This document shows, piece after piece, positions 1 through 49,179 of a stretch of DNA of 49,179 nucleotides. The stretch covers positions 1 through 49,179 of the forward strand of contig JAQGMO010000144.1 in the NCBI GenBank assembly GCA_028292315.1. Reading direction: 5' to 3'. The notes under the pieces are model-generated. The model did no database searches, was not told the origin of the DNA, and worked only from the letters and a program-made list of their open reading frames with translations. Within the stretch, counting starts at the first letter, position 1, and each line of letters begins with the position of its first letter. Origin of the DNA: Herminiimonas sp. Lineage in GTDB: Bacteria; Pseudomonadota; Gammaproteobacteria; Burkholderiales; Burkholderiaceae_D. A program made the position numbers and the translations under genes.

Positions 1-5
1 GAATG

Positions 6-36
6 AAAAAGCCAGTTAAGACATCTGGCTTTTATT
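6..36 (+). terminator. Rho-independent terminator of an upstream gene
   Basis: An AGCCAG/CTGGCT stem is flanked by an A-tract before it and a T-rich run after it. It presumably ends a transcript that begins left of the window. It closely resembles the hairpin at 295-326 on the other side of the tRNA. Confidence 0.6.
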
Positions 37-210
37 TGTCAGAGGCAAACCGGTTTATCCGTGTTTCGTTGGTCAGCAATCCAATACCCCGGCTTAGACA
101 TTGGCCGAGCGAGTCGGGCCTTCGCAAGCTCGTAACCGAAGGGTGAATGTGAAAGCTTGTAGAAGTGAATGGAAATGAGTAGAATGCGGGTCGCAGTCAG
201 GACAGATTTT

Positions 211-286
211 GTCCCCATCGTCTAGAGGCCTAGGACATCACCCTTTCACGGTGAGTACAGGGGTTCGAATCCCCTTGGGGACGCCA
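211..286 (+). tRNA. tRNA-Glu (anticodon UUC)
   Basis: A 76-nt cloverleaf. The acceptor GTCCCCA (211-217) pairs with TGGGGAC (276-282), followed by discriminator G283 and an encoded CCA (284-286). The anticodon loop CTTTCAC gives anticodon TTC for Glu, and the T-arm GGGGTTCGAATCCCC is canonical. It is followed immediately by a strong terminator, so it appears to be a monocistronic tRNA unit. Confidence 0.97.
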
Positions 287-294
287 GCACTATG

Positions 295-326
295 AAAAAA
301 GCCAGATTAAACATCTGGCTTTTTTC
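295..326 (+). terminator. Rho-independent terminator after tRNA-Glu
   Basis: The perfect 8-bp stem AGCCAGAT (300-307)/ATCTGGCT (313-320) has a 5-nt loop and a T run at 321-325. An A-tract precedes it, so it may work in both directions. Confidence 0.85.
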
Positions 327-463
327 ATTTGCACCTGCCTAAAGTCAGCGTGTTCCCTTTACAAAGACAAAGTTGCTTGACAAGGGGTATGTCGTGTCAG
401 AATATACACAAGATGCCGTTCCGGATTAACGGATTAACAGTCAGAATTCAATACGGGGTGAAC

Positions 464-583
464 ATGAAAATAATCCTTTGCGCGGTTATTACCCTTATCC
501 TGGCCGGGTGCGCTACCCAGCCAGGATTCGCTCCGATCGGCCAAACCGGTGCGTGTTATGACTCGACCACCTGGCAGCTCTGA
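464..583 (+). CDS. Small predicted lipoprotein (39 aa)
   Basis: A 39-residue ORF starts MKIILCAVITLILAGC. A Lys-containing n-region and a short hydrophobic stretch end in the lipobox LAGC, so Cys16 would be lipidated after signal peptidase II cleavage. The mature peptide would be only about 24 residues. The start at 464 was chosen because GGGGTG lies just upstream; the longer reading frame from 329 has no lipoprotein logic. A terminator-like hairpin follows at 610-650. It resembles small entericidin-like or orphan outer-membrane lipoproteins, but no specific family is recognised and no function is assigned. The gene sits alone between the tRNA and the export cassette. Confidence 0.6.
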   Translation: MKIILCAVITLILAGCATQPGFAPIGQTGACYDSTTWQL

Positions 584-609
584 TTAAACTGTTTCCAATT
601 CACCACACC

Positions 610-650
610 TGCGGCGGCGCCTGAGCTGTCCGCCGCAGCGTCGTTTTTCC
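610..650 (+). terminator. Terminator after the small lipoprotein gene
   Basis: TGCGGCGG (610-617) pairs with CCGCCGCA (630-637), followed by GCGTCG and five T (644-648). The U-tract is slightly displaced from the stem. The rest of 584-858 is an AT-richer leader. It contains a weak TTGATC (790-795)/ACTAAT (814-819) promoter candidate and AAAGGAATT ahead of the next gene. Confidence 0.6.
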
Positions 651-858
651 TCTTGCGCTAGAGCCGGCAACCGGTTTTCTCCTCGTGCGTGCGCTGTTCT
701 TCCCCTCTTATTTTAATTAGCGGAATTTCTTCAATCTGTAGCGAAACAGTGGCGTCATCATGTATATTTAGTTTCTTAAGAGTAATAAATTGATCGCCGG
801 AAAATAATAGCAAACTAATAACGCGGTTCACGTTACGAAAGGAATTCGTCTGGAAGCG

Positions 859-2265
859 ATGCGACTGATCCCCGATTTTGCCGATACCGCGCCGACAGTG
901 CCTGATGCCGCCACCATGCTCCAGGTACAAGCGGCGCTGCTGTCCCGTCCTGGCCTGGAAGAGGCCGCAGCCGACTTTGCCACCCGGCTGGCGGAACTGT
1001 TTGCGGCAGATCGCGTGTGCATCGGGTTTCTGGCCGGTGGCTATGCCAGCGTTATCGCGGCGTCGCATGGCGCCGCGGTGGACGCCCGGCAGGAAGTCAA
1101 TGCACGGATTGCGGCAGCTATGGATGAAGCAATCGATCAGGCCGCGAGTATTGGATACCCGATCGAGGATGGACAGCCCCGAATCACCATGGCCCATGCC
1201 GAACTGGTGCGCCGGCATGGCGGCACGGTGTGCTCGATCCCGATCGTCGGCTTTGGCGCAATAGACGGCGCGGTCACGCTCGAGCGGTTCCATGGTCCGC
1301 CTTTCAGCATGCGGGAACTGGCAACCTGCGAAAGCGTGGTGAGCATGGCGGCCCAGGTGCTTTTGCTCAAGCGCGAGAACGAGCGCTCCTTGTGGGCGCG
1401 TGCCCACGGCGCATTGCGCGGCGCGATCGGCCGCCTCACCGGAAGGGGCGAATTGCGCCTCAAGCTGATCGCCGGCGCCGTCATGCTGGCCCTGGTCACG
1501 CTATTCCTGATTCCGTTGCCATACCACGTCAGTGCCCCGGTACGGCTGGAGGGCGCCATCCAGCGCGCGCTGGTGGCTGCCGATGACGGTTACATCCAGC
1601 AGGTGAGCGCGCGCCCTGGCGATGCGGTAAAGCAGGGCCAGGTGCTGGCTGAACTAGCGCAGCAGGACCTGCAGCTTGAGCGCAGCAAAATAGAAAGCGA
1701 ACTGGCCCAGCATGAAGGCGGGTACAGCGCGGCGCTGGCGCATTCCGACCGGTCCCTGCTCATCGTTAACCAGGCCAAGGCGGACCAGGCGCGTTCAAGG
1801 CTGGACCTGATCGGCAAGCAGATCGAACGCGCGAGCATCAGGGCGCCGTTCGACGGCATCGTGATCAGCGGCGACCTGACCCAGTCACTGGGCAGCCCGA
1901 TCCAGCGCGGCGGCCTGCTTATGGTGGTTGCGCCGCATGAACGCTACCGCCTGATCGTGGAAGTGGACGAGCGTGACATTTCCGAGGTCGCTGTCGGCGC
2001 GGCCGGACGGATTGCGCTGGCGGCATTGCCCGACCGGGCGATTTCCTTCCACACCGAACGGATTGCGCCGGTCGCCGTCACGCGCGACGGCCGGCATTTC
2101 TTCGAAGTAGAGGGCAGGCTGGAATCCGGATCGAACGTGATTCGTCCAGGCCTGGAAGGCGTGGCAAAGATCGATGCGGCGGCGCGTCCGCTCGCCGGCG
2201 CGCTTGGACACCGCATGTGGGTCTGGCTGCGGATGTCGCTCTGGTCGCTCGGATGGTGGCAGTGA
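859..2265 (+). CDS. GAF-domain/HlyD-type membrane fusion protein
   Basis: A 468-residue protein, first gene of the export cassette. Residues about 20-175 look like a cytoplasmic GAF-type sensory domain. One transmembrane helix lies at about 201-220. The rest is a periplasmic HlyD/biotinyl-lipoyl adaptor: a lipoyl half near 240-270 (DAVKQGQVLAEL), a short coiled hairpin, then the second lipoyl half with ASIRAPFDG at 325-333 and a beta-barrel. The C-terminus is Trp-rich. A GAF domain fused to an adaptor is unusual, since HlyD proteins normally have only a short cytoplasmic tail. The stop codon overlaps the start of the next gene, implying translational coupling. A role in export assembly or gating is inferred from the neighbours; no ABC partner is encoded here. 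The start is the first ATG, with AAAGGAATT about 12 nt upstream. Confidence 0.85.
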   Translation: MRLIPDFADTAPTVPDAATMLQVQAALLSRPGLEEAAADFATRLAELFAADRVCIGFLAGGYASVIAASHGAAVDARQEVNARIAAAMDEAIDQAASIGYPIEDGQPRITMAHAELVRRHGGTVCSIPIVGFGAIDGAVTLERFHGPPFSMRELATCESVVSMAAQVLLLKRENERSLWARAHGALRGAIGRLTGRGELRLKLIAGAVMLALVTLFLIPLPYHVSAPVRLEGAIQRALVAADDGYIQQVSARPGDAVKQGQVLAELAQQDLQLERSKIESELAQHEGGYSAALAHSDRSLLIVNQAKADQARSRLDLIGKQIERASIRAPFDGIVISGDLTQSLGSPIQRGGLLMVVAPHERYRLIVEVDERDISEVAVGAAGRIALAALPDRAISFHTERIAPVAVTRDGRHFFEVEGRLESGSNVIRPGLEGVAKIDAAARPLAGALGHRMWVWLRMSLWSLGWWQ

Positions 2266-4400
2266 GCGCGCTATTCAGCCCGTATTGGTATCGCGTCGCG
2301 CACCTTCGGCCGCGTTTGCGGGCCCAGGTGCAGGTGCAGCGTCAAAAGCATCGCGACCAGGTCTGGCACCAGTTGGCGGATGCATCGAGCGGACGCCGCC
2401 ATCGCCTGAACCAGGAAGCCTGGCGCTTCGTCGGCTGCCTCGACGGACGCCTTACCGTCGGCGAGGTCTGGGACGCCATTGCGCATTCGCACGGCGACCA
2501 GGCATTGACGCAGGACGAGGCAATCCGCGTGCTGGAACAGTTGAGCAGCGCCGAGCTGCTGCAATGCGACCTGCCGCCCGATATCGAAGCGCTGTTCCGT
2601 CAAAAAGACAAGCGGGTGCGGCGCCAGCGCTGGGCGGCGCTGAACCCTTTTTCCCTGCGGGTCAGGCTATTTGATCCTACCCGGTTTCTGAATCGTTTCG
2701 ATCCGCTCCTGCCGCGGCTGTTCAGCCGCACCGCGCTTGTGCTTTGGCTGATGCTGGTGATCCCGGCGCTGTTGACGGCGGCGCGCTATTGGCCGGAAAT
2801 GAAAGCGTTCGGACTGGCGCACGCGGACTCGCCGCGATTCCTGCTGATCGCATGGTTCGCCTATCCCCTGATCAAGGCGCTGCATGAAGCCGGCCACGCT
2901 TTAGCGGTGCGGCGTTGGGGCGGCGAGGTGCATAACGTCGGCTTCACTGTTTTCGTGCTGGTGCCGGTGCCTTATGTGGATGCCTCGGCCGCGTCCGGCT
3001 TTGTGCAGCGCTCGCGGCGCGCCGTGGTCAGCGCGATCGGCATCATGATCGAATTGCTGATTGCGGCGCTGGCGTTGTATGTATGGGCCAATGTGCAACC
3101 CGGGCCGGTCAGGGACGCCGCATTCGTCGTCATGCTGATCGCCGGTCTTTCCACCATTGTTTTCAACGGCAATCCGCTGTTGCGCTTCGACGGCTATTTC
3201 CTGCTATGCGACCTGATCGACGTGCCCAATCTGGATCAGCGCAGCCGCACCTGGTGGGTCACCTTTTTCCAGCGGAGCCTGTTCGGCGCAGACGTGCCCG
3301 CACTGCCGCTGGCCGCCGGCGAGCGCAAATGGATGGTGCTCTACGCGCCGCTGGCCTGGGGCTTCCGCCTGTCCCTGGGCATACAGATGATGTTATGGGG
3401 GGCCGGCAAGTCGGCCGTGCTCGGCCTGCTATTCGCCATCGCATTCGTGGCATTCATGCTGATCGGGCCAATGCGGGTAATCGGGCGGCTCGGCATGCGG
3501 CTGCTGCGGAGCGGCGAGCGGCCGCGCACGCGCCTGGCCGTTGCCGCAGCGACAGCGGCGCTGGTGCTGGCGGCCGGCCTGTTGCCGCTGCCGTTCGGCA
3601 CGACGGCGCAGGCAGTGGTCTGGTTGCCCGAGCAGGCCCAGGTACGCGCCGGCACCGAAGGCGTCGTGCGGGAAGTTCGGGTGCGTGACGGCGATGCGAT
3701 TTCAGCCGGCCAGATCCTGGCGGTCCTGGAAGACCCTGATTTGCTCGCCAGGCAGGCCGAAGCCGGCAGTCGCCTGAGCGCATTGCGCACCGAACAATAC
3801 GGCGCGCTGCGCAATTCCCGTTCACAGGCCCTTGGCATGGAGCAGGCGATCGCGCATGCCGAAGCCGAAGTCGCCAGGCTCGAGGAGCGCGCAGCCCAAC
3901 TGACCATTCGCAGCGATGTGACAGGCCGCATGGTGATCGTGCGGCAGGATGATCTGCCTGGCGCGTTTCTCAGGAAAGGCGCGCTGCTCGGATATGTCAT
4001 GGCGCCCGGCGCGCCGATGGTGCGGGCGGTGGTGCCGCACGCCGACGCGGCGCTGGTGCGCGAGCGCACCCGGTCGGTGTCGGTCCGGCTGGATGACAAC
4101 GCAAACGTCGCCGTCACGGCTTTGCTGAGGCGCGATGTGCCGGCTGCGTCGCTCAAGCTGCCGAGCGCCGCACTGTCCGATCGCAACGGCGGCGCCGTGG
4201 TCACCGATCCGGCGGATAACGAACATCTTCGAACGCTCGAGCCATTCTTCATGTTCGACCTGGATCTGCCGGAAACGCAGCTGCAGCGAATCGGCGGCAG
4301 GGCCTGGGCCTACTTCGATTTCGGACGTTCGCCGCTGGTTTCCCAATGGACCCACTCATTGCGGCAACTGTTGATTCAGCATTTCGGCGGAGGAAACTGA
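2253..4400 (+). CDS. PqqD-like/M50 site-2 protease/HlyD fusion membrane protein
   Basis: About 715 residues from the ATG at 2253, which overlaps the upstream stop; a GTG at 2217 would add 12 residues. The N-terminal 120 residues resemble a PqqD-type peptide-binding module (FVGCLDGRLTVGEVWDAI). A multi-pass M50 metalloprotease region follows, with zinc motif HEAGH at 211-215 and a distal NPLLRFDGYF motif supplying the Asp expected in site-2 proteases. After further helices, the C-terminal third is a periplasmic lipoyl/HlyD domain (RVRDGDAISAGQILAVLEDP). The residues visible are compatible with an active intramembrane protease. The three-part architecture suggests substrate binding, cleavage or handling, and periplasmic adaptor functions in one chain. 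It sits between GAF-HlyD and the SecA-like gene, with 1 nt separating it from the latter. The substrate is probably the giant protein downstream, by inference. Confidence 0.85.
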   Translation: MVAVSALFSPYWYRVAHLRPRLRAQVQVQRQKHRDQVWHQLADASSGRRHRLNQEAWRFVGCLDGRLTVGEVWDAIAHSHGDQALTQDEAIRVLEQLSSAELLQCDLPPDIEALFRQKDKRVRRQRWAALNPFSLRVRLFDPTRFLNRFDPLLPRLFSRTALVLWLMLVIPALLTAARYWPEMKAFGLAHADSPRFLLIAWFAYPLIKALHEAGHALAVRRWGGEVHNVGFTVFVLVPVPYVDASAASGFVQRSRRAVVSAIGIMIELLIAALALYVWANVQPGPVRDAAFVVMLIAGLSTIVFNGNPLLRFDGYFLLCDLIDVPNLDQRSRTWWVTFFQRSLFGADVPALPLAAGERKWMVLYAPLAWGFRLSLGIQMMLWGAGKSAVLGLLFAIAFVAFMLIGPMRVIGRLGMRLLRSGERPRTRLAVAAATAALVLAAGLLPLPFGTTAQAVVWLPEQAQVRAGTEGVVREVRVRDGDAISAGQILAVLEDPDLLARQAEAGSRLSALRTEQYGALRNSRSQALGMEQAIAHAEAEVARLEERAAQLTIRSDVTGRMVIVRQDDLPGAFLRKGALLGYVMAPGAPMVRAVVPHADAALVRERTRSVSVRLDDNANVAVTALLRRDVPAASLKLPSAALSDRNGGAVVTDPADNEHLRTLEPFFMFDLDLPETQLQRIGGRAWAYFDFGRSPLVSQWTHSLRQLLIQHFGGGN

Positions 4401-4401
4401 A

Positions 4402-6384
4402 ATGGCCGTGCAGCGCCGGATGAACGGCATCGGCAAGGCGGATCGGGCCAGGGAGCCGGTTCCGGTGCCGGGACTGGTTCTGGGTGATTATCCGGAGCGG
4501 GCCGATCAGGACATACCGCTGGCGTCCTTGCGATTCCGGTTGGCGCAGTTGAGGCGCTTGCATGCGGAACGGTCCGGTCGGGGTCGGCGTTTTGTTTCGC
4601 GGGTGCGCAAGCTGGAGAGCGACTACGCAGTTGAATCGGCGCCGCAACGGCAGGAGCGGCTATTCACGGTGCGCGCCCACCTGGCGCGCGATGGCTTTAC
4701 CGACCCGCTCATGGCGCAGGCTTTCGCGCTCATTATCCTCGCCTGCAGGAACGAGACCGGAATCTCGCCCTATGACACACAGCTGATCGCAGCCCATATC
4801 ATACTTGACCGGCGGCTGGCTGAAATGGCCACCGGCGAGGGCAAGACGCTGGCCGCGGGCATCGCCGCCGCCGCAGCGGCGCTGGCCGGGGTGCCGGTGC
4901 ACGTAATTACCGCCAATGATTACCTGGTGTCGCGCGACCTCGAGAACATGCACCCGCTGTTTCGTGCGCTTGGTTTGACGGCGGGCGCAGTGACCCAGCC
5001 GATGGACCAGGCGCAACGATATGCGGCTTACCGATGCGACATTGTTTATTGCACCGCCAGGGAACTGGTATTCGATTATCTTCGCGACGGGATGTCGCGG
5101 CAGCGTAATAGAGCGGATTCCCCGCCGGCGCGGCTGTTGCGCGGGCTTTGCATGGCGATCATCGATGAAGCCGATGCAATTCTGATCGATGAGGCACGCG
5201 TGCCGCTGGTCTTGTCGCAAGCGATTTCGGAACCGGCGGCGCAACCCGATTTTGCGCAGGCATGGGACATCGCGAAACATCTTGAACAGGGCGCCCATTT
5301 TACGCTGGACGCAGGCCGCCACAGTGCGCGGCTTACCTTGGCCGGCCGCGCGCTCCTGCGGGGAAAGGCCGCACAATCGCCGTCGCCCCGGATGACGCTG
5401 CGGCATTGCGAAGACCTGGTGCGCATGGCGCTGGCCGCCTGCCACATTCTGCAGCCGGGCCGGCACTACCATGTACGGGACGGCAAGGTGCTGATCATCG
5501 ATGAAACCACCGGCCGCACCGCCGAGGGCCGGAGCTGGTCCGGGGGTTTGCAGCAGATGGTGGAACTAAAGGAGAGATGCGCACTTAGTCCGCTGGCGGA
5601 GACCCGGTCGCAGATCACGTATCAACGTTTTTTCCCGCGCTATCTATGGCTATGCGGGATGAGCGGCACGCTGGTAGAGGCAAGCCGGGAACTGTTCCAT
5701 GTGTATGGACTGGAAGTGCAGCGGGTACCGCTGCATCTGCCTGGCCGTCGCGTCCTGTTTAAAACGCGCGTATTTTCCGATATGCAGTCGCAGTGGCATG
5801 CCATCGCGTTGCGGATCGGAGACTTGCATGCAAGCGGGCGCCCGGTATTGGTCGGAACCGATTCGGTGAACGATTCGGAAGCGCTGTCACGGCTTCTGTC
5901 CGGCGCCGGCCTGGCGCATGCGGTGCTGAACGCGCGGCAGGATCGGCATGAAGCGCGGATCATCGCCGCAGCCGGCAATCCGGGTGCGATCACGGTCGCG
6001 ACCAACATGGCCGGCCGCGGCACCGACATCGTGCTGGCGCCGGGCGTGGCGGAAAAGGGCGGACTGCATGTCATCAGCTGTCAGCAGAATGCGTCGCGGC
6101 GCGTGGACCGTCAACTGATCGGACGGTGCGCGCGGCATGGCGATCCCGGCAGCGCGGAAAAATATATTGCGCTGGATGGAAAGCTGCTGGCGCACAGCGC
6201 GCCCGCGCGCGCGGTCGGCAGGGTAGGGCTGAAACGACAGGTATGGCTGGCTTCCATCGCCGCCCTGATGTTGAAGATCGAGCAGGGTAAAGAGGAGCGC
6301 AGGCAGGGCCGTGAACGCGGCCAGTTGTTGCGCGCGGATAAAGAGATGGGCCGCTGGCTTGCATTCGGCGGAATTAAAGCTTGA
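4402..6384 (+). CDS. SecA-like accessory translocase ATPase (short form)
   Basis: A 660-residue protein with the SecA DEAD-motor core. Walker A lies in MATGEGKT (142-149, Lys148), Walker B in IIDEADAILIDEAR (Asp255, Glu256), then GMSGT, and motif VI region TNMAGRGTDI (534-543) with GRCARHGDPGS matching the housekeeping GRSGRQGDPGS. A PPXD-like insertion follows the DEAD region. It is much shorter than a standard SecA of about 900 residues: the scaffold/wing part is reduced to a short Arg/Lys-rich tail, and the C-terminal zinc-binding motif is absent. This resembles a specialised SecA2-type motor rather than the essential SecA. Position between the M50 fusion and a periplasmic adaptor, upstream of a giant surface protein without a classical signal peptide, suggests it drives that protein into SecYEG; this is inference. 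Confidence 0.88.
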   Translation: MAVQRRMNGIGKADRAREPVPVPGLVLGDYPERADQDIPLASLRFRLAQLRRLHAERSGRGRRFVSRVRKLESDYAVESAPQRQERLFTVRAHLARDGFTDPLMAQAFALIILACRNETGISPYDTQLIAAHIILDRRLAEMATGEGKTLAAGIAAAAAALAGVPVHVITANDYLVSRDLENMHPLFRALGLTAGAVTQPMDQAQRYAAYRCDIVYCTARELVFDYLRDGMSRQRNRADSPPARLLRGLCMAIIDEADAILIDEARVPLVLSQAISEPAAQPDFAQAWDIAKHLEQGAHFTLDAGRHSARLTLAGRALLRGKAAQSPSPRMTLRHCEDLVRMALAACHILQPGRHYHVRDGKVLIIDETTGRTAEGRSWSGGLQQMVELKERCALSPLAETRSQITYQRFFPRYLWLCGMSGTLVEASRELFHVYGLEVQRVPLHLPGRRVLFKTRVFSDMQSQWHAIALRIGDLHASGRPVLVGTDSVNDSEALSRLLSGAGLAHAVLNARQDRHEARIIAAAGNPGAITVATNMAGRGTDIVLAPGVAEKGGLHVISCQQNASRRVDRQLIGRCARHGDPGSAEKYIALDGKLLAHSAPARAVGRVGLKRQVWLASIAALMLKIEQGKEERRQGRERGQLLRADKEMGRWLAFGGIKA

Positions 6385-6395
6385 AAGAACGGAAA

Positions 6396-7364
6396 ATGAA
6401 AAATCGACTTTCGTCTATTGGCATTGCGGCCATGTGCGCTGGTGTATCCCTGGTGGCGGCCTCCGGTTCTGCAAGCGCGGCCGGGCCGCTCGGATGCCTT
6501 ATCGAACCGGAACAGGTAGCCGAACTTGGAAGCCCGGCGATCGGTGTCATCAAGTCCATGCTGGTGGAGCGCGGCGACCGGGTACGGAAAGGCCAGGTCA
6601 TTGCAATCTTGCAGGATGAGGTGGAGCGCGCGTCTTTCGACGTCGCGCAATCCCGCTCGCAAGCCGATGCCGAAGTCCGTGCCGCGCTTGCCGCCGCCGA
6701 GCTCGCCCACCAGCGCCGCGACCGGGCCAAAGACCTGCATGCCAAAGGGTTCATCGCCGGCCAGGCGCTCGACCAGACAATCGCGGAGACCAGGGTGGCG
6801 GAGGAAAAGCTGCTGCAGGCGCGCGAGCAGAAGCGGTCGCTGGAAAAGGAGCTTGCGCTTGCCAGGGTCAGGCTGAGCGAACGCACGATTCGCAGTCCGT
6901 TCGACGGCGTCATCGTCGAGCGCTATTTTTCGGCCGGCGAGCGGGTCGAGGAAAAACCCATGGTACGGGTTGCCAGAGTCGATCCCCTGCGGGTCGAAGT
7001 GATCATGCCGAGCAGCCTGTATGGCACCGTCAAGGCAGGGACGGGCGCGCGCGTTACGCCTGATCTGCCCGGCGTGGCGCCGGTGACCGCCACAGTATCG
7101 CTGGTCGACAAAGTGCTCGACCCGGCCAGCGGCACCTTTCGCGTGCGCATGGCCCTGCCGAATGCCAATGCAAGGATACCGGCCGGACTACGGTGCCGGG
7201 TCGAGTTTGCCGCCGCGGAGCCGGCTGCGGGACCGGCTGCAGGACCGGCTGCGGTGCGGCCCGTCGATGCGGCCGTCGCGCGCGCGGCGCCGCAGCAACT
7301 GAAAATGGACTGGCGCCTCATGAACGAGCCGGGCGCGGTCAAGGCAAGCCCACCGAAAATGTGA
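6396..7364 (+). CDS. Periplasmic adaptor (RND/MFP-type membrane fusion protein)
   Basis: About 322 residues from ATG 6396. A TTG at 6381 also opens the frame, but the SecA stop overlaps it, and AGAACGGA sits correctly for 6396. A signal peptide (MKNRLSSIGIAAMCAGVSLV...) ends near ASA before AGPLG. It is followed by a first lipoyl half (VERGDRVRKGQVIAIL), a long helical hairpin at about 75-160, the second half (TIRSPFDGVIVERYFSAGE) and a beta-barrel. It is shorter than typical RND adaptors. The tail is Ala/Pro/Gly-rich, built on a 12-bp DNA repeat at 7218-7253. It is the third HlyD-like domain in the operon, yet no inner-membrane pump or TolC is encoded. The giant protein gene starts 10 nt downstream. 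Confidence 0.85.
   Translation: MKNRLSSIGIAAMCAGVSLVAASGSASAAGPLGCLIEPEQVAELGSPAIGVIKSMLVERGDRVRKGQVIAILQDEVERASFDVAQSRSQADAEVRAALAAAELAHQRRDRAKDLHAKGFIAGQALDQTIAETRVAEEKLLQAREQKRSLEKELALARVRLSERTIRSPFDGVIVERYFSAGERVEEKPMVRVARVDPLRVEVIMPSSLYGTVKAGTGARVTPDLPGVAPVTATVSLVDKVLDPASGTFRVRMALPNANARIPAGLRCRVEFAAAEPAAGPAAGPAAVRPVDAAVARAAPQQLKMDWRLMNEPGAVKASPPKM
7218..7253 (+). repeat. Three 12-bp tandem repeats inside the adaptor gene
   Basis: Three near-identical 12-bp units of the GGACCGGCTGCG type encode a repeated Ala-Ala-Gly-Pro linker. Unit number may vary by replication slippage without breaking the frame. Confidence 0.6.
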
Positions 7365-7374
7365 ACGGGAATCG

Positions 7375-10300
7375 ATGATGACTACGGAACGCGTGCCGCC
7401 CAGCCGATCGGACCATAGCCGGACCGGCCGCGCGCTATCCGTTTCATGGACGGCGCGGTTTTCATGGTTGGGCCGCGCGTGGGCGGCCTGGCGCGCCGAG
7501 CGCCCCGCACGGCATGTTCCGCTGGTTGAGGAGTATGAGCCGCGCCTGCTGTATTCGGCCGATTTCGCTGCGGCCGGACTGGCGCTGGCGGGAGCGGGCC
7601 AGCCGGTCGAGCAGCGAATCGTCGACGCGAGCGGCGAGTTCGTCCAGTTGTCTGCAATGCAGGCGCAGGTGCAGCAGACGCAGCGTGAGGTGCTGATCAT
7701 CGGCGCCGGTATCGAGGATAGCCAGACCCTGCTCGACGGTTTGAGCGGCGATGGCCGCGAAATTGAAGTCCTGCGGCTTGACCCTTCCCGCGACAGCATC
7801 CGGCAGATCAGCGAAGCGTTGGCTGGACGGCATGATCTTGCCGCAATCCATATCCTGTCGCATGGCGCGCACGGCCAGTTGCAATTGGGCGCCACGACGC
7901 TGGATGGGGCGCAACTCGCTGCCCGTGCGGATGAAGTCGGTGGCTGGGGGCAGGCGTTGACCGCCGGCGGCGATATCCTGCTCTATGGCTGCGATGTCGC
8001 ATCCGGTCAATCCGGCGCGGCGTTTGTGCAGCAGTTGGCGGCGCTGACCGGAGCCGATATCGCCGCCAGCGATGACATCACCGGGAGCGGCCTGCGGCAG
8101 GGCGACTGGAATCTCGAATATGCGGCTGGTCAGGTCGAGACCGGCCTCGCGTTCAACACGGCGGCCCAACTGCAATGGGCCGGCACGCTCGAGACGCGCG
8201 CAAACAGCACCACTTCGGGGAAGCAAACCGACGCCGCGGTGGCGATCAGCGCAGCGGGTACTTCTGTCGTCGTATGGACCGGTGACGCCAATCAGGATGG
8301 AGACGGCAGCGGCATTTTCATGCAGCGATTCGACGCCGCCGGAAACCGGCTCGGAGGGGAAGTCCAGGTTAACACCCGTTTCGACCTCGACCAGACCAGC
8401 GCATCGGTGGCGATGGATGCGAGCGGTGGCTTTGTGGTGACTTGGGCCAGTAAAAGCACGGACAACAGCGGCAGCGGCAACATCGCCGACCGCGATGGCT
8501 GGAGCATACGCGCACAGCGTTTCAATCCGGACGGCAGCAGGGCCGGGGACGAGTTTGTCGTCAATCAGGGAACCGAGAAGGACCAGGAGCAGCCGGCAAT
8601 CGCAGTGGCACCGGACGGACAGTTCGTGATTGCATGGCGCAGTTCGGTCAAGAAAGATATCTATATTCGCCATTTTGATCCAAGTGGGAATGCGTTGAGC
8701 GGCGACGTGCTGGCCAGTACGCTCAAGGAAGGCGGCACCCAGGAGCTTCCTGCTATCGCGATTGGCAGCGATGGCAGTTACTTAGTGACATGGCAAAGCG
8801 ATAAGGGCGGCAGCGGCAAGGCGGTCTTTGCCCAACGCTTCGACAGGGACGACACTGCAGTCGGCACAAAATTCCGGGTCAATACATATGATGAAAACGA
8901 TCAGATGCAGCCTTCGGTTGCGCTCGGCGGTAACGGCAGGTTTGTAATCGCCTGGACCAGCGTTGACCAGGACGGCGCAAGCGAGGGAGTGTACGCGCAG
9001 TTGTACGGACCGGACGGTGTCCCGGTCGGTAATGAATTCCGCGTCAGCAGTACGACCGCCGGCAAGCAGCACTCCGCTTCTGTTGCAATGGATAGCGGCG
9101 GCAACTTCATCATTGCCTGGTCCGACGAAAAGAAGGACGACGGCGGCAGCTACGGCGTCTATGCGCAGCGCTATGATTCCAATGGCGCCGCGCTCGGCAC
9201 GCCATTTCTGGCGAATACGACTACCTCGGGCAACCAGAGTATTCCCGCAGTCGCGTTGAACGGCAGTGGCGACGCCGTGATTGCATGGGAAGGCAAGGGC
9301 GCCGACGATGATAACGGCGTTTTTACAAGCGTCTACATCGCATCCAATACGGCGCCATCTGCGAATCCGGATCTGGCAAGCACTAGCCAGAACGTGGCGG
9401 TGACTGGGGCCGCGCCGGGGTTGCTGATCAACGACACCGATCCGGATTCCGGTTCAGTGCTCGCCATAATCGAAATCGTTGCAGGTGCCGACGCATCGAT
9501 GCAAGTCACTGCATCCGGCGTTACCATCGCCGGCGTTTTCGGCGACCTGTTCATCAAGGCCGACGGAAGCTATCTTTACACGCCGAACACGGCGGCCAGG
9601 GCGTTGGCCGCCGGGCAGTCCGGCACTGATCTGTTCATCTATATTATCCGGGACGACAAAAACGCGGTCGCCACGTCCACGGTAACATTCACGATCAACG
9701 GCTTGAATGACGCGCCCGTCGCACATGACAATACATATGCGGTCGCCAAGCTCGGCTCGCTGAACGTGGCCGCCGCCGGGGTACTCGGTAACGATAGTGA
9801 CGCGGACCTCGTGCCGGTGCCGGATGCGCTTGTTGTAAGCTCGGTAAACGGGCAAGCGAACAAGGTCGGTGCGGCGGTCTCAGGCTCGTATGGCAATCTC
9901 ACGCTCGACGCCGACGGCAGCTTGCGCTATGCGCCCGATACGCTCAATGTCGTTCTTATAGGTTTGCTGACCGGTCAATCCGTGGTGGATAGCTTTACCT
10001 ACCAGATATCCGATGGAAAAGGTGGCACGGCGAGCGCCGCAATACATATCACGGTGATGGGTGCGAATACAGCCCCGACCGCTGTGGGCGACGCGGGATA
10101 CGTGGTGCAGGAAGATGGCGCGCTCGCGGTCGCCGCCGGCGCCGGCGTCCTGAGCAACGACAGCGATGTCGACGGCAATGCGCTTTCGGCCGTGCTGGTG
10201 AGCGGACCGGCCCACGGCAGCCTGGTCCTGCGCCAGGATGGCTCGTTCACCTATACGCCGGATGCGCTTTACAACGGCGCTGACAGCTTTACCTACCGCG

Positions 10301-12927
10301 CCAGCGACGGTTCGCTCAACTCCAACCTCGCCTCCGTCGCCTTGACGGTCACGCACGTCAACCACGCGCCGGTCGCGCTGGAAGATCGCGCAGCCGTCAT
10401 CCAGGGGGGCAGCGTGGCGGCCGGCGCCGCCGGGGGATTGCTGGGCAATGACAGCGATCCCGACACAATCGACACGCCGCGTATCATCAGCGTCCGTGTC
10501 GGCAGCACCAGTGTTGCGGTGGGGCCGGGGCTGCAAGGCGTATTAGTCACTGACCATGGCACGCTGACGTTAAGCAACGACGGCAGTTACAGTTACGTGG
10601 CTGATGGCGCTTCAAGCAGATCGCTGGCGGCCGGTTCCGTAACGAACGACGTATTCGCTTACACGTTGAGCGACGGGCAGGGCGGAACAGTCAGTGCGGA
10701 ACTGACCATTACGATTACCGGAACCAACGACGCACCGGACATTGCCGGTGCCGTCGCGAACCAGGCAACCGACGACAGGGCGGATATCTCGCCCTTCGCC
10801 GGACTGACCATTGGGGATCCGGACAGTCCGGCCCAGGCGCTTACCGTCGACATCACCCTGGACGCGGCGGCCAAGGGCACCCTTTCAAATATTGGCGGCG
10901 CAAGTTATGACGCGGCTGCGGGAATTTACAGTTTTACCGGTAGCGCGGAAGAGGTCACTGCAGCGGTACGCGCGCTGATATTCAGGGCCGCGCCGGACCG
11001 TGTCGCACCAGGCACGACCGAAACCACGGGCTTCAGCATCCGTGTCAGCGACGGGCAGGCCGCCACTACCGACGCAACGACCTCGGTTATTACGAGCTCA
11101 ATCAATGATACGCCCCTTATCAGCGGCGCCGCCCCCGGCCAGACGGTCGACGACACAGCCGGCATTGCAGCGTTTTCGACGATAACGGTGAGCGATGCCG
11201 ACAATCCTTCTCAGTCGCTCGCGGTCAGCATTGCGCTCGATAACGCGACCAATGGAATCCTCTCCAATCTTGGCGGCGGCACCTATGATGCGGCCGCCGG
11301 ACTCTATCGTTTCACCGGCACCGCCGCACAGGCCACTGCCGCGACGCGGGGACTGGTTTTCACGCCGGCCGCGAATCGGGTGACGCCGGGCGCAACCGAA
11401 GTCACTGGATTTACCATTGTCGTCAGTGACGGGCTAGCAAGCGCGAGCGACGCGACGACTACCGTCGTCTCAAGATCGGTCAATGATGTCCCGACGATTT
11501 CCGGCGCCGTCGCTTCCCAGCCAGTGGCTGACAATGCGACGTTGAATCCATTTTCCACTGTTTCGTTTGGCGATGCGGACAACCCGGCCCAATCGCTTGC
11601 CGTCCGCATCACGCTTGATAGCGCTGCCAAAGGTACGCTGTCGAACCTGGGAGGCGGGAACTACGATGCGGCGGCCGGCGTGTATCTTTTCTCCGGCACC
11701 ACCGCCGACGCAATGACCGCCGTGCGTGGACTGAAATTTACGCCGACGGCCAACCGCGCAGCACCAGGCTCGACCGAAACGACGGCCTTCAGCATCAGCG
11801 TCGGCGACGGGCAAGCGATAGCGGCTGACGCCACCACAACCGTCGTCACGGCCTCCGTCAACGACGCCCCGGTCGCCTTGCTGGCGAGAGCGGACGGTGT
11901 CCAGGATGCGGACAGCACGATCATCATTACATTGGCTGCAACCGACATTGATGGCGCTGCCGCGAGTTTCAAAATCGTAAGCCTTCCCGCAAACGGAACC
12001 TTATACCTGGACGCTGCGGGCATTTCGCCGCTCATGCCTGGCCTGTCGATTCCGGCAGATGGCAACCGGCTGTCAGTTTATTTCAGGCCGGCGGCCGGAT
12101 GGGTCGGCGACACCGGCTTTTCCTATATCGCCACCGACAATTTGGGCCTCGAAAGCGCGAATCAGGCTCTGGTTAATGTAACCATCGCGCCCATCATGAC
12201 CGAGATCATGATCGAAACAGTCGCAGTCGCGGATTCCGCCAGCTTCTTGCCGTTGGCCGCGTCGGCTCCCGCCAGTCTTGCGCCGGCCGCGGCGCCGGCG
12301 CCCGCAGCCGATTCCACGGCGGTGCAGGCCGCGGCGCGCACGGTCGGCGCCGAATTTTTTCTCACTGCGTCAGCCGATGTGAACGCGCTGGCAGCCGGCG
12401 AGGGTCAGAGCGCGACGGCCGACGGCAGCGCCGGCGTTCAATCGCGGCGCACCGCAGACCGTGCCATGACCGCCAGCATGTTCACATTGCCGGTGACGAT
12501 GGCGGCCCAGGCAGCCACCATCTTTGGCTCTGCCATTGCATCGGAGCTGAGCACAGGCACGGCAGCCGTGAGCGGTACGCTGGAAAGCGTCAGCGCGGCG
12601 ACGCAAAGCCGGGCCATGATAGCTGGCCTCGACCAGCTGCGCGAAAGCGTAAAGGGCAGCGAGGAAGCGGAGCAGCGCGTCATCGGCTCCACTGTTGCCG
12701 CCGGCGCCAGCGTCTCGGTGGGATATGTCATCTGGCTGCTGCGCGGCGGGGTGCTTGCGACGAGCCTGCTATCGTCCTTGCCGGCGTGGCGCTTTGTCGA
12801 TCCGCTGCCGGTGCTGAGCCGCTTCAAGCAGGACGATGACGAGGATGACGATGATTCCCTGGAGGCGATCGTCGGCGAGGATTACGATGAGCAGGGAGCC
12901 GATCCGGATGATGAACGAAGAAATTAG
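7375..12927 (+). CDS. Giant DUF4347/propeller/VCBS-type surface protein (1850 aa)
   Basis: No classical signal peptide is visible. The N-terminus is Arg/Trp-rich and followed by EPRLLYSAD at 55-63, a box I recall from LEPR-XLL-type giant extracellular proteins. Residues about 105-270 match DUF4347, with SHG (His163) and YGCD (Cys206), reminiscent of clan CD (caspase/gingipain-like) His-Cys dyads. Seven repeats of 50-65 residues (about 277-653) look like a beta-propeller. VCBS/cadherin-like Ig repeats (NDTDPDSG, NDSDVDG) occupy about 655-1115. Three 126-residue repeats (1118-1495) follow, then one more Ig-like module and an Ala-rich linker. The C-terminus has a hydrophobic segment GYVIWLLRGGVLATSLL followed by PAWRFVDPLPVL and a highly acidic tail. 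It is probably the exported cargo of the cassette, an adhesin or matrix protein, by inference. The start is the first of two adjacent ATGs, 10 nt after the adaptor gene. Confidence 0.88.
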   Translation: MMTTERVPPSRSDHSRTGRALSVSWTARFSWLGRAWAAWRAERPARHVPLVEEYEPRLLYSADFAAAGLALAGAGQPVEQRIVDASGEFVQLSAMQAQVQQTQREVLIIGAGIEDSQTLLDGLSGDGREIEVLRLDPSRDSIRQISEALAGRHDLAAIHILSHGAHGQLQLGATTLDGAQLAARADEVGGWGQALTAGGDILLYGCDVASGQSGAAFVQQLAALTGADIAASDDITGSGLRQGDWNLEYAAGQVETGLAFNTAAQLQWAGTLETRANSTTSGKQTDAAVAISAAGTSVVVWTGDANQDGDGSGIFMQRFDAAGNRLGGEVQVNTRFDLDQTSASVAMDASGGFVVTWASKSTDNSGSGNIADRDGWSIRAQRFNPDGSRAGDEFVVNQGTEKDQEQPAIAVAPDGQFVIAWRSSVKKDIYIRHFDPSGNALSGDVLASTLKEGGTQELPAIAIGSDGSYLVTWQSDKGGSGKAVFAQRFDRDDTAVGTKFRVNTYDENDQMQPSVALGGNGRFVIAWTSVDQDGASEGVYAQLYGPDGVPVGNEFRVSSTTAGKQHSASVAMDSGGNFIIAWSDEKKDDGGSYGVYAQRYDSNGAALGTPFLANTTTSGNQSIPAVALNGSGDAVIAWEGKGADDDNGVFTSVYIASNTAPSANPDLASTSQNVAVTGAAPGLLINDTDPDSGSVLAIIEIVAGADASMQVTASGVTIAGVFGDLFIKADGSYLYTPNTAARALAAGQSGTDLFIYIIRDDKNAVATSTVTFTINGLNDAPVAHDNTYAVAKLGSLNVAAAGVLGNDSDADLVPVPDALVVSSVNGQANKVGAAVSGSYGNLTLDADGSLRYAPDTLNVVLIGLLTGQSVVDSFTYQISDGKGGTASAAIHITVMGANTAPTAVGDAGYVVQEDGALAVAAGAGVLSNDSDVDGNALSAVLVSGPAHGSLVLRQDGSFTYTPDALYNGADSFTYRASDGSLNSNLASVALTVTHVNHAPVALEDRAAVIQGGSVAAGAAGGLLGNDSDPDTIDTPRIISVRVGSTSVAVGPGLQGVLVTDHGTLTLSNDGSYSYVADGASSRSLAAGSVTNDVFAYTLSDGQGGTVSAELTITITGTNDAPDIAGAVANQATDDRADISPFAGLTIGDPDSPAQALTVDITLDAAAKGTLSNIGGASYDAAAGIYSFTGSAEEVTAAVRALIFRAAPDRVAPGTTETTGFSIRVSDGQAATTDATTSVITSSINDTPLISGAAPGQTVDDTAGIAAFSTITVSDADNPSQSLAVSIALDNATNGILSNLGGGTYDAAAGLYRFTGTAAQATAATRGLVFTPAANRVTPGATEVTGFTIVVSDGLASASDATTTVVSRSVNDVPTISGAVASQPVADNATLNPFSTVSFGDADNPAQSLAVRITLDSAAKGTLSNLGGGNYDAAAGVYLFSGTTADAMTAVRGLKFTPTANRAAPGSTETTAFSISVGDGQAIAADATTTVVTASVNDAPVALLARADGVQDADSTIIITLAATDIDGAAASFKIVSLPANGTLYLDAAGISPLMPGLSIPADGNRLSVYFRPAAGWVGDTGFSYIATDNLGLESANQALVNVTIAPIMTEIMIETVAVADSASFLPLAASAPASLAPAAAPAPAADSTAVQAAARTVGAEFFLTASADVNALAAGEGQSATADGSAGVQSRRTADRAMTASMFTLPVTMAAQAATIFGSAIASELSTGTAAVSGTLESVSAATQSRAMIAGLDQLRESVKGSEEAEQRVIGSTVAAGASVSVGYVIWLLRGGVLATSLLSSLPAWRFVDPLPVLSRFKQDDDEDDDDSLEAIVGEDYDEQGADPDDERRN
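8203..9345 (+). repeat. Seven propeller-like repeats in the giant protein
   Basis: Seven copies follow a pattern of polar turn, AxVAMD-type strand, GGFVVTW-type strand, xVYAQRFD strand and G-x-xxGxEFxVN loop. The seven strand-2 motifs include FVVTWAS, FVIAWRS, YLVTWQS, FVIAWTS and FIIAWSD. Seven units would close one seven-bladed beta-propeller (residues about 277-653). Confidence 0.6.
10726..11859 (+). repeat. Three exact-length 378-bp (126-aa) tandem repeats
   Basis: Units begin at 10726, 11104 and 11482, each starting with Asn-Asp and ending before the next Asn-Asp at 11860. Each carries a GTLSNxGG motif, YDAAAGxYxFxG and a closing FSIxVSDG strand. The constant length with diverged DNA suggests old duplications maintained as structural modules. 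Confidence 0.85.
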
Positions 12928-12936
12928 GACAGACTG

Positions 12937-15471
12937 ATGAAATCGCTCACCGCAAAAACGCATATTGCGTTAGGACTCGGATTCCTCGTCGCAAGCGTAA
13001 TCCTCGGCGCTTCGTTCCTTGGGCTGGTTCCGGACCGGCTCGGCGCCATCCGCGACGGCCGGGCGGCACTGGCGGAAACCCTCGCCATCAGCGGCACTGC
13101 CATGGTCACCAGGGGCGAGCCGCGCATGTTCGAGTCTACCCTGCAGATGGTGGTCAAACGCAATTCCGATCTGCTCTCGGCCGGCATGCGCCGGGCCGAC
13201 GGCGCGCTGGTCGTCTCCGTCGGCCCGCATGAAGGAAATTGGGTCATCCCGGTGGGTGATTATTCGACCGATACCCAGTTGCGCGTGCCGATAATGGCCG
13301 GCGCTACCAGTTGGGGACAGCTCGAGCTGCGTTACATGGCGCCGCACGGCCAGGGTTTCATGGCCATCGTAAAAGGCCCGCTGTTCATGCTGGTCGCGTT
13401 CACTTCACTGGTGTGCTTTGTCCTGTTTTATTTTTACCTTGGCAAGGTGCTGCGCCATCTTGATCCGTCCGAAGCGATTCCCGGCCGGGTGCGCGCGGCT
13501 CTGGACACCCTGGTGGAAGGCTTGCTGGTGATTGACCGCAAGCAGAATATCGTTCTTGCCAACGAGGCGTTCGCTTCTTTCCTTGGCAAGACACCGGAGG
13601 CCTTGCTTGGCCATAATGCGGCGGCCCTGGACTGGAGGGATGAAAAAGGCCAGCCTCTCGCCGGCGGCGCGCTGCCGTGGCTGGACAGCCTGCGCAACGG
13701 GGCCGGGCCAAGCGACAGCATGATCAGTCTTTTCACTACCCATGGCGAGCAGCGTAATTTCATCGTTAACTGTTCACCGGTGCAGGGCGTGCGCGGCAAG
13801 GCTAATGGGGTCTTCATCAGCCTCAACGACGTTACCCAGATCGAACGCAACAAGGTGGAACTGCACCAGGCAAAGGACGAAGCCGAATCGGCCAATCGCG
13901 CCAAGAGCGAGTTTCTCGCCAATATGAGCCATGAAATTCGCACGCCGATGAATGCGATTCTCGGGTTCACCGAGTTGCTTAAACGCGGTTATGGGAAGAA
14001 CGAGCAGGATTCGATCAAGTTCCTCGATACCATCCACTCGAGCGGCAAGCATTTGCTTGAGCTGATCAACGATATTCTCGACTTGTCCAAGGTGGAAGCG
14101 GGACAGATGGAAATGGAGCGCATACCGTGTTCTCCGCACCGGATCGTGCGCGAAGTCGTGAATGTCCTGGCGGCGCGCGCCAATGAAAAAGGGATCGCCG
14201 TGGCGATTCATGCGCGCGGTGCGATTCCCGACCTGATCGAATCGGATCCCGGCCGGCTGCGCCAGATCGTCACCAACCTGTTGGGTAATGCGATCAAGTT
14301 CACGGAGCAAGGCAGCGTGCAGGTCGTGCTGCATCTCGAGCAGCGCGGAGACCGGCAGTTGTTTGCAATCGATGTTGTCGATAGCGGCATTGGCATTCCG
14401 AATGACAAGCTGGATAGTATTTTCGAGGCCTTCGTGCAGGCCGATACCAGCGTGACGCGCCGCTTCGGCGGAACCGGTCTCGGACTATCGATCAGCCGGC
14501 GCTTTGCCCGAGCGCTGGGTGGTGATATCGTCGCCAGCAGTGTGCCGGGAACCGGCAGCACGTTCGCGGTGCGCGTGGAGACTGGCCCGCTGGACAGCGT
14601 CCGCTACCTGACGCCGGAGGAAATCCTGGCCGGGGATGCGCCGCTGGCGACATCGGAGCAGGCACATTGGGTTTTCCCGGACGCGACGCGCGTGCTGGTG
14701 GTGGACGACGGCCCGGAAAACCGCGAGCTGGTCAAACTGATCCTTGAAGAAAACGGCTTGCAGGTAGAGCTGGCCGAAAACGGCCAGATCGGCCTGGACA
14801 AGGGGCTGGCCGGACGATTCGATCTGGTGCTGATGGATATGCAGATGCCTGTGATGGACGGATACATGGCCACTCGGCTATTGCGGGAACGCGGCTTCGG
14901 CAACCCGATCTTCGCATTGACCGCCCATGCAATGAAGGGATTCGATCAGGAAATTGCCGCTGCCGGGTGCACAGGATATCTGACCAAGCCGATCGATATC
15001 GATAGCTTGTTGCAGTCGATTGCCGATGCGCTGGGTGGCCGGCGCGTGACTGGTGCGCGGCCGGACGACGTGATTGCGCCGGACGCGCCGCAAGCCGCCA
15101 TGCCGGCGCCGGTTGAGGCCGCGCCTGCGGCGGCGCCAATTGACGCCGAGCCGGAATCGACGCCGCTGATTTCGCGCCTGGCTGACCGGCCGCGCCTGCA
15201 TTCCGCGATCAGGAAGTTTACGGCGCGTCTGAATGAGCAGCTCGATGCCATGGACCGCGCCTGGCAGGCGCGCGATATGGAAGAACTGGCGGCGCTCGCG
15301 CATTGGCTCAAGGGCGCAGCCGGTACGGTGGGCTATGACGCGTTCACCGAGCCTTCCGCGGAACTCGAGCAATGGATCATAGCGGACGCCAGCGATCAGA
15401 TCACGGCTTCGTTGCGGAAATTGCGAAGCTTGCAGAGCCGGATCGTGGAGCCGGCCGCAGCAGCGGTATAA
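12937..15471 (+). CDS. Hybrid sensor histidine kinase with REC and HPt
   Basis: An 844-residue membrane kinase. TM1 lies at about 7-29, a periplasmic sensor domain at about 30-145, and TM2 at about 148-170. Then come a PAS domain (about 188-300, [16 protein letters not shown]), HisKA with [14 protein letters not shown] (His332), and HATPase_c with N-box [19 protein letters not shown] and [11 protein letters not shown] receiver follows with Asp634 in [12 protein letters not shown], and a C-terminal HPt with His789 in [13 protein letters not shown]. All catalytic and phospho-acceptor residues are present, so an internal His-Asp-His relay is expected. The natural output is the REC-GGDEF-EAL protein encoded next. 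The gene starts 9 nt after the giant protein gene, so the kinase is made with its putative target. The signal is unknown. Confidence 0.93.
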
Positions 15472-15561
15472 AACAATAGCTGGCAACCGGCGCCGATTGC
15501 GCCGCACTTGCCGCCCCGGAGAGACCAGGATGCAGAAATTACCGTATCAAAGGAAGCGAAA

Positions 15562-17439
15562 ATGAGCAATCCGATAGCCGAAACGCCTGCGTCAGCGTTT
15601 CCCATGGGGGCGGCGCTGGCAATGCTGCCGCCGGCCGCCGGCGGCGCTATCCAGCAAACGCTTGCTCCGGGAGAGGCGATTGCGCCCGGCGCCGGTGATA
15701 GCGGCAATCTGGAACTGCTGCGCAGGGCGAAAGTGATGATGGTCGACGATGAGCCGATCACGATCGAAGTAATGCGGGAGTTTCTGGAAGAGGCCGGCTA
15801 CGCCAATTTTGTCGACACCAGCAATCCGGAAGAAGCGATGCAGCTTGTTGCCGACGAGCGGCCGGATGTCATATTGCTTGACCTGATGATGCCCGTGGTG
15901 AGCGGATTCGATATTCTTGCCGCATTGCGCGCCGATGAAAACTACCGCCATATCCCGGTAATTGTATTAACGTCGTCGACCGATTCCAGGACCAAGCTCA
16001 GGGCCCTGGAACTGGGCGCGACCGATTTTCTCGCGAAACCGGTCGATTCGAGCGAACTGGCGCTGCGCCTGCGCAATACGCTTGCGGCAAAAGCGTACCA
16101 GGATCGCCTGACTTATTTCGATGTGCTGACAGGGCTGCCGAATCGGCGGATGTTTTGCGACCATCTCGACTGGACCTTACGCCAGGCGCAACGCTATGAA
16201 CGCATCGGCGCGCTGCTGTACATTAACATCGACCATTTTAAAAAGATCAACGATGCGCTGGGGCCCGCGATTGCGGACACGTTTTTACAGGCGATCAGCA
16301 AGAGACTCGAGCAAAGCGTCCGTGCCAGCGATACGATTGCCCATGCCGGCGAAGAGAGCCTGCATCCGCGCCTGTCGCGGGTAGGCGGGGATGAGTTTGC
16401 CGTATTGCTGGTGGAAATGGAAAAGGAAGAAGACGCAATCCGCGTCGCCAATCGCATGCTCGATGTGATGGGTATGCCGTTCCAGGTTGCCGGCCGCGAG
16501 CTGTTTACAACCTGCAGCATCGGCATTTCAGTGTTTCCGGCGGATGGCATCGACCGCGACGGGCTGTTGCAAAACGCCGGCGTAGCCATGCGTTTTGCGA
16601 AGCAGCAGGGCGGCAATGCCTATCGTTTTTATTCTAGCGATCTGAATGAGCGCTCGCTGCAATATCTCGGATTGGAAAGCGATTTGCGCAAGGCAGTCGA
16701 GCGCAATGAGCTGCAGCTTTACTATCAACCGAAGATCAATGCAGCGAGTAAGACAATTGCCGGTGCCGAGGTATTGATACGCTGGAAGCATATTGAACGC
16801 GGATTCATCAAGCCGGACGATTTTATTCCTCTAGCCGAGGAAACCGGCTTGATCGTGCCGATTGGCGCATGGATTTTCGCCGAAGCATGCAGGAGCATCA
16901 AGAAATGGCAGGCACAAGGCTTGAGCGTACCGCGCGTATCGGTTAATGTTTCCGGACGCCAGTTCAGCACCCCGGGTTTCCATCAGACCGTAAGCGACAT
17001 CATCGACAGCACGGGGATCGATCCACAATGCATCACGTTCGAAGTAACCGAAAGCATGCTGATGGAAAACGCACAGGAAAATATTCTGCTCCTCAATCAG
17101 CTCAAAGCCATGGGACTGCAACTCTCCATGGATGACTTTGGCACCGGTTATTCCTCCCTTAGCTATCTGCGCCGCTTTCCGCTTGATGAACTGAAGATCG
17201 ACCGTTCCTTTCTGGCCGAACTCGATGTTGGTAACAAGGGCGATGGCGGCATGCTAATCGTCGCAATTATCGCGCTTGGACATAGCCTTGGCCTGCGTAT
17301 CGTCGCCGAAGGGGTCGAGACCGAGGCGCAGTATGAATTCCTGCGACGCCATGAATGCGACGAGTGCCAGGGATATTTCTTTAGTAAACCCATTCCCGGC
17401 GTGGAATTCGAAGCCTTGCTCGCCAAACAATTGGAATGA
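15562..17439 (+). CDS. Response regulator with GGDEF and EAL domains (c-di-GMP)
   Basis: 625 residues from ATG 15562, preceded by AAAGGAAG; a TTG start at 15508 is less likely. After about 50 variable residues comes a receiver with Asp107 (VILLDLMMPV). A GGDEF domain has an intact GGDEF at 275-279, but no RxxD inhibitory site in the usual position five residues upstream. An EAL domain has EVL at 403-405 (ExLxRW kept), VNVSGRQFS, FEVTESM, DDFGTGYSSLSYL and AEGVET, so the phosphodiesterase residues look intact. The protein could make or degrade c-di-GMP; its net activity cannot be read from sequence. It lies 90 nt after the hybrid kinase and is the likely acceptor of its HPt phosphate. It would link the export cassette to the biofilm/motility switch. 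Confidence 0.92.
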   Translation: MSNPIAETPASAFPMGAALAMLPPAAGGAIQQTLAPGEAIAPGAGDSGNLELLRRAKVMMVDDEPITIEVMREFLEEAGYANFVDTSNPEEAMQLVADERPDVILLDLMMPVVSGFDILAALRADENYRHIPVIVLTSSTDSRTKLRALELGATDFLAKPVDSSELALRLRNTLAAKAYQDRLTYFDVLTGLPNRRMFCDHLDWTLRQAQRYERIGALLYINIDHFKKINDALGPAIADTFLQAISKRLEQSVRASDTIAHAGEESLHPRLSRVGGDEFAVLLVEMEKEEDAIRVANRMLDVMGMPFQVAGRELFTTCSIGISVFPADGIDRDGLLQNAGVAMRFAKQQGGNAYRFYSSDLNERSLQYLGLESDLRKAVERNELQLYYQPKINAASKTIAGAEVLIRWKHIERGFIKPDDFIPLAEETGLIVPIGAWIFAEACRSIKKWQAQGLSVPRVSVNVSGRQFSTPGFHQTVSDIIDSTGIDPQCITFEVTESMLMENAQENILLLNQLKAMGLQLSMDDFGTGYSSLSYLRRFPLDELKIDRSFLAELDVGNKGDGGMLIVAIIALGHSLGLRIVAEGVETEAQYEFLRRHECDECQGYFFSKPIPGVEFEALLAKQLE

Positions 17440-17564
17440 TCTTTCTCGTGAAATTCGCGGTAGAACGCCAGGAAGTTGCGTATAAGCATCATTAATGTAA
17501 TATCCCTTGCATTATTTCCGACAAGAAATATACTCAAAGAAATAACTTGTTGCTAGGGATAAAC

Positions 17565-17825
17565 ATGAATAAAGACCGAGCCGAAAAAAACGAAATCTGG
17601 ACCCCTCCACCGCCGGAAAAACTGGAATTTCCCTCTCCGATTCCATCGCGTCCGGATCTTGAAACCGAGCAGATAGTGGAGCAGGCGATTGTCATGCAAC
17701 AGGTTGCCGGCACTAAACAGGCTGCCAGCTTTTTACAGGAACACAATGTGCCGTTTGACGTGGTGACGCGGGTCTTGTTGAAGCCCTCGCAACGTCGGGT
17801 GCCGAAAGCCAAAAAAAAGAAATAG
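17565..17825 (+). CDS. Small conserved-looking hypothetical protein (86 aa)
   Basis: Starts at ATG 17565 with TAGGGA 6 nt upstream. The first 35 residues are Pro/Glu-rich (WTPPPPEKLEFPSPIPSRP). The middle is an amphipathic helical stretch (ETEQIVEQAIVMQQVAGTKQAASFLQ), and residues about 61-74 read HNVPFDVVTRVLL. The end is strongly basic (KKKK). There is no signal peptide or membrane helix. The gene has its own AT-rich upstream region (17440-17564) and may therefore be separate from the export cassette. The helix-turn-basic pattern faintly recalls small nucleic-acid-binding proteins, but no family is recognised and no function is assigned. Confidence 0.65.
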   Translation: MNKDRAEKNEIWTPPPPEKLEFPSPIPSRPDLETEQIVEQAIVMQQVAGTKQAASFLQEHNVPFDVVTRVLLKPSQRRVPKAKKKK

Positions 17826-18054
17826 ACGTATTGCAGCGTCGCCGGCCGGCAAAAAGTTGCGCATATCGCCGCGCAACGCGTCGGCCGCTGGCCGGACACT
17901 AGCCGGCAACCGCCGTCCGCACACTGTCATCCGCCGTGTGCCCGGCGCGGCCTGGCCGCGACAACCGCCGTCCGGCGCAGCCATGCGTTTGATTGAATCA
18001 GGCATAATGCCGGAATCAGGCGATCCCGATCTCGCCGTGTCTTATCATCCGTGC

Positions 18055-19203
18055 ATGGCCTTCCCCGAAAATATTCACCTGTTCTGCCGCGTCGTCGATA
18101 ACTTTGGCGATATCGGCGTGTGCTGGCGCCTGGCGCGCCAGCTGGTGGCCGACCATCAGACCGGTGTAACGCTATGGGTCGACGATCTTGCAAGTTTCCA
18201 AAAGATTTGCTCGGGCATCGATCCGCAAGCCGTTCAACAACGGCAGGAAGGCGTTGTGGTCAGGCGCTGGGATGCGTCGTTTGGCCAGCCGCGAGCGGCC
18301 GACGTCGCGGACGTGGTAATTGAAGCGTTCGGCTGCGCCTTGCCGCACTCGTATATCGCCGCGATGGCGGCGCGCAGCCCGAAGCCGGTCTGGATCAATC
18401 TCGAGTACCTGAGTGCGGAATCATGGATCGAGGATTGTCATGCGATGCAATCGCTTTATCCCTCGCTGCCCTTGGTCAAATATTTTTTCTTCCCCGGATT
18501 TTCAGCCCGTACCGGCGGGCTGATGAGGGAGAACGGTCTGCTCGAACGGCGCAGCGCCTTTCAAAATGACCCGCCGGCGATGTCTTCCTTCCTGACCGGC
18601 ATCGGCGCCCAGGTTCCCATGCCGGCATGCAGGATGTCGCTTTTCTGTTATCCGGACGCGCCGGCCGGATCGCTGTTCGATACGCTGCAGGCAGACCCGC
18701 GTCCCAGCGTCTGTTTCGTGCCGCAGGGCGTGGCACAGGAAGCGGTACACACATTCCTGCAGCAGCCGGCGGAGGCTGGCGCCCGCGCGACGCGCGGCGG
18801 CTTGACGGTACAGGTGCTGCCGTTTCTTGATCAGCCCGACTATGACCGGCTGCTGTGGTCATGCGACGTGAATTTCGTGCGTGGCGAAGATAGCCTGGTG
18901 CGCGCGCAATGGGCGGCGCGGCCTTTTGTCTGGCATATCTATCCGCAGGAGGAAGCAGCGCACCATGTGAAACTGGACGCGCTTCTGGATCGCTATACCG
19001 CAGGCATGGACCAGGACACGGCGCAGGCCGCCCGCGCCGCCTGGCAGGCCTGGAACCGCCGGTCCGATATGGGAAAGTGCTGGGGACAGTTCCGGAATCA
19101 GCTGCCCCGGCTGGCTTCGCACATGGCGCATTGGACCGAGCAATTAAAGCAATACAGCGATCTCGCTTCCAACTTGATTCAATTCATTAGAAAAATCGGT
19201 TAA
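18055..19203 (+). CDS. earP: EF-P arginine rhamnosyltransferase EarP
   Basis: EarP transfers rhamnose from dTDP-L-rhamnose to Arg32 of elongation factor P, which then relieves ribosome stalling at polyproline stretches. The N-terminal motif FCRVVDNFGDIGVCWRLARQL (residues about 10-30, with acidic Asp15 and Asp19) is diagnostic. The C-terminal half has the donor-binding GT-B features, including FVRGEDSLVRAQWAARPFVWHIYPQE. The length is 382 residues from ATG 18055, matching the family. The open frame extends upstream to 17857, with ATGs at 17983 and 18007, but those residues are not family-like; a CATAAT box sits at 18004-18009. The target gene efp follows 128 nt downstream. Confidence 0.95.
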   Translation: MAFPENIHLFCRVVDNFGDIGVCWRLARQLVADHQTGVTLWVDDLASFQKICSGIDPQAVQQRQEGVVVRRWDASFGQPRAADVADVVIEAFGCALPHSYIAAMAARSPKPVWINLEYLSAESWIEDCHAMQSLYPSLPLVKYFFFPGFSARTGGLMRENGLLERRSAFQNDPPAMSSFLTGIGAQVPMPACRMSLFCYPDAPAGSLFDTLQADPRPSVCFVPQGVAQEAVHTFLQQPAEAGARATRGGLTVQVLPFLDQPDYDRLLWSCDVNFVRGEDSLVRAQWAARPFVWHIYPQEEAAHHVKLDALLDRYTAGMDQDTAQAARAAWQAWNRRSDMGKCWGQFRNQLPRLASHMAHWTEQLKQYSDLASNLIQFIRKIG

Positions 19204-19331
19204 AATACGAGGCTTTAATTTTTAGACGCGCGTATCAACGAAGTGTTTGCCGATGTTTTGACAACGTGGCCGGCAAGCCCACGGATGATTGTGACGACTG
19301 AACTTCCCACTTTTTATACCCAAATCACGCT

Positions 19332-19889
19332 ATGAAAACCGCACAAGAAATCCGCGTTGGTAATGTCGTCATGGTCGCTGGCGAACCAATGGTTGTTTTG
19401 AAAACCGAATACACCAAGTCCGGCCGCAATTCTTCAGTTTGCAAAATGAAAATGAAGAACCTGCTGACCGATGCGGGCCTGGAGTCGGTCTACCGCGCCG
19501 ACGACAAATTCGACATCGTTACGCTCGATCGCAAGGAAGCGACCTACTCGTACTTCGCCGATCCGCTGTACGTCTTCATGGATACCGAGTACAACCAGTA
19601 TGAAGTCGAAGGTGAAAACCTGGGCGAGGCGATCAACTACCTGGAAGACGGCATGCCTTGTGAAGTCGTGTTCTATAACGAAAAAGCGATCTCGGTGGAA
19701 CTGCCGACGACCGTGGTGCGCGAGGTGGTTTACACCGAACCGGCCGTCAAGGGCGACACCTCCGGCAAAGTCTTGAAGCCTGCGAAGATTGCCACCGGAT
19801 TCAATGTGTCGGTACCGCTGTTCGTCGGTCAGGGCGACAAGATCGAAATCGATACCCGCACCGGCGAATACAAGAGCCGCAGCAAGTAA
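19332..19889 (+). CDS. efp: Translation elongation factor P
   Basis: A 185-residue EF-P with KOW-like domain I followed by two OB domains, the standard length. The tip loop reads YTKSGRNSS with Arg at position 32, the residue glycosylated by EarP in beta- and some gammaproteobacteria, rather than the lysine used by the EpmA/EpmB pathway. This agrees with earP immediately upstream. EF-P acts in the ribosomal P/E sites to promote peptide bonds between consecutive prolines. The stop codon lies in a 12-bp tandem repeat, described separately. A TAAAAT box at 19201-19206 could serve as its -10 element, but no well-spaced -35 was found. A strong terminator follows at 19997. Confidence 0.98.
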
Positions 19890-19913
19890 CGCAGCAAGTA
19901 ACGCAGCAAGTAA
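19878..19913 (+). repeat. Triple 12-bp tandem repeat spanning the efp stop codon
   Basis: CGCAGCAAGTAA is repeated perfectly three times (19878-19889, 19890-19901, 19902-19913). Each unit reads Arg-Ser-Lys-stop in the efp frame, so efp ends with three in-frame stops and duplicated C-terminal codons. Confidence 0.95.
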
Positions 19914-19996
19914 GTATATAAGCGCAGTCCCGGGTAAGCGCCTCGTATTATTTGTCGTATTGCCGATACGCCGCCGTTTATTTTCCAGGATCGCAG

Positions 19997-20034
19997 AAAG
20001 AGCGCCGCAGCTTATGCTGTGGCGCTCTTTTTTT
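19997..20034 (+). terminator. Terminator after efp
   Basis: AAAGAGCGCCGCAG pairs with CTGTGGCGCTCTTT (one G-T pair) around a 6-nt loop, and T residues continue to 20034. The A-rich left arm makes it potentially bidirectional, also serving the convergent gene that ends at 20058. Confidence 0.9.
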
Positions 20035-20057
20035 ACGGGTGCCCAATGCCCGGCAAG

Positions 20058-21179
20058 TTAGAAAATTGCCGAGTCGTTGCGTGCATAGGCCGGGCATCCG
20101 TTCCGTCCCCATCGACCGTCGCATACCTGCCATTTACATTGCTCCCGACGGAAAAAGTTTGATAGCTGCTGGCACTGGCCGAGCGCGTTGCGCGATGCCT
20201 GCGCCACGCGCGCCGGCCGTTGGCGCGCCGACTGCCGCTGCAACGGCGAAGCGCGGTTTGGCGCAGCGCCGATTCTTTCCCTGGTGGTTTCGGAAAACGC
20301 CTGCGTTTGCAGCCGTTCCATTTCTTCGGTCCGCTCTTTTCGTGCCAGTTCGGTGTACCGTTTTTTCGGCTTCTTAAGATTTTTCATTGGCGCCGGCGTC
20401 GCTTCCGGCGTACTTGCCGTCACGGCTGCCGGCGCATCGGCAGCCCGCGGTGCCGCGCGTGCCGGCGCTGCAACTGCAACCGGCGGGTTCTCCAGGGCCA
20501 GTGCGGCAAGCGCCGAACGCGGCGCGAGCGTTTCGGGCCGCTCGGCGTCGGCGATTGCCAGACCGGCCGCCGGCACGGCTGCCGCAGCTGCCGCAGCTGC
20601 CAATACCTGCTTCGGCGGAGCAGCCGGCGGAACGTAGCCGGGTTTTTCCATTTGGGCGGCAGGCGCCGGCGCGACCATGGCCGCCGGCGCCTGCCTGGCG
20701 GCGACAAGCTCGCGGTAACTCATTTCATTGAGCCACCAGGCGGTTCCGAAACCAAGCCCGGTGACAGCTACCACGATGCCGGCCGCCGATGCCAGCTGTC
20801 GCGCGAGCTTGTTTCGCAACACCGGCATGCGCGCGGCCGCTGGCGCGCCGGGCGCGGGTTTGCCGGTTGCCGGATTGTGGGTCAAGGGCATCATGCCCGG
20901 TTTTTCATGCGCCGATGCGCCGGCACGCCGCTGCGCGGAAGCCAGCGGAATGGCTGCGGAATCGGTCGGTACCGGCCGGGCCGGAAGCACCCCTGATTCG
21001 ACAGGAAATCCTGGTTTCGAACGGAATCTCGGATGCGGATCGATTATCCGTGGATGGCTGATATAGTCTGCATCTTTCGGCAATTGCCGATCGGTCGTCC
21101 GCGCCGCCGGCGACCTGCCGCAAAAGATGCACGGCTCATTCGAGCTGGCCTTCGCCATCCCGCAAAATTCACAAGTCAT
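20058..21179 (-). CDS. Unrecognised zinc-ribbon/TM protein with Ala/Pro-rich region
   Basis: 373 residues from the ATG at 21179, chosen because GAGGGA lies 9 nt upstream; an ATG at 21206 would place that site inside the gene. An N-terminal CxxC-x10-CxxC ribbon (Cys3, Cys6, Cys17, Cys20) probably binds zinc. A basic/proline-rich stretch is followed by a single TM helix near 137-157 (SAAGIVVAVTGLGFGTAWWL) and a long Ala/Pro-rich region. A charged helix (KKRYTELARKERTEEMERLQ) and a C-terminal segment with four cysteines in the last 40 residues (CQQLSNFFRREQCKWQVC...GC) complete it. The C-terminal block recalls Cys-rich repeats in some Burkholderiales membrane proteins of unknown role. If the N-terminus is cytoplasmic, the C-terminal cysteines are periplasmic and could form disulfides. 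No function assigned. Confidence 0.75.
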   Translation of the reverse strand: MTCEFCGMAKASSNEPCIFCGRSPAARTTDRQLPKDADYISHPRIIDPHPRFRSKPGFPVESGVLPARPVPTDSAAIPLASAQRRAGASAHEKPGMMPLTHNPATGKPAPGAPAAARMPVLRNKLARQLASAAGIVVAVTGLGFGTAWWLNEMSYRELVAARQAPAAMVAPAPAAQMEKPGYVPPAAPPKQVLAAAAAAAAVPAAGLAIADAERPETLAPRSALAALALENPPVAVAAPARAAPRAADAPAAVTASTPEATPAPMKNLKKPKKRYTELARKERTEEMERLQTQAFSETTRERIGAAPNRASPLQRQSARQRPARVAQASRNALGQCQQLSNFFRREQCKWQVCDGRWGRNGCPAYARNDSAIF

Positions 21180-21465
21180 TTTTTTTATCCCTCTCTGCCA
21201 AGCCACCTGAGTAGTCCGCCACGCGCCAAATTACGGGTTCTGCCGGTTGCCCAGCGGCGATTGCGCCGTTATCCGCAAATTGACGCATGACGGACTATTA
21301 GCAACTGACGCCTTGCTGTTGACAAAGTTCCAATATCATTCCCACCTATCGATTTGTTATAGGCCTAGTGTTTGGTATAGAACGGGAGAGGCATGGAGGG
21401 TTTGCGAAACATCAAGAGCGGTGTTGATCGGAAAGAAATGACTGGAATGGTATGTCGTTAGCCGA

Positions 21466-22461
21466 CTAATGAAGCGGCCCGGCATCCCGGATGCGGGAAA
21501 TTCGTTCTGCGGTGGAGGGGTGGCTGGCCAGGTACGGAGAAACTTCCGAGTCGGAACGGCTCTCCAATTTTTCAAAGGCGGTAGCCAGGCTGGAGAGACT
21601 GATGCCATTGGCCTTCAACATGGCAATTGCATAATCGTCCGCTTCCAGTTCGGCAGCGCGCGAATATTTCAAGTCCAGGATCAGCGTCGGCAAGCCTGCC
21701 AGGATGATCGACAGGTCACCGGTCAGCATGGTGATGGCCGCGCCCGTCGCCGAAGACTGGATAATGCGGCGCAGCAGGTGGCGCTCGTGGACATGGCCGA
21801 GTTCATGCGCCAGCACACCCATTACCGCATCGTCGTTGTCGAACAGGGTTACGATTTCATCGGTAAGGATGATCTGGCCGGAAGGCAGCGCAAAAGCGTT
21901 TGGACCGATCCGGCTTTGGCGAAAGAGGATCTGGCGGGCCGGTGCGCCGGGGTACGGCGGCGCCAGGAACTGGAAGCGCGTGGCGATTGCATTGCGGCGC
22001 GCTTCGGGCAGACGGCTAGGCGAGAGAAAGCGCTGGTCGAGCAATGCCAGCGTTTCGCGCCCGATGCCACGCTCGACGTTTTCCGGAAGCGTCCGCGCGA
22101 TCAGCTTCGCGGCGGCCGGCAATCCATACAGATATAAGGCGGCCAGTATGGCGACGGCTGCCACGCATGCAAGCACGGCGCCGCGCCAGCTTTGCTGGGC
22201 ACGCGCGACCAGCGAGTCGCGATGGCCGGTCGCGGCCAGCAGGCGGTTGAATTCGGCGGTGTCGCCGATCTCCAGGAAGGCGCCGTCCGGAAACGTTATC
22301 TTGCGCTTGACGTGCCGCATCGGTTCCGAGACCCGTAACTGGCCGAGCGGACAGCGGCGCTCCACATCACCGCTGATGCGGGCGAGGCCGCCTTCCACCG
22401 AGAATTCGACATTCAGCTTGCGCGAGGTCTTGCCATCAAAGTAGCTTGCCGATAATCCCAT
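21466..22461 (-). CDS. M48 family membrane metalloprotease
   Basis: A 331-residue zinc protease. The N-terminal 85 residues form the small beta domain often found before this protease subgroup. One TM helix lies at about 94-113. The catalytic motif HELGH is at 219-223, with Glu271 of the ELEAD motif as third zinc ligand. The remainder is the usual M48 helical domain ending in HPSTAERISRI. Peptidases of this class (HtpX/BepA/LoiP-like) act in envelope protein quality control, and this one faces the periplasm by prediction. It lies 39 nt downstream of the DUF898 gene on the same strand, a pairing seen in many proteobacteria, so the two are probably co-transcribed. Substrate unknown. Confidence 0.92.
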   Translation of the reverse strand: MGLSASYFDGKTSRKLNVEFSVEGGLARISGDVERRCPLGQLRVSEPMRHVKRKITFPDGAFLEIGDTAEFNRLLAATGHRDSLVARAQQSWRGAVLACVAAVAILAALYLYGLPAAAKLIARTLPENVERGIGRETLALLDQRFLSPSRLPEARRNAIATRFQFLAPPYPGAPARQILFRQSRIGPNAFALPSGQIILTDEIVTLFDNDDAVMGVLAHELGHVHERHLLRRIIQSSATGAAITMLTGDLSIILAGLPTLILDLKYSRAAELEADDYAIAMLKANGISLSSLATAFEKLESRSDSEVSPYLASHPSTAERISRIRDAGPLH

Positions 22462-22500
22462 GGTATTTATCCGTCATGTTTCGATATGCCGCTGGGGAGC

Positions 22501-23592
22501 CTAGAGAGAAAGATCGAAATCGAGCAGATCGGCCATGCCTTCGCCCGCCGCGCTGGCCTCGTCCTGTTCAAGCGCAATGAAATCATCGAGGCTGGCAGCC
22601 GGCAGCAGGGTCATCGATTCAATCCGGTATTTCATTGAACGGACTGCCGCGAAAGGAATGAATAAGCCCAGTGTCAGGACAATAGCCAGCAAATTGGTGA
22701 TGGTGATGAAACTCATCCTGCCCCATTTCAAATTGCTTTCGAACCGATGCGGGCCTAGCCTGGTATTGTTCCAGACCAGGTTTTGAATCATGGTCAGGAA
22801 GATCGGGTAGATCGAAAAAAGCCATACGTATAAGCAGAATATGAAAAGGATCACGGCACCGGCGCGGGACGCAGCGACATGCTTTACCCCGCCGGTGAGC
22901 GCCAGGCCGGACAAGGTCGAGGCGAAGCCGATGCCGAGCAGGATAATCCCGCCCACCATGATCAGGAAGCCGACCAGGTAAGCCTTGTAAAAACCGCCGA
23001 TGGTCGCGTGAAATGAAAACCAGGTGTTGCCGAAACGGCTTTCCTCATGCTGGAACTTTTTGATTTCGCGATGCGCCAGCGGCGCCAGCAGGTAAAGACT
23101 GAAAAACGTCATGATCGGATAGAGCAGGAACGCCAGGTAAGCCAGGCCGGGTGAACCGCGGAAGCCGAACCGGATCCCGCGGTAACTCGAGTTGTACAGC
23201 CTGAATTGTAGGCTTTTCCACAATAGCCACGGCAACACCAGCATCATCAGTACCCCGATGATCGCGCCCGGCACGACCGAAAAATTCAGCATCAGGTTAT
23301 AGCCAGCGATGCAGGCCACGGCGATCGCGCGGCCCTTGAGGATGGCAAGCGGCTTGCCGTGATAGTCGAAGCCGGCGCCGGCCAGGCGCGTGCTGCCATA
23401 GAAATAGCGGGTTTTGCGCACCTTGGCCCAGGCCGAATAAATGCCGAGCGTGGCGATCGTCAGCAGCAGGTTGACAATCCAGATCCGGAAGTATTCGCTG
23501 CCGCTGCCATGGAAGGTTAGCCGCTCCAGCGTTTGCGCCCGCGCTACCTGGACGGCGGCTTCGTCGTCGATACGGCTTCGCAAACTTGTCAT
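22501..23592 (-). CDS. YjgN/DUF898 family inner-membrane protein
   Basis: 363 residues from ATG 23592, preceded by AGGGAA; the ATG at 23634 adds 14 residues without a ribosome site. The start of the conserved region reads LTFHGSGSEYFRIWIVNLLLTIATLGIYSAWAKVR with YFYGSTRLAG, diagnostic for DUF898. At least six hydrophobic helices alternate with YRxxRFGFRG-type loops. The C-terminal tail is acidic. The molecular function of the family is unknown. It is the promoter-proximal gene of a two-gene unit with the M48 protease, suggesting a membrane partner or substrate relationship, by inference. Confidence 0.9.
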   Translation of the reverse strand: MTSLRSRIDDEAAVQVARAQTLERLTFHGSGSEYFRIWIVNLLLTIATLGIYSAWAKVRKTRYFYGSTRLAGAGFDYHGKPLAILKGRAIAVACIAGYNLMLNFSVVPGAIIGVLMMLVLPWLLWKSLQFRLYNSSYRGIRFGFRGSPGLAYLAFLLYPIMTFFSLYLLAPLAHREIKKFQHEESRFGNTWFSFHATIGGFYKAYLVGFLIMVGGIILLGIGFASTLSGLALTGGVKHVAASRAGAVILFIFCLYVWLFSIYPIFLTMIQNLVWNNTRLGPHRFESNLKWGRMSFITITNLLAIVLTLGLFIPFAAVRSMKYRIESMTLLPAASLDDFIALEQDEASAAGEGMADLLDFDLSL

Positions 23593-23685
23593 GATTTCCC
23601 TGGTTGATTGACTGAGCGAACAATGCCGCCTCACCGGGGAACTGTCAACACGGCCACGATCAAGCGTGGCTAAATGGAGAAACCG

Positions 23686-24717
23686 TTATTCGGGCGCAAC
23701 CTGCAAAATCAGCTTGCCGAAATTGCGGCCTTCGAACAGCATCAGCAGAGCGTCCGGAAAATTTTCCAGTCCCTGCACGATATCCTCGCGGGTCTTGAGG
23801 CTGCCTTCCTTCATCCAGCGCGCCATTTCAGACACGCCGACAGAATAACGATCGGCATAATCGAACACGACGATGCCTTCCATGCGCGCCCGATTGATCA
23901 GCAGTGACAAGTAGTTGGCCGGTCCCTTGACCGGGGTCGTATTGTTGTATTGCGAGATCGCGCCGCAGATGATGATGCGCGCCTTCAGGTTGATGCGGGC
24001 AAGCACGGCATCGAGTATCTCGCCGCCCACATTATCGAAATAGATATCGACGCCTTGCGGGCAATGCGCTTTCAAACCCTCCTTGACCGTGCCGTTCTTG
24101 TAATCGATGCACGCATCGAAGCCGAGTTCCCGGACCACGAAGTCGCATTTTTCCTTGCCGCCGGCGATGCCGACCACGCGGCAGCCCTTGTGTTTTGCAA
24201 CCTGGCCGACAGTCTGGCCGACCGCGCCGGCGGCGCCCGAGACCACCACGGTTTCACCGGGCTTCGGCATTCCGACTTCCAGCAAACCGAAATACGCCGT
24301 CATGCCGGGCATGCCCAGCGCATTCAAATGCGCCGGCAGCGGTGCGACCGCGGGATCAATCTTGCGCAATGCGGCGGACCTGTCGTTCGCCGCGCCGGTC
24401 CAGTAGCGCTGTACGCCGACCGAGCCCGATACCAGGTCGCCGGCTGAGAACGCCGGCGATTTCGATGCGATCACGCGGCCGATGCCGCCGGCGCGCATGA
24501 CTTCCCCGATGCCGACCGGGGCGATATAGGACTTGCCTTCATTCATCCAGCCGCGCATGGCCGGGTCGAGCGATAAATACAACACCTGTACCAGGATTTC
24601 GCCATCGGCCGGATCGCGTACCGGCTCGGAATGAAATTCCCAGTCGCTGTCCTTGGGCAAGCCGACCGGTCGGGCGGCAAGGCGAAATTGCTGATTGGTC
24701 AAGGCGGGTGCGGCCAT
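23686..24717 (-). CDS. NADP-dependent MDR oxidoreductase (CurA/leukotriene B4 dehydrogenase-like)
   Basis: A 343-residue zinc-independent medium-chain dehydrogenase/reductase. It has an N-terminal GroES-like domain (LYLSLDPAMRGWM), then a Rossmann fold with nucleotide-binding VSGAAGAVGQTVGQVA and the downstream GGKEKCDFV. The sequence VDIYFDNVGGEILDAVL is typical of the PTGR/CurA group of alkenal/enone reductases. These reduce alpha,beta-unsaturated carbonyls with NADPH, a detoxification role. The exact substrate is not readable. AGGAG lies 7 nt before the ATG. The gene appears monocistronic, transcribed divergently from the bactofilin gene. Confidence 0.92.
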   Translation of the reverse strand: MAAPALTNQQFRLAARPVGLPKDSDWEFHSEPVRDPADGEILVQVLYLSLDPAMRGWMNEGKSYIAPVGIGEVMRAGGIGRVIASKSPAFSAGDLVSGSVGVQRYWTGAANDRSAALRKIDPAVAPLPAHLNALGMPGMTAYFGLLEVGMPKPGETVVVSGAAGAVGQTVGQVAKHKGCRVVGIAGGKEKCDFVVRELGFDACIDYKNGTVKEGLKAHCPQGVDIYFDNVGGEILDAVLARINLKARIIICGAISQYNNTTPVKGPANYLSLLINRARMEGIVVFDYADRYSVGVSEMARWMKEGSLKTREDIVQGLENFPDALLMLFEGRNFGKLILQVAPE

Positions 24718-24979
24718 CCTGGTCTCCTGTTCATTTCATGGTATCGGCTTAATCCGATGAATATATCGCAATTTGAACGATCGTGCTTTTTAATTATTTC
24801 TGTAAATATGTAACAGGGTCGGAACTTTCTGACCTTGCCATAGACCAATGGTGGAGCCGGAGGTCTAATCCCAGCTTCACCATGTCACGCTACCGAACGA
24901 CATGACTTAAACAAATCGCCAGCGTGCCGTCCATGCGCGATTTACGCCATAGCACCTTGTCACATTTCCAGGAGAATCC

Positions 24980-25537
24980 ATGCTTCGATCCGAAACGCTT
25001 TTTGGCAAGCGAGAAACCAATACGCCAAATCCTCCTCTCAGCACGACCGGGAATACCCCGGCGACTCCTCCCAAGTCCCCGTTTGGCGCCAATTCCGTTA
25101 ATAATTCAACGACCCCTACAGCGAGTTCACCAATGAATCCAGCGCCACAAGTTACCAGCGCCAGCAGCAGCACGAATGAAGTGGGTAGCAAGTTGATCGT
25201 CGGACCGAATATCAAGCTCAAGGGCGTTGAAATTACCGATTGCGATACGCTGGTCGTGGAGGGCCGTGTCGAGGCGACAATGGATTCGCGCGTAATACAA
25301 ATTGCTGAGATAGGTGCGTTTAAAGGATCTGCGGAAATCGATATCGCGGAAATTCGCGGTGAATTCGATGGCGATTTGACCGTACGTGAAAAGCTGGTCA
25401 TTTATTCAACTGGCAAAGTCTCCGGCAAGATCCGTTACGGCAAGCTTGTGATCGAAGAGGGTGGCCAGCTGTCGGGCGATGTTCAGGTTGGCACCGAGTC
25501 GGCGCCGAAAACCTTGTCCGTGGCGAAGGCAGTATAA
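24980..25537 (+). CDS. Bactofilin (polymer-forming cytoskeletal protein)
   Basis: 185 residues. The first 65 are low-complexity Pro/Thr/Ser/Asn and probably disordered. The rest is a DUF583/bactofilin right-handed beta-helix with regular hydrophobic repeats (LIVGPNIKLKGVEITDCDTLVVEGRVEA...DLTVREKLVIYSTGKVSGKI). Bactofilins polymerise without nucleotide into membrane-associated filaments that place cell-wall enzymes or polar machinery. A good ribosome site (AGGAG) precedes ATG 24980. No M23 peptidase gene, the common partner, is adjacent. A perfect palindrome follows at 25621. Confidence 0.94.
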   Translation: MLRSETLFGKRETNTPNPPLSTTGNTPATPPKSPFGANSVNNSTTPTASSPMNPAPQVTSASSSTNEVGSKLIVGPNIKLKGVEITDCDTLVVEGRVEATMDSRVIQIAEIGAFKGSAEIDIAEIRGEFDGDLTVREKLVIYSTGKVSGKIRYGKLVIEEGGQLSGDVQVGTESAPKTLSVAKAV

Positions 25538-25620
25538 GGAGCGGGCAGTATCAGGTTCGCCTGTCGATTCAGCTTAATCGAAGCCAGCATCCGCGCGCGA
25601 CTTGCGCGCATCGGCATCGA

Positions 25621-25654
25621 AATCGCCGGCGTTTCCCGGGAAACGCCGGCGATT
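25621..25654. repeat. Perfect 34-bp palindrome downstream of bactofilin
   Basis: The two 17-nt arms are exact reverse complements: AATCGCCGGCGTTTCCC then its complement. No clear U-tract follows (GTCGTTTCGGG), so a transcription terminator is possible but not canonical. A dyad protein-binding site is the alternative. Confidence 0.6.
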
Positions 25655-25811
25655 GTCGTTTCGGGCAGGGCTTTTGTAACGCAAGGCCAAGCCATGCGAC
25701 AATAGCGTGCTTTTGCTGCCCGGCTGGTTTGGTAGCTGTCACGCTTCAGGTCGCGAATCGAAGCATGACAAAATACCGGGCCGTGTGCTCTCCTACACTG
25801 AAAAATCAAAC

Positions 25812-26681
25812 ATGGCGTATCCGGAATATATTCTTACCTTATCCTGCATCGACCAGCGTGGCATCGTCCACCGGGTCTCCGGTTTCCTGGCTGACCACGG
25901 CTGCAATATTATTGATTCGGCCCAGTTCGGCGACGGGCAGTCGAAGCTGTTTTTCATGCGGGTCCATTTTTCCGCGGAAGATGGTGCGATAAGCGACAGC
26001 GTATTGCGCGAGAATTTCTCCGCGCTGGCGGCGACCATGGCAATGAACTGGCAATTGCATGACGCGTTCAAGAAGCCGCGCATGATGCTCATGGTATCCA
26101 AGATCGGGCATTGCCTGAACGACCTGCTGTTCCGCTACAAGAGCGGCCTGTTGCCGGTCGAGATTCCAGCCATCGTATCGAACCACACCGATTTTTACCA
26201 GCTATCGGCAAGCTACAACATACCGTTCCATCATTTGCCGCTGGCCCCGGGCGCGAGTCCCGAAGCCAAGCGGGCGCAGGAAGATCGGGTCCTGGAAATC
26301 GCCAAGGCCTGCGACGTCGACCTGGTGGTGCTGGCGCGTTATATGCAGATCCTGTCGCCGCAGATGTGCGATACGCTGCGTGGCCGGGCAATCAATATCC
26401 ACCATTCATTCCTGCCCAGCTTCAAAGGCGCAAAGCCCTATTACCAGGCGCATGAACGCGGCGTAAAACTGATCGGCGCGACTGCCCATTTCGTTACAGG
26501 CGACCTGGACGAAGGACCGATCATCGAACAGGATGTTGAGCGTGTCGATCACGCGATGGACCCCGATACCCTGACGGCGATCGGCCGCGATGTGGAATGC
26601 GTGGTGCTGGCACGCGCGGTAAAGTGGTTTGTCGAGCACCGCATTCTGCTTAACGGTCACAAGACCGTGGTGTTCAAGTAA
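25812..26681 (+). CDS. purU: Formyltetrahydrofolate deformylase
   Basis: PurU hydrolyses 10-formyl-THF to THF and formate, balancing one-carbon pools and supplying formate for PurT. 289 residues from ATG 25812; the longer frame from 25707 adds unrelated residues. An N-terminal ACT domain (YILTLSCIDQRGIVHRVSGFL, residues 5-25) precedes the formyltransferase-type catalytic domain with HHSFLPSFKGAKPYYQA and TAHFVTGDLDEGPII, including the catalytic Asn/His/Asp region. The length matches the family. It lies between the bactofilin gene and a convergent esterase gene. A 10-bp GC stem at 26697-26724 lacks a T-tract. Confidence 0.97.
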   Translation: MAYPEYILTLSCIDQRGIVHRVSGFLADHGCNIIDSAQFGDGQSKLFFMRVHFSAEDGAISDSVLRENFSALAATMAMNWQLHDAFKKPRMMLMVSKIGHCLNDLLFRYKSGLLPVEIPAIVSNHTDFYQLSASYNIPFHHLPLAPGASPEAKRAQEDRVLEIAKACDVDLVVLARYMQILSPQMCDTLRGRAINIHHSFLPSFKGAKPYYQAHERGVKLIGATAHFVTGDLDEGPIIEQDVERVDHAMDPDTLTAIGRDVECVVLARAVKWFVEHRILLNGHKTVVFK

Positions 26682-26856
26682 TGCATTGAGCGGCGGGCGC
26701 GGAAAACCGGAGCGTTTTCCGCGCAGCGTGTTCGGCCGCGTGCTGCGGAATGCGCTGCACGCGAAAAAACTCCGGCAGTGGAAATAACCGGCGCGGCGCA
26801 TGGCGCGCCGCTTTCCCCGCGTACGACTCGCGGCGTGCCAGGTCCCGACGTACGTA

Positions 26857-27540
26857 TTATTTCGCGGACCCGCCCAGGACACGCCTGAACCAGGCGCCGA
26901 TATCGTCGAGTTCGTCCGGCGACACCGAATGCTGCATCATGTATTCATGCCATTCCACCGGATGGCCGTGCGCTTTCAGGACGTCGCGCGATTGTTCAGC
27001 CCGCATGATAGGAATCACCGGATCGGCCCGGCCATGCGCCAAAAAGATCGGGGTGTCATGATTGGCCGCATGCCGTTCGGCGGCGAGCGTCGTGTGGATG
27101 GGCACATAGCCCGAAAGACATAACAGCCCCGCCAGTTTTTCCGGATAGCGCAGGCCGGTTTGCAAGGTCATCGCGCAGCCTTGTGAAAAGCCGGCCAGCA
27201 CGATCCGGCTAGCCGGTATCCCGCGTGATTTTTCCTGCTCGATCAGTTTCTCCACTTCAGCCTGCGACGCGCGCAAGCCTTTTTCATCTTCGCGCTTGGC
27301 CAGGTCGGTGCCCAGAATGTCGTACCATGCGCGCATCACGTAACCGCCGTTGATCGTCACCGGCATCGTCGGCGCATGCGGAAATATGAAGCGGATCGGA
27401 GGTAACCCGGTCAGGTCCAGTTCACGCACGATCGGCACAAAATCCGAGCCGTCCGCTCCCAGGCCGTGCAGCCAGATCACCGAAGCGCTCGGGTTCGGGC
27501 CGGTTTCAACTTGTATGGTTTCGAGTAGAGAATTGGTCAT
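26857..27540 (-). CDS. Alpha/beta-hydrolase carboxylesterase (phospholipase/carboxylesterase family)
   Basis: 227 residues with the classical triad. The nucleophile is Ser in GFSQG, the acid Asp in HGRADPVIP, and His in the C-terminal MQHSVSPDE. The oxyanion strand IWLHGLGADGSDF is typical of the abhydrolase_2 family (acyl-protein thioesterase-like, about 220 residues). These are cytoplasmic esterases acting on short acyl esters; the physiological substrate is not known. The start is MTNSLLET at 27540. The mog gene lies 76 nt upstream on the same strand. Confidence 0.93.
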   Translation of the reverse strand: MTNSLLETIQVETGPNPSASVIWLHGLGADGSDFVPIVRELDLTGLPPIRFIFPHAPTMPVTINGGYVMRAWYDILGTDLAKREDEKGLRASQAEVEKLIEQEKSRGIPASRIVLAGFSQGCAMTLQTGLRYPEKLAGLLCLSGYVPIHTTLAAERHAANHDTPIFLAHGRADPVIPIMRAEQSRDVLKAHGHPVEWHEYMMQHSVSPDELDDIGAWFRRVLGGSAK

Positions 27541-27616
27541 ATGTCGGATAGCGCGCCTTGCGCACGATTTTCAGGTTAAAAAAGGTTTACGCCCGGGTTT
27601 CGCACGGCGGGCCGAA

Positions 27617-28234
27617 TTATTTTTGCCGGATCGCCGACTTCGGCCGGAACGCCTTGCATACCGCTTCGTCGGTTTCGATATACGGCCCGCCGATCAGATC
27701 GATACAGTAGGGGACGGCCGCGAAGATGCCGGCCACCACTTGCCTGCCGTCGTCATCCTTCAAGCCTTCCAGGGTTTCTTTGATCGACTTCGGCTGGCCC
27801 GGCAGGTTCATGATCAGCGCCGCATGTTCGTCGGTTTCGCGAATCACGGCAATCTGCCGCGACAGGATCGCGGTGGGGACGAACTTCAGGCTGATCTGGC
27901 GCATCTGTTCGCCAAATCCGGGCATCTCCCTGGTGGCCACCGCCAGCGTCGCTTCGGGCGTCAGGTCGCGCCGCGCCGGACCGGTGCCGCCGGTGGTCAG
28001 GACCAGGTCGCAGCCGATCTCGTCGACTAGTTCGATCAGGGCTTTTTCGATCGCATCGCGGTCATCGGGGATCAGGCGGGTTTCCATCCGCCACGGGCTG
28101 GTCAGGGCTGAAGTAAACCAGTCGCGCAGGGCGGGGATGCCCTGGTCCTGATACACGCCGCTGGAGGCGCGGTCGGAGATCGAGACCAGGCCGACCAGCA
28201 ATTCATCGGGATTATTCTTCTTCCGCATCGTCAT
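27617..28234 (-). CDS. mog: Molybdopterin adenylyltransferase
   Basis: Mog activates molybdopterin by AMP transfer before molybdenum insertion in molybdenum-cofactor synthesis. The 205-residue protein carries LVSISDRASSGVYQDQG near the start, the MPT-binding TTGGTGPARRDLTPEAT motif and a LPGQPKSIKETL segment, all typical of Mog/MogA. The ATG at 28234 lies inside the 3' end of yjgA, a 23-nt overlap; an ATG at 28228 is the alternative. The overlap suggests translational coupling with yjgA. No other molybdenum-cofactor genes are in the window. Confidence 0.95.
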   Translation of the reverse strand: MTMRKKNNPDELLVGLVSISDRASSGVYQDQGIPALRDWFTSALTSPWRMETRLIPDDRDAIEKALIELVDEIGCDLVLTTGGTGPARRDLTPEATLAVATREMPGFGEQMRQISLKFVPTAILSRQIAVIRETDEHAALIMNLPGQPKSIKETLEGLKDDDGRQVVAGIFAAVPYCIDLIGGPYIETDEAVCKAFRPKSAIRQK

Positions 28235-28799
28235 TTTCGCTGGTGTCAGGTGTCGAGCCTGCCGCTTGCAATTGCTTCAGGATCTGGAAAATTTCGCGGT
28301 AAGCCTTGGGCGGCTTGTTTTCCGCCTGTTCCTTGCGCGCGTTGCGGATCAGCGTGCGCATATGCTGCATGTCGATCTCGGGATATTGCGCGCGCAATTC
28401 GGTGAGCGCGTCATCGTCGCTCAATAATTTGTCGCGCCGCCGCTCCAGCGCATGCATGGCGGCGGTATCGGCCTTGGACAGGCCGCGCCAGCTATCGAGG
28501 GTTTTCTGGATCGCCGCCAGTTCCTCTTCACTCAGCGTGCGCATTTTCTTGCCAACGAATTGCAGCTGGCGTCGCCGGCCTTCGTGATCCTTGATCGACT
28601 GGCAATCGAGGATGGCCTCGCGCACGTCTTCCGGCATCGGCACGCGCTTGACGCGCTCCCTTGGTTCGGCGACCAGTTCAGCGCCCAGTTTCTGCAGGGC
28701 GGTCATCTCGCGCTTCAGTTGCGACTTGGATGGGCGGTCGTATTCCTGCTCGAATTCGTTGGACTGGAATCCGGTGGCGCCGCGGTTGGAATTTGGCAT
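28212..28799 (-). CDS. yjgA: Ribosome-associated protein YjgA/DarP (DUF615)
   Basis: 195 residues from ATG 28799 (MPNSNRGATG); the frame extends to 28844 with atypical residues. The signature SKSQLKREMTALQKLGAELV at about 24-43 and the KRVPMPEDVREAILDCQSIKDHEGRRRQLQFVGKKMR block are characteristic. The protein is helical and highly charged with an acidic C-terminus. DarP binds 50S precursors in E. coli and assists assembly. It is divergent from the pmbA homologue 80 bp away, the same arrangement as in E. coli, which supports both assignments. Confidence 0.94.
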   Translation of the reverse strand: MPNSNRGATGFQSNEFEQEYDRPSKSQLKREMTALQKLGAELVAEPRERVKRVPMPEDVREAILDCQSIKDHEGRRRQLQFVGKKMRTLSEEELAAIQKTLDSWRGLSKADTAAMHALERRRDKLLSDDDALTELRAQYPEIDMQHMRTLIRNARKEQAENKPPKAYREIFQILKQLQAAGSTPDTSENDDAEEE

Positions 28800-28879
28800 G
28801 ATATTCGGTAAGGCGTAAGCCAATCTGTAAACGACTGCTATCATAACTGTTTTACACGCATTCCGAAGAAAACGACCTC

Positions 28880-30244
28880 ATGAACGATTCCGTATTTATC
28901 CATACCCAGGACCAGTTGAAGCAAGTCGCACAGGACGTGTTGCGTTTTGCAAAGGAATTAGGGGCATCCAATGCCGCGGTTGAAATCAGTGAAGGAAGTG
29001 GCCTGTCGGTAACGGTGCGCAAGGGAAACGTCGAGACCATAGAACAGAACAAGGATAAGGGCATGGGCGTGACCGTGTATCTGGGCCAGGATGGTTCGGT
29101 CCGGCGCGGCAATGCGAGCACGTCCGACTTTTCGCAAAAGGCATTGAAGGATACCGTGGAAGCCGCGTACAACATTGCGCGCTTTACCGCCGAAGACGAT
29201 TGCGCCGGCTTGCCCGATGAGGACACGCTGGAAATGAATCCGATCGATTTGCAGCTGTGTTATCCATGGCAGCTGTCGGCGGAAGAAGCGGTTGAACTGG
29301 CGCGGCGCGGCGAAGCGGCGGCGTTCGCGGTCGACAAGAGGATCACCAATAGCGAAGGGGCGAGCGTGTATGCCCAGCAATCGCATTTCGTGACAGCCAA
29401 TTCGCGCGGTTTCATGGGTGGGTATCCGTATTCGCGTCACACGGTGTCGGTCGTGCCGATTGCCGGCAAGGGCAGCAACATGCAACGCGACGACTGGTAT
29501 TCGTCGACGCGCGATCCGAAGCAGCTGGCGGCCCCGGAAGCGATCGGCCGCTATGCCGCGCAACGGGCGCTGGCGCGTCTGAATGCGCGCAAGCTCGATA
29601 CCCGCAAATGCCCGGTATTGTTTGAAGCGCCGCTGGCAGCCGGCCTGCTCGGCGCATTCGTGCAGGCGGTGTCGGGCGGTGCGCTGTATCGCAAGTCGAC
29701 CTTCCTGCTCGATTCGCTTGGCAAGGCCGCGTTTGACGATCACATCCAGGTGCTCGAAGACCCGCATGTGCCAGGCGCGGTCGGATCGGCGCCTTTCGAT
29801 GAAGAAGGCGTCAAGACCAGCCGGCGCGAGGTCGTGCGGGATGGCGTGGTGCAGGGTTATTTCCTGTCGACCTATTCGGCGCGCAAACTGGGAATGAAGA
29901 CCACCGGCAATGCGGGCGGCTCGCATAACCTGTCGATCACCTCAACTCTGACCCGGCCGTCCGATGACTTCAAGGCCATGCTGAAAAAGCTCGATACCGG
30001 GTTGCTGGTGACGGAACTGATGGGGCAGGGCGTCAATTACGTGACCGGTGATTATTCGCGCGGGGCATCCGGTTACTGGGTCGAGAAAGGCGTGATTCAA
30101 TATCCGGTCGAAGAAATCACGATTGCCGGCAACATGAAGGATATGTTCATGCGGATCGCGGCGATCGGCGCCGACACGCTGGTGCGCGGCACCAAGCAAA
30201 CCGGCTCGATATTGATTGAAGAGATGGTGATCGCCGGCGGCTGA
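28880..30244 (+). CDS. pmbA: Metalloprotease subunit TldE/PmbA
   Basis: 454 residues, the usual size. The family region LVTELMGQGVNYVTGDYSRGASGYWVEKG near the C-terminus and the N-terminal ASNAAVEISEGSGLSVTVRKGNVETIE are diagnostic. PmbA (TldE) pairs with the zinc-bearing TldD to digest unfolded peptides and to mature some RiPPs such as microcin B17. PmbA itself lacks the zinc HExxxH motif, and none is seen here. No tldD is in the window. The gene is divergent from yjgA. Confidence 0.96.
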   Translation: MNDSVFIHTQDQLKQVAQDVLRFAKELGASNAAVEISEGSGLSVTVRKGNVETIEQNKDKGMGVTVYLGQDGSVRRGNASTSDFSQKALKDTVEAAYNIARFTAEDDCAGLPDEDTLEMNPIDLQLCYPWQLSAEEAVELARRGEAAAFAVDKRITNSEGASVYAQQSHFVTANSRGFMGGYPYSRHTVSVVPIAGKGSNMQRDDWYSSTRDPKQLAAPEAIGRYAAQRALARLNARKLDTRKCPVLFEAPLAAGLLGAFVQAVSGGALYRKSTFLLDSLGKAAFDDHIQVLEDPHVPGAVGSAPFDEEGVKTSRREVVRDGVVQGYFLSTYSARKLGMKTTGNAGGSHNLSITSTLTRPSDDFKAMLKKLDTGLLVTELMGQGVNYVTGDYSRGASGYWVEKGVIQYPVEEITIAGNMKDMFMRIAAIGADTLVRGTKQTGSILIEEMVIAGG

Positions 30245-30351
30245 CACGATAATTTGAACCAGGCAGCCGCAAGGTCGCCGCGTTTTCTTGCGCTGAGAAT
30301 CCGGGGACATGCAGTCGGCGCGCGGATGTTGCACTGCGACATCAGTTTGTG

Positions 30352-30380
30352 TTGCGGTGCTTCTATCCGCCCCCTACAAT
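30352..30380 (+). promoter_or_regulatory. Candidate sigma-70 promoter for the TRAP binding-protein gene
   Basis: TTGCGG (30352-30357) and TACAAT (30375-30380) are separated by exactly 17 nt. The -10 box matches 5 of 6; the -35 is weaker. It lies 90 nt upstream of the dctP start, in an otherwise empty 225-nt gap. Confidence 0.45.
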
Positions 30381-30469
30381 TTGCATCGTCTTGTGAAAGC
30401 TTGCGCGCCGGAAAAGCCGGGCATGGTCGACCATAGACTTGTTGGTATTCGAAACCTTGAGGAGAACAC

Positions 30470-31549
30470 ATGGAACGTCGTTCCTTTTTAAAAAAAGCGG
30501 CAGCCGGTGCTTCGGTAGCCGGTATTGCCGCCCCAGCATTGGCGCAAACGCAGCCTACACTTAACTGGCGCCTCGCATCGAGCTTTCCAAAGTCTCTCGA
30601 TACGCTGTTCGGCACGGCCGAGCAATTCAGCAAGCGCGTGTCCCAGCTCACCGGCGGCAAGTTCAACATCCGTGTGTTCGCCGGCGGCGAGATCGTTCCA
30701 GCGCTGCAGGTCGTCGACGCGGTGCAGGCCGGCACGGTAGAGATGGGCCATACCGCGCCCTACTACTTCTTCGGCAAGGACCCTACCTTTGCATTCGATT
30801 GCGCGGTTCCGTTCGGCATGAATTCGCGCCAGCAGACAGCTTGGTACGAACATGGCGGCGGCAAGGACTTGCTGCGCACTTTCTACAAGGATTACGGCAT
30901 CACGAATTTCCTGGGCGGGAATACCGGCGCGCAGATGGGCGGCTGGTTCCGCAAGGAGATCAAGACGCTGAACGACATGAAGGGCCTCAAGATGCGGATC
31001 AGCGCATTCGCCGGCAAGGTAATGCAGCCGCTCGGCCTGGTGCCGCAACAGCTGGCCGGCGCCGATATTTATCCGGCTCTTGAAAAAGGCACGCTGGATG
31101 CAGTCGAATGGACCACGCCGTATGACGATGAAAAGCTCGGCTTTTACAAGGTCGCGCCGTATTACTATGCGCCGGGCTGGTGGGAAGCGGGCGCCCAGCT
31201 GTCATTCTACGTAGGCACGAAGGAATGGGAAAAACTGCCGAAGGAATACCAGGCGGCGATTGAAGCGGCATCGTACGAAGCGCATGTCTACATGCAGGCG
31301 CGCTATGATGCGCTGAACCCGGCTGCCCTGGCGCGCCTGATCAAGAACGGCACCAAGGTCCGTTTCTTCTCGAAGGAAATCATGGAAGCATGCTACAAGG
31401 CTGCGATGACCACGATGGAAGAAGAAGCTTCCAAGAACGCCAAGTTCAAGGCAATTTACGAGCCGTACAAGCGCTTCCAGCGCGAGCAGAACCAGATGTT
31501 CTCGGTGGCGGAAGTGCCGTTGGGGAATTTCATGACTAGCCGTAAGTAG
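30470..31549 (+). CDS. dctP: TRAP transporter solute-binding protein (DctP family, Tat-exported)
   Basis: 359 residues. The N-terminus MERRSFLKKAAAG is a twin-arginine signal, with cleavage expected near APALAQ. The mature protein is a DctP-type periplasmic receptor: SFPKSLDTLFGTAEQFSKRV, GEIVPALQVVDAVQAGTVEMGHT, MKGLKMRISAFAGKV and GADIYPALEKGTLDAVEW. It resembles the TakP/lactate-type subgroup that binds 2-oxoacids or monocarboxylates with a metal ion; the ligand cannot be fixed from sequence. GAGGAG precedes the ATG. The cognate permease genes dctM and dctQ lie just beyond on the opposite strand, convergent, so receptor and permease are transcribed separately. Confidence 0.93.
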   Translation: MERRSFLKKAAAGASVAGIAAPALAQTQPTLNWRLASSFPKSLDTLFGTAEQFSKRVSQLTGGKFNIRVFAGGEIVPALQVVDAVQAGTVEMGHTAPYYFFGKDPTFAFDCAVPFGMNSRQQTAWYEHGGGKDLLRTFYKDYGITNFLGGNTGAQMGGWFRKEIKTLNDMKGLKMRISAFAGKVMQPLGLVPQQLAGADIYPALEKGTLDAVEWTTPYDDEKLGFYKVAPYYYAPGWWEAGAQLSFYVGTKEWEKLPKEYQAAIEAASYEAHVYMQARYDALNPAALARLIKNGTKVRFFSKEIMEACYKAAMTTMEEEASKNAKFKAIYEPYKRFQREQNQMFSVAEVPLGNFMTSRK

Positions 31550-31563
31550 TTCATTTGCAGCAG

Positions 31564-31601
31564 AAAAAACCCGCAGCGCTTCAGCGCTGCGGGTTTTTTT
31601 T
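31564..31601. terminator. Strong bidirectional terminator between dctP and dctM
   Basis: AAAAAACCCGCAGCGC, loop TTCA, GCGCTGCGGGTTTTTTTT: a 10-bp GC stem extended by A/T arms. The T-tract serves dctP; the A-tract on the other side can serve the convergent dctM transcript. Confidence 0.95.
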
Positions 31602-31723
31602 GGCCCCGATCACGGCGGCACGAGTCTGTCCAATGCACATGGGCTAATCCAGAGGATGTCTGAAGACGTTGCCCGGAAGGTCGTTCTTGCAAAAAGCCAT
31701 GGGCGGGGACACGGATATTCAGC

Positions 31724-33400
31724 CTATTTTTTATCAGGATCCGCAAAATTCAGTTGCGGCGCATCGCTATCCGGCGGCGCCTCGCCCGGCGCCCCCGGCG
31801 GCGCTGCTTCCGGCGCCTGCTCGATCATCGGATTTTCAATCCGCAGTTCAAGCTGTTCTTTCATGTCGACTTTCGATTCGACCGATACGATCTTCGGGAA
31901 CGCGATAATCAGGGCCACCATGATTACCTGGATCACGACGAAGGGCACCGCCCCCCAATAAATATCGCTGGTCTTCACTTCCCTCGGCGCAACCGACCGC
32001 AAGTAAAACAGCGCGAAGCCGAATGGCGGATGCATGAACGAGGTTTGCATGTTGACCCCCAGCAGAACGCCGAACCAGATCAGGTCGATGCCGAGCTTGT
32101 CCGCCACCGGTCCGACCAGCGGCACCAGAATGAAGGCCAGTTCAAAGAAATCCAGGAAGAACGCCAGCAGGAAGAACATGATGTTCACCACGATCAGGAA
32201 CCCGGTCGCGCCGCCGGGCAGGGAGGTCAGCAAATGCTCGACCCACAGATCGCCGTTCACACCGCGGAACACCAGGCCGAACACGCTGGAACCGATCAGG
32301 ATGAATACCACGAACGATGACAGCCGGGTGGTTGAGCTCATTGCCTGTTTCAACAGGTCCCAGGTCAACCGGCGGTTAAGCATCGCCAGGACGATCGCGC
32401 CGAATGCGCCCATGCCGCCGCCCTCGGTTGGCGTCGCGATGCCGAGAAAGATCGTACCCAGCACCAGGAAAATCAGCGCCAGCGGCGGAATCATCACGAA
32501 CACGACTTTCTCTGCCATGCGCGACAGGAAACCGAGCTTCAGCATGCGGTTCAGCACGGCGAGGATGAAGGCGCCGCCGATGCCGGCCGAAGCTGAAATA
32601 ATGCCCACTTCATCGGGCGCCGCCTTCGGATGGCTCGCGCCGTAGTAGCCGGCGAATGCAAAACTGGCGGCGACCGCGGCCACTACCAGCGCCAGCAGCG
32701 AGATGACGCCGCTGTCGCCGTTCGGCTCGCGCAGGTTGCGCGCTTCCGGCGGCAATGCCGGCACCGCGGCCGGCTTGAATATGGACAAGGCCAGCACGTA
32801 GCCGGCATACATGGCGGTCAGCAAGAGGCCTGGCACGAATGCCGCCTTGTACATATCGCCGATCGAGCGCCCCAGCTGGTCCGCCATGACGATCAGCACC
32901 AGCGAGGGCGGTATGATCTGGGCCAGCGTGCCGGAGGCGGCGATCACGCCGGAGGCGAGCTTCTTGTCATATCCGTAGCGCAGCATCACCGGCAATGAAA
33001 TCAGGCCCATTGAAATCACCGAAGCCGCTACCACGCCGGTGGTCGCGGCCAGCAGCGCTCCGACAAAAATCACCGCATACGCCACGCCGCCGCGGATCGG
33101 CCCGAACAATTGCCCGATCGTGTCGAGCAAATCTTCCGCCATGCCGGAACGTTCGAGGATCAGGCCCATGAAGGTGAAGAAGGGAATCGCCAGCAGCGTG
33201 TCGTTGGCCATGATGCCGAACACGCGGTTCGGCAGCGCCTGCAGTAATTCAGGCTTCAGCAAGCCTAATTCAATCCCCATCAAGCCAAAGAACAAGCCGT
33301 TCGCGGCTAGTGAAAATGCAACCGGAAAGCCCGACAAAAGAAACAGCACCAATGCGCCGAACATGATCGGCGCGATATTCGCAATAAGAAATTGCTCCAT
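31724..33400 (-). CDS. dctM: TRAP transporter large permease DctM
   Basis: 558 residues with about 12 or more hydrophobic helices. Family motifs include FTFMGLILERSGMAEDLL, GALLAATTGVVAASVISMGLISLP, GTLAQIIPPSLVLIVMADQ and ATPTEGGGMGAFGA. It forms the Na+-dependent transport channel with DctQ. It is longer than a minimal DctM of about 430 residues, with a hydrophilic/TM insertion in the middle and a Pro/Ala/Glu-rich cytoplasmic tail after residue about 525. The start is 19 nt after dctQ, indicating one operon. Confidence 0.95.
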   Translation of the reverse strand: MEQFLIANIAPIMFGALVLFLLSGFPVAFSLAANGLFFGLMGIELGLLKPELLQALPNRVFGIMANDTLLAIPFFTFMGLILERSGMAEDLLDTIGQLFGPIRGGVAYAVIFVGALLAATTGVVAASVISMGLISLPVMLRYGYDKKLASGVIAASGTLAQIIPPSLVLIVMADQLGRSIGDMYKAAFVPGLLLTAMYAGYVLALSIFKPAAVPALPPEARNLREPNGDSGVISLLALVVAAVAASFAFAGYYGASHPKAAPDEVGIISASAGIGGAFILAVLNRMLKLGFLSRMAEKVVFVMIPPLALIFLVLGTIFLGIATPTEGGGMGAFGAIVLAMLNRRLTWDLLKQAMSSTTRLSSFVVFILIGSSVFGLVFRGVNGDLWVEHLLTSLPGGATGFLIVVNIMFFLLAFFLDFFELAFILVPLVGPVADKLGIDLIWFGVLLGVNMQTSFMHPPFGFALFYLRSVAPREVKTSDIYWGAVPFVVIQVIMVALIIAFPKIVSVESKVDMKEQLELRIENPMIEQAPEAAPPGAPGEAPPDSDAPQLNFADPDKK

Positions 33401-33419
33401 TATTATTTGACTCCGGCGA

Positions 33420-34004
33420 TCAGTTCAGTTTGTTGGCGGCTTTGATGGCTTCGATTTCTTCTTCAGGCGTGGCGGCCTGCTTTTCGAATTCACTTGCGGG
33501 TACCCGGCCTGCCAGAAAGCCAACTCGTTTGATCAGCTCGGAAATGCCCTGCAGCGTCAACATGAAAAATGCAACCGGAATCAGCAGCTTGGCCGGCCAG
33601 ATGATCAGGCCGCCGGCATTGCTCGACATTTCCTGGTTATGAATCGATTCGATCGCGTACGGAATGGCGTAGTAGAGAATCAGCAGGGTGACCGGCAACA
33701 GGAAAACCACGAAGCCGATCAGATCGAGCCAGACTTGGGTGCGCTTTGAAAACCGGCCCACGATCACGTCGATGCGCACATGCTCGTTGCGGCGCAGCGT
33801 ATAACTCGCCGCCAGCAGAAAAATGGCGGCAAACAGGTACCACTGGATTTCCAGCCAGGCGTTGGAACTGTAATTGAACACATAGCGGACCAGCGCATTG
33901 CCAGTGCAAATCAACACCGCGGCAAGTAGCGCCCAGCTGACGGCATCGCCGATTTTTCTGTTTAACGCGTCGATCAGCCGCGATAAGGAGATTAAAAAAG
34001 ACAT
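33420..34004 (-). CDS. dctQ: TRAP transporter small permease DctQ
   Basis: 194 residues with four TM helices. Key segments are GDAVSWALLAAVLICTGNALVRYVFN, NAWLEIQWYLFAAIFLLAASYTLRRNEHVRIDV and MLTLQGISELIKRVGFL, typical of DctQ. The protein completes the tripartite transporter with DctM and the convergent DctP. The charged C-terminus (EEEIEAIKAANKLN) is cytoplasmic by prediction. It is the promoter-proximal gene of the permease unit; no clear promoter was recognised upstream. Confidence 0.94.
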   Translation of the reverse strand: MSFLISLSRLIDALNRKIGDAVSWALLAAVLICTGNALVRYVFNYSSNAWLEIQWYLFAAIFLLAASYTLRRNEHVRIDVIVGRFSKRTQVWLDLIGFVVFLLPVTLLILYYAIPYAIESIHNQEMSSNAGGLIIWPAKLLIPVAFFMLTLQGISELIKRVGFLAGRVPASEFEKQAATPEEEIEAIKAANKLN

Positions 34005-34321
34005 TGGTTCGACCTCGTTGATGAATGGTATGCCTAATCCGGGATGCCTGATGCGGCGCGCTCGCTCTTTCTTATAGTTATGCGGCTCGGGGCCGGCTAC
34101 GGTTCACGGTTGGGGGAGTATATGATATTTCCAATTCGGAACGGGAAAATCGGCGCTGCCGAGTGGAATTTTTTTACAGTATGTGGCCAACTGGTTACCG
34201 ACGGGCGCCGGACGCGCGCGGATAGGCATGGCGCTTCCGCTGAAACGCCATGCATTTTGGCAAGCCGATGGCCGCCGCTGGTTCGCTTTGGGTCGTTTTT
34301 TAGTCGAACTCCAGCTGAACT
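34005..34321. other. 317-bp intergenic region between argH end and dctQ start
   Basis: Contains the presumed dctQM promoter. Short plus-strand frames here lack ribosome sites and family-like composition. I see no RNA gene, repeat or convincing terminator. Confidence 0.5.
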
Positions 34322-35716
34322 CTAGCCGAGCTGCCCGCGCACCCTGGCGATCGCGGCGCGTACCTGCGCCGGCGCCGTGCCGCCGATGTGATCGCGCGCC
34401 GCGACCGAACCTTCGAGCGTCAGAACGGCAAAGATATCATCTTCAATCAGAGGCGAAAATACGCGCATCTCATCAAGCGTCAGGTCGGACAGGTCACAGC
34501 CGCGGCTCTCGCAGGCGCGCACCGCGTGCGCCACCGCTTCATGCGCATCGCGAAACGGCAAGCCCTTCTTGACAAGGTAATCGGCCAGGTCGGTGGCTGT
34601 GGCATAGCCTTGCAGGGCGGCGTCGCGCATCGCGTCGGCCTTGACGGAAATGCCGCGCGCCATATCCGCAAAAATCCGCAGCGTATCGATGACCGTATCA
34701 ACCGTATCGAACAGGGGTTCCTTGTCTTCCTGGTTATCCTTGTTGTAGGCCAGCGGCTGGCCCTTCATCAGCGTCAGCAGGGCGATCAGGTGGCCATTGA
34801 CGCGACCGGTCTTGCCACGCGCCAGTTCCGGCACGTCGGGGTTTTTCTTTTGCGGCATGATGGACGAACCGGTGCAAAAGCGGTCGGCGATGTCGATGAA
34901 GCCGACGCGCGGGCTCATCCAGATCACCAGTTCTTCGGACATGCGTGATATATGCGTCATTACCAGCGCGGCGGCCGCGCAGAATTCAATGGCAAAGTCC
35001 CGGTCCGACACGGCGTCCAGCGAATTGCGGCAGACATCGTCGAACCCAAGCGTCGCCGCGACGCGCTCGCGGTCGATCGGGACGGTGGTGCCGGCCAGCG
35101 CCGCCGCGCCGAGCGGCAGGCGGTTGACGCGCTTGCGGCAATCGAGCATGCGCTCGGCGTCGCGGCCGAACATTTCCACATAAGCCAGCATATGGTGGCC
35201 GAACGTGACAGGCTGCGCCACCTGCATATGGGTAAAACCCGGCATGATGGTGGCGGCATGCTGTTCCGCCAGGTCGAGCAGGGCTACGCGCAGATCGCGC
35301 AGCAATACAACGATGTCATCGATTGCCGCGCGCAGGTACAGCCGGATGTCGGTGGCGACCTGGTCGTTGCGCGAACGGCCGGTATGAAGCCGTTTGCCCG
35401 CATCGCCCACCAGCTCGGTCAGGCGCTTTTCAATATTGAGGTGCACATCCTCCAGGTCGAGCAGCCATTCGAACTGGCCGGAGGCGATCTCGGACTCGAT
35501 CTGCGCCATGCCGCGCTGGATTTCCGCATGGTCGGCGCGGCTGATGATGCCCTGCTGCGCAAGCATGTCGGCGTGCGCAAGCGATCCCTGGATGTCGAAT
35601 TGCGCCAGGCGCTTGTCGAAAAACACGGATGCGGTGTAACGTTTGACCAGGTCGGAGACCGGTTCGGAAAAGCGGGCCGACCAGGCCTCGCCTTTCTTGG
35701 AGAGTTGTGCTGTCAT
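34322..35716 (-). CDS. argH: Argininosuccinate lyase
   Basis: ArgH splits argininosuccinate into arginine and fumarate, the last step of arginine synthesis. 464 residues from ATG 35716 ([19 protein letters not shown]), the usual length; the frame extends 12 residues further without support. The fumarase/aspartase signature [12 protein letters not shown] carries the catalytic serine loop, and [18 protein letters not shown] plus [18 protein letters not shown] are present. It is divergent from algZ with a 142-bp gap, as in Pseudomonas, where argH neighbours algZ-algR. Confidence 0.98.
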
Positions 35717-35858
35717 GATTGGATTCCGTTGAATTTCACGATTATAAGTCAAGCGGCCATGGTTCCGGCTCCCGGAATCAGGCCGACTTGCGGTTTCGTT
35801 GTTGATTGTGCTGTCATAATCGGGGGCAATTCATTGCAGATGTAAAACCGACCAGGCC

Positions 35859-36902
35859 ATGCCGACCGCCACTACTACAGTCAAAGCTCCCGTCGAAGCC
35901 GTTATCCCGGATTGCTGCAATCTGGGCGTGATCGTGCGGACCCTGATCGCCGTGAACGGGGCGGTGCTGGCAGCCATCCTGTTGCGCGCGAGCGGTCCGG
36001 CGGCCGGGGTAAGCGCTTTCGTGGAAGCGTCGTTCCTGCTGGAGCTGTCCGCGCTGTGTTCGCTGCTGGCCCTGTGCGGCCTGCGCAAAAGCCTGCGGCC
36101 GGCGCCGCCGCCGGTGCAGCGTGCGGCCTGCGCGCTGGTGCCGGCCGCAGTCACCGCGCTGCTGATTCATTTTTTGACTTCGTTCGAGCCGTTCTTGTCG
36201 CGCTTCAACGGCTGGACCATGGCTCAGGGCATGCTCTGCGCGGCCCTGTCCGGCATCGTGCTGCAGCATTATTTCGAATTGCGCACACGCGCGTTTTCGC
36301 CGGCGCTGTCGGAGGCGCGGCTGCAGGCGCTGCAGGCGCGGATCCGGCCGCATTTCCTGTTCAACAGCCTCAACGCGGTATTGTCGCTGATACGAACCGA
36401 GCCGCTGCAGGCGGAAAAGGCGCTGGAAGACTTGTCGGAACTGTTCCGCGTACTGCTGCGCGACGCGCGCGACATGACCAGCCTGGAGCAGGAGATAAGG
36501 CTATGCCGGCAGTACCTGTCGATCGAAAAAATCCGCCTTGGCGAGCGGCTGCAGGTGGAATGGGAGCTGACCAACATTACCGAGGAAGTGCTTGGCCGGG
36601 CGCGGATTCCGGTGTTGCTGCTGCAGCCGCTGGTCGAGAATGCCGTGCATTACGGGGTCGAGCCGGCGCGCCTGCCGGTGCTGATCAGGATACGGGTCAG
36701 CCGTACGATCGACCGGATTGAAATTGTGCTGCTCAACCCTTACCATGACGCTGCGGTATCCGCCGGCAACCACATTGCGCTCGACAATATACGCGAACGC
36801 CTGGCCTTGCTCTATGATGTGGAAGCGCAGTTGACGACGGCGGTGGCGCAGGGATACTTCGAAGTGCGGCTACGTTTTCCTTATCTGAAGGAGGGGCGAT
36901 GA
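35859..36902 (+). CDS. algZ: AlgZ/LytS-type membrane sensor histidine kinase
   Basis: 347 residues. Four hydrophobic helices occupy about residues 20-145, then a His_kinase (LytS/AlgZ) domain with ARIRPHFLFNSLNAVLSLIR containing the phospho-acceptor His, and N-box LQPLVENAVHYGVEP. The usual glycine-rich G1 motif is degenerate (NPYHDAAVSAGNHIALDNIRERL), as is normal for the AlgZ group, so kinase strength cannot be judged. Its stop overlaps the algR start by 4 nt (ATGA), a coupled pair. Homologues control alginate and pilus genes in Pseudomonas; the regulon here is unknown. Confidence 0.92.
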   Translation: MPTATTTVKAPVEAVIPDCCNLGVIVRTLIAVNGAVLAAILLRASGPAAGVSAFVEASFLLELSALCSLLALCGLRKSLRPAPPPVQRAACALVPAAVTALLIHFLTSFEPFLSRFNGWTMAQGMLCAALSGIVLQHYFELRTRAFSPALSEARLQALQARIRPHFLFNSLNAVLSLIRTEPLQAEKALEDLSELFRVLLRDARDMTSLEQEIRLCRQYLSIEKIRLGERLQVEWELTNITEEVLGRARIPVLLLQPLVENAVHYGVEPARLPVLIRIRVSRTIDRIEIVLLNPYHDAAVSAGNHIALDNIRERLALLYDVEAQLTTAVAQGYFEVRLRFPYLKEGR

Positions 36903-37669
36903 TTCCACGGTTGTATATCGTCGATGACGAGGCGCCGGCCCGCACCCGGCTGAAAATGCTGTTATCGGATATCGCGCCCGATTGTCCGCATGAACTGGCC
37001 GGCGAGGCCAGCGACGGCCAGGCCGCTCTGGAAGGGATCGCCTCCATCATGCCGGATATTGTTTTGCTCGATGTGCAAATGCCCGGCCTGAGCGGCCTTG
37101 AACTGGCCGCGCAACTGCCGCAGGCCGAGGCGGGCGCGCCGGCCATCATCTTCATCAGCGCGTTTGACGACTATGCGCTCAAGGCGTTCGATGTGCACGC
37201 ATTCGACTACCTGGTGAAGCCGGTGCGCGCCGAACGGCTGGCGGCGGCAATCCGGCGGGTGTGCAGTTTGAAGGGGCCGGGCGCGTCCGCGGCGCCGGCC
37301 ACGCCGGCAAGACGCCAGCATTTTTCCGTGCATGAACGTGATCGCCTGTTGCTGGTTCCGGTCGCCGATGTGCTGTACCTTAAGGCGGAATTGAAGTACG
37401 TTACCTTGCGCACCGGCACGCGCGAGTACCTGATTGAAGAATCGCTAACCTCGCTCGAAGAGGAATTCGAACAGGTCTTTGTGCGCGTGCATCGCAACGC
37501 ACTGGCCGCGCGCAACGCAATTGCCGGGGTTGAACGCGGCGGCCCGGATGATGCCGAGGGCGAAAGCGACAGGGCGCAGGAAGGATGGCAACTGGTCTTG
37601 CGCGGCGTTGAAGAACGCTTGCCGATCTCGCGCCGCCAATGGCCGGTGGTGAAGGCATTATTGAAGTAA
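36899..37669 (+). CDS. algR: AlgR-type LytTR response regulator
   Basis: 256 residues. The N-terminal receiver has Asp58 in IVLLDVQMPGLSGLEL, Lys in the DYLVKPVRAERL segment, and an acidic pair in YIVDDEAP. An Ala/Pro linker follows. The C-terminal LytTR DNA-binding domain contains DVLYLKAELKYVTLRTGTREYLIEESLTSLEEEF and VRVHRNALAARNAI. Translation is coupled to algZ. The pair sits one gene group away from hemCDXY, as algZR do in Pseudomonas. The domain binds direct repeats in target promoters; none was assigned. Confidence 0.94.
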   Translation: MIPRLYIVDDEAPARTRLKMLLSDIAPDCPHELAGEASDGQAALEGIASIMPDIVLLDVQMPGLSGLELAAQLPQAEAGAPAIIFISAFDDYALKAFDVHAFDYLVKPVRAERLAAAIRRVCSLKGPGASAAPATPARRQHFSVHERDRLLLVPVADVLYLKAELKYVTLRTGTREYLIEESLTSLEEEFEQVFVRVHRNALAARNAIAGVERGGPDDAEGESDRAQEGWQLVLRGVEERLPISRRQWPVVKALLK

Positions 37670-37765
37670 TCCGGCGCGGCAGGCGCAGCGCAAAATGGCC
37701 GCGCCCATCACCGGGGTCAGCGGGTTCACTCCGATATCAAGCCGGCCTGCTATCCCGCTTGTTCT

Positions 37766-38056
37766 TCATCCGTCAACCCGCACGCCGCGCCAGAATGCAA
37801 TCCGGCCGGCAATTTGTTTCGCGGCGTCCTTCGGTTCCGGGTAGTACCAGGCGGCGTCACGGTTGATTTCGCCATCTACCACGACGTCGTAATAACTGGC
37901 CGTGCCTTTCCACCCGCATACGGTATGCGTCTCGCTAGGACGCAGGTATTCCTGCCGCACCGCGTCCGCAGGAAAATACACATTGCCCTCGACAATTTCA
38001 ATCGAATCCGGGTCTGCTTTCGCAATGGCGACCTTGTTCCATGTCGCTGTCGGCAT
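37766..38056 (-). CDS. DUF427 family protein
   Basis: 96 residues, the size of a minimal DUF427 domain. Diagnostic blocks are VYFPADAVRQEYLRPSETHTVCGWKGTASYYDVVVDGE and AAWYYPEPKDAAKQIAGRIAFWRGVRV. The fold is a small beta barrel; the biochemical role is unknown. A strong ribosome site AAAGGAG precedes the ATG. It lies 26 nt downstream of ppc on the same strand and could be cotranscribed. Confidence 0.93.
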   Translation of the reverse strand: MPTATWNKVAIAKADPDSIEIVEGNVYFPADAVRQEYLRPSETHTVCGWKGTASYYDVVVDGEINRDAAWYYPEPKDAAKQIAGRIAFWRGVRVDG

Positions 38057-38082
38057 AGGAATCTCCTTTACTTGCTTACATG

Positions 38083-40956
38083 TTAACCCGTATTGCGCAA
38101 ACCTGCCGCCACCCCGTTAATCGACAGGTAAATCCCGCGATACACGCGCTCATCCACCGTGCGGCCCTCGCTGCTCATGGCCCGGTTGCGCTTGATCAGT
38201 TCAACCTGCAAGTGGTTCAGCGGGTCGAGGTAGGCGAAACGGTTTTTGATCGAGCGCGCCAGCAGCGGATTATTCGCCAGGCGTTCCTTTGCCCCGGTGA
38301 TCATGGTCAGGCATGTGGTGGTGGTCTCATGTTCGCCGACGATGCGTTTGAAGATGCTGTTGCGCAGCTTCTTGTCGGTCACCAGTTCCGCGTAGCGCGA
38401 TGCCACCGCAAGATCGGTCTTCGATAACACCATGTCCATGTTTGACAGCAGTGTGGCAAAGAAAGGCCATTCCTTGAACATGGCGCGCAACGTCGTCAGC
38501 TTCCTGGTCTTTTCCTTCCCGTCGCCTTCTTCCAGCCAGGACGATATCGCGCTGCCGAAACCATACCAGCCCGGCAGCAGCAGCCGGCATTGTCCCCATG
38601 AAAAGCCCCATGGAATCGCGCGCAAGTCTTCAATCCGCCGGCTTGCCTTGCGTGAGGCGGGGCGCGATCCGATGTTGAGCTGCGCGATTTCGGCAATCGG
38701 CGTGGCCGCGAAAAAATAATCGGTGAAGCCGGGCGTTTCATACACCAGGTTGCGATACGCCTGGTACGCGCGTTCCGACAATTCCTCCATCAAGTTTTCG
38801 AACCCGGCCAGGCGCCTGGCCTGTTTTCCTGGCGCGGCGGACGGGGTCAGGCTTGCTTCCAGCGTGGCCGCGACCATCAGCTCGAGGTTGCGGCGGCCGA
38901 TTTCAGGATTTGAAAATTTGGACGCGATCGTTTCGCCCTGCTCGGTCAGGCGAATCTGTCCGTTCACCGTGCCGGCCGGCTGCGCAAGGATCGCTTCATA
39001 GCTCGGGCCGCCTCCGCGGCCCACCGTGCCGCCGCGGCCATGGAACAGGCGCAGCTTCACGCCGGCCCGGTCGAACACTTCGACCAGGTTGGTCTCGGCC
39101 TTGTACAGCTCCCAGTTGGAAGTGAGGAAGCCGCCGTCCTTGTTGGAGTCGGAATAGCCGAGCATCACTTCCTGCAGTTGTCCCTGGCTGGCAATCAGCC
39201 GCCTTACCTGGGGAATCGCCATCAGGTTTTCCATGATGCCGGCAGCGCAGCGCAGGTCGGGTATGGTCTCGAACAGTGGAATCACCATCAGCTCATGATC
39301 CGTTTGCGCCGGCTGGCCGGCCTGTTCGGCAGTTTCATTCCAGCGCGTGCGCAACAGGCCGGTTTCCTTTTGCAGCAGAAAAACCTCGAGCAGATCGGAC
39401 ACGGTCTCGGTATGCGAGATGATGTAGTTGCGAATTGCGCGGCTGCCATAACGCTGCCGGAGTTCGCGGGCCGCGCGCAGGATCGCGAGTTCCGAATTGG
39501 TTTCATCGGAGTAGTCGAGGTAAGGCGAATACAGCAGGCCCGGTCTGGCCAGTTCCGCCAGCAGCAGTTCAACCTTGCGTTCCTCAGGGAGGCCGGGGTA
39601 GCCGGGCTCGACCCTGGAGCGGGCAAACAGTTCGGTCAGCACGCGTTCATGCACATCCGAGCTCTGGCGCATGTCGAGCGTGGCCAGGTGGAACCCGAAA
39701 ATCTCGGACGCGCGCCTCAGCATCGCGAGCCGCGGCTTGACCAGCGCGGAGCCGTAGTGGCTCTTGAGCGAATCGACCACGATCTGCAGCTCCGCGGTGA
39801 ACTCGGCGGCGTCCGCATAAGGCGCCGCGGCGCCGACTTCCTTGCGCAGGATATTGCCGGCGCCAAGCTCGCGCGCCGTCGCCGCCAGCCGGGCATACAC
39901 GCCGATCAGGGCGCGCCGGTAAGGCTCGTCGCTGCGATGCGCGGATACGTCGGGCGACTTTTCCGCCAGTGCCAGCAACTGCGGACTGACGCTGACCAGC
40001 AGCGTCGAGATCGACAGCTCGGCGCCCAGCGCATGCACTTCGTTCAGGTAAAAATCCAGGATCGTGGCCGACTGGCGCGCCAGCGCGTGCCGCATCGTGG
40101 CGTCGTTGACGTTCGGATTGCCATCGCGGTCGCCGCCGATCCAGCTGCCCATCTGCAGGAACGGCGGCAGGACCGGCGTCGCGCTGCGCGCCTGCTTGCG
40201 CGGAAACTGGGCGGCGATCTCCGTTTCGATATCATCGTACAGGCCGGGCAGTTCTCGCAGAAAGGTGCTGTGGTAATAAGAGAGGGCATTCTCGATTTCG
40301 TCGCCCACGGTCAGCTTGGTATAGCGCAGCATCCGGGTTTGCCAGAGCGTGGCGATCTGCGCATGCAGCAGCTCGCCATTGCGCGCGCGCTCTTTCGGGG
40401 TCAGCGGCAGGTCGCGCTCGGCCAGCAGGCGCGCTATTTCATGTTCGGCATCCAGGATGCTCTTGCGCTGCACCTCGGTCGGATGCGCGGTGAGCACCGG
40501 TGAAATCAGCGCGCCGTCGAAAAAGCGGGTAATTGTCTCGCCCGATACGCCGGCGTCGTCGAGCTTGGACAGCGCATAGGCGACGCTGCCTTGCTGCGGT
40601 CCGGAGCCGGCCAGCAAATGCGCGCGGCGGCGCCGGTTATGATGCTGGTCTTCGGCGATGTTGGCAAGGTGGGAAAAATAGGAAAATGCGCGCACCACGG
40701 AAATGGTTTGCTCGCGCGTCAGCTTCTTCAGCAATTTGTTCAGGTCGGCGCCGGCCTGGGCGTCCGATTCACGGCGAAAGCGCACCGCGGTTTGCCGAAT
40801 GGTTTCAACGACTTCAAAAACCGTCTCGCCTTCCTGGTCGCGCAGCACGTCGCCGAGCAGGCGTCCCAGCAACCGGATATCTTCCTTTAGCGGTGCATCC
40901 TTGTCGCCTGTTGCCTGGATTGCCGGATTTACCGATTTTGCCTTCCTGGTGGTCAT
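38083..40956 (-). CDS. ppc: Phosphoenolpyruvate carboxylase
   Basis: Ppc converts PEP and bicarbonate to oxaloacetate and phosphate, refilling the TCA cycle. 957 residues, in the usual range. Catalytic motifs are present: VLTAHPTEVQRKSI with the catalytic His, GSWIGGDRDGNPNV, YSDSNKDGGFLTSNW, and FHGRGGTVGRGGGPSYEAIL, plus GFSWGQCRLLLPGWYGFG and the C-terminal NTG that closes the active site. It is a homotetramer allosterically controlled by aspartate and acetyl-CoA in relatives. AAGGGAG precedes the ATG. It is divergent from hemC with 116 bp between. Confidence 0.98.
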   Translation of the reverse strand: MTTRKAKSVNPAIQATGDKDAPLKEDIRLLGRLLGDVLRDQEGETVFEVVETIRQTAVRFRRESDAQAGADLNKLLKKLTREQTISVVRAFSYFSHLANIAEDQHHNRRRRAHLLAGSGPQQGSVAYALSKLDDAGVSGETITRFFDGALISPVLTAHPTEVQRKSILDAEHEIARLLAERDLPLTPKERARNGELLHAQIATLWQTRMLRYTKLTVGDEIENALSYYHSTFLRELPGLYDDIETEIAAQFPRKQARSATPVLPPFLQMGSWIGGDRDGNPNVNDATMRHALARQSATILDFYLNEVHALGAELSISTLLVSVSPQLLALAEKSPDVSAHRSDEPYRRALIGVYARLAATARELGAGNILRKEVGAAAPYADAAEFTAELQIVVDSLKSHYGSALVKPRLAMLRRASEIFGFHLATLDMRQSSDVHERVLTELFARSRVEPGYPGLPEERKVELLLAELARPGLLYSPYLDYSDETNSELAILRAARELRQRYGSRAIRNYIISHTETVSDLLEVFLLQKETGLLRTRWNETAEQAGQPAQTDHELMVIPLFETIPDLRCAAGIMENLMAIPQVRRLIASQGQLQEVMLGYSDSNKDGGFLTSNWELYKAETNLVEVFDRAGVKLRLFHGRGGTVGRGGGPSYEAILAQPAGTVNGQIRLTEQGETIASKFSNPEIGRRNLELMVAATLEASLTPSAAPGKQARRLAGFENLMEELSERAYQAYRNLVYETPGFTDYFFAATPIAEIAQLNIGSRPASRKASRRIEDLRAIPWGFSWGQCRLLLPGWYGFGSAISSWLEEGDGKEKTRKLTTLRAMFKEWPFFATLLSNMDMVLSKTDLAVASRYAELVTDKKLRNSIFKRIVGEHETTTTCLTMITGAKERLANNPLLARSIKNRFAYLDPLNHLQVELIKRNRAMSSEGRTVDERVYRGIYLSINGVAAGLRNTG

Positions 40957-41072
40957 GTAAGCTCGCGCTCCCTTTGAATAATAGTGAGTTGATAATGCGT
41001 TGAGAACGCGGGAAAGATGCCGGCATGGCGTGATAAAATTTAGCTGCCGACAAAAATCGAAAGAACACTGTT

Positions 41073-42005
41073 TTGAAAGTAACGTTTTCCGGAAAACTAG
41101 TCATTGCTTCACGCGAAAGTCGGTTGGCCATGTGGCAAGCCGAACATGTGCGCGAAAAACTCCTCGCATTATATCCGCAGAGTACGGTGGAAATTCTCGG
41201 AATGACGACGCGCGGCGATCAAATTCTCGACCGCACCCTGTCGAAGGTGGGCGGCAAAGGCTTGTTCGTCAAGGAGCTTGAGCTCGCCATCGCGGAAGGC
41301 AGGGCCGATCTCGCGGTGCATTCCCTGAAAGATGTCCCGATGGATTTGCCCGAGGGCTTTGATCTCGCCGCCGTACTCGAGCGCGAAGATGCGCGCGACG
41401 CCTTCGTCTCCAACGACTACGCCACGCTGGCAGATTTGCCGGATGGCGCGGTGGTGGGCACCAGCAGCCTGCGACGCCAGGCCCTGATCGCCGCCCGTTA
41501 TCCCGGCCTCGTGATCCGTCCGCTGCGAGGCAACCTCGATACACGGCTCGGCAAACTCGACCGCAATGAATATGCGGCGATTATCCTGGCCGCGGCGGGC
41601 CTGAAGCGGCTTGGCCTGCCTGAACGCATACGCGCGCTGCTCGATCCGGAACAAAGCCTGCCGGCGCCAGGGCAAGGCGCGATGGCAATTGAAATCGCGA
41701 GCGGGCGCGCGGAATTGCGCGAGCTGCTGGCGCCGCTGAACCATTTACCGACCGCGCGTGCCGTCACTGCGGAAAGAACCTTGTCCCGGACCTTCGGCGG
41801 CAGTTGCCAGATTCCACTGGCCGCCTATGCCACGATCACCGGCGACACCTTGCGCATGCGAGCGATGGTCGCCACGCCGGACGGGCGTCGCATCGCTGCC
41901 GCCGATGAAAGCGGGCCGGCCGACGCGCCGGAGGCGCTGGGCCGGCGGATCGCCGACGCCCTGATCGCGCGCGATGCCGCCGCGATCCTCGCTGCATGCG
42001 CCTGA
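41073..42005 (+). CDS. hemC: Hydroxymethylbilane synthase (porphobilinogen deaminase)
   Basis: HemC polymerises four porphobilinogen molecules into hydroxymethylbilane. 310 residues. The start is a TTG at 41073; the first ATG (41130) lies inside the conserved [16 protein letters not shown] motif and cannot be the true start. The dipyrromethane-cofactor cysteine is Cys245 in [12 protein letters not shown], and [12 protein letters not shown] and [10 protein letters not shown] are present. A TAAAAT box at 41034-41039 may be part of the promoter. The hemC stop overlaps the hemD start by 10 nt. First gene of hemCDXY. Confidence 0.97.
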
Positions 42006-42763
42006 ACCCGGTTGTCATAACACGTCCGGCGGCGCAAGCCGAGGCGCTCGCCGCACGCGTCCGGGCGCTCGGACGCGAGGCCGTCGTTTTCCCATTGCTT
42101 GAAATTCATCCTTTGCCGGACCAGCGGCCGCTGCAGGCGGCTCTGGCCGGGCTGGCCGACTATTCGCTGGTCGCCTTCGTCAGCCCGAATGCGATCGACG
42201 CTGCGTTTGCGGCGCGGCCGCAGTGGCCGGCCCACCCGACCCTGGCGGTCGTCGGGGAAGGCAGCCGCGCGGCGCTGGCGCGGCATGGGATGACCGAGAC
42301 CAATGCGACCATCATCAGCCCGCGCGATGCGCAGCGCACCGATTCGCAAACGCTGCTGGCAGTCCTCGATGTGGCGGCCTTGCGCGGCAAGCGGGTATTG
42401 ATCGTGCGCGGCGAAACCGGCCGCGAATTGCTGGCCGATGCTTTGCGCGCAGCCGGTGCGCAAGTGACCCAGGTCGCGGCATATCGGCGTACGGCGCCGC
42501 GCCTCGATACGGCGCGGCGCGCGCAACTGCTTTCGCTGCTCGACAGCGAAAGCAGTTGGATCGTGACCAGTTCGGAAGCCTTGCGCATCCTGCTGGACAT
42601 GGTGCGGGAAGCGGCGACAGCGGACGGCGTTGCAAAGATGCAACATAAGAAATTAATCATTCCGCATGTGCGCATTGCGGAAACGGCGCGCGCGCTCGGC
42701 TTTCACGAAATTAGTCTTACCGGATCGGGCGACGAAGCGTTGCTCGCCGCGTTACAATTCTGA
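41996..42763 (+). CDS. hemD: Uroporphyrinogen-III synthase
   Basis: 255 residues. HemD cyclises hydroxymethylbilane with ring D inversion. The family is poorly conserved; visible features are [21 protein letters not shown] at the start, [58 protein letters not shown] and [16 protein letters not shown]. The start ATG overlaps the hemC stop by 10 nt and the next gene starts 2 nt after its stop, so it is tightly coupled in the heme operon. Confidence 0.96.
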
Positions 42764-42765
42764 CG

Positions 42766-43911
42766 ATGAACGAATCGCTTTCCCAATCCGGGCTTAAGTC
42801 AGCCAATACGTCGGCCGGCGCCCCGCCTCCGGCAAGTCCCCACCGCAACGCCACCCTGGCCGGCCGGCTGCCCGCCATCCTGCTGGCGGTGCTGGTCGTG
42901 CTGCTCGCGGCCCAATGGTGGAACACGCAGAGCAGCATTAAAAAGCTGCGTGCCGAAATGGCGCAGCGGCTGCAAAGCGGCGACAGCATCAATAACGAAA
43001 CCAAGGTGCTCGTTAAATCGGTGCAGGACAGCATGAAGGAATTGCAGTCCAAGGTCGCCGTCCTCGAAGGCAAGCAGGTGGAAGCGCAAAGCCAGCAACT
43101 CGCGCTCGAGCAGCTGTACCAGGATCTTTCCAAGAACCGGGACGATTGGGCGCTGGCCGAAATTGAACAAGTGTTATCGACGGCCAGCCAGCAATTACAA
43201 CTGGCCGGCAATGTGCGCGGCGCGCTGATCGCGCTGCAAAATGCGGATGCCCGGCTATCGCTGTCCGACAAACCGCAGTTCATCACGATCCGGCGCTCGA
43301 TTGGCAGGGATATGGAAAAGCTGAAAGCATTGCCGATGGTCGACCTGACCGGGCTTGCATTGCGCCTGGACAGCGTGATCGGCCAGATCGACGGCATGCC
43401 GCTCCTGTCCGACGAAAAGCCGGCCCTGCCCGCGACCCAGCCGAAAAATGCGCGCCGGGCCGGCGCGGCGGCCGCAACTGGCTCAGCGCCGGCTGCAAAT
43501 GCCAGTTCCAGCCCCAGCCTGGTCATGACCTGGCTGAATGCGCTGAACGACAAGTGGCAAAGTCTTTCCAGCGAAATGTGGAACGAGGTGCGGCAGCTGA
43601 TCCGGGTGCGCACGGTCGGCACGCCTGATGCCCTGCTGTTATCGCCGACCCAGGCTTATTACGCGCGCGAAAACCTGAAGTTGCGCCTGCTGAATGCAAG
43701 GCTGGCCTTGTTGTCGCGCAATGAGTCGGCCTTCCGCAGCGACTTGATCGCGGCCCAGGACACGATCGTCAAATATTTTGATACGCGCGCACGCCAGACC
43801 CAGACTGCGCAAGCCCTGCTGAAGCAGGTGCAGGGCAGCGATTTATCGATCGAGATGCCGACGCTGGCCGAAAGTCTCAACGCGGTGCGCAATTACAAAG
43901 CAAAGCCTTAG
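42766..43911 (+). CDS. hemX: HemX membrane protein
   Basis: 381 residues. A basic/Pro-rich N-terminus precedes a single TM helix at about 35-52 (LPAILLAVLVVLLAAQWW). A long periplasmic coiled-coil region (about 57-130) follows, then the HemX domain with ALAEIEQVLSTASQQLQLAGNV and YYARENLKLRLLNARLALLSRNE. The family is annotated as uroporphyrinogen-III C-methyltransferase-like, but it lacks the SAM-binding fold and probably has a structural role in heme synthesis. It lies between hemD and hemY with gaps of 2 and 5 nt. Confidence 0.95.
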   Translation: MNESLSQSGLKSANTSAGAPPPASPHRNATLAGRLPAILLAVLVVLLAAQWWNTQSSIKKLRAEMAQRLQSGDSINNETKVLVKSVQDSMKELQSKVAVLEGKQVEAQSQQLALEQLYQDLSKNRDDWALAEIEQVLSTASQQLQLAGNVRGALIALQNADARLSLSDKPQFITIRRSIGRDMEKLKALPMVDLTGLALRLDSVIGQIDGMPLLSDEKPALPATQPKNARRAGAAAATGSAPAANASSSPSLVMTWLNALNDKWQSLSSEMWNEVRQLIRVRTVGTPDALLLSPTQAYYARENLKLRLLNARLALLSRNESAFRSDLIAAQDTIVKYFDTRARQTQTAQALLKQVQGSDLSIEMPTLAESLNAVRNYKAKP

Positions 43912-43916
43912 TAACA

Positions 43917-45113
43917 ATGCGCATATTTCTCTGGCTCCTGATCCTGTTCGCCACCGCCGTCGGCCTGGCGGTGCTGGCCCGCTTCAATGCGGGCAATGTC
44001 GTGCTGTTCTATCCACCGTACCGGGTCGACCTGTCGCTGAATTTTTTCCTCCTGGGGCTGGGGCTGCTGTTCCTGCTGGCCTACACCTTCCTCAATGCCC
44101 TCCGCACCGCGCAGAAAATGCCGGCCCGGGTTGCGGCCTACCGGCAGGAAAAGCGCGAACGCGAAGGCAACCGCGCCTTGCGCGATTCCCTGAAAGCCCT
44201 GTTCGAAGGCCGCTTCGGGCACTCTGAAAAAGCCGCGGCCCGGGCCGCCGAGGCGCCGGCGAACGCCGGGCTGGCAGCCTTGATCGGCGCCCGCGCGGCG
44301 CACCGGATGCGGCAGTCGGAACGCCGCAACGCGTGGCTCGCGAAGGTGCCGGATAATGATCCGCTCCGGACGGCCCGGCTGATGACGGCGATCGAGCTGC
44401 TGATCGACGAGCATGAGCCGGCCGCCGCGCTGGAAGCGGTGCAGGAATTGAATGCAAGCGGCACGCGCCATATTCATGCCTTGCGGCTGGCCCTGAAAGC
44501 CAATCAGCATGCCGGCAACTGGCCGGAAGTATTGCGCCTGGTGCGTTCGCTGGACAAGAACAATGCGCTGCATCCGGCGCTGTCGCAACGGCTGCGCGAA
44601 CTGGCTTATGACGATTTGCTGTCGAATCCGGCGCATGACGCGGAATCGGTGCGCCGGGTCTGGGCAAGCATTCCGGCGGAAGACCGCATCAAGCCGTACA
44701 TCGCGGTGCGCGCCGCCAATGCATTCAATGCCAGGGGCTTGCAGAGCGATGCCAGCACCCTGGTGGAAAAAGCGCTGGGCGTGGAATGGGATGACCGGCT
44801 GGTGCAAGCCTATCGCAATTCGGCCGCGGCTGAAGGGTCGCCCGCATTGCTCAGCCAGATCGAACGCTGTGAACAATGGCTGAGCCAGCGACCCGCCGAC
44901 GCCGAGCTCGCATTGACGCTGGGAGCGCTTTGCCTGAAGCAAAAACTCTGGGGCAAGGCCCAGCGCCATCTCGAGCAGGCGTTGTCCGATGCCACCGAGG
45001 CGCATACCGTGCGTGAGGCGCATCTCAAACTTGCGCAACTGCATGAGTCGCTGAATCAACCAGAACAGGCGGCGTCCCATTACCGCCAATGCGCGCTGGC
45101 GACCCTGCTCTAG
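43917..45113 (+). CDS. hemY: HemY TPR-containing membrane protein
   Basis: 398 residues. Two N-terminal TM helices (LWLLILFATAVGLAVLARF and FFLLGLGLLFLLAYTFLNAL) are followed by a HemY_N domain and TPR-like helices: RPADAELALTLGALCLKQKLWGKAQRHLEQAL and HLKLAQLHESLNQPEQAASHYRQCAL. This is the proteobacterial HemY associated with heme synthesis, not the Bacillus protoporphyrinogen oxidase of the same name. Last gene of hemCDXY; no clear terminator is seen in 45114-45200. Confidence 0.95.
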   Translation: MRIFLWLLILFATAVGLAVLARFNAGNVVLFYPPYRVDLSLNFFLLGLGLLFLLAYTFLNALRTAQKMPARVAAYRQEKREREGNRALRDSLKALFEGRFGHSEKAAARAAEAPANAGLAALIGARAAHRMRQSERRNAWLAKVPDNDPLRTARLMTAIELLIDEHEPAAALEAVQELNASGTRHIHALRLALKANQHAGNWPEVLRLVRSLDKNNALHPALSQRLRELAYDDLLSNPAHDAESVRRVWASIPAEDRIKPYIAVRAANAFNARGLQSDASTLVEKALGVEWDDRLVQAYRNSAAAEGSPALLSQIERCEQWLSQRPADAELALTLGALCLKQKLWGKAQRHLEQALSDATEAHTVREAHLKLAQLHESLNQPEQAASHYRQCALATLL

Positions 45114-45231
45114 GAGCCTGCGTGGCAGAAGGGCAGCCACTGCAGCGCCCGGAAACGGGTCGATTTACGTCGCACTTCCTGCGCCGTAGGCGCCAGCGCC
45201 CTGTGTGAGAGACCCGGCACCCCCGGCAGGT

Positions 45232-45237
45232 TATAAT
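45232..45237 (+). promoter_or_regulatory. Perfect -10 box upstream of ppa
   Basis: A consensus TATAAT lies 61 nt before the ppa ATG. No good -35 box sits 16-18 nt upstream. The leader that follows is rich in short CTTCATCA-like repeats. Confidence 0.4.
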
Positions 45238-45297
45238 TTCACATCCTTCCAGTCATCTTCATCAAACTTCATTAATCTTCATCATCGAGAAAGCACC

Positions 45298-45846
45298 ATG
45301 AGCCTCAACAATGTACCTGCCGGCCGCGATTTGCCGAACGACTTCAATGTCATCATCGAAATTCCAATGAACGCCGATCCGATCAAGTATGAAGTCGATA
45401 AGGAAAGCGGTGCGATTTTCGTCGACCGTTTCATGAGCACCGCCATGCACTATCCCTGCAATTATGGCTATATCCCCAACACGATTTCCGACGATGGCGA
45501 TCCGGTCGACGTGCTGGTAATTACCCCGTTTCCCCTGTTTCCCGGCGTCGTGGTGCGCTGCCGTCCGATCGGCGTGCTGAAGATGACAGATGAAGCCGGC
45601 GGCGACGCCAAAGTGCTCGCGGTGCCGGTCGACAAGGTGCTGCCGATCTATTCCCACTGGCAAAAGCCGGAAGACTTGAATGACTTGCGCCTGCAACAGA
45701 TCCAGCACTTCTTCGAGCACTACAAGGATCTCGAAAAGGGCAAGTGGGTCAAGGTTGAAGGCTGGCACGGGCCGGAAGAAGCGAAAGAAGAAATCATGAA
45801 CGGGGTCGCGGCATATTCGAAGTTGACCGTTAAGCCGGCGTATTAA
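45298..45846 (+). CDS. ppa: Inorganic pyrophosphatase (family I)
   Basis: 182 residues from ATG 45298 ([13 protein letters not shown]); the frame extends to 45205 without family residues. The metal-binding signature appears as [10 protein letters not shown], with [11 protein letters not shown] and [16 protein letters not shown] upstream and [17 protein letters not shown] downstream, as in the E. coli enzyme. It hydrolyses pyrophosphate from biosynthetic reactions in the cytoplasm with Mg2+. It appears monocistronic. Confidence 0.98.
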
Positions 45847-45900
45847 GCCAGGGCCTGGCCAGGCCGGACAACGGTAGTATTTCCAATCGTCCCGGCGGGT

Positions 45901-46977
<1,077 letters not shown>

Positions 46978-47078
46978 TTCCGTATAGCATGCCCGGAACC
47001 TGGATGACTTACAAGCGTATTGATGCTGCAACTGCCGATAAGACGCTCCTGGCTATCCTGCGCCAGGCCCGCGGCCGT

Positions 47079-48254
47079 TTATTCAGGCAATGAGGGCGTG
47101 GCGGCGGGCGGCGTCCTGAACGGATTGCGTTCATTGAGTTCGTCGATATAGGAATCAATGCCGCCGGTCTCGCGCTCCAGGAAGCGCTCGATCGCATCGG
47201 CGAAGGCCGGATGGGCCAGCCAGTGCGCCGACCATGTCTTTTGCGGCAGGAAACCGCGCGCCATTTTATGTTCGCCCTGGGCCCCGCCTTCAAATGAAGC
47301 GATGCCGTGTTCGATGCAAAACTCGAGCGGCTGATAATACGCGGTTTCAAAATGCAGGCAGGGATGCTGTTCGAGCGCACCCCAATACCGTCCGAATAAA
47401 ACCTGATCGGTATGGATCAGCAGCGAAGAGGCAATCGGCCGGCCGGCGCGTTCGGCGACCACCAGCAGCACATTGCGCGGCATCGTCGCGCCTATGCGCA
47501 GGAAAAAATCGAGATTCAGGTAGGGCGTTGAGTAATGATTGGCGTAGGTGTGGTCGTAACAGCGCTTGAAAAACCGCCAGTCGGCTTCCCCGGCGTCGAC
47601 GCCCGCGACGCGCCGGAAGCTGATGCCGGCTTCGCGCACCTTGCGCCGCTCGGCGCGGATATTCTTGCGCTTCTTTTGTTCCAGCGATGCGAGAAATTCC
47701 TCGAAATCGCGGTAGCCTGCATTGAGCCAATGAAATTGCACGCCCGAGCGCAACATGAATCCGGCCTGTTGCAGCGCTTCCGCCTGCGCCTGCGGTGGAT
47801 ACAGGATATGGGTCGACGAGGTGCCGCCGCTGCGCTGCAGTCGGTCCAGTGCTGTGATCAGCGCCGCTTCCGCGGCCGGACTGCGCGCCAGCAGGCGGCC
47901 GCCAGTGACAGGCGTAAAGGGGATCGCCGATAATAGCTTGGGATAATACTCGATACCGTGCCGGCGATACGCATCGGCCCAGGCCCAGTCGAACACGTAC
48001 TCGCCATATGAATGGCTTTTCAAATAAAGCGGCAGGGCGGCTTCCAGTGTGTCGCCGCGCCAGAGCGTCAGGAATTGCGGTTGCCAGCCGGACTCGGCGC
48101 TCGCGCTTCCCGATTCATGCAATGCATGCAGAAACGCAAAGGAGAGAAACGGGTTGCTGTCGGATTGCAAGGCAAGCAGGCCGTCCCACGCCGGCTGGCC
48201 GATTTCGGACAGAGAAGAAACGATACGCGTGCGATAATTCAGATTCAGCCTCAT
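47079..48254 (-). CDS. DUF482/GNAT (FemAB-like) family protein
   Basis: 391 residues from ATG 48254 (MRLNLNYR); ATG 48272 adds six. It has the features of the DUF482 group, annotated as peptidogalycan biosynthesis/recognition proteins with a GNAT fold: NPFLSFAFLHALHESGSA near the start, the basic QKKRKNIRAERRKV helix, LLVVAERAGRPIASSLLI, and GRYWGALEQHPCLHFETAYYQPLEFCIEHG with FEGGAQGEHKMARGFLPQ. An aminoacyl- or acyltransferase function is suggested by the fold only. It is divergent from nadE with 63 bp between. Confidence 0.9.
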   Translation of the reverse strand: MRLNLNYRTRIVSSLSEIGQPAWDGLLALQSDSNPFLSFAFLHALHESGSASAESGWQPQFLTLWRGDTLEAALPLYLKSHSYGEYVFDWAWADAYRRHGIEYYPKLLSAIPFTPVTGGRLLARSPAAEAALITALDRLQRSGGTSSTHILYPPQAQAEALQQAGFMLRSGVQFHWLNAGYRDFEEFLASLEQKKRKNIRAERRKVREAGISFRRVAGVDAGEADWRFFKRCYDHTYANHYSTPYLNLDFFLRIGATMPRNVLLVVAERAGRPIASSLLIHTDQVLFGRYWGALEQHPCLHFETAYYQPLEFCIEHGIASFEGGAQGEHKMARGFLPQKTWSAHWLAHPAFADAIERFLERETGGIDSYIDELNERNPFRTPPAATPSLPE

Positions 48255-48317
48255 TGACACAATGTGACACATACGCCGATGGCACCATCGGACTCTTACG
48301 CAGATTCAATCGACGCC

Positions 48318-49179
48318 ATGACAGCCAAAGTCGCGATCGCCCAGATCAACAGCACCGTCGGAGATCTTTCGGGAAACCGGGAAAAAATCGTCAAAGCTGC
48401 ACGCCTGGCGGCGGAACAGGGCGCCGATATTGTCGTGACGCCGGAGCTTTCGCTGGTGGGCTATCCGCCGGAAGACTTATTGCTGCGCCAGTCATTTTAC
48501 GCAAAATCCGCGGAGGCGTTTGAAGCGCTCGTGGCGGAACTGGCGCCGCTGGAAGGTTTGCATGCGGTGGTCGGCCACCCGATCCTGTGCAACGGACGGG
48601 CGTATAACGCGGCGTCAGTGCTACACAATGGCAAGGTGCTGGGCACTTACCGCAAGCATGAATTGCCGAACTACACGGTATTCGATGAAAAGCGCTATTT
48701 TACGGCGGCCGATGATGCGTTCGTATTTACGGTGAAGGGCGTATGCTTCGGCATCAATATCTGCGAAGACACTTGGTATGCGCACGCGCCGGCGCGGGCT
48801 GCCGCGGCCGGAGCACAGGTTTTGCTGGTGCCGAACGCGTCGCCGTTCCACATGAACAAGCAGCATTTGCGCTATGAAACAATGCGCGCCAACGTGGTAT
48901 CGCAAGGGATGAGCCTGGTGTATGCCAATCTGGTCGGCGGTCAGGATGAGCTGATCTTTGACGGCAATTCCTTCGTGATGGATGCGCAAGGCATCGTCCG
49001 TGCCCAGTCAGTCCATTGCAATGAACAATTGCAGGTCGCCGAATTTGACCATTCCGGCCCGGCACAGGGGGCGCTGGCGCCGGCGCTGTCGCTGGAAGCG
49101 CAGGTGTACCAGGCACTGGTGTTAGGGGTGCGCGATTACATCGGCAAAAATGGTTTTCCGCACGTGCTGATCGGCTTGT
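48318..49179 (+). CDS. nadE: NAD+ synthase, glutamine-hydrolysing (5' part, cut by window end)
   Basis: An open frame from ATG 48318 to the window edge, 287 codons, with no stop. The N-terminal nitrilase/glutaminase domain is complete with triad Glu43 (TPELSLVGYPPED), Lys113 (GTYRKHELPNY) and Cys149 (GINICEDTWY). The start of the NAD-synthetase domain follows (QALVLGVRDYIGKNGFPHVLIGL), and the ATP-binding SGGxDS motif should lie just beyond the edge. The enzyme amidates nicotinate adenine dinucleotide using ammonia channelled from glutamine. This two-domain form is about 540 residues, so roughly half is present. Confidence 0.96.
   Translation, partial: MTAKVAIAQINSTVGDLSGNREKIVKAARLAAEQGADIVVTPELSLVGYPPEDLLLRQSFYAKSAEAFEALVAELAPLEGLHAVVGHPILCNGRAYNAASVLHNGKVLGTYRKHELPNYTVFDEKRYFTAADDAFVFTVKGVCFGINICEDTWYAHAPARAAAAGAQVLLVPNASPFHMNKQHLRYETMRANVVSQGMSLVYANLVGGQDELIFDGNSFVMDAQGIVRAQSVHCNEQLQVAEFDHSGPAQGALAPALSLEAQVYQALVLGVRDYIGKNGFPHVLIGL

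Follow-up and report, generated by a model that had tools for sequence, protein, structure and literature searches.

A DUF4347 domain in a giant surface protein of Herminiimonas sp.: a predicted clan CD cysteine peptidase and its operon context

The DUF4347 domain at residues 106-272 of an 1850-aa giant surface protein of Herminiimonas sp. is probably a clan CD endopeptidase of the CPDadh/Tce1 kind, with a predicted His163/Cys206 dyad, that would process its own giant protein after export. We regard the domain as, very probably, a cysteine protease of the caspase-like kind, and as highly likely to be catalytically active. That the giant protein is exported by the products of neighbouring genes appears rather likely, and processing in cis, not in trans, is slightly favoured. 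The protein is encoded in a stretch of 49,179 nucleotides, referred to below as the window.

The idea that DUF4347 belongs to clan CD is not new, as CPDadh was proposed in 2009 and Tce1 was published in 2026. Pei, Lupardus, Garcia and Grishin (2009, Protein Sci 18:856) reportedly described CPDadh as cysteine peptidase domains of putative bacterial cell-cell interaction proteins, forming a peptidase family of adhesin-like proteins that is said to be homologous to the MARTX cysteine protease domain. We take CPDadh, with good reason, to be the same domain as DUF4347. The title of the CPDadh paper is cited in PMC2900308. Tce1 is a DUF4347 protein and putative cysteine protease whose putative dyad, His186/Cys240, can be superposed on a clostridial toxin's cysteine protease domain (TcdB), and which was without toxicity or demonstrated activity (PMC13323088). 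PMC3482391 mentions caspase-like domains in large surface proteins of bacteria as likely autoprocessing; neither of these two sources demonstrates activity or cleavage by any adhesin DUF4347.

The DUF4347 domain and its predicted His/Cys dyad

The gene and the features of its product are the following:

7375..12927, plus strand: giant surface protein of 1850 aa with a LEPR-like motif, DUF4347, beta-rich repeats, a hydrophobic C-terminal segment and an acidic tail
7534..7563, plus strand: LEPR-XLL-like N-terminal motif YEPRLLYSAD, residues 54-63 (sequence reading and homologues)
7690..8190, plus strand: predicted DUF4347/CPDadh-like clan CD peptidase domain, residues 106-272 (PF14252 and model fold)
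7861..7863, plus strand: predicted catalytic His163 in SHG (conservation and alignment with the Tce1 His186 motif)
7990..7992, plus strand: predicted catalytic Cys206 in YGCD (conservation and alignment with the Tce1 Cys240 YGCD motif)
8176..8190, plus strand: conserved W-x-G-x-L at the C-terminal domain boundary, residues 268-272 (L272 conservation and homologue listing)
12679..12816, plus strand: conserved hydrophobic C-terminal segment, residues 1769-1814, VIGSTVAAGASVSVGYVIWLLRGGVLATSLLSSLPAWRFVDPLPVL (alignment across phyla)
12829..12924, plus strand: acidic C-terminal tail, residues 1819-1850 (sequence)

The beta-rich repeats are of the cadherin-like/VCBS/tandem-95 type, and Pfam places bacterial cadherin-like and Ig-like repeats after DUF4347. 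The protein scores 102.7 bits against NF045619 (BapA/Bap/LapF adhesins), which is below the cut-off of 180. Residues 106-272 match PF14252 over profile positions 1-164 (Pfam; E 2.9e-53, 180.4 bits against a cut-off of 24.6). The SHG motif occupies residues 162-164 and GCD residues 205-207, and the numbering His163/Cys206 given in the initial annotation is therefore right. The hydrophobic strands described there are also present in the model, one (67-73) preceding His75 and the other (107-116) preceding Cys118 in model numbering.

We collected DUF4347 domains from relatives of the source genome and from named genomes of several phyla, comprising Betaproteobacteria, Gammaproteobacteria, Deltaproteobacteria, Planctomycetes, Verrucomicrobia, Cyanobacteria, Nitrospirota and Magnetococcales. 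In 64 aligned domains, which are 30-62% identical to that of the 1850-aa protein, only six columns are invariant, and the dyad His and Cys are among them. Among 120 domain matches the His is kept in 117 of 118 and the Cys in 116 of 117, a degree of conservation that, judged from these alignments, is far beyond chance. A Tyr is found two positions before the Cys in 112 of 117 domains; the pentapeptide QACxG of C14 caspases is not present, and YGCDV is found instead. At the C-terminal boundary, L272 of WxGxL is conserved in 104 of 111 domains; this motif may be a weak candidate for a self-cleavage site, and could equally well be a structural edge of the domain.

The domain was modelled from 28 sequences with high confidence (pLDDT 94.2, pTM 0.89). 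The initial annotation had suggested a caspase- or gingipain-like peptidase, a reading that would fall if the fold were unrelated to clan CD. The predicted model has an alpha-beta fold of the caspase/gingipain type of clan CD, and chains of this clan dominate both the Foldseek and the VIA lists, whose best matches are Tce1, caspases, C11, CHAT/Craspase and legumain; together with the near-invariant predicted dyad, these matches support the suggestion. The best PDB match in Foldseek is Tce1 (9qpe_G, E 9.8e-6), followed by caspases (E 3e-4 to 1e-3). VIA-align superposes the model on Tce1 (9qpe) with a Z of 12.5 over 147 residues at 2.9 A, and on other chains with lower scores: SAVED-CHAT 9.1 (rmsd 5.8 A), C11 7.7, caspase-7 7.4, Craspase TPR-CHAT 7.3 and legumain 7.2. 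The values for caspase, C11, CHAT and legumain are thus middling, and only Tce1, itself a DUF4347 protein, is clearly above them. Since a Z of about 7 can reflect a common arrangement, we place the weight on the Tce1 match, on the consistency of the lists and on the dyad. In the profile alignment, THG and YGCD of Tce1 pair with SHG and YGCD of the adhesin domain, so that the putative Tce1 dyad His186/Cys240 falls on the predicted dyad His163/Cys206. No gingipain (C25) or C80 chain is present among the top 50 rows of the Foldseek and VIA lists, an absence that proves nothing. De novo TIM barrels, which appeared as sequence matches in the PDB, were rejected because they are short, repeated matches to a single helix-strand stretch.

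These comparisons also bear on the possibility that the likeness to clan CD is a chance resemblance of an unrelated, Rossmann-like fold. A few short-chain dehydrogenases do appear in Foldseek at E 2e-3, and Z values of about 7 are compatible with such a common arrangement, but the Tce1 match lies well above the rest, the dyad aligns with it, and clan CD peptidases dominate what remains of the list. We regard this explanation as close to refuted.

Another explanation is that the domain keeps the caspase fold without catalysis, serving as a folding plug or a binding module in which His and Cys are structural. Pei et al. (2009) reportedly noted inactive eukaryotic relatives of CPDadh, and a eukaryotic ECT2L chain (PDB 11xu) gives a weak match over the full domain (E 0.055); moreover, activity of DUF4347 is not demonstrated in PMC13323088. 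Against this stands the near-absolute conservation of His and Cys in complete domains across phyla, with decay confined to degenerate copies. As such copies are informative, extra weak or tandem DUF4347 matches were fetched. Among the 120 matches, the only exception having both positions present is the first tandem copy of locus L054, in which His is replaced by Asp and Cys by Phe. The Cys is also lost in the upstream copies of L200, L201 and L202 and in the single copy of L203 (deleted, Ser, Met and Met, respectively), and in two of these four the His is lost as well (Pro, Ser), alongside the replacement of Cys by Met. All five Cys-less copies, two of which have the entire motif altered, lack the C-terminal part of the domain that contains Trp245. 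Every copy that covers both positions and retains Trp245 has both residues, including the distant LLGC and LWSC types. That the dyad has decayed only where the remainder of the domain has decayed too is, as far as aligned copies can tell, the behaviour expected of an active site, and we consider a non-catalytic role improbable. In L054, L200, L201 and L202, the upstream pseudo-peptidase copy adjoins an intact tandem DUF4347 copy.

Leader motif and C-terminal segment

Many homologues contain a LEPRxLxSAD or LEPRxMFDGA motif between the start of the protein and DUF4347, 30-110 aa upstream of the domain. The model for the LEPR-XLL motif, NF012209 ('LEPR-8K'), does not reach its cut-off anywhere in the source genome, though YEPRLLYSAD is visible; in the nearest relative (G054, LEARLLYSAD) it is over the cut-off with an E of 0.005. 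Loci with LEPRxMFDGA form a second leader class (e.g. L001, L012, L013 and L099), and the protein with an M50 domain fused to an HlyD adaptor (M50-HlyD, see below) that is found with this class is a more distant form (e.g. L047, L099 and L151). At cyanobacterial loci (e.g. L051, L069 and L076), DUF4347 lies near the very N-terminus, without a LEPR motif or the cassette described below, and some cyanobacterial DUF4347 proteins carry RTX-type repeats at their end, which suggests that they are exported by a different route.

The linker between the LEPR motif and DUF4347 is variable among homologues and predicted to be disordered, and it therefore holds no conserved scissile motif. In an extended model the pLDDT is 45-55 for the LEPR motif and about 50-66 for the linker; docking of the motif onto the peptidase is unsupported. 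The modelled disorder of the LEPR segment and linker suits an accessible leader, without showing one. The LEPR motif was also considered as a DUF4347 cleavage site, with a cut after Arg, and this idea was dropped because LEPR giants without DUF4347 exist.

The hydrophobic C-terminal segment follows the pattern …LSVGYVIWLLRGG…LPAWR..DPLPVL and is followed by an acidic tail. Among proteins with a visible C-terminus, this combination is present in 16 of 22 SAD-type and in one of 19 motif-less proteins. A strict hydropathy cut-off does not classify residues 1769-1814 as transmembrane, and a membrane hairpin is therefore only a possibility for this segment. Taken together, the LEPR-type leader, the exporter-like neighbours and the hydrophobic C-terminal anchor mark the giant protein as a predicted exported and tethered adhesin.

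The operon and its genome-wide occurrence

The gene for the giant protein is part of a set of seven genes that abut or overlap each other on the plus strand (859-17439). The other six are the following:

859..2265, plus strand: GAF domain and HlyD-like adaptor (Pfam/NCBIfam)
2217..4400, plus strand: M50 site-2-protease-like domain fused to an HlyD adaptor (Pfam/NCBIfam and motifs)
4402..6384, plus strand: SecA-like ATPase of 660 aa, a shorter form than canonical SecA in which both GEGKT (Walker A) and DEAD are preserved
6381..7364, plus strand: HlyD/RND_mfp periplasmic adaptor (Pfam/NCBIfam)
12937..15471, plus strand: hybrid histidine kinase with a periplasmic loop between two TM helices, PAS, HisKA, HATPase, REC and Hpt
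15508..17439, plus strand: REC-GGDEF-EAL c-di-GMP response regulator (Pfam/NCBIfam)

The M50-HlyD protein contains HEAGH at 223 and NGNPLLRFDG at 317-326, and its true start is probably the ATG at 2253; HExxH was found in 38 of the 40 homologous frames examined. The source genome contains a second, separate SecA elsewhere (G000:C159). Further downstream in the window (17857-19889), EarP (EF-P arginine rhamnosyltransferase) is followed by EF-P, a known and ordinary pair.

At 12 loci the DUF4347 gene is followed, at a distance of 0-106 bp, by a full-length homologue of the hybrid kinase; a thirteenth locus (L041) has two DUF4347 genes in tandem, and there the homologue comes after the second. 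These 13 kinase-linked loci span Betaproteobacteria to Planctomycetes, and all of them have the hydrophobic C-terminal segment. Of 80 named loci, roughly 35 have a near-complete set of the upstream genes beside a DUF4347 gene; where planctomycete examples have this set, its genes are on the opposite strand. The upstream cassette genes were not found around the cyanobacterial DUF4347 loci among the named loci. At L047 (9643-14491), a DUF4347 frame of 1616 aa ends in an HlyD-adaptor-like part, which is either a cargo-adaptor fusion or a frame artefact. When only named DUF4347 loci with 8 kb or more of upstream sequence are counted, M50-HlyD is present in 21 of 28 SAD-type versus five of 28 other loci (p 4e-5, with relatedness ignored).

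Co-occurrence at the level of whole genomes was analysed in two samples, one of 100 relatives and one of 199 genomes drawn across the phylum, with M50-HlyD scored at E <= 1e-20 and, for the 100 relatives, its strong form at E < 1e-70. Among the relatives, M50-HlyD is present in 15 of 20 genomes with DUF4347 and in two of 80 others. The strong form was found in 10 of 12 genomes with LEPR-8K versus one of 88 without; this one exception is the source genome itself, in which the motif is visible but below the model threshold. The sample across the phylum gave the same associations, with p values that ignore shared ancestry and genome size: M50-HlyD in 53 of 61 DUF4347 genomes versus nine of 138 others (Fisher p 5e-30), any M50-HlyD in all 29 LEPR-8K genomes versus 33 of 170 others (Fisher p 7e-18), and the strong form in 22 of 29 versus four of 170 (p 2e-19).

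The association is also seen in gene position, as 21 of 40 LEPR frames end at most 10 kb from an M50-HlyD gene, and for 14 of the remaining frames the matches considered include no M50-HlyD on that contig. The longest LEPR frame encodes 19,427 aa. Five genomes (G109, G118, G168, G246 and G252) contain LEPR and the strong cassette and have no DUF4347, and in G001 a LEPR protein of 4392 aa without a DUF4347 motif adjoins the cassette. The existence of LEPR giants without DUF4347 indicates that the cassette tracks the leader motif and not the peptidase, and makes DUF4347 look like an optional processing module on the cargo of an export system.

These contexts are relevant to whether the peptidase cuts its own chain. 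An active clan CD peptidase could instead act in trans after export, on partners, prey or other surface proteins. That Tce1 is a stand-alone T6SS cargo means that DUF4347 can act outside an adhesin, and the domain occurs in varied export contexts, among them cyanobacterial proteins that have neither LEPR nor the cassette, some of these with RTX-type repeats. However, its fixed N-terminal place beside the leader, in carriers of hundreds of kDa with different repeats, fits processing of the carrier better, and action in trans seems rather unlikely. In the preferred reading, processing in cis, DUF4347 would fold after export of the giant protein and then cleave the chain to which it belongs, so that either the LEPR leader is removed or the repeat stalk is released.

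Tentatively, the whole operon may be read as a secretion-and-sensing system for giant surface proteins, combining export, two cuts and a c-di-GMP readout, though this is only one reading and a doubtful one. The truncated SecA-like ATPase, the M50 protease-adaptor fusion and the two further HlyD-type adaptors would export proteins with a LEPR leader. Where present, DUF4347 would cut first, from within the cargo itself, and the M50 protease would follow with a cut in the membrane at the conserved hydrophobic segment near the C-terminus; the adjacent hybrid kinase would then sense the release state and convert it into a c-di-GMP output. The operon is widespread, occurring in several phyla, and apparently undescribed. 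A search of literature of partial coverage, which is weak evidence, returned no publication on the operon or cassette, and this context may be a new, as yet unproven part of the picture.

The peptidase reading gives a concrete, testable chemistry to a DUF that is present in about 30% of the sample across the phylum (61 of 199 genomes). The operon suggests a surface route for proteins of thousands of residues where no adjacent ABC exporter is seen, and points to a part for a SecA paralogue and an intramembrane protease in the export of giant proteins. If true, this would be an export route of its own, occurring in several phyla.

Comparison with known systems

The domain shares with CPDadh, as that family is reported, the predicted clan CD fold, the His/Cys dyad and an N-terminal place in large surface proteins; the LEPR/M50-HlyD/SecA-like operon is, as far as we know, outside the description of CPDadh. 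With Tce1 (PA0256 of Pseudomonas aeruginosa, 9qpe), a cargo of the H3-T6SS, it shares DUF4347, a fold with the above Z of 12.5 and aligned His/Cys motifs. In contrast to the adhesin, Tce1 is a stand-alone effector of 310 aa in Hcp3, without adhesin, LEPR leader or cassette, and the identity is 18-20%.

The C80 domains of MARTX and large clostridial toxins (MARTX/TcdB CPD) have an InsP6-binding site and cleave after Leu. They resemble the predicted DUF4347 peptidase in belonging to clan CD, in having His before Cys and in autoprocessing within a giant secreted protein, which for DUF4347 is a proposal, whereas their activation by InsP6 takes place after entry into the host cell. C80 is moreover a reported structural relative of Tce1 (PMC13323088).

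The LapA/LapG/LapD system likewise consists of a giant adhesin under proteolytic control with c-di-GMP genes nearby. LapG, however, is a stand-alone protease of the periplasm with a different fold, while the DUF4347 peptidase is built in and may be the on-chain counterpart of LapG for LapA-type adhesins. Unlike in the LapA system, no ABC transporter was identified among the scanned neighbour genes of the 1850-aa protein (Pfam/NCBIfam). Finally, the LEPR-XLL giants share with this protein the class of N-terminal motif and the giant repeat architecture, and differ in that NF012209 is a model of a 24-residue motif without a stated function or exporter, many of whose members are without DUF4347.
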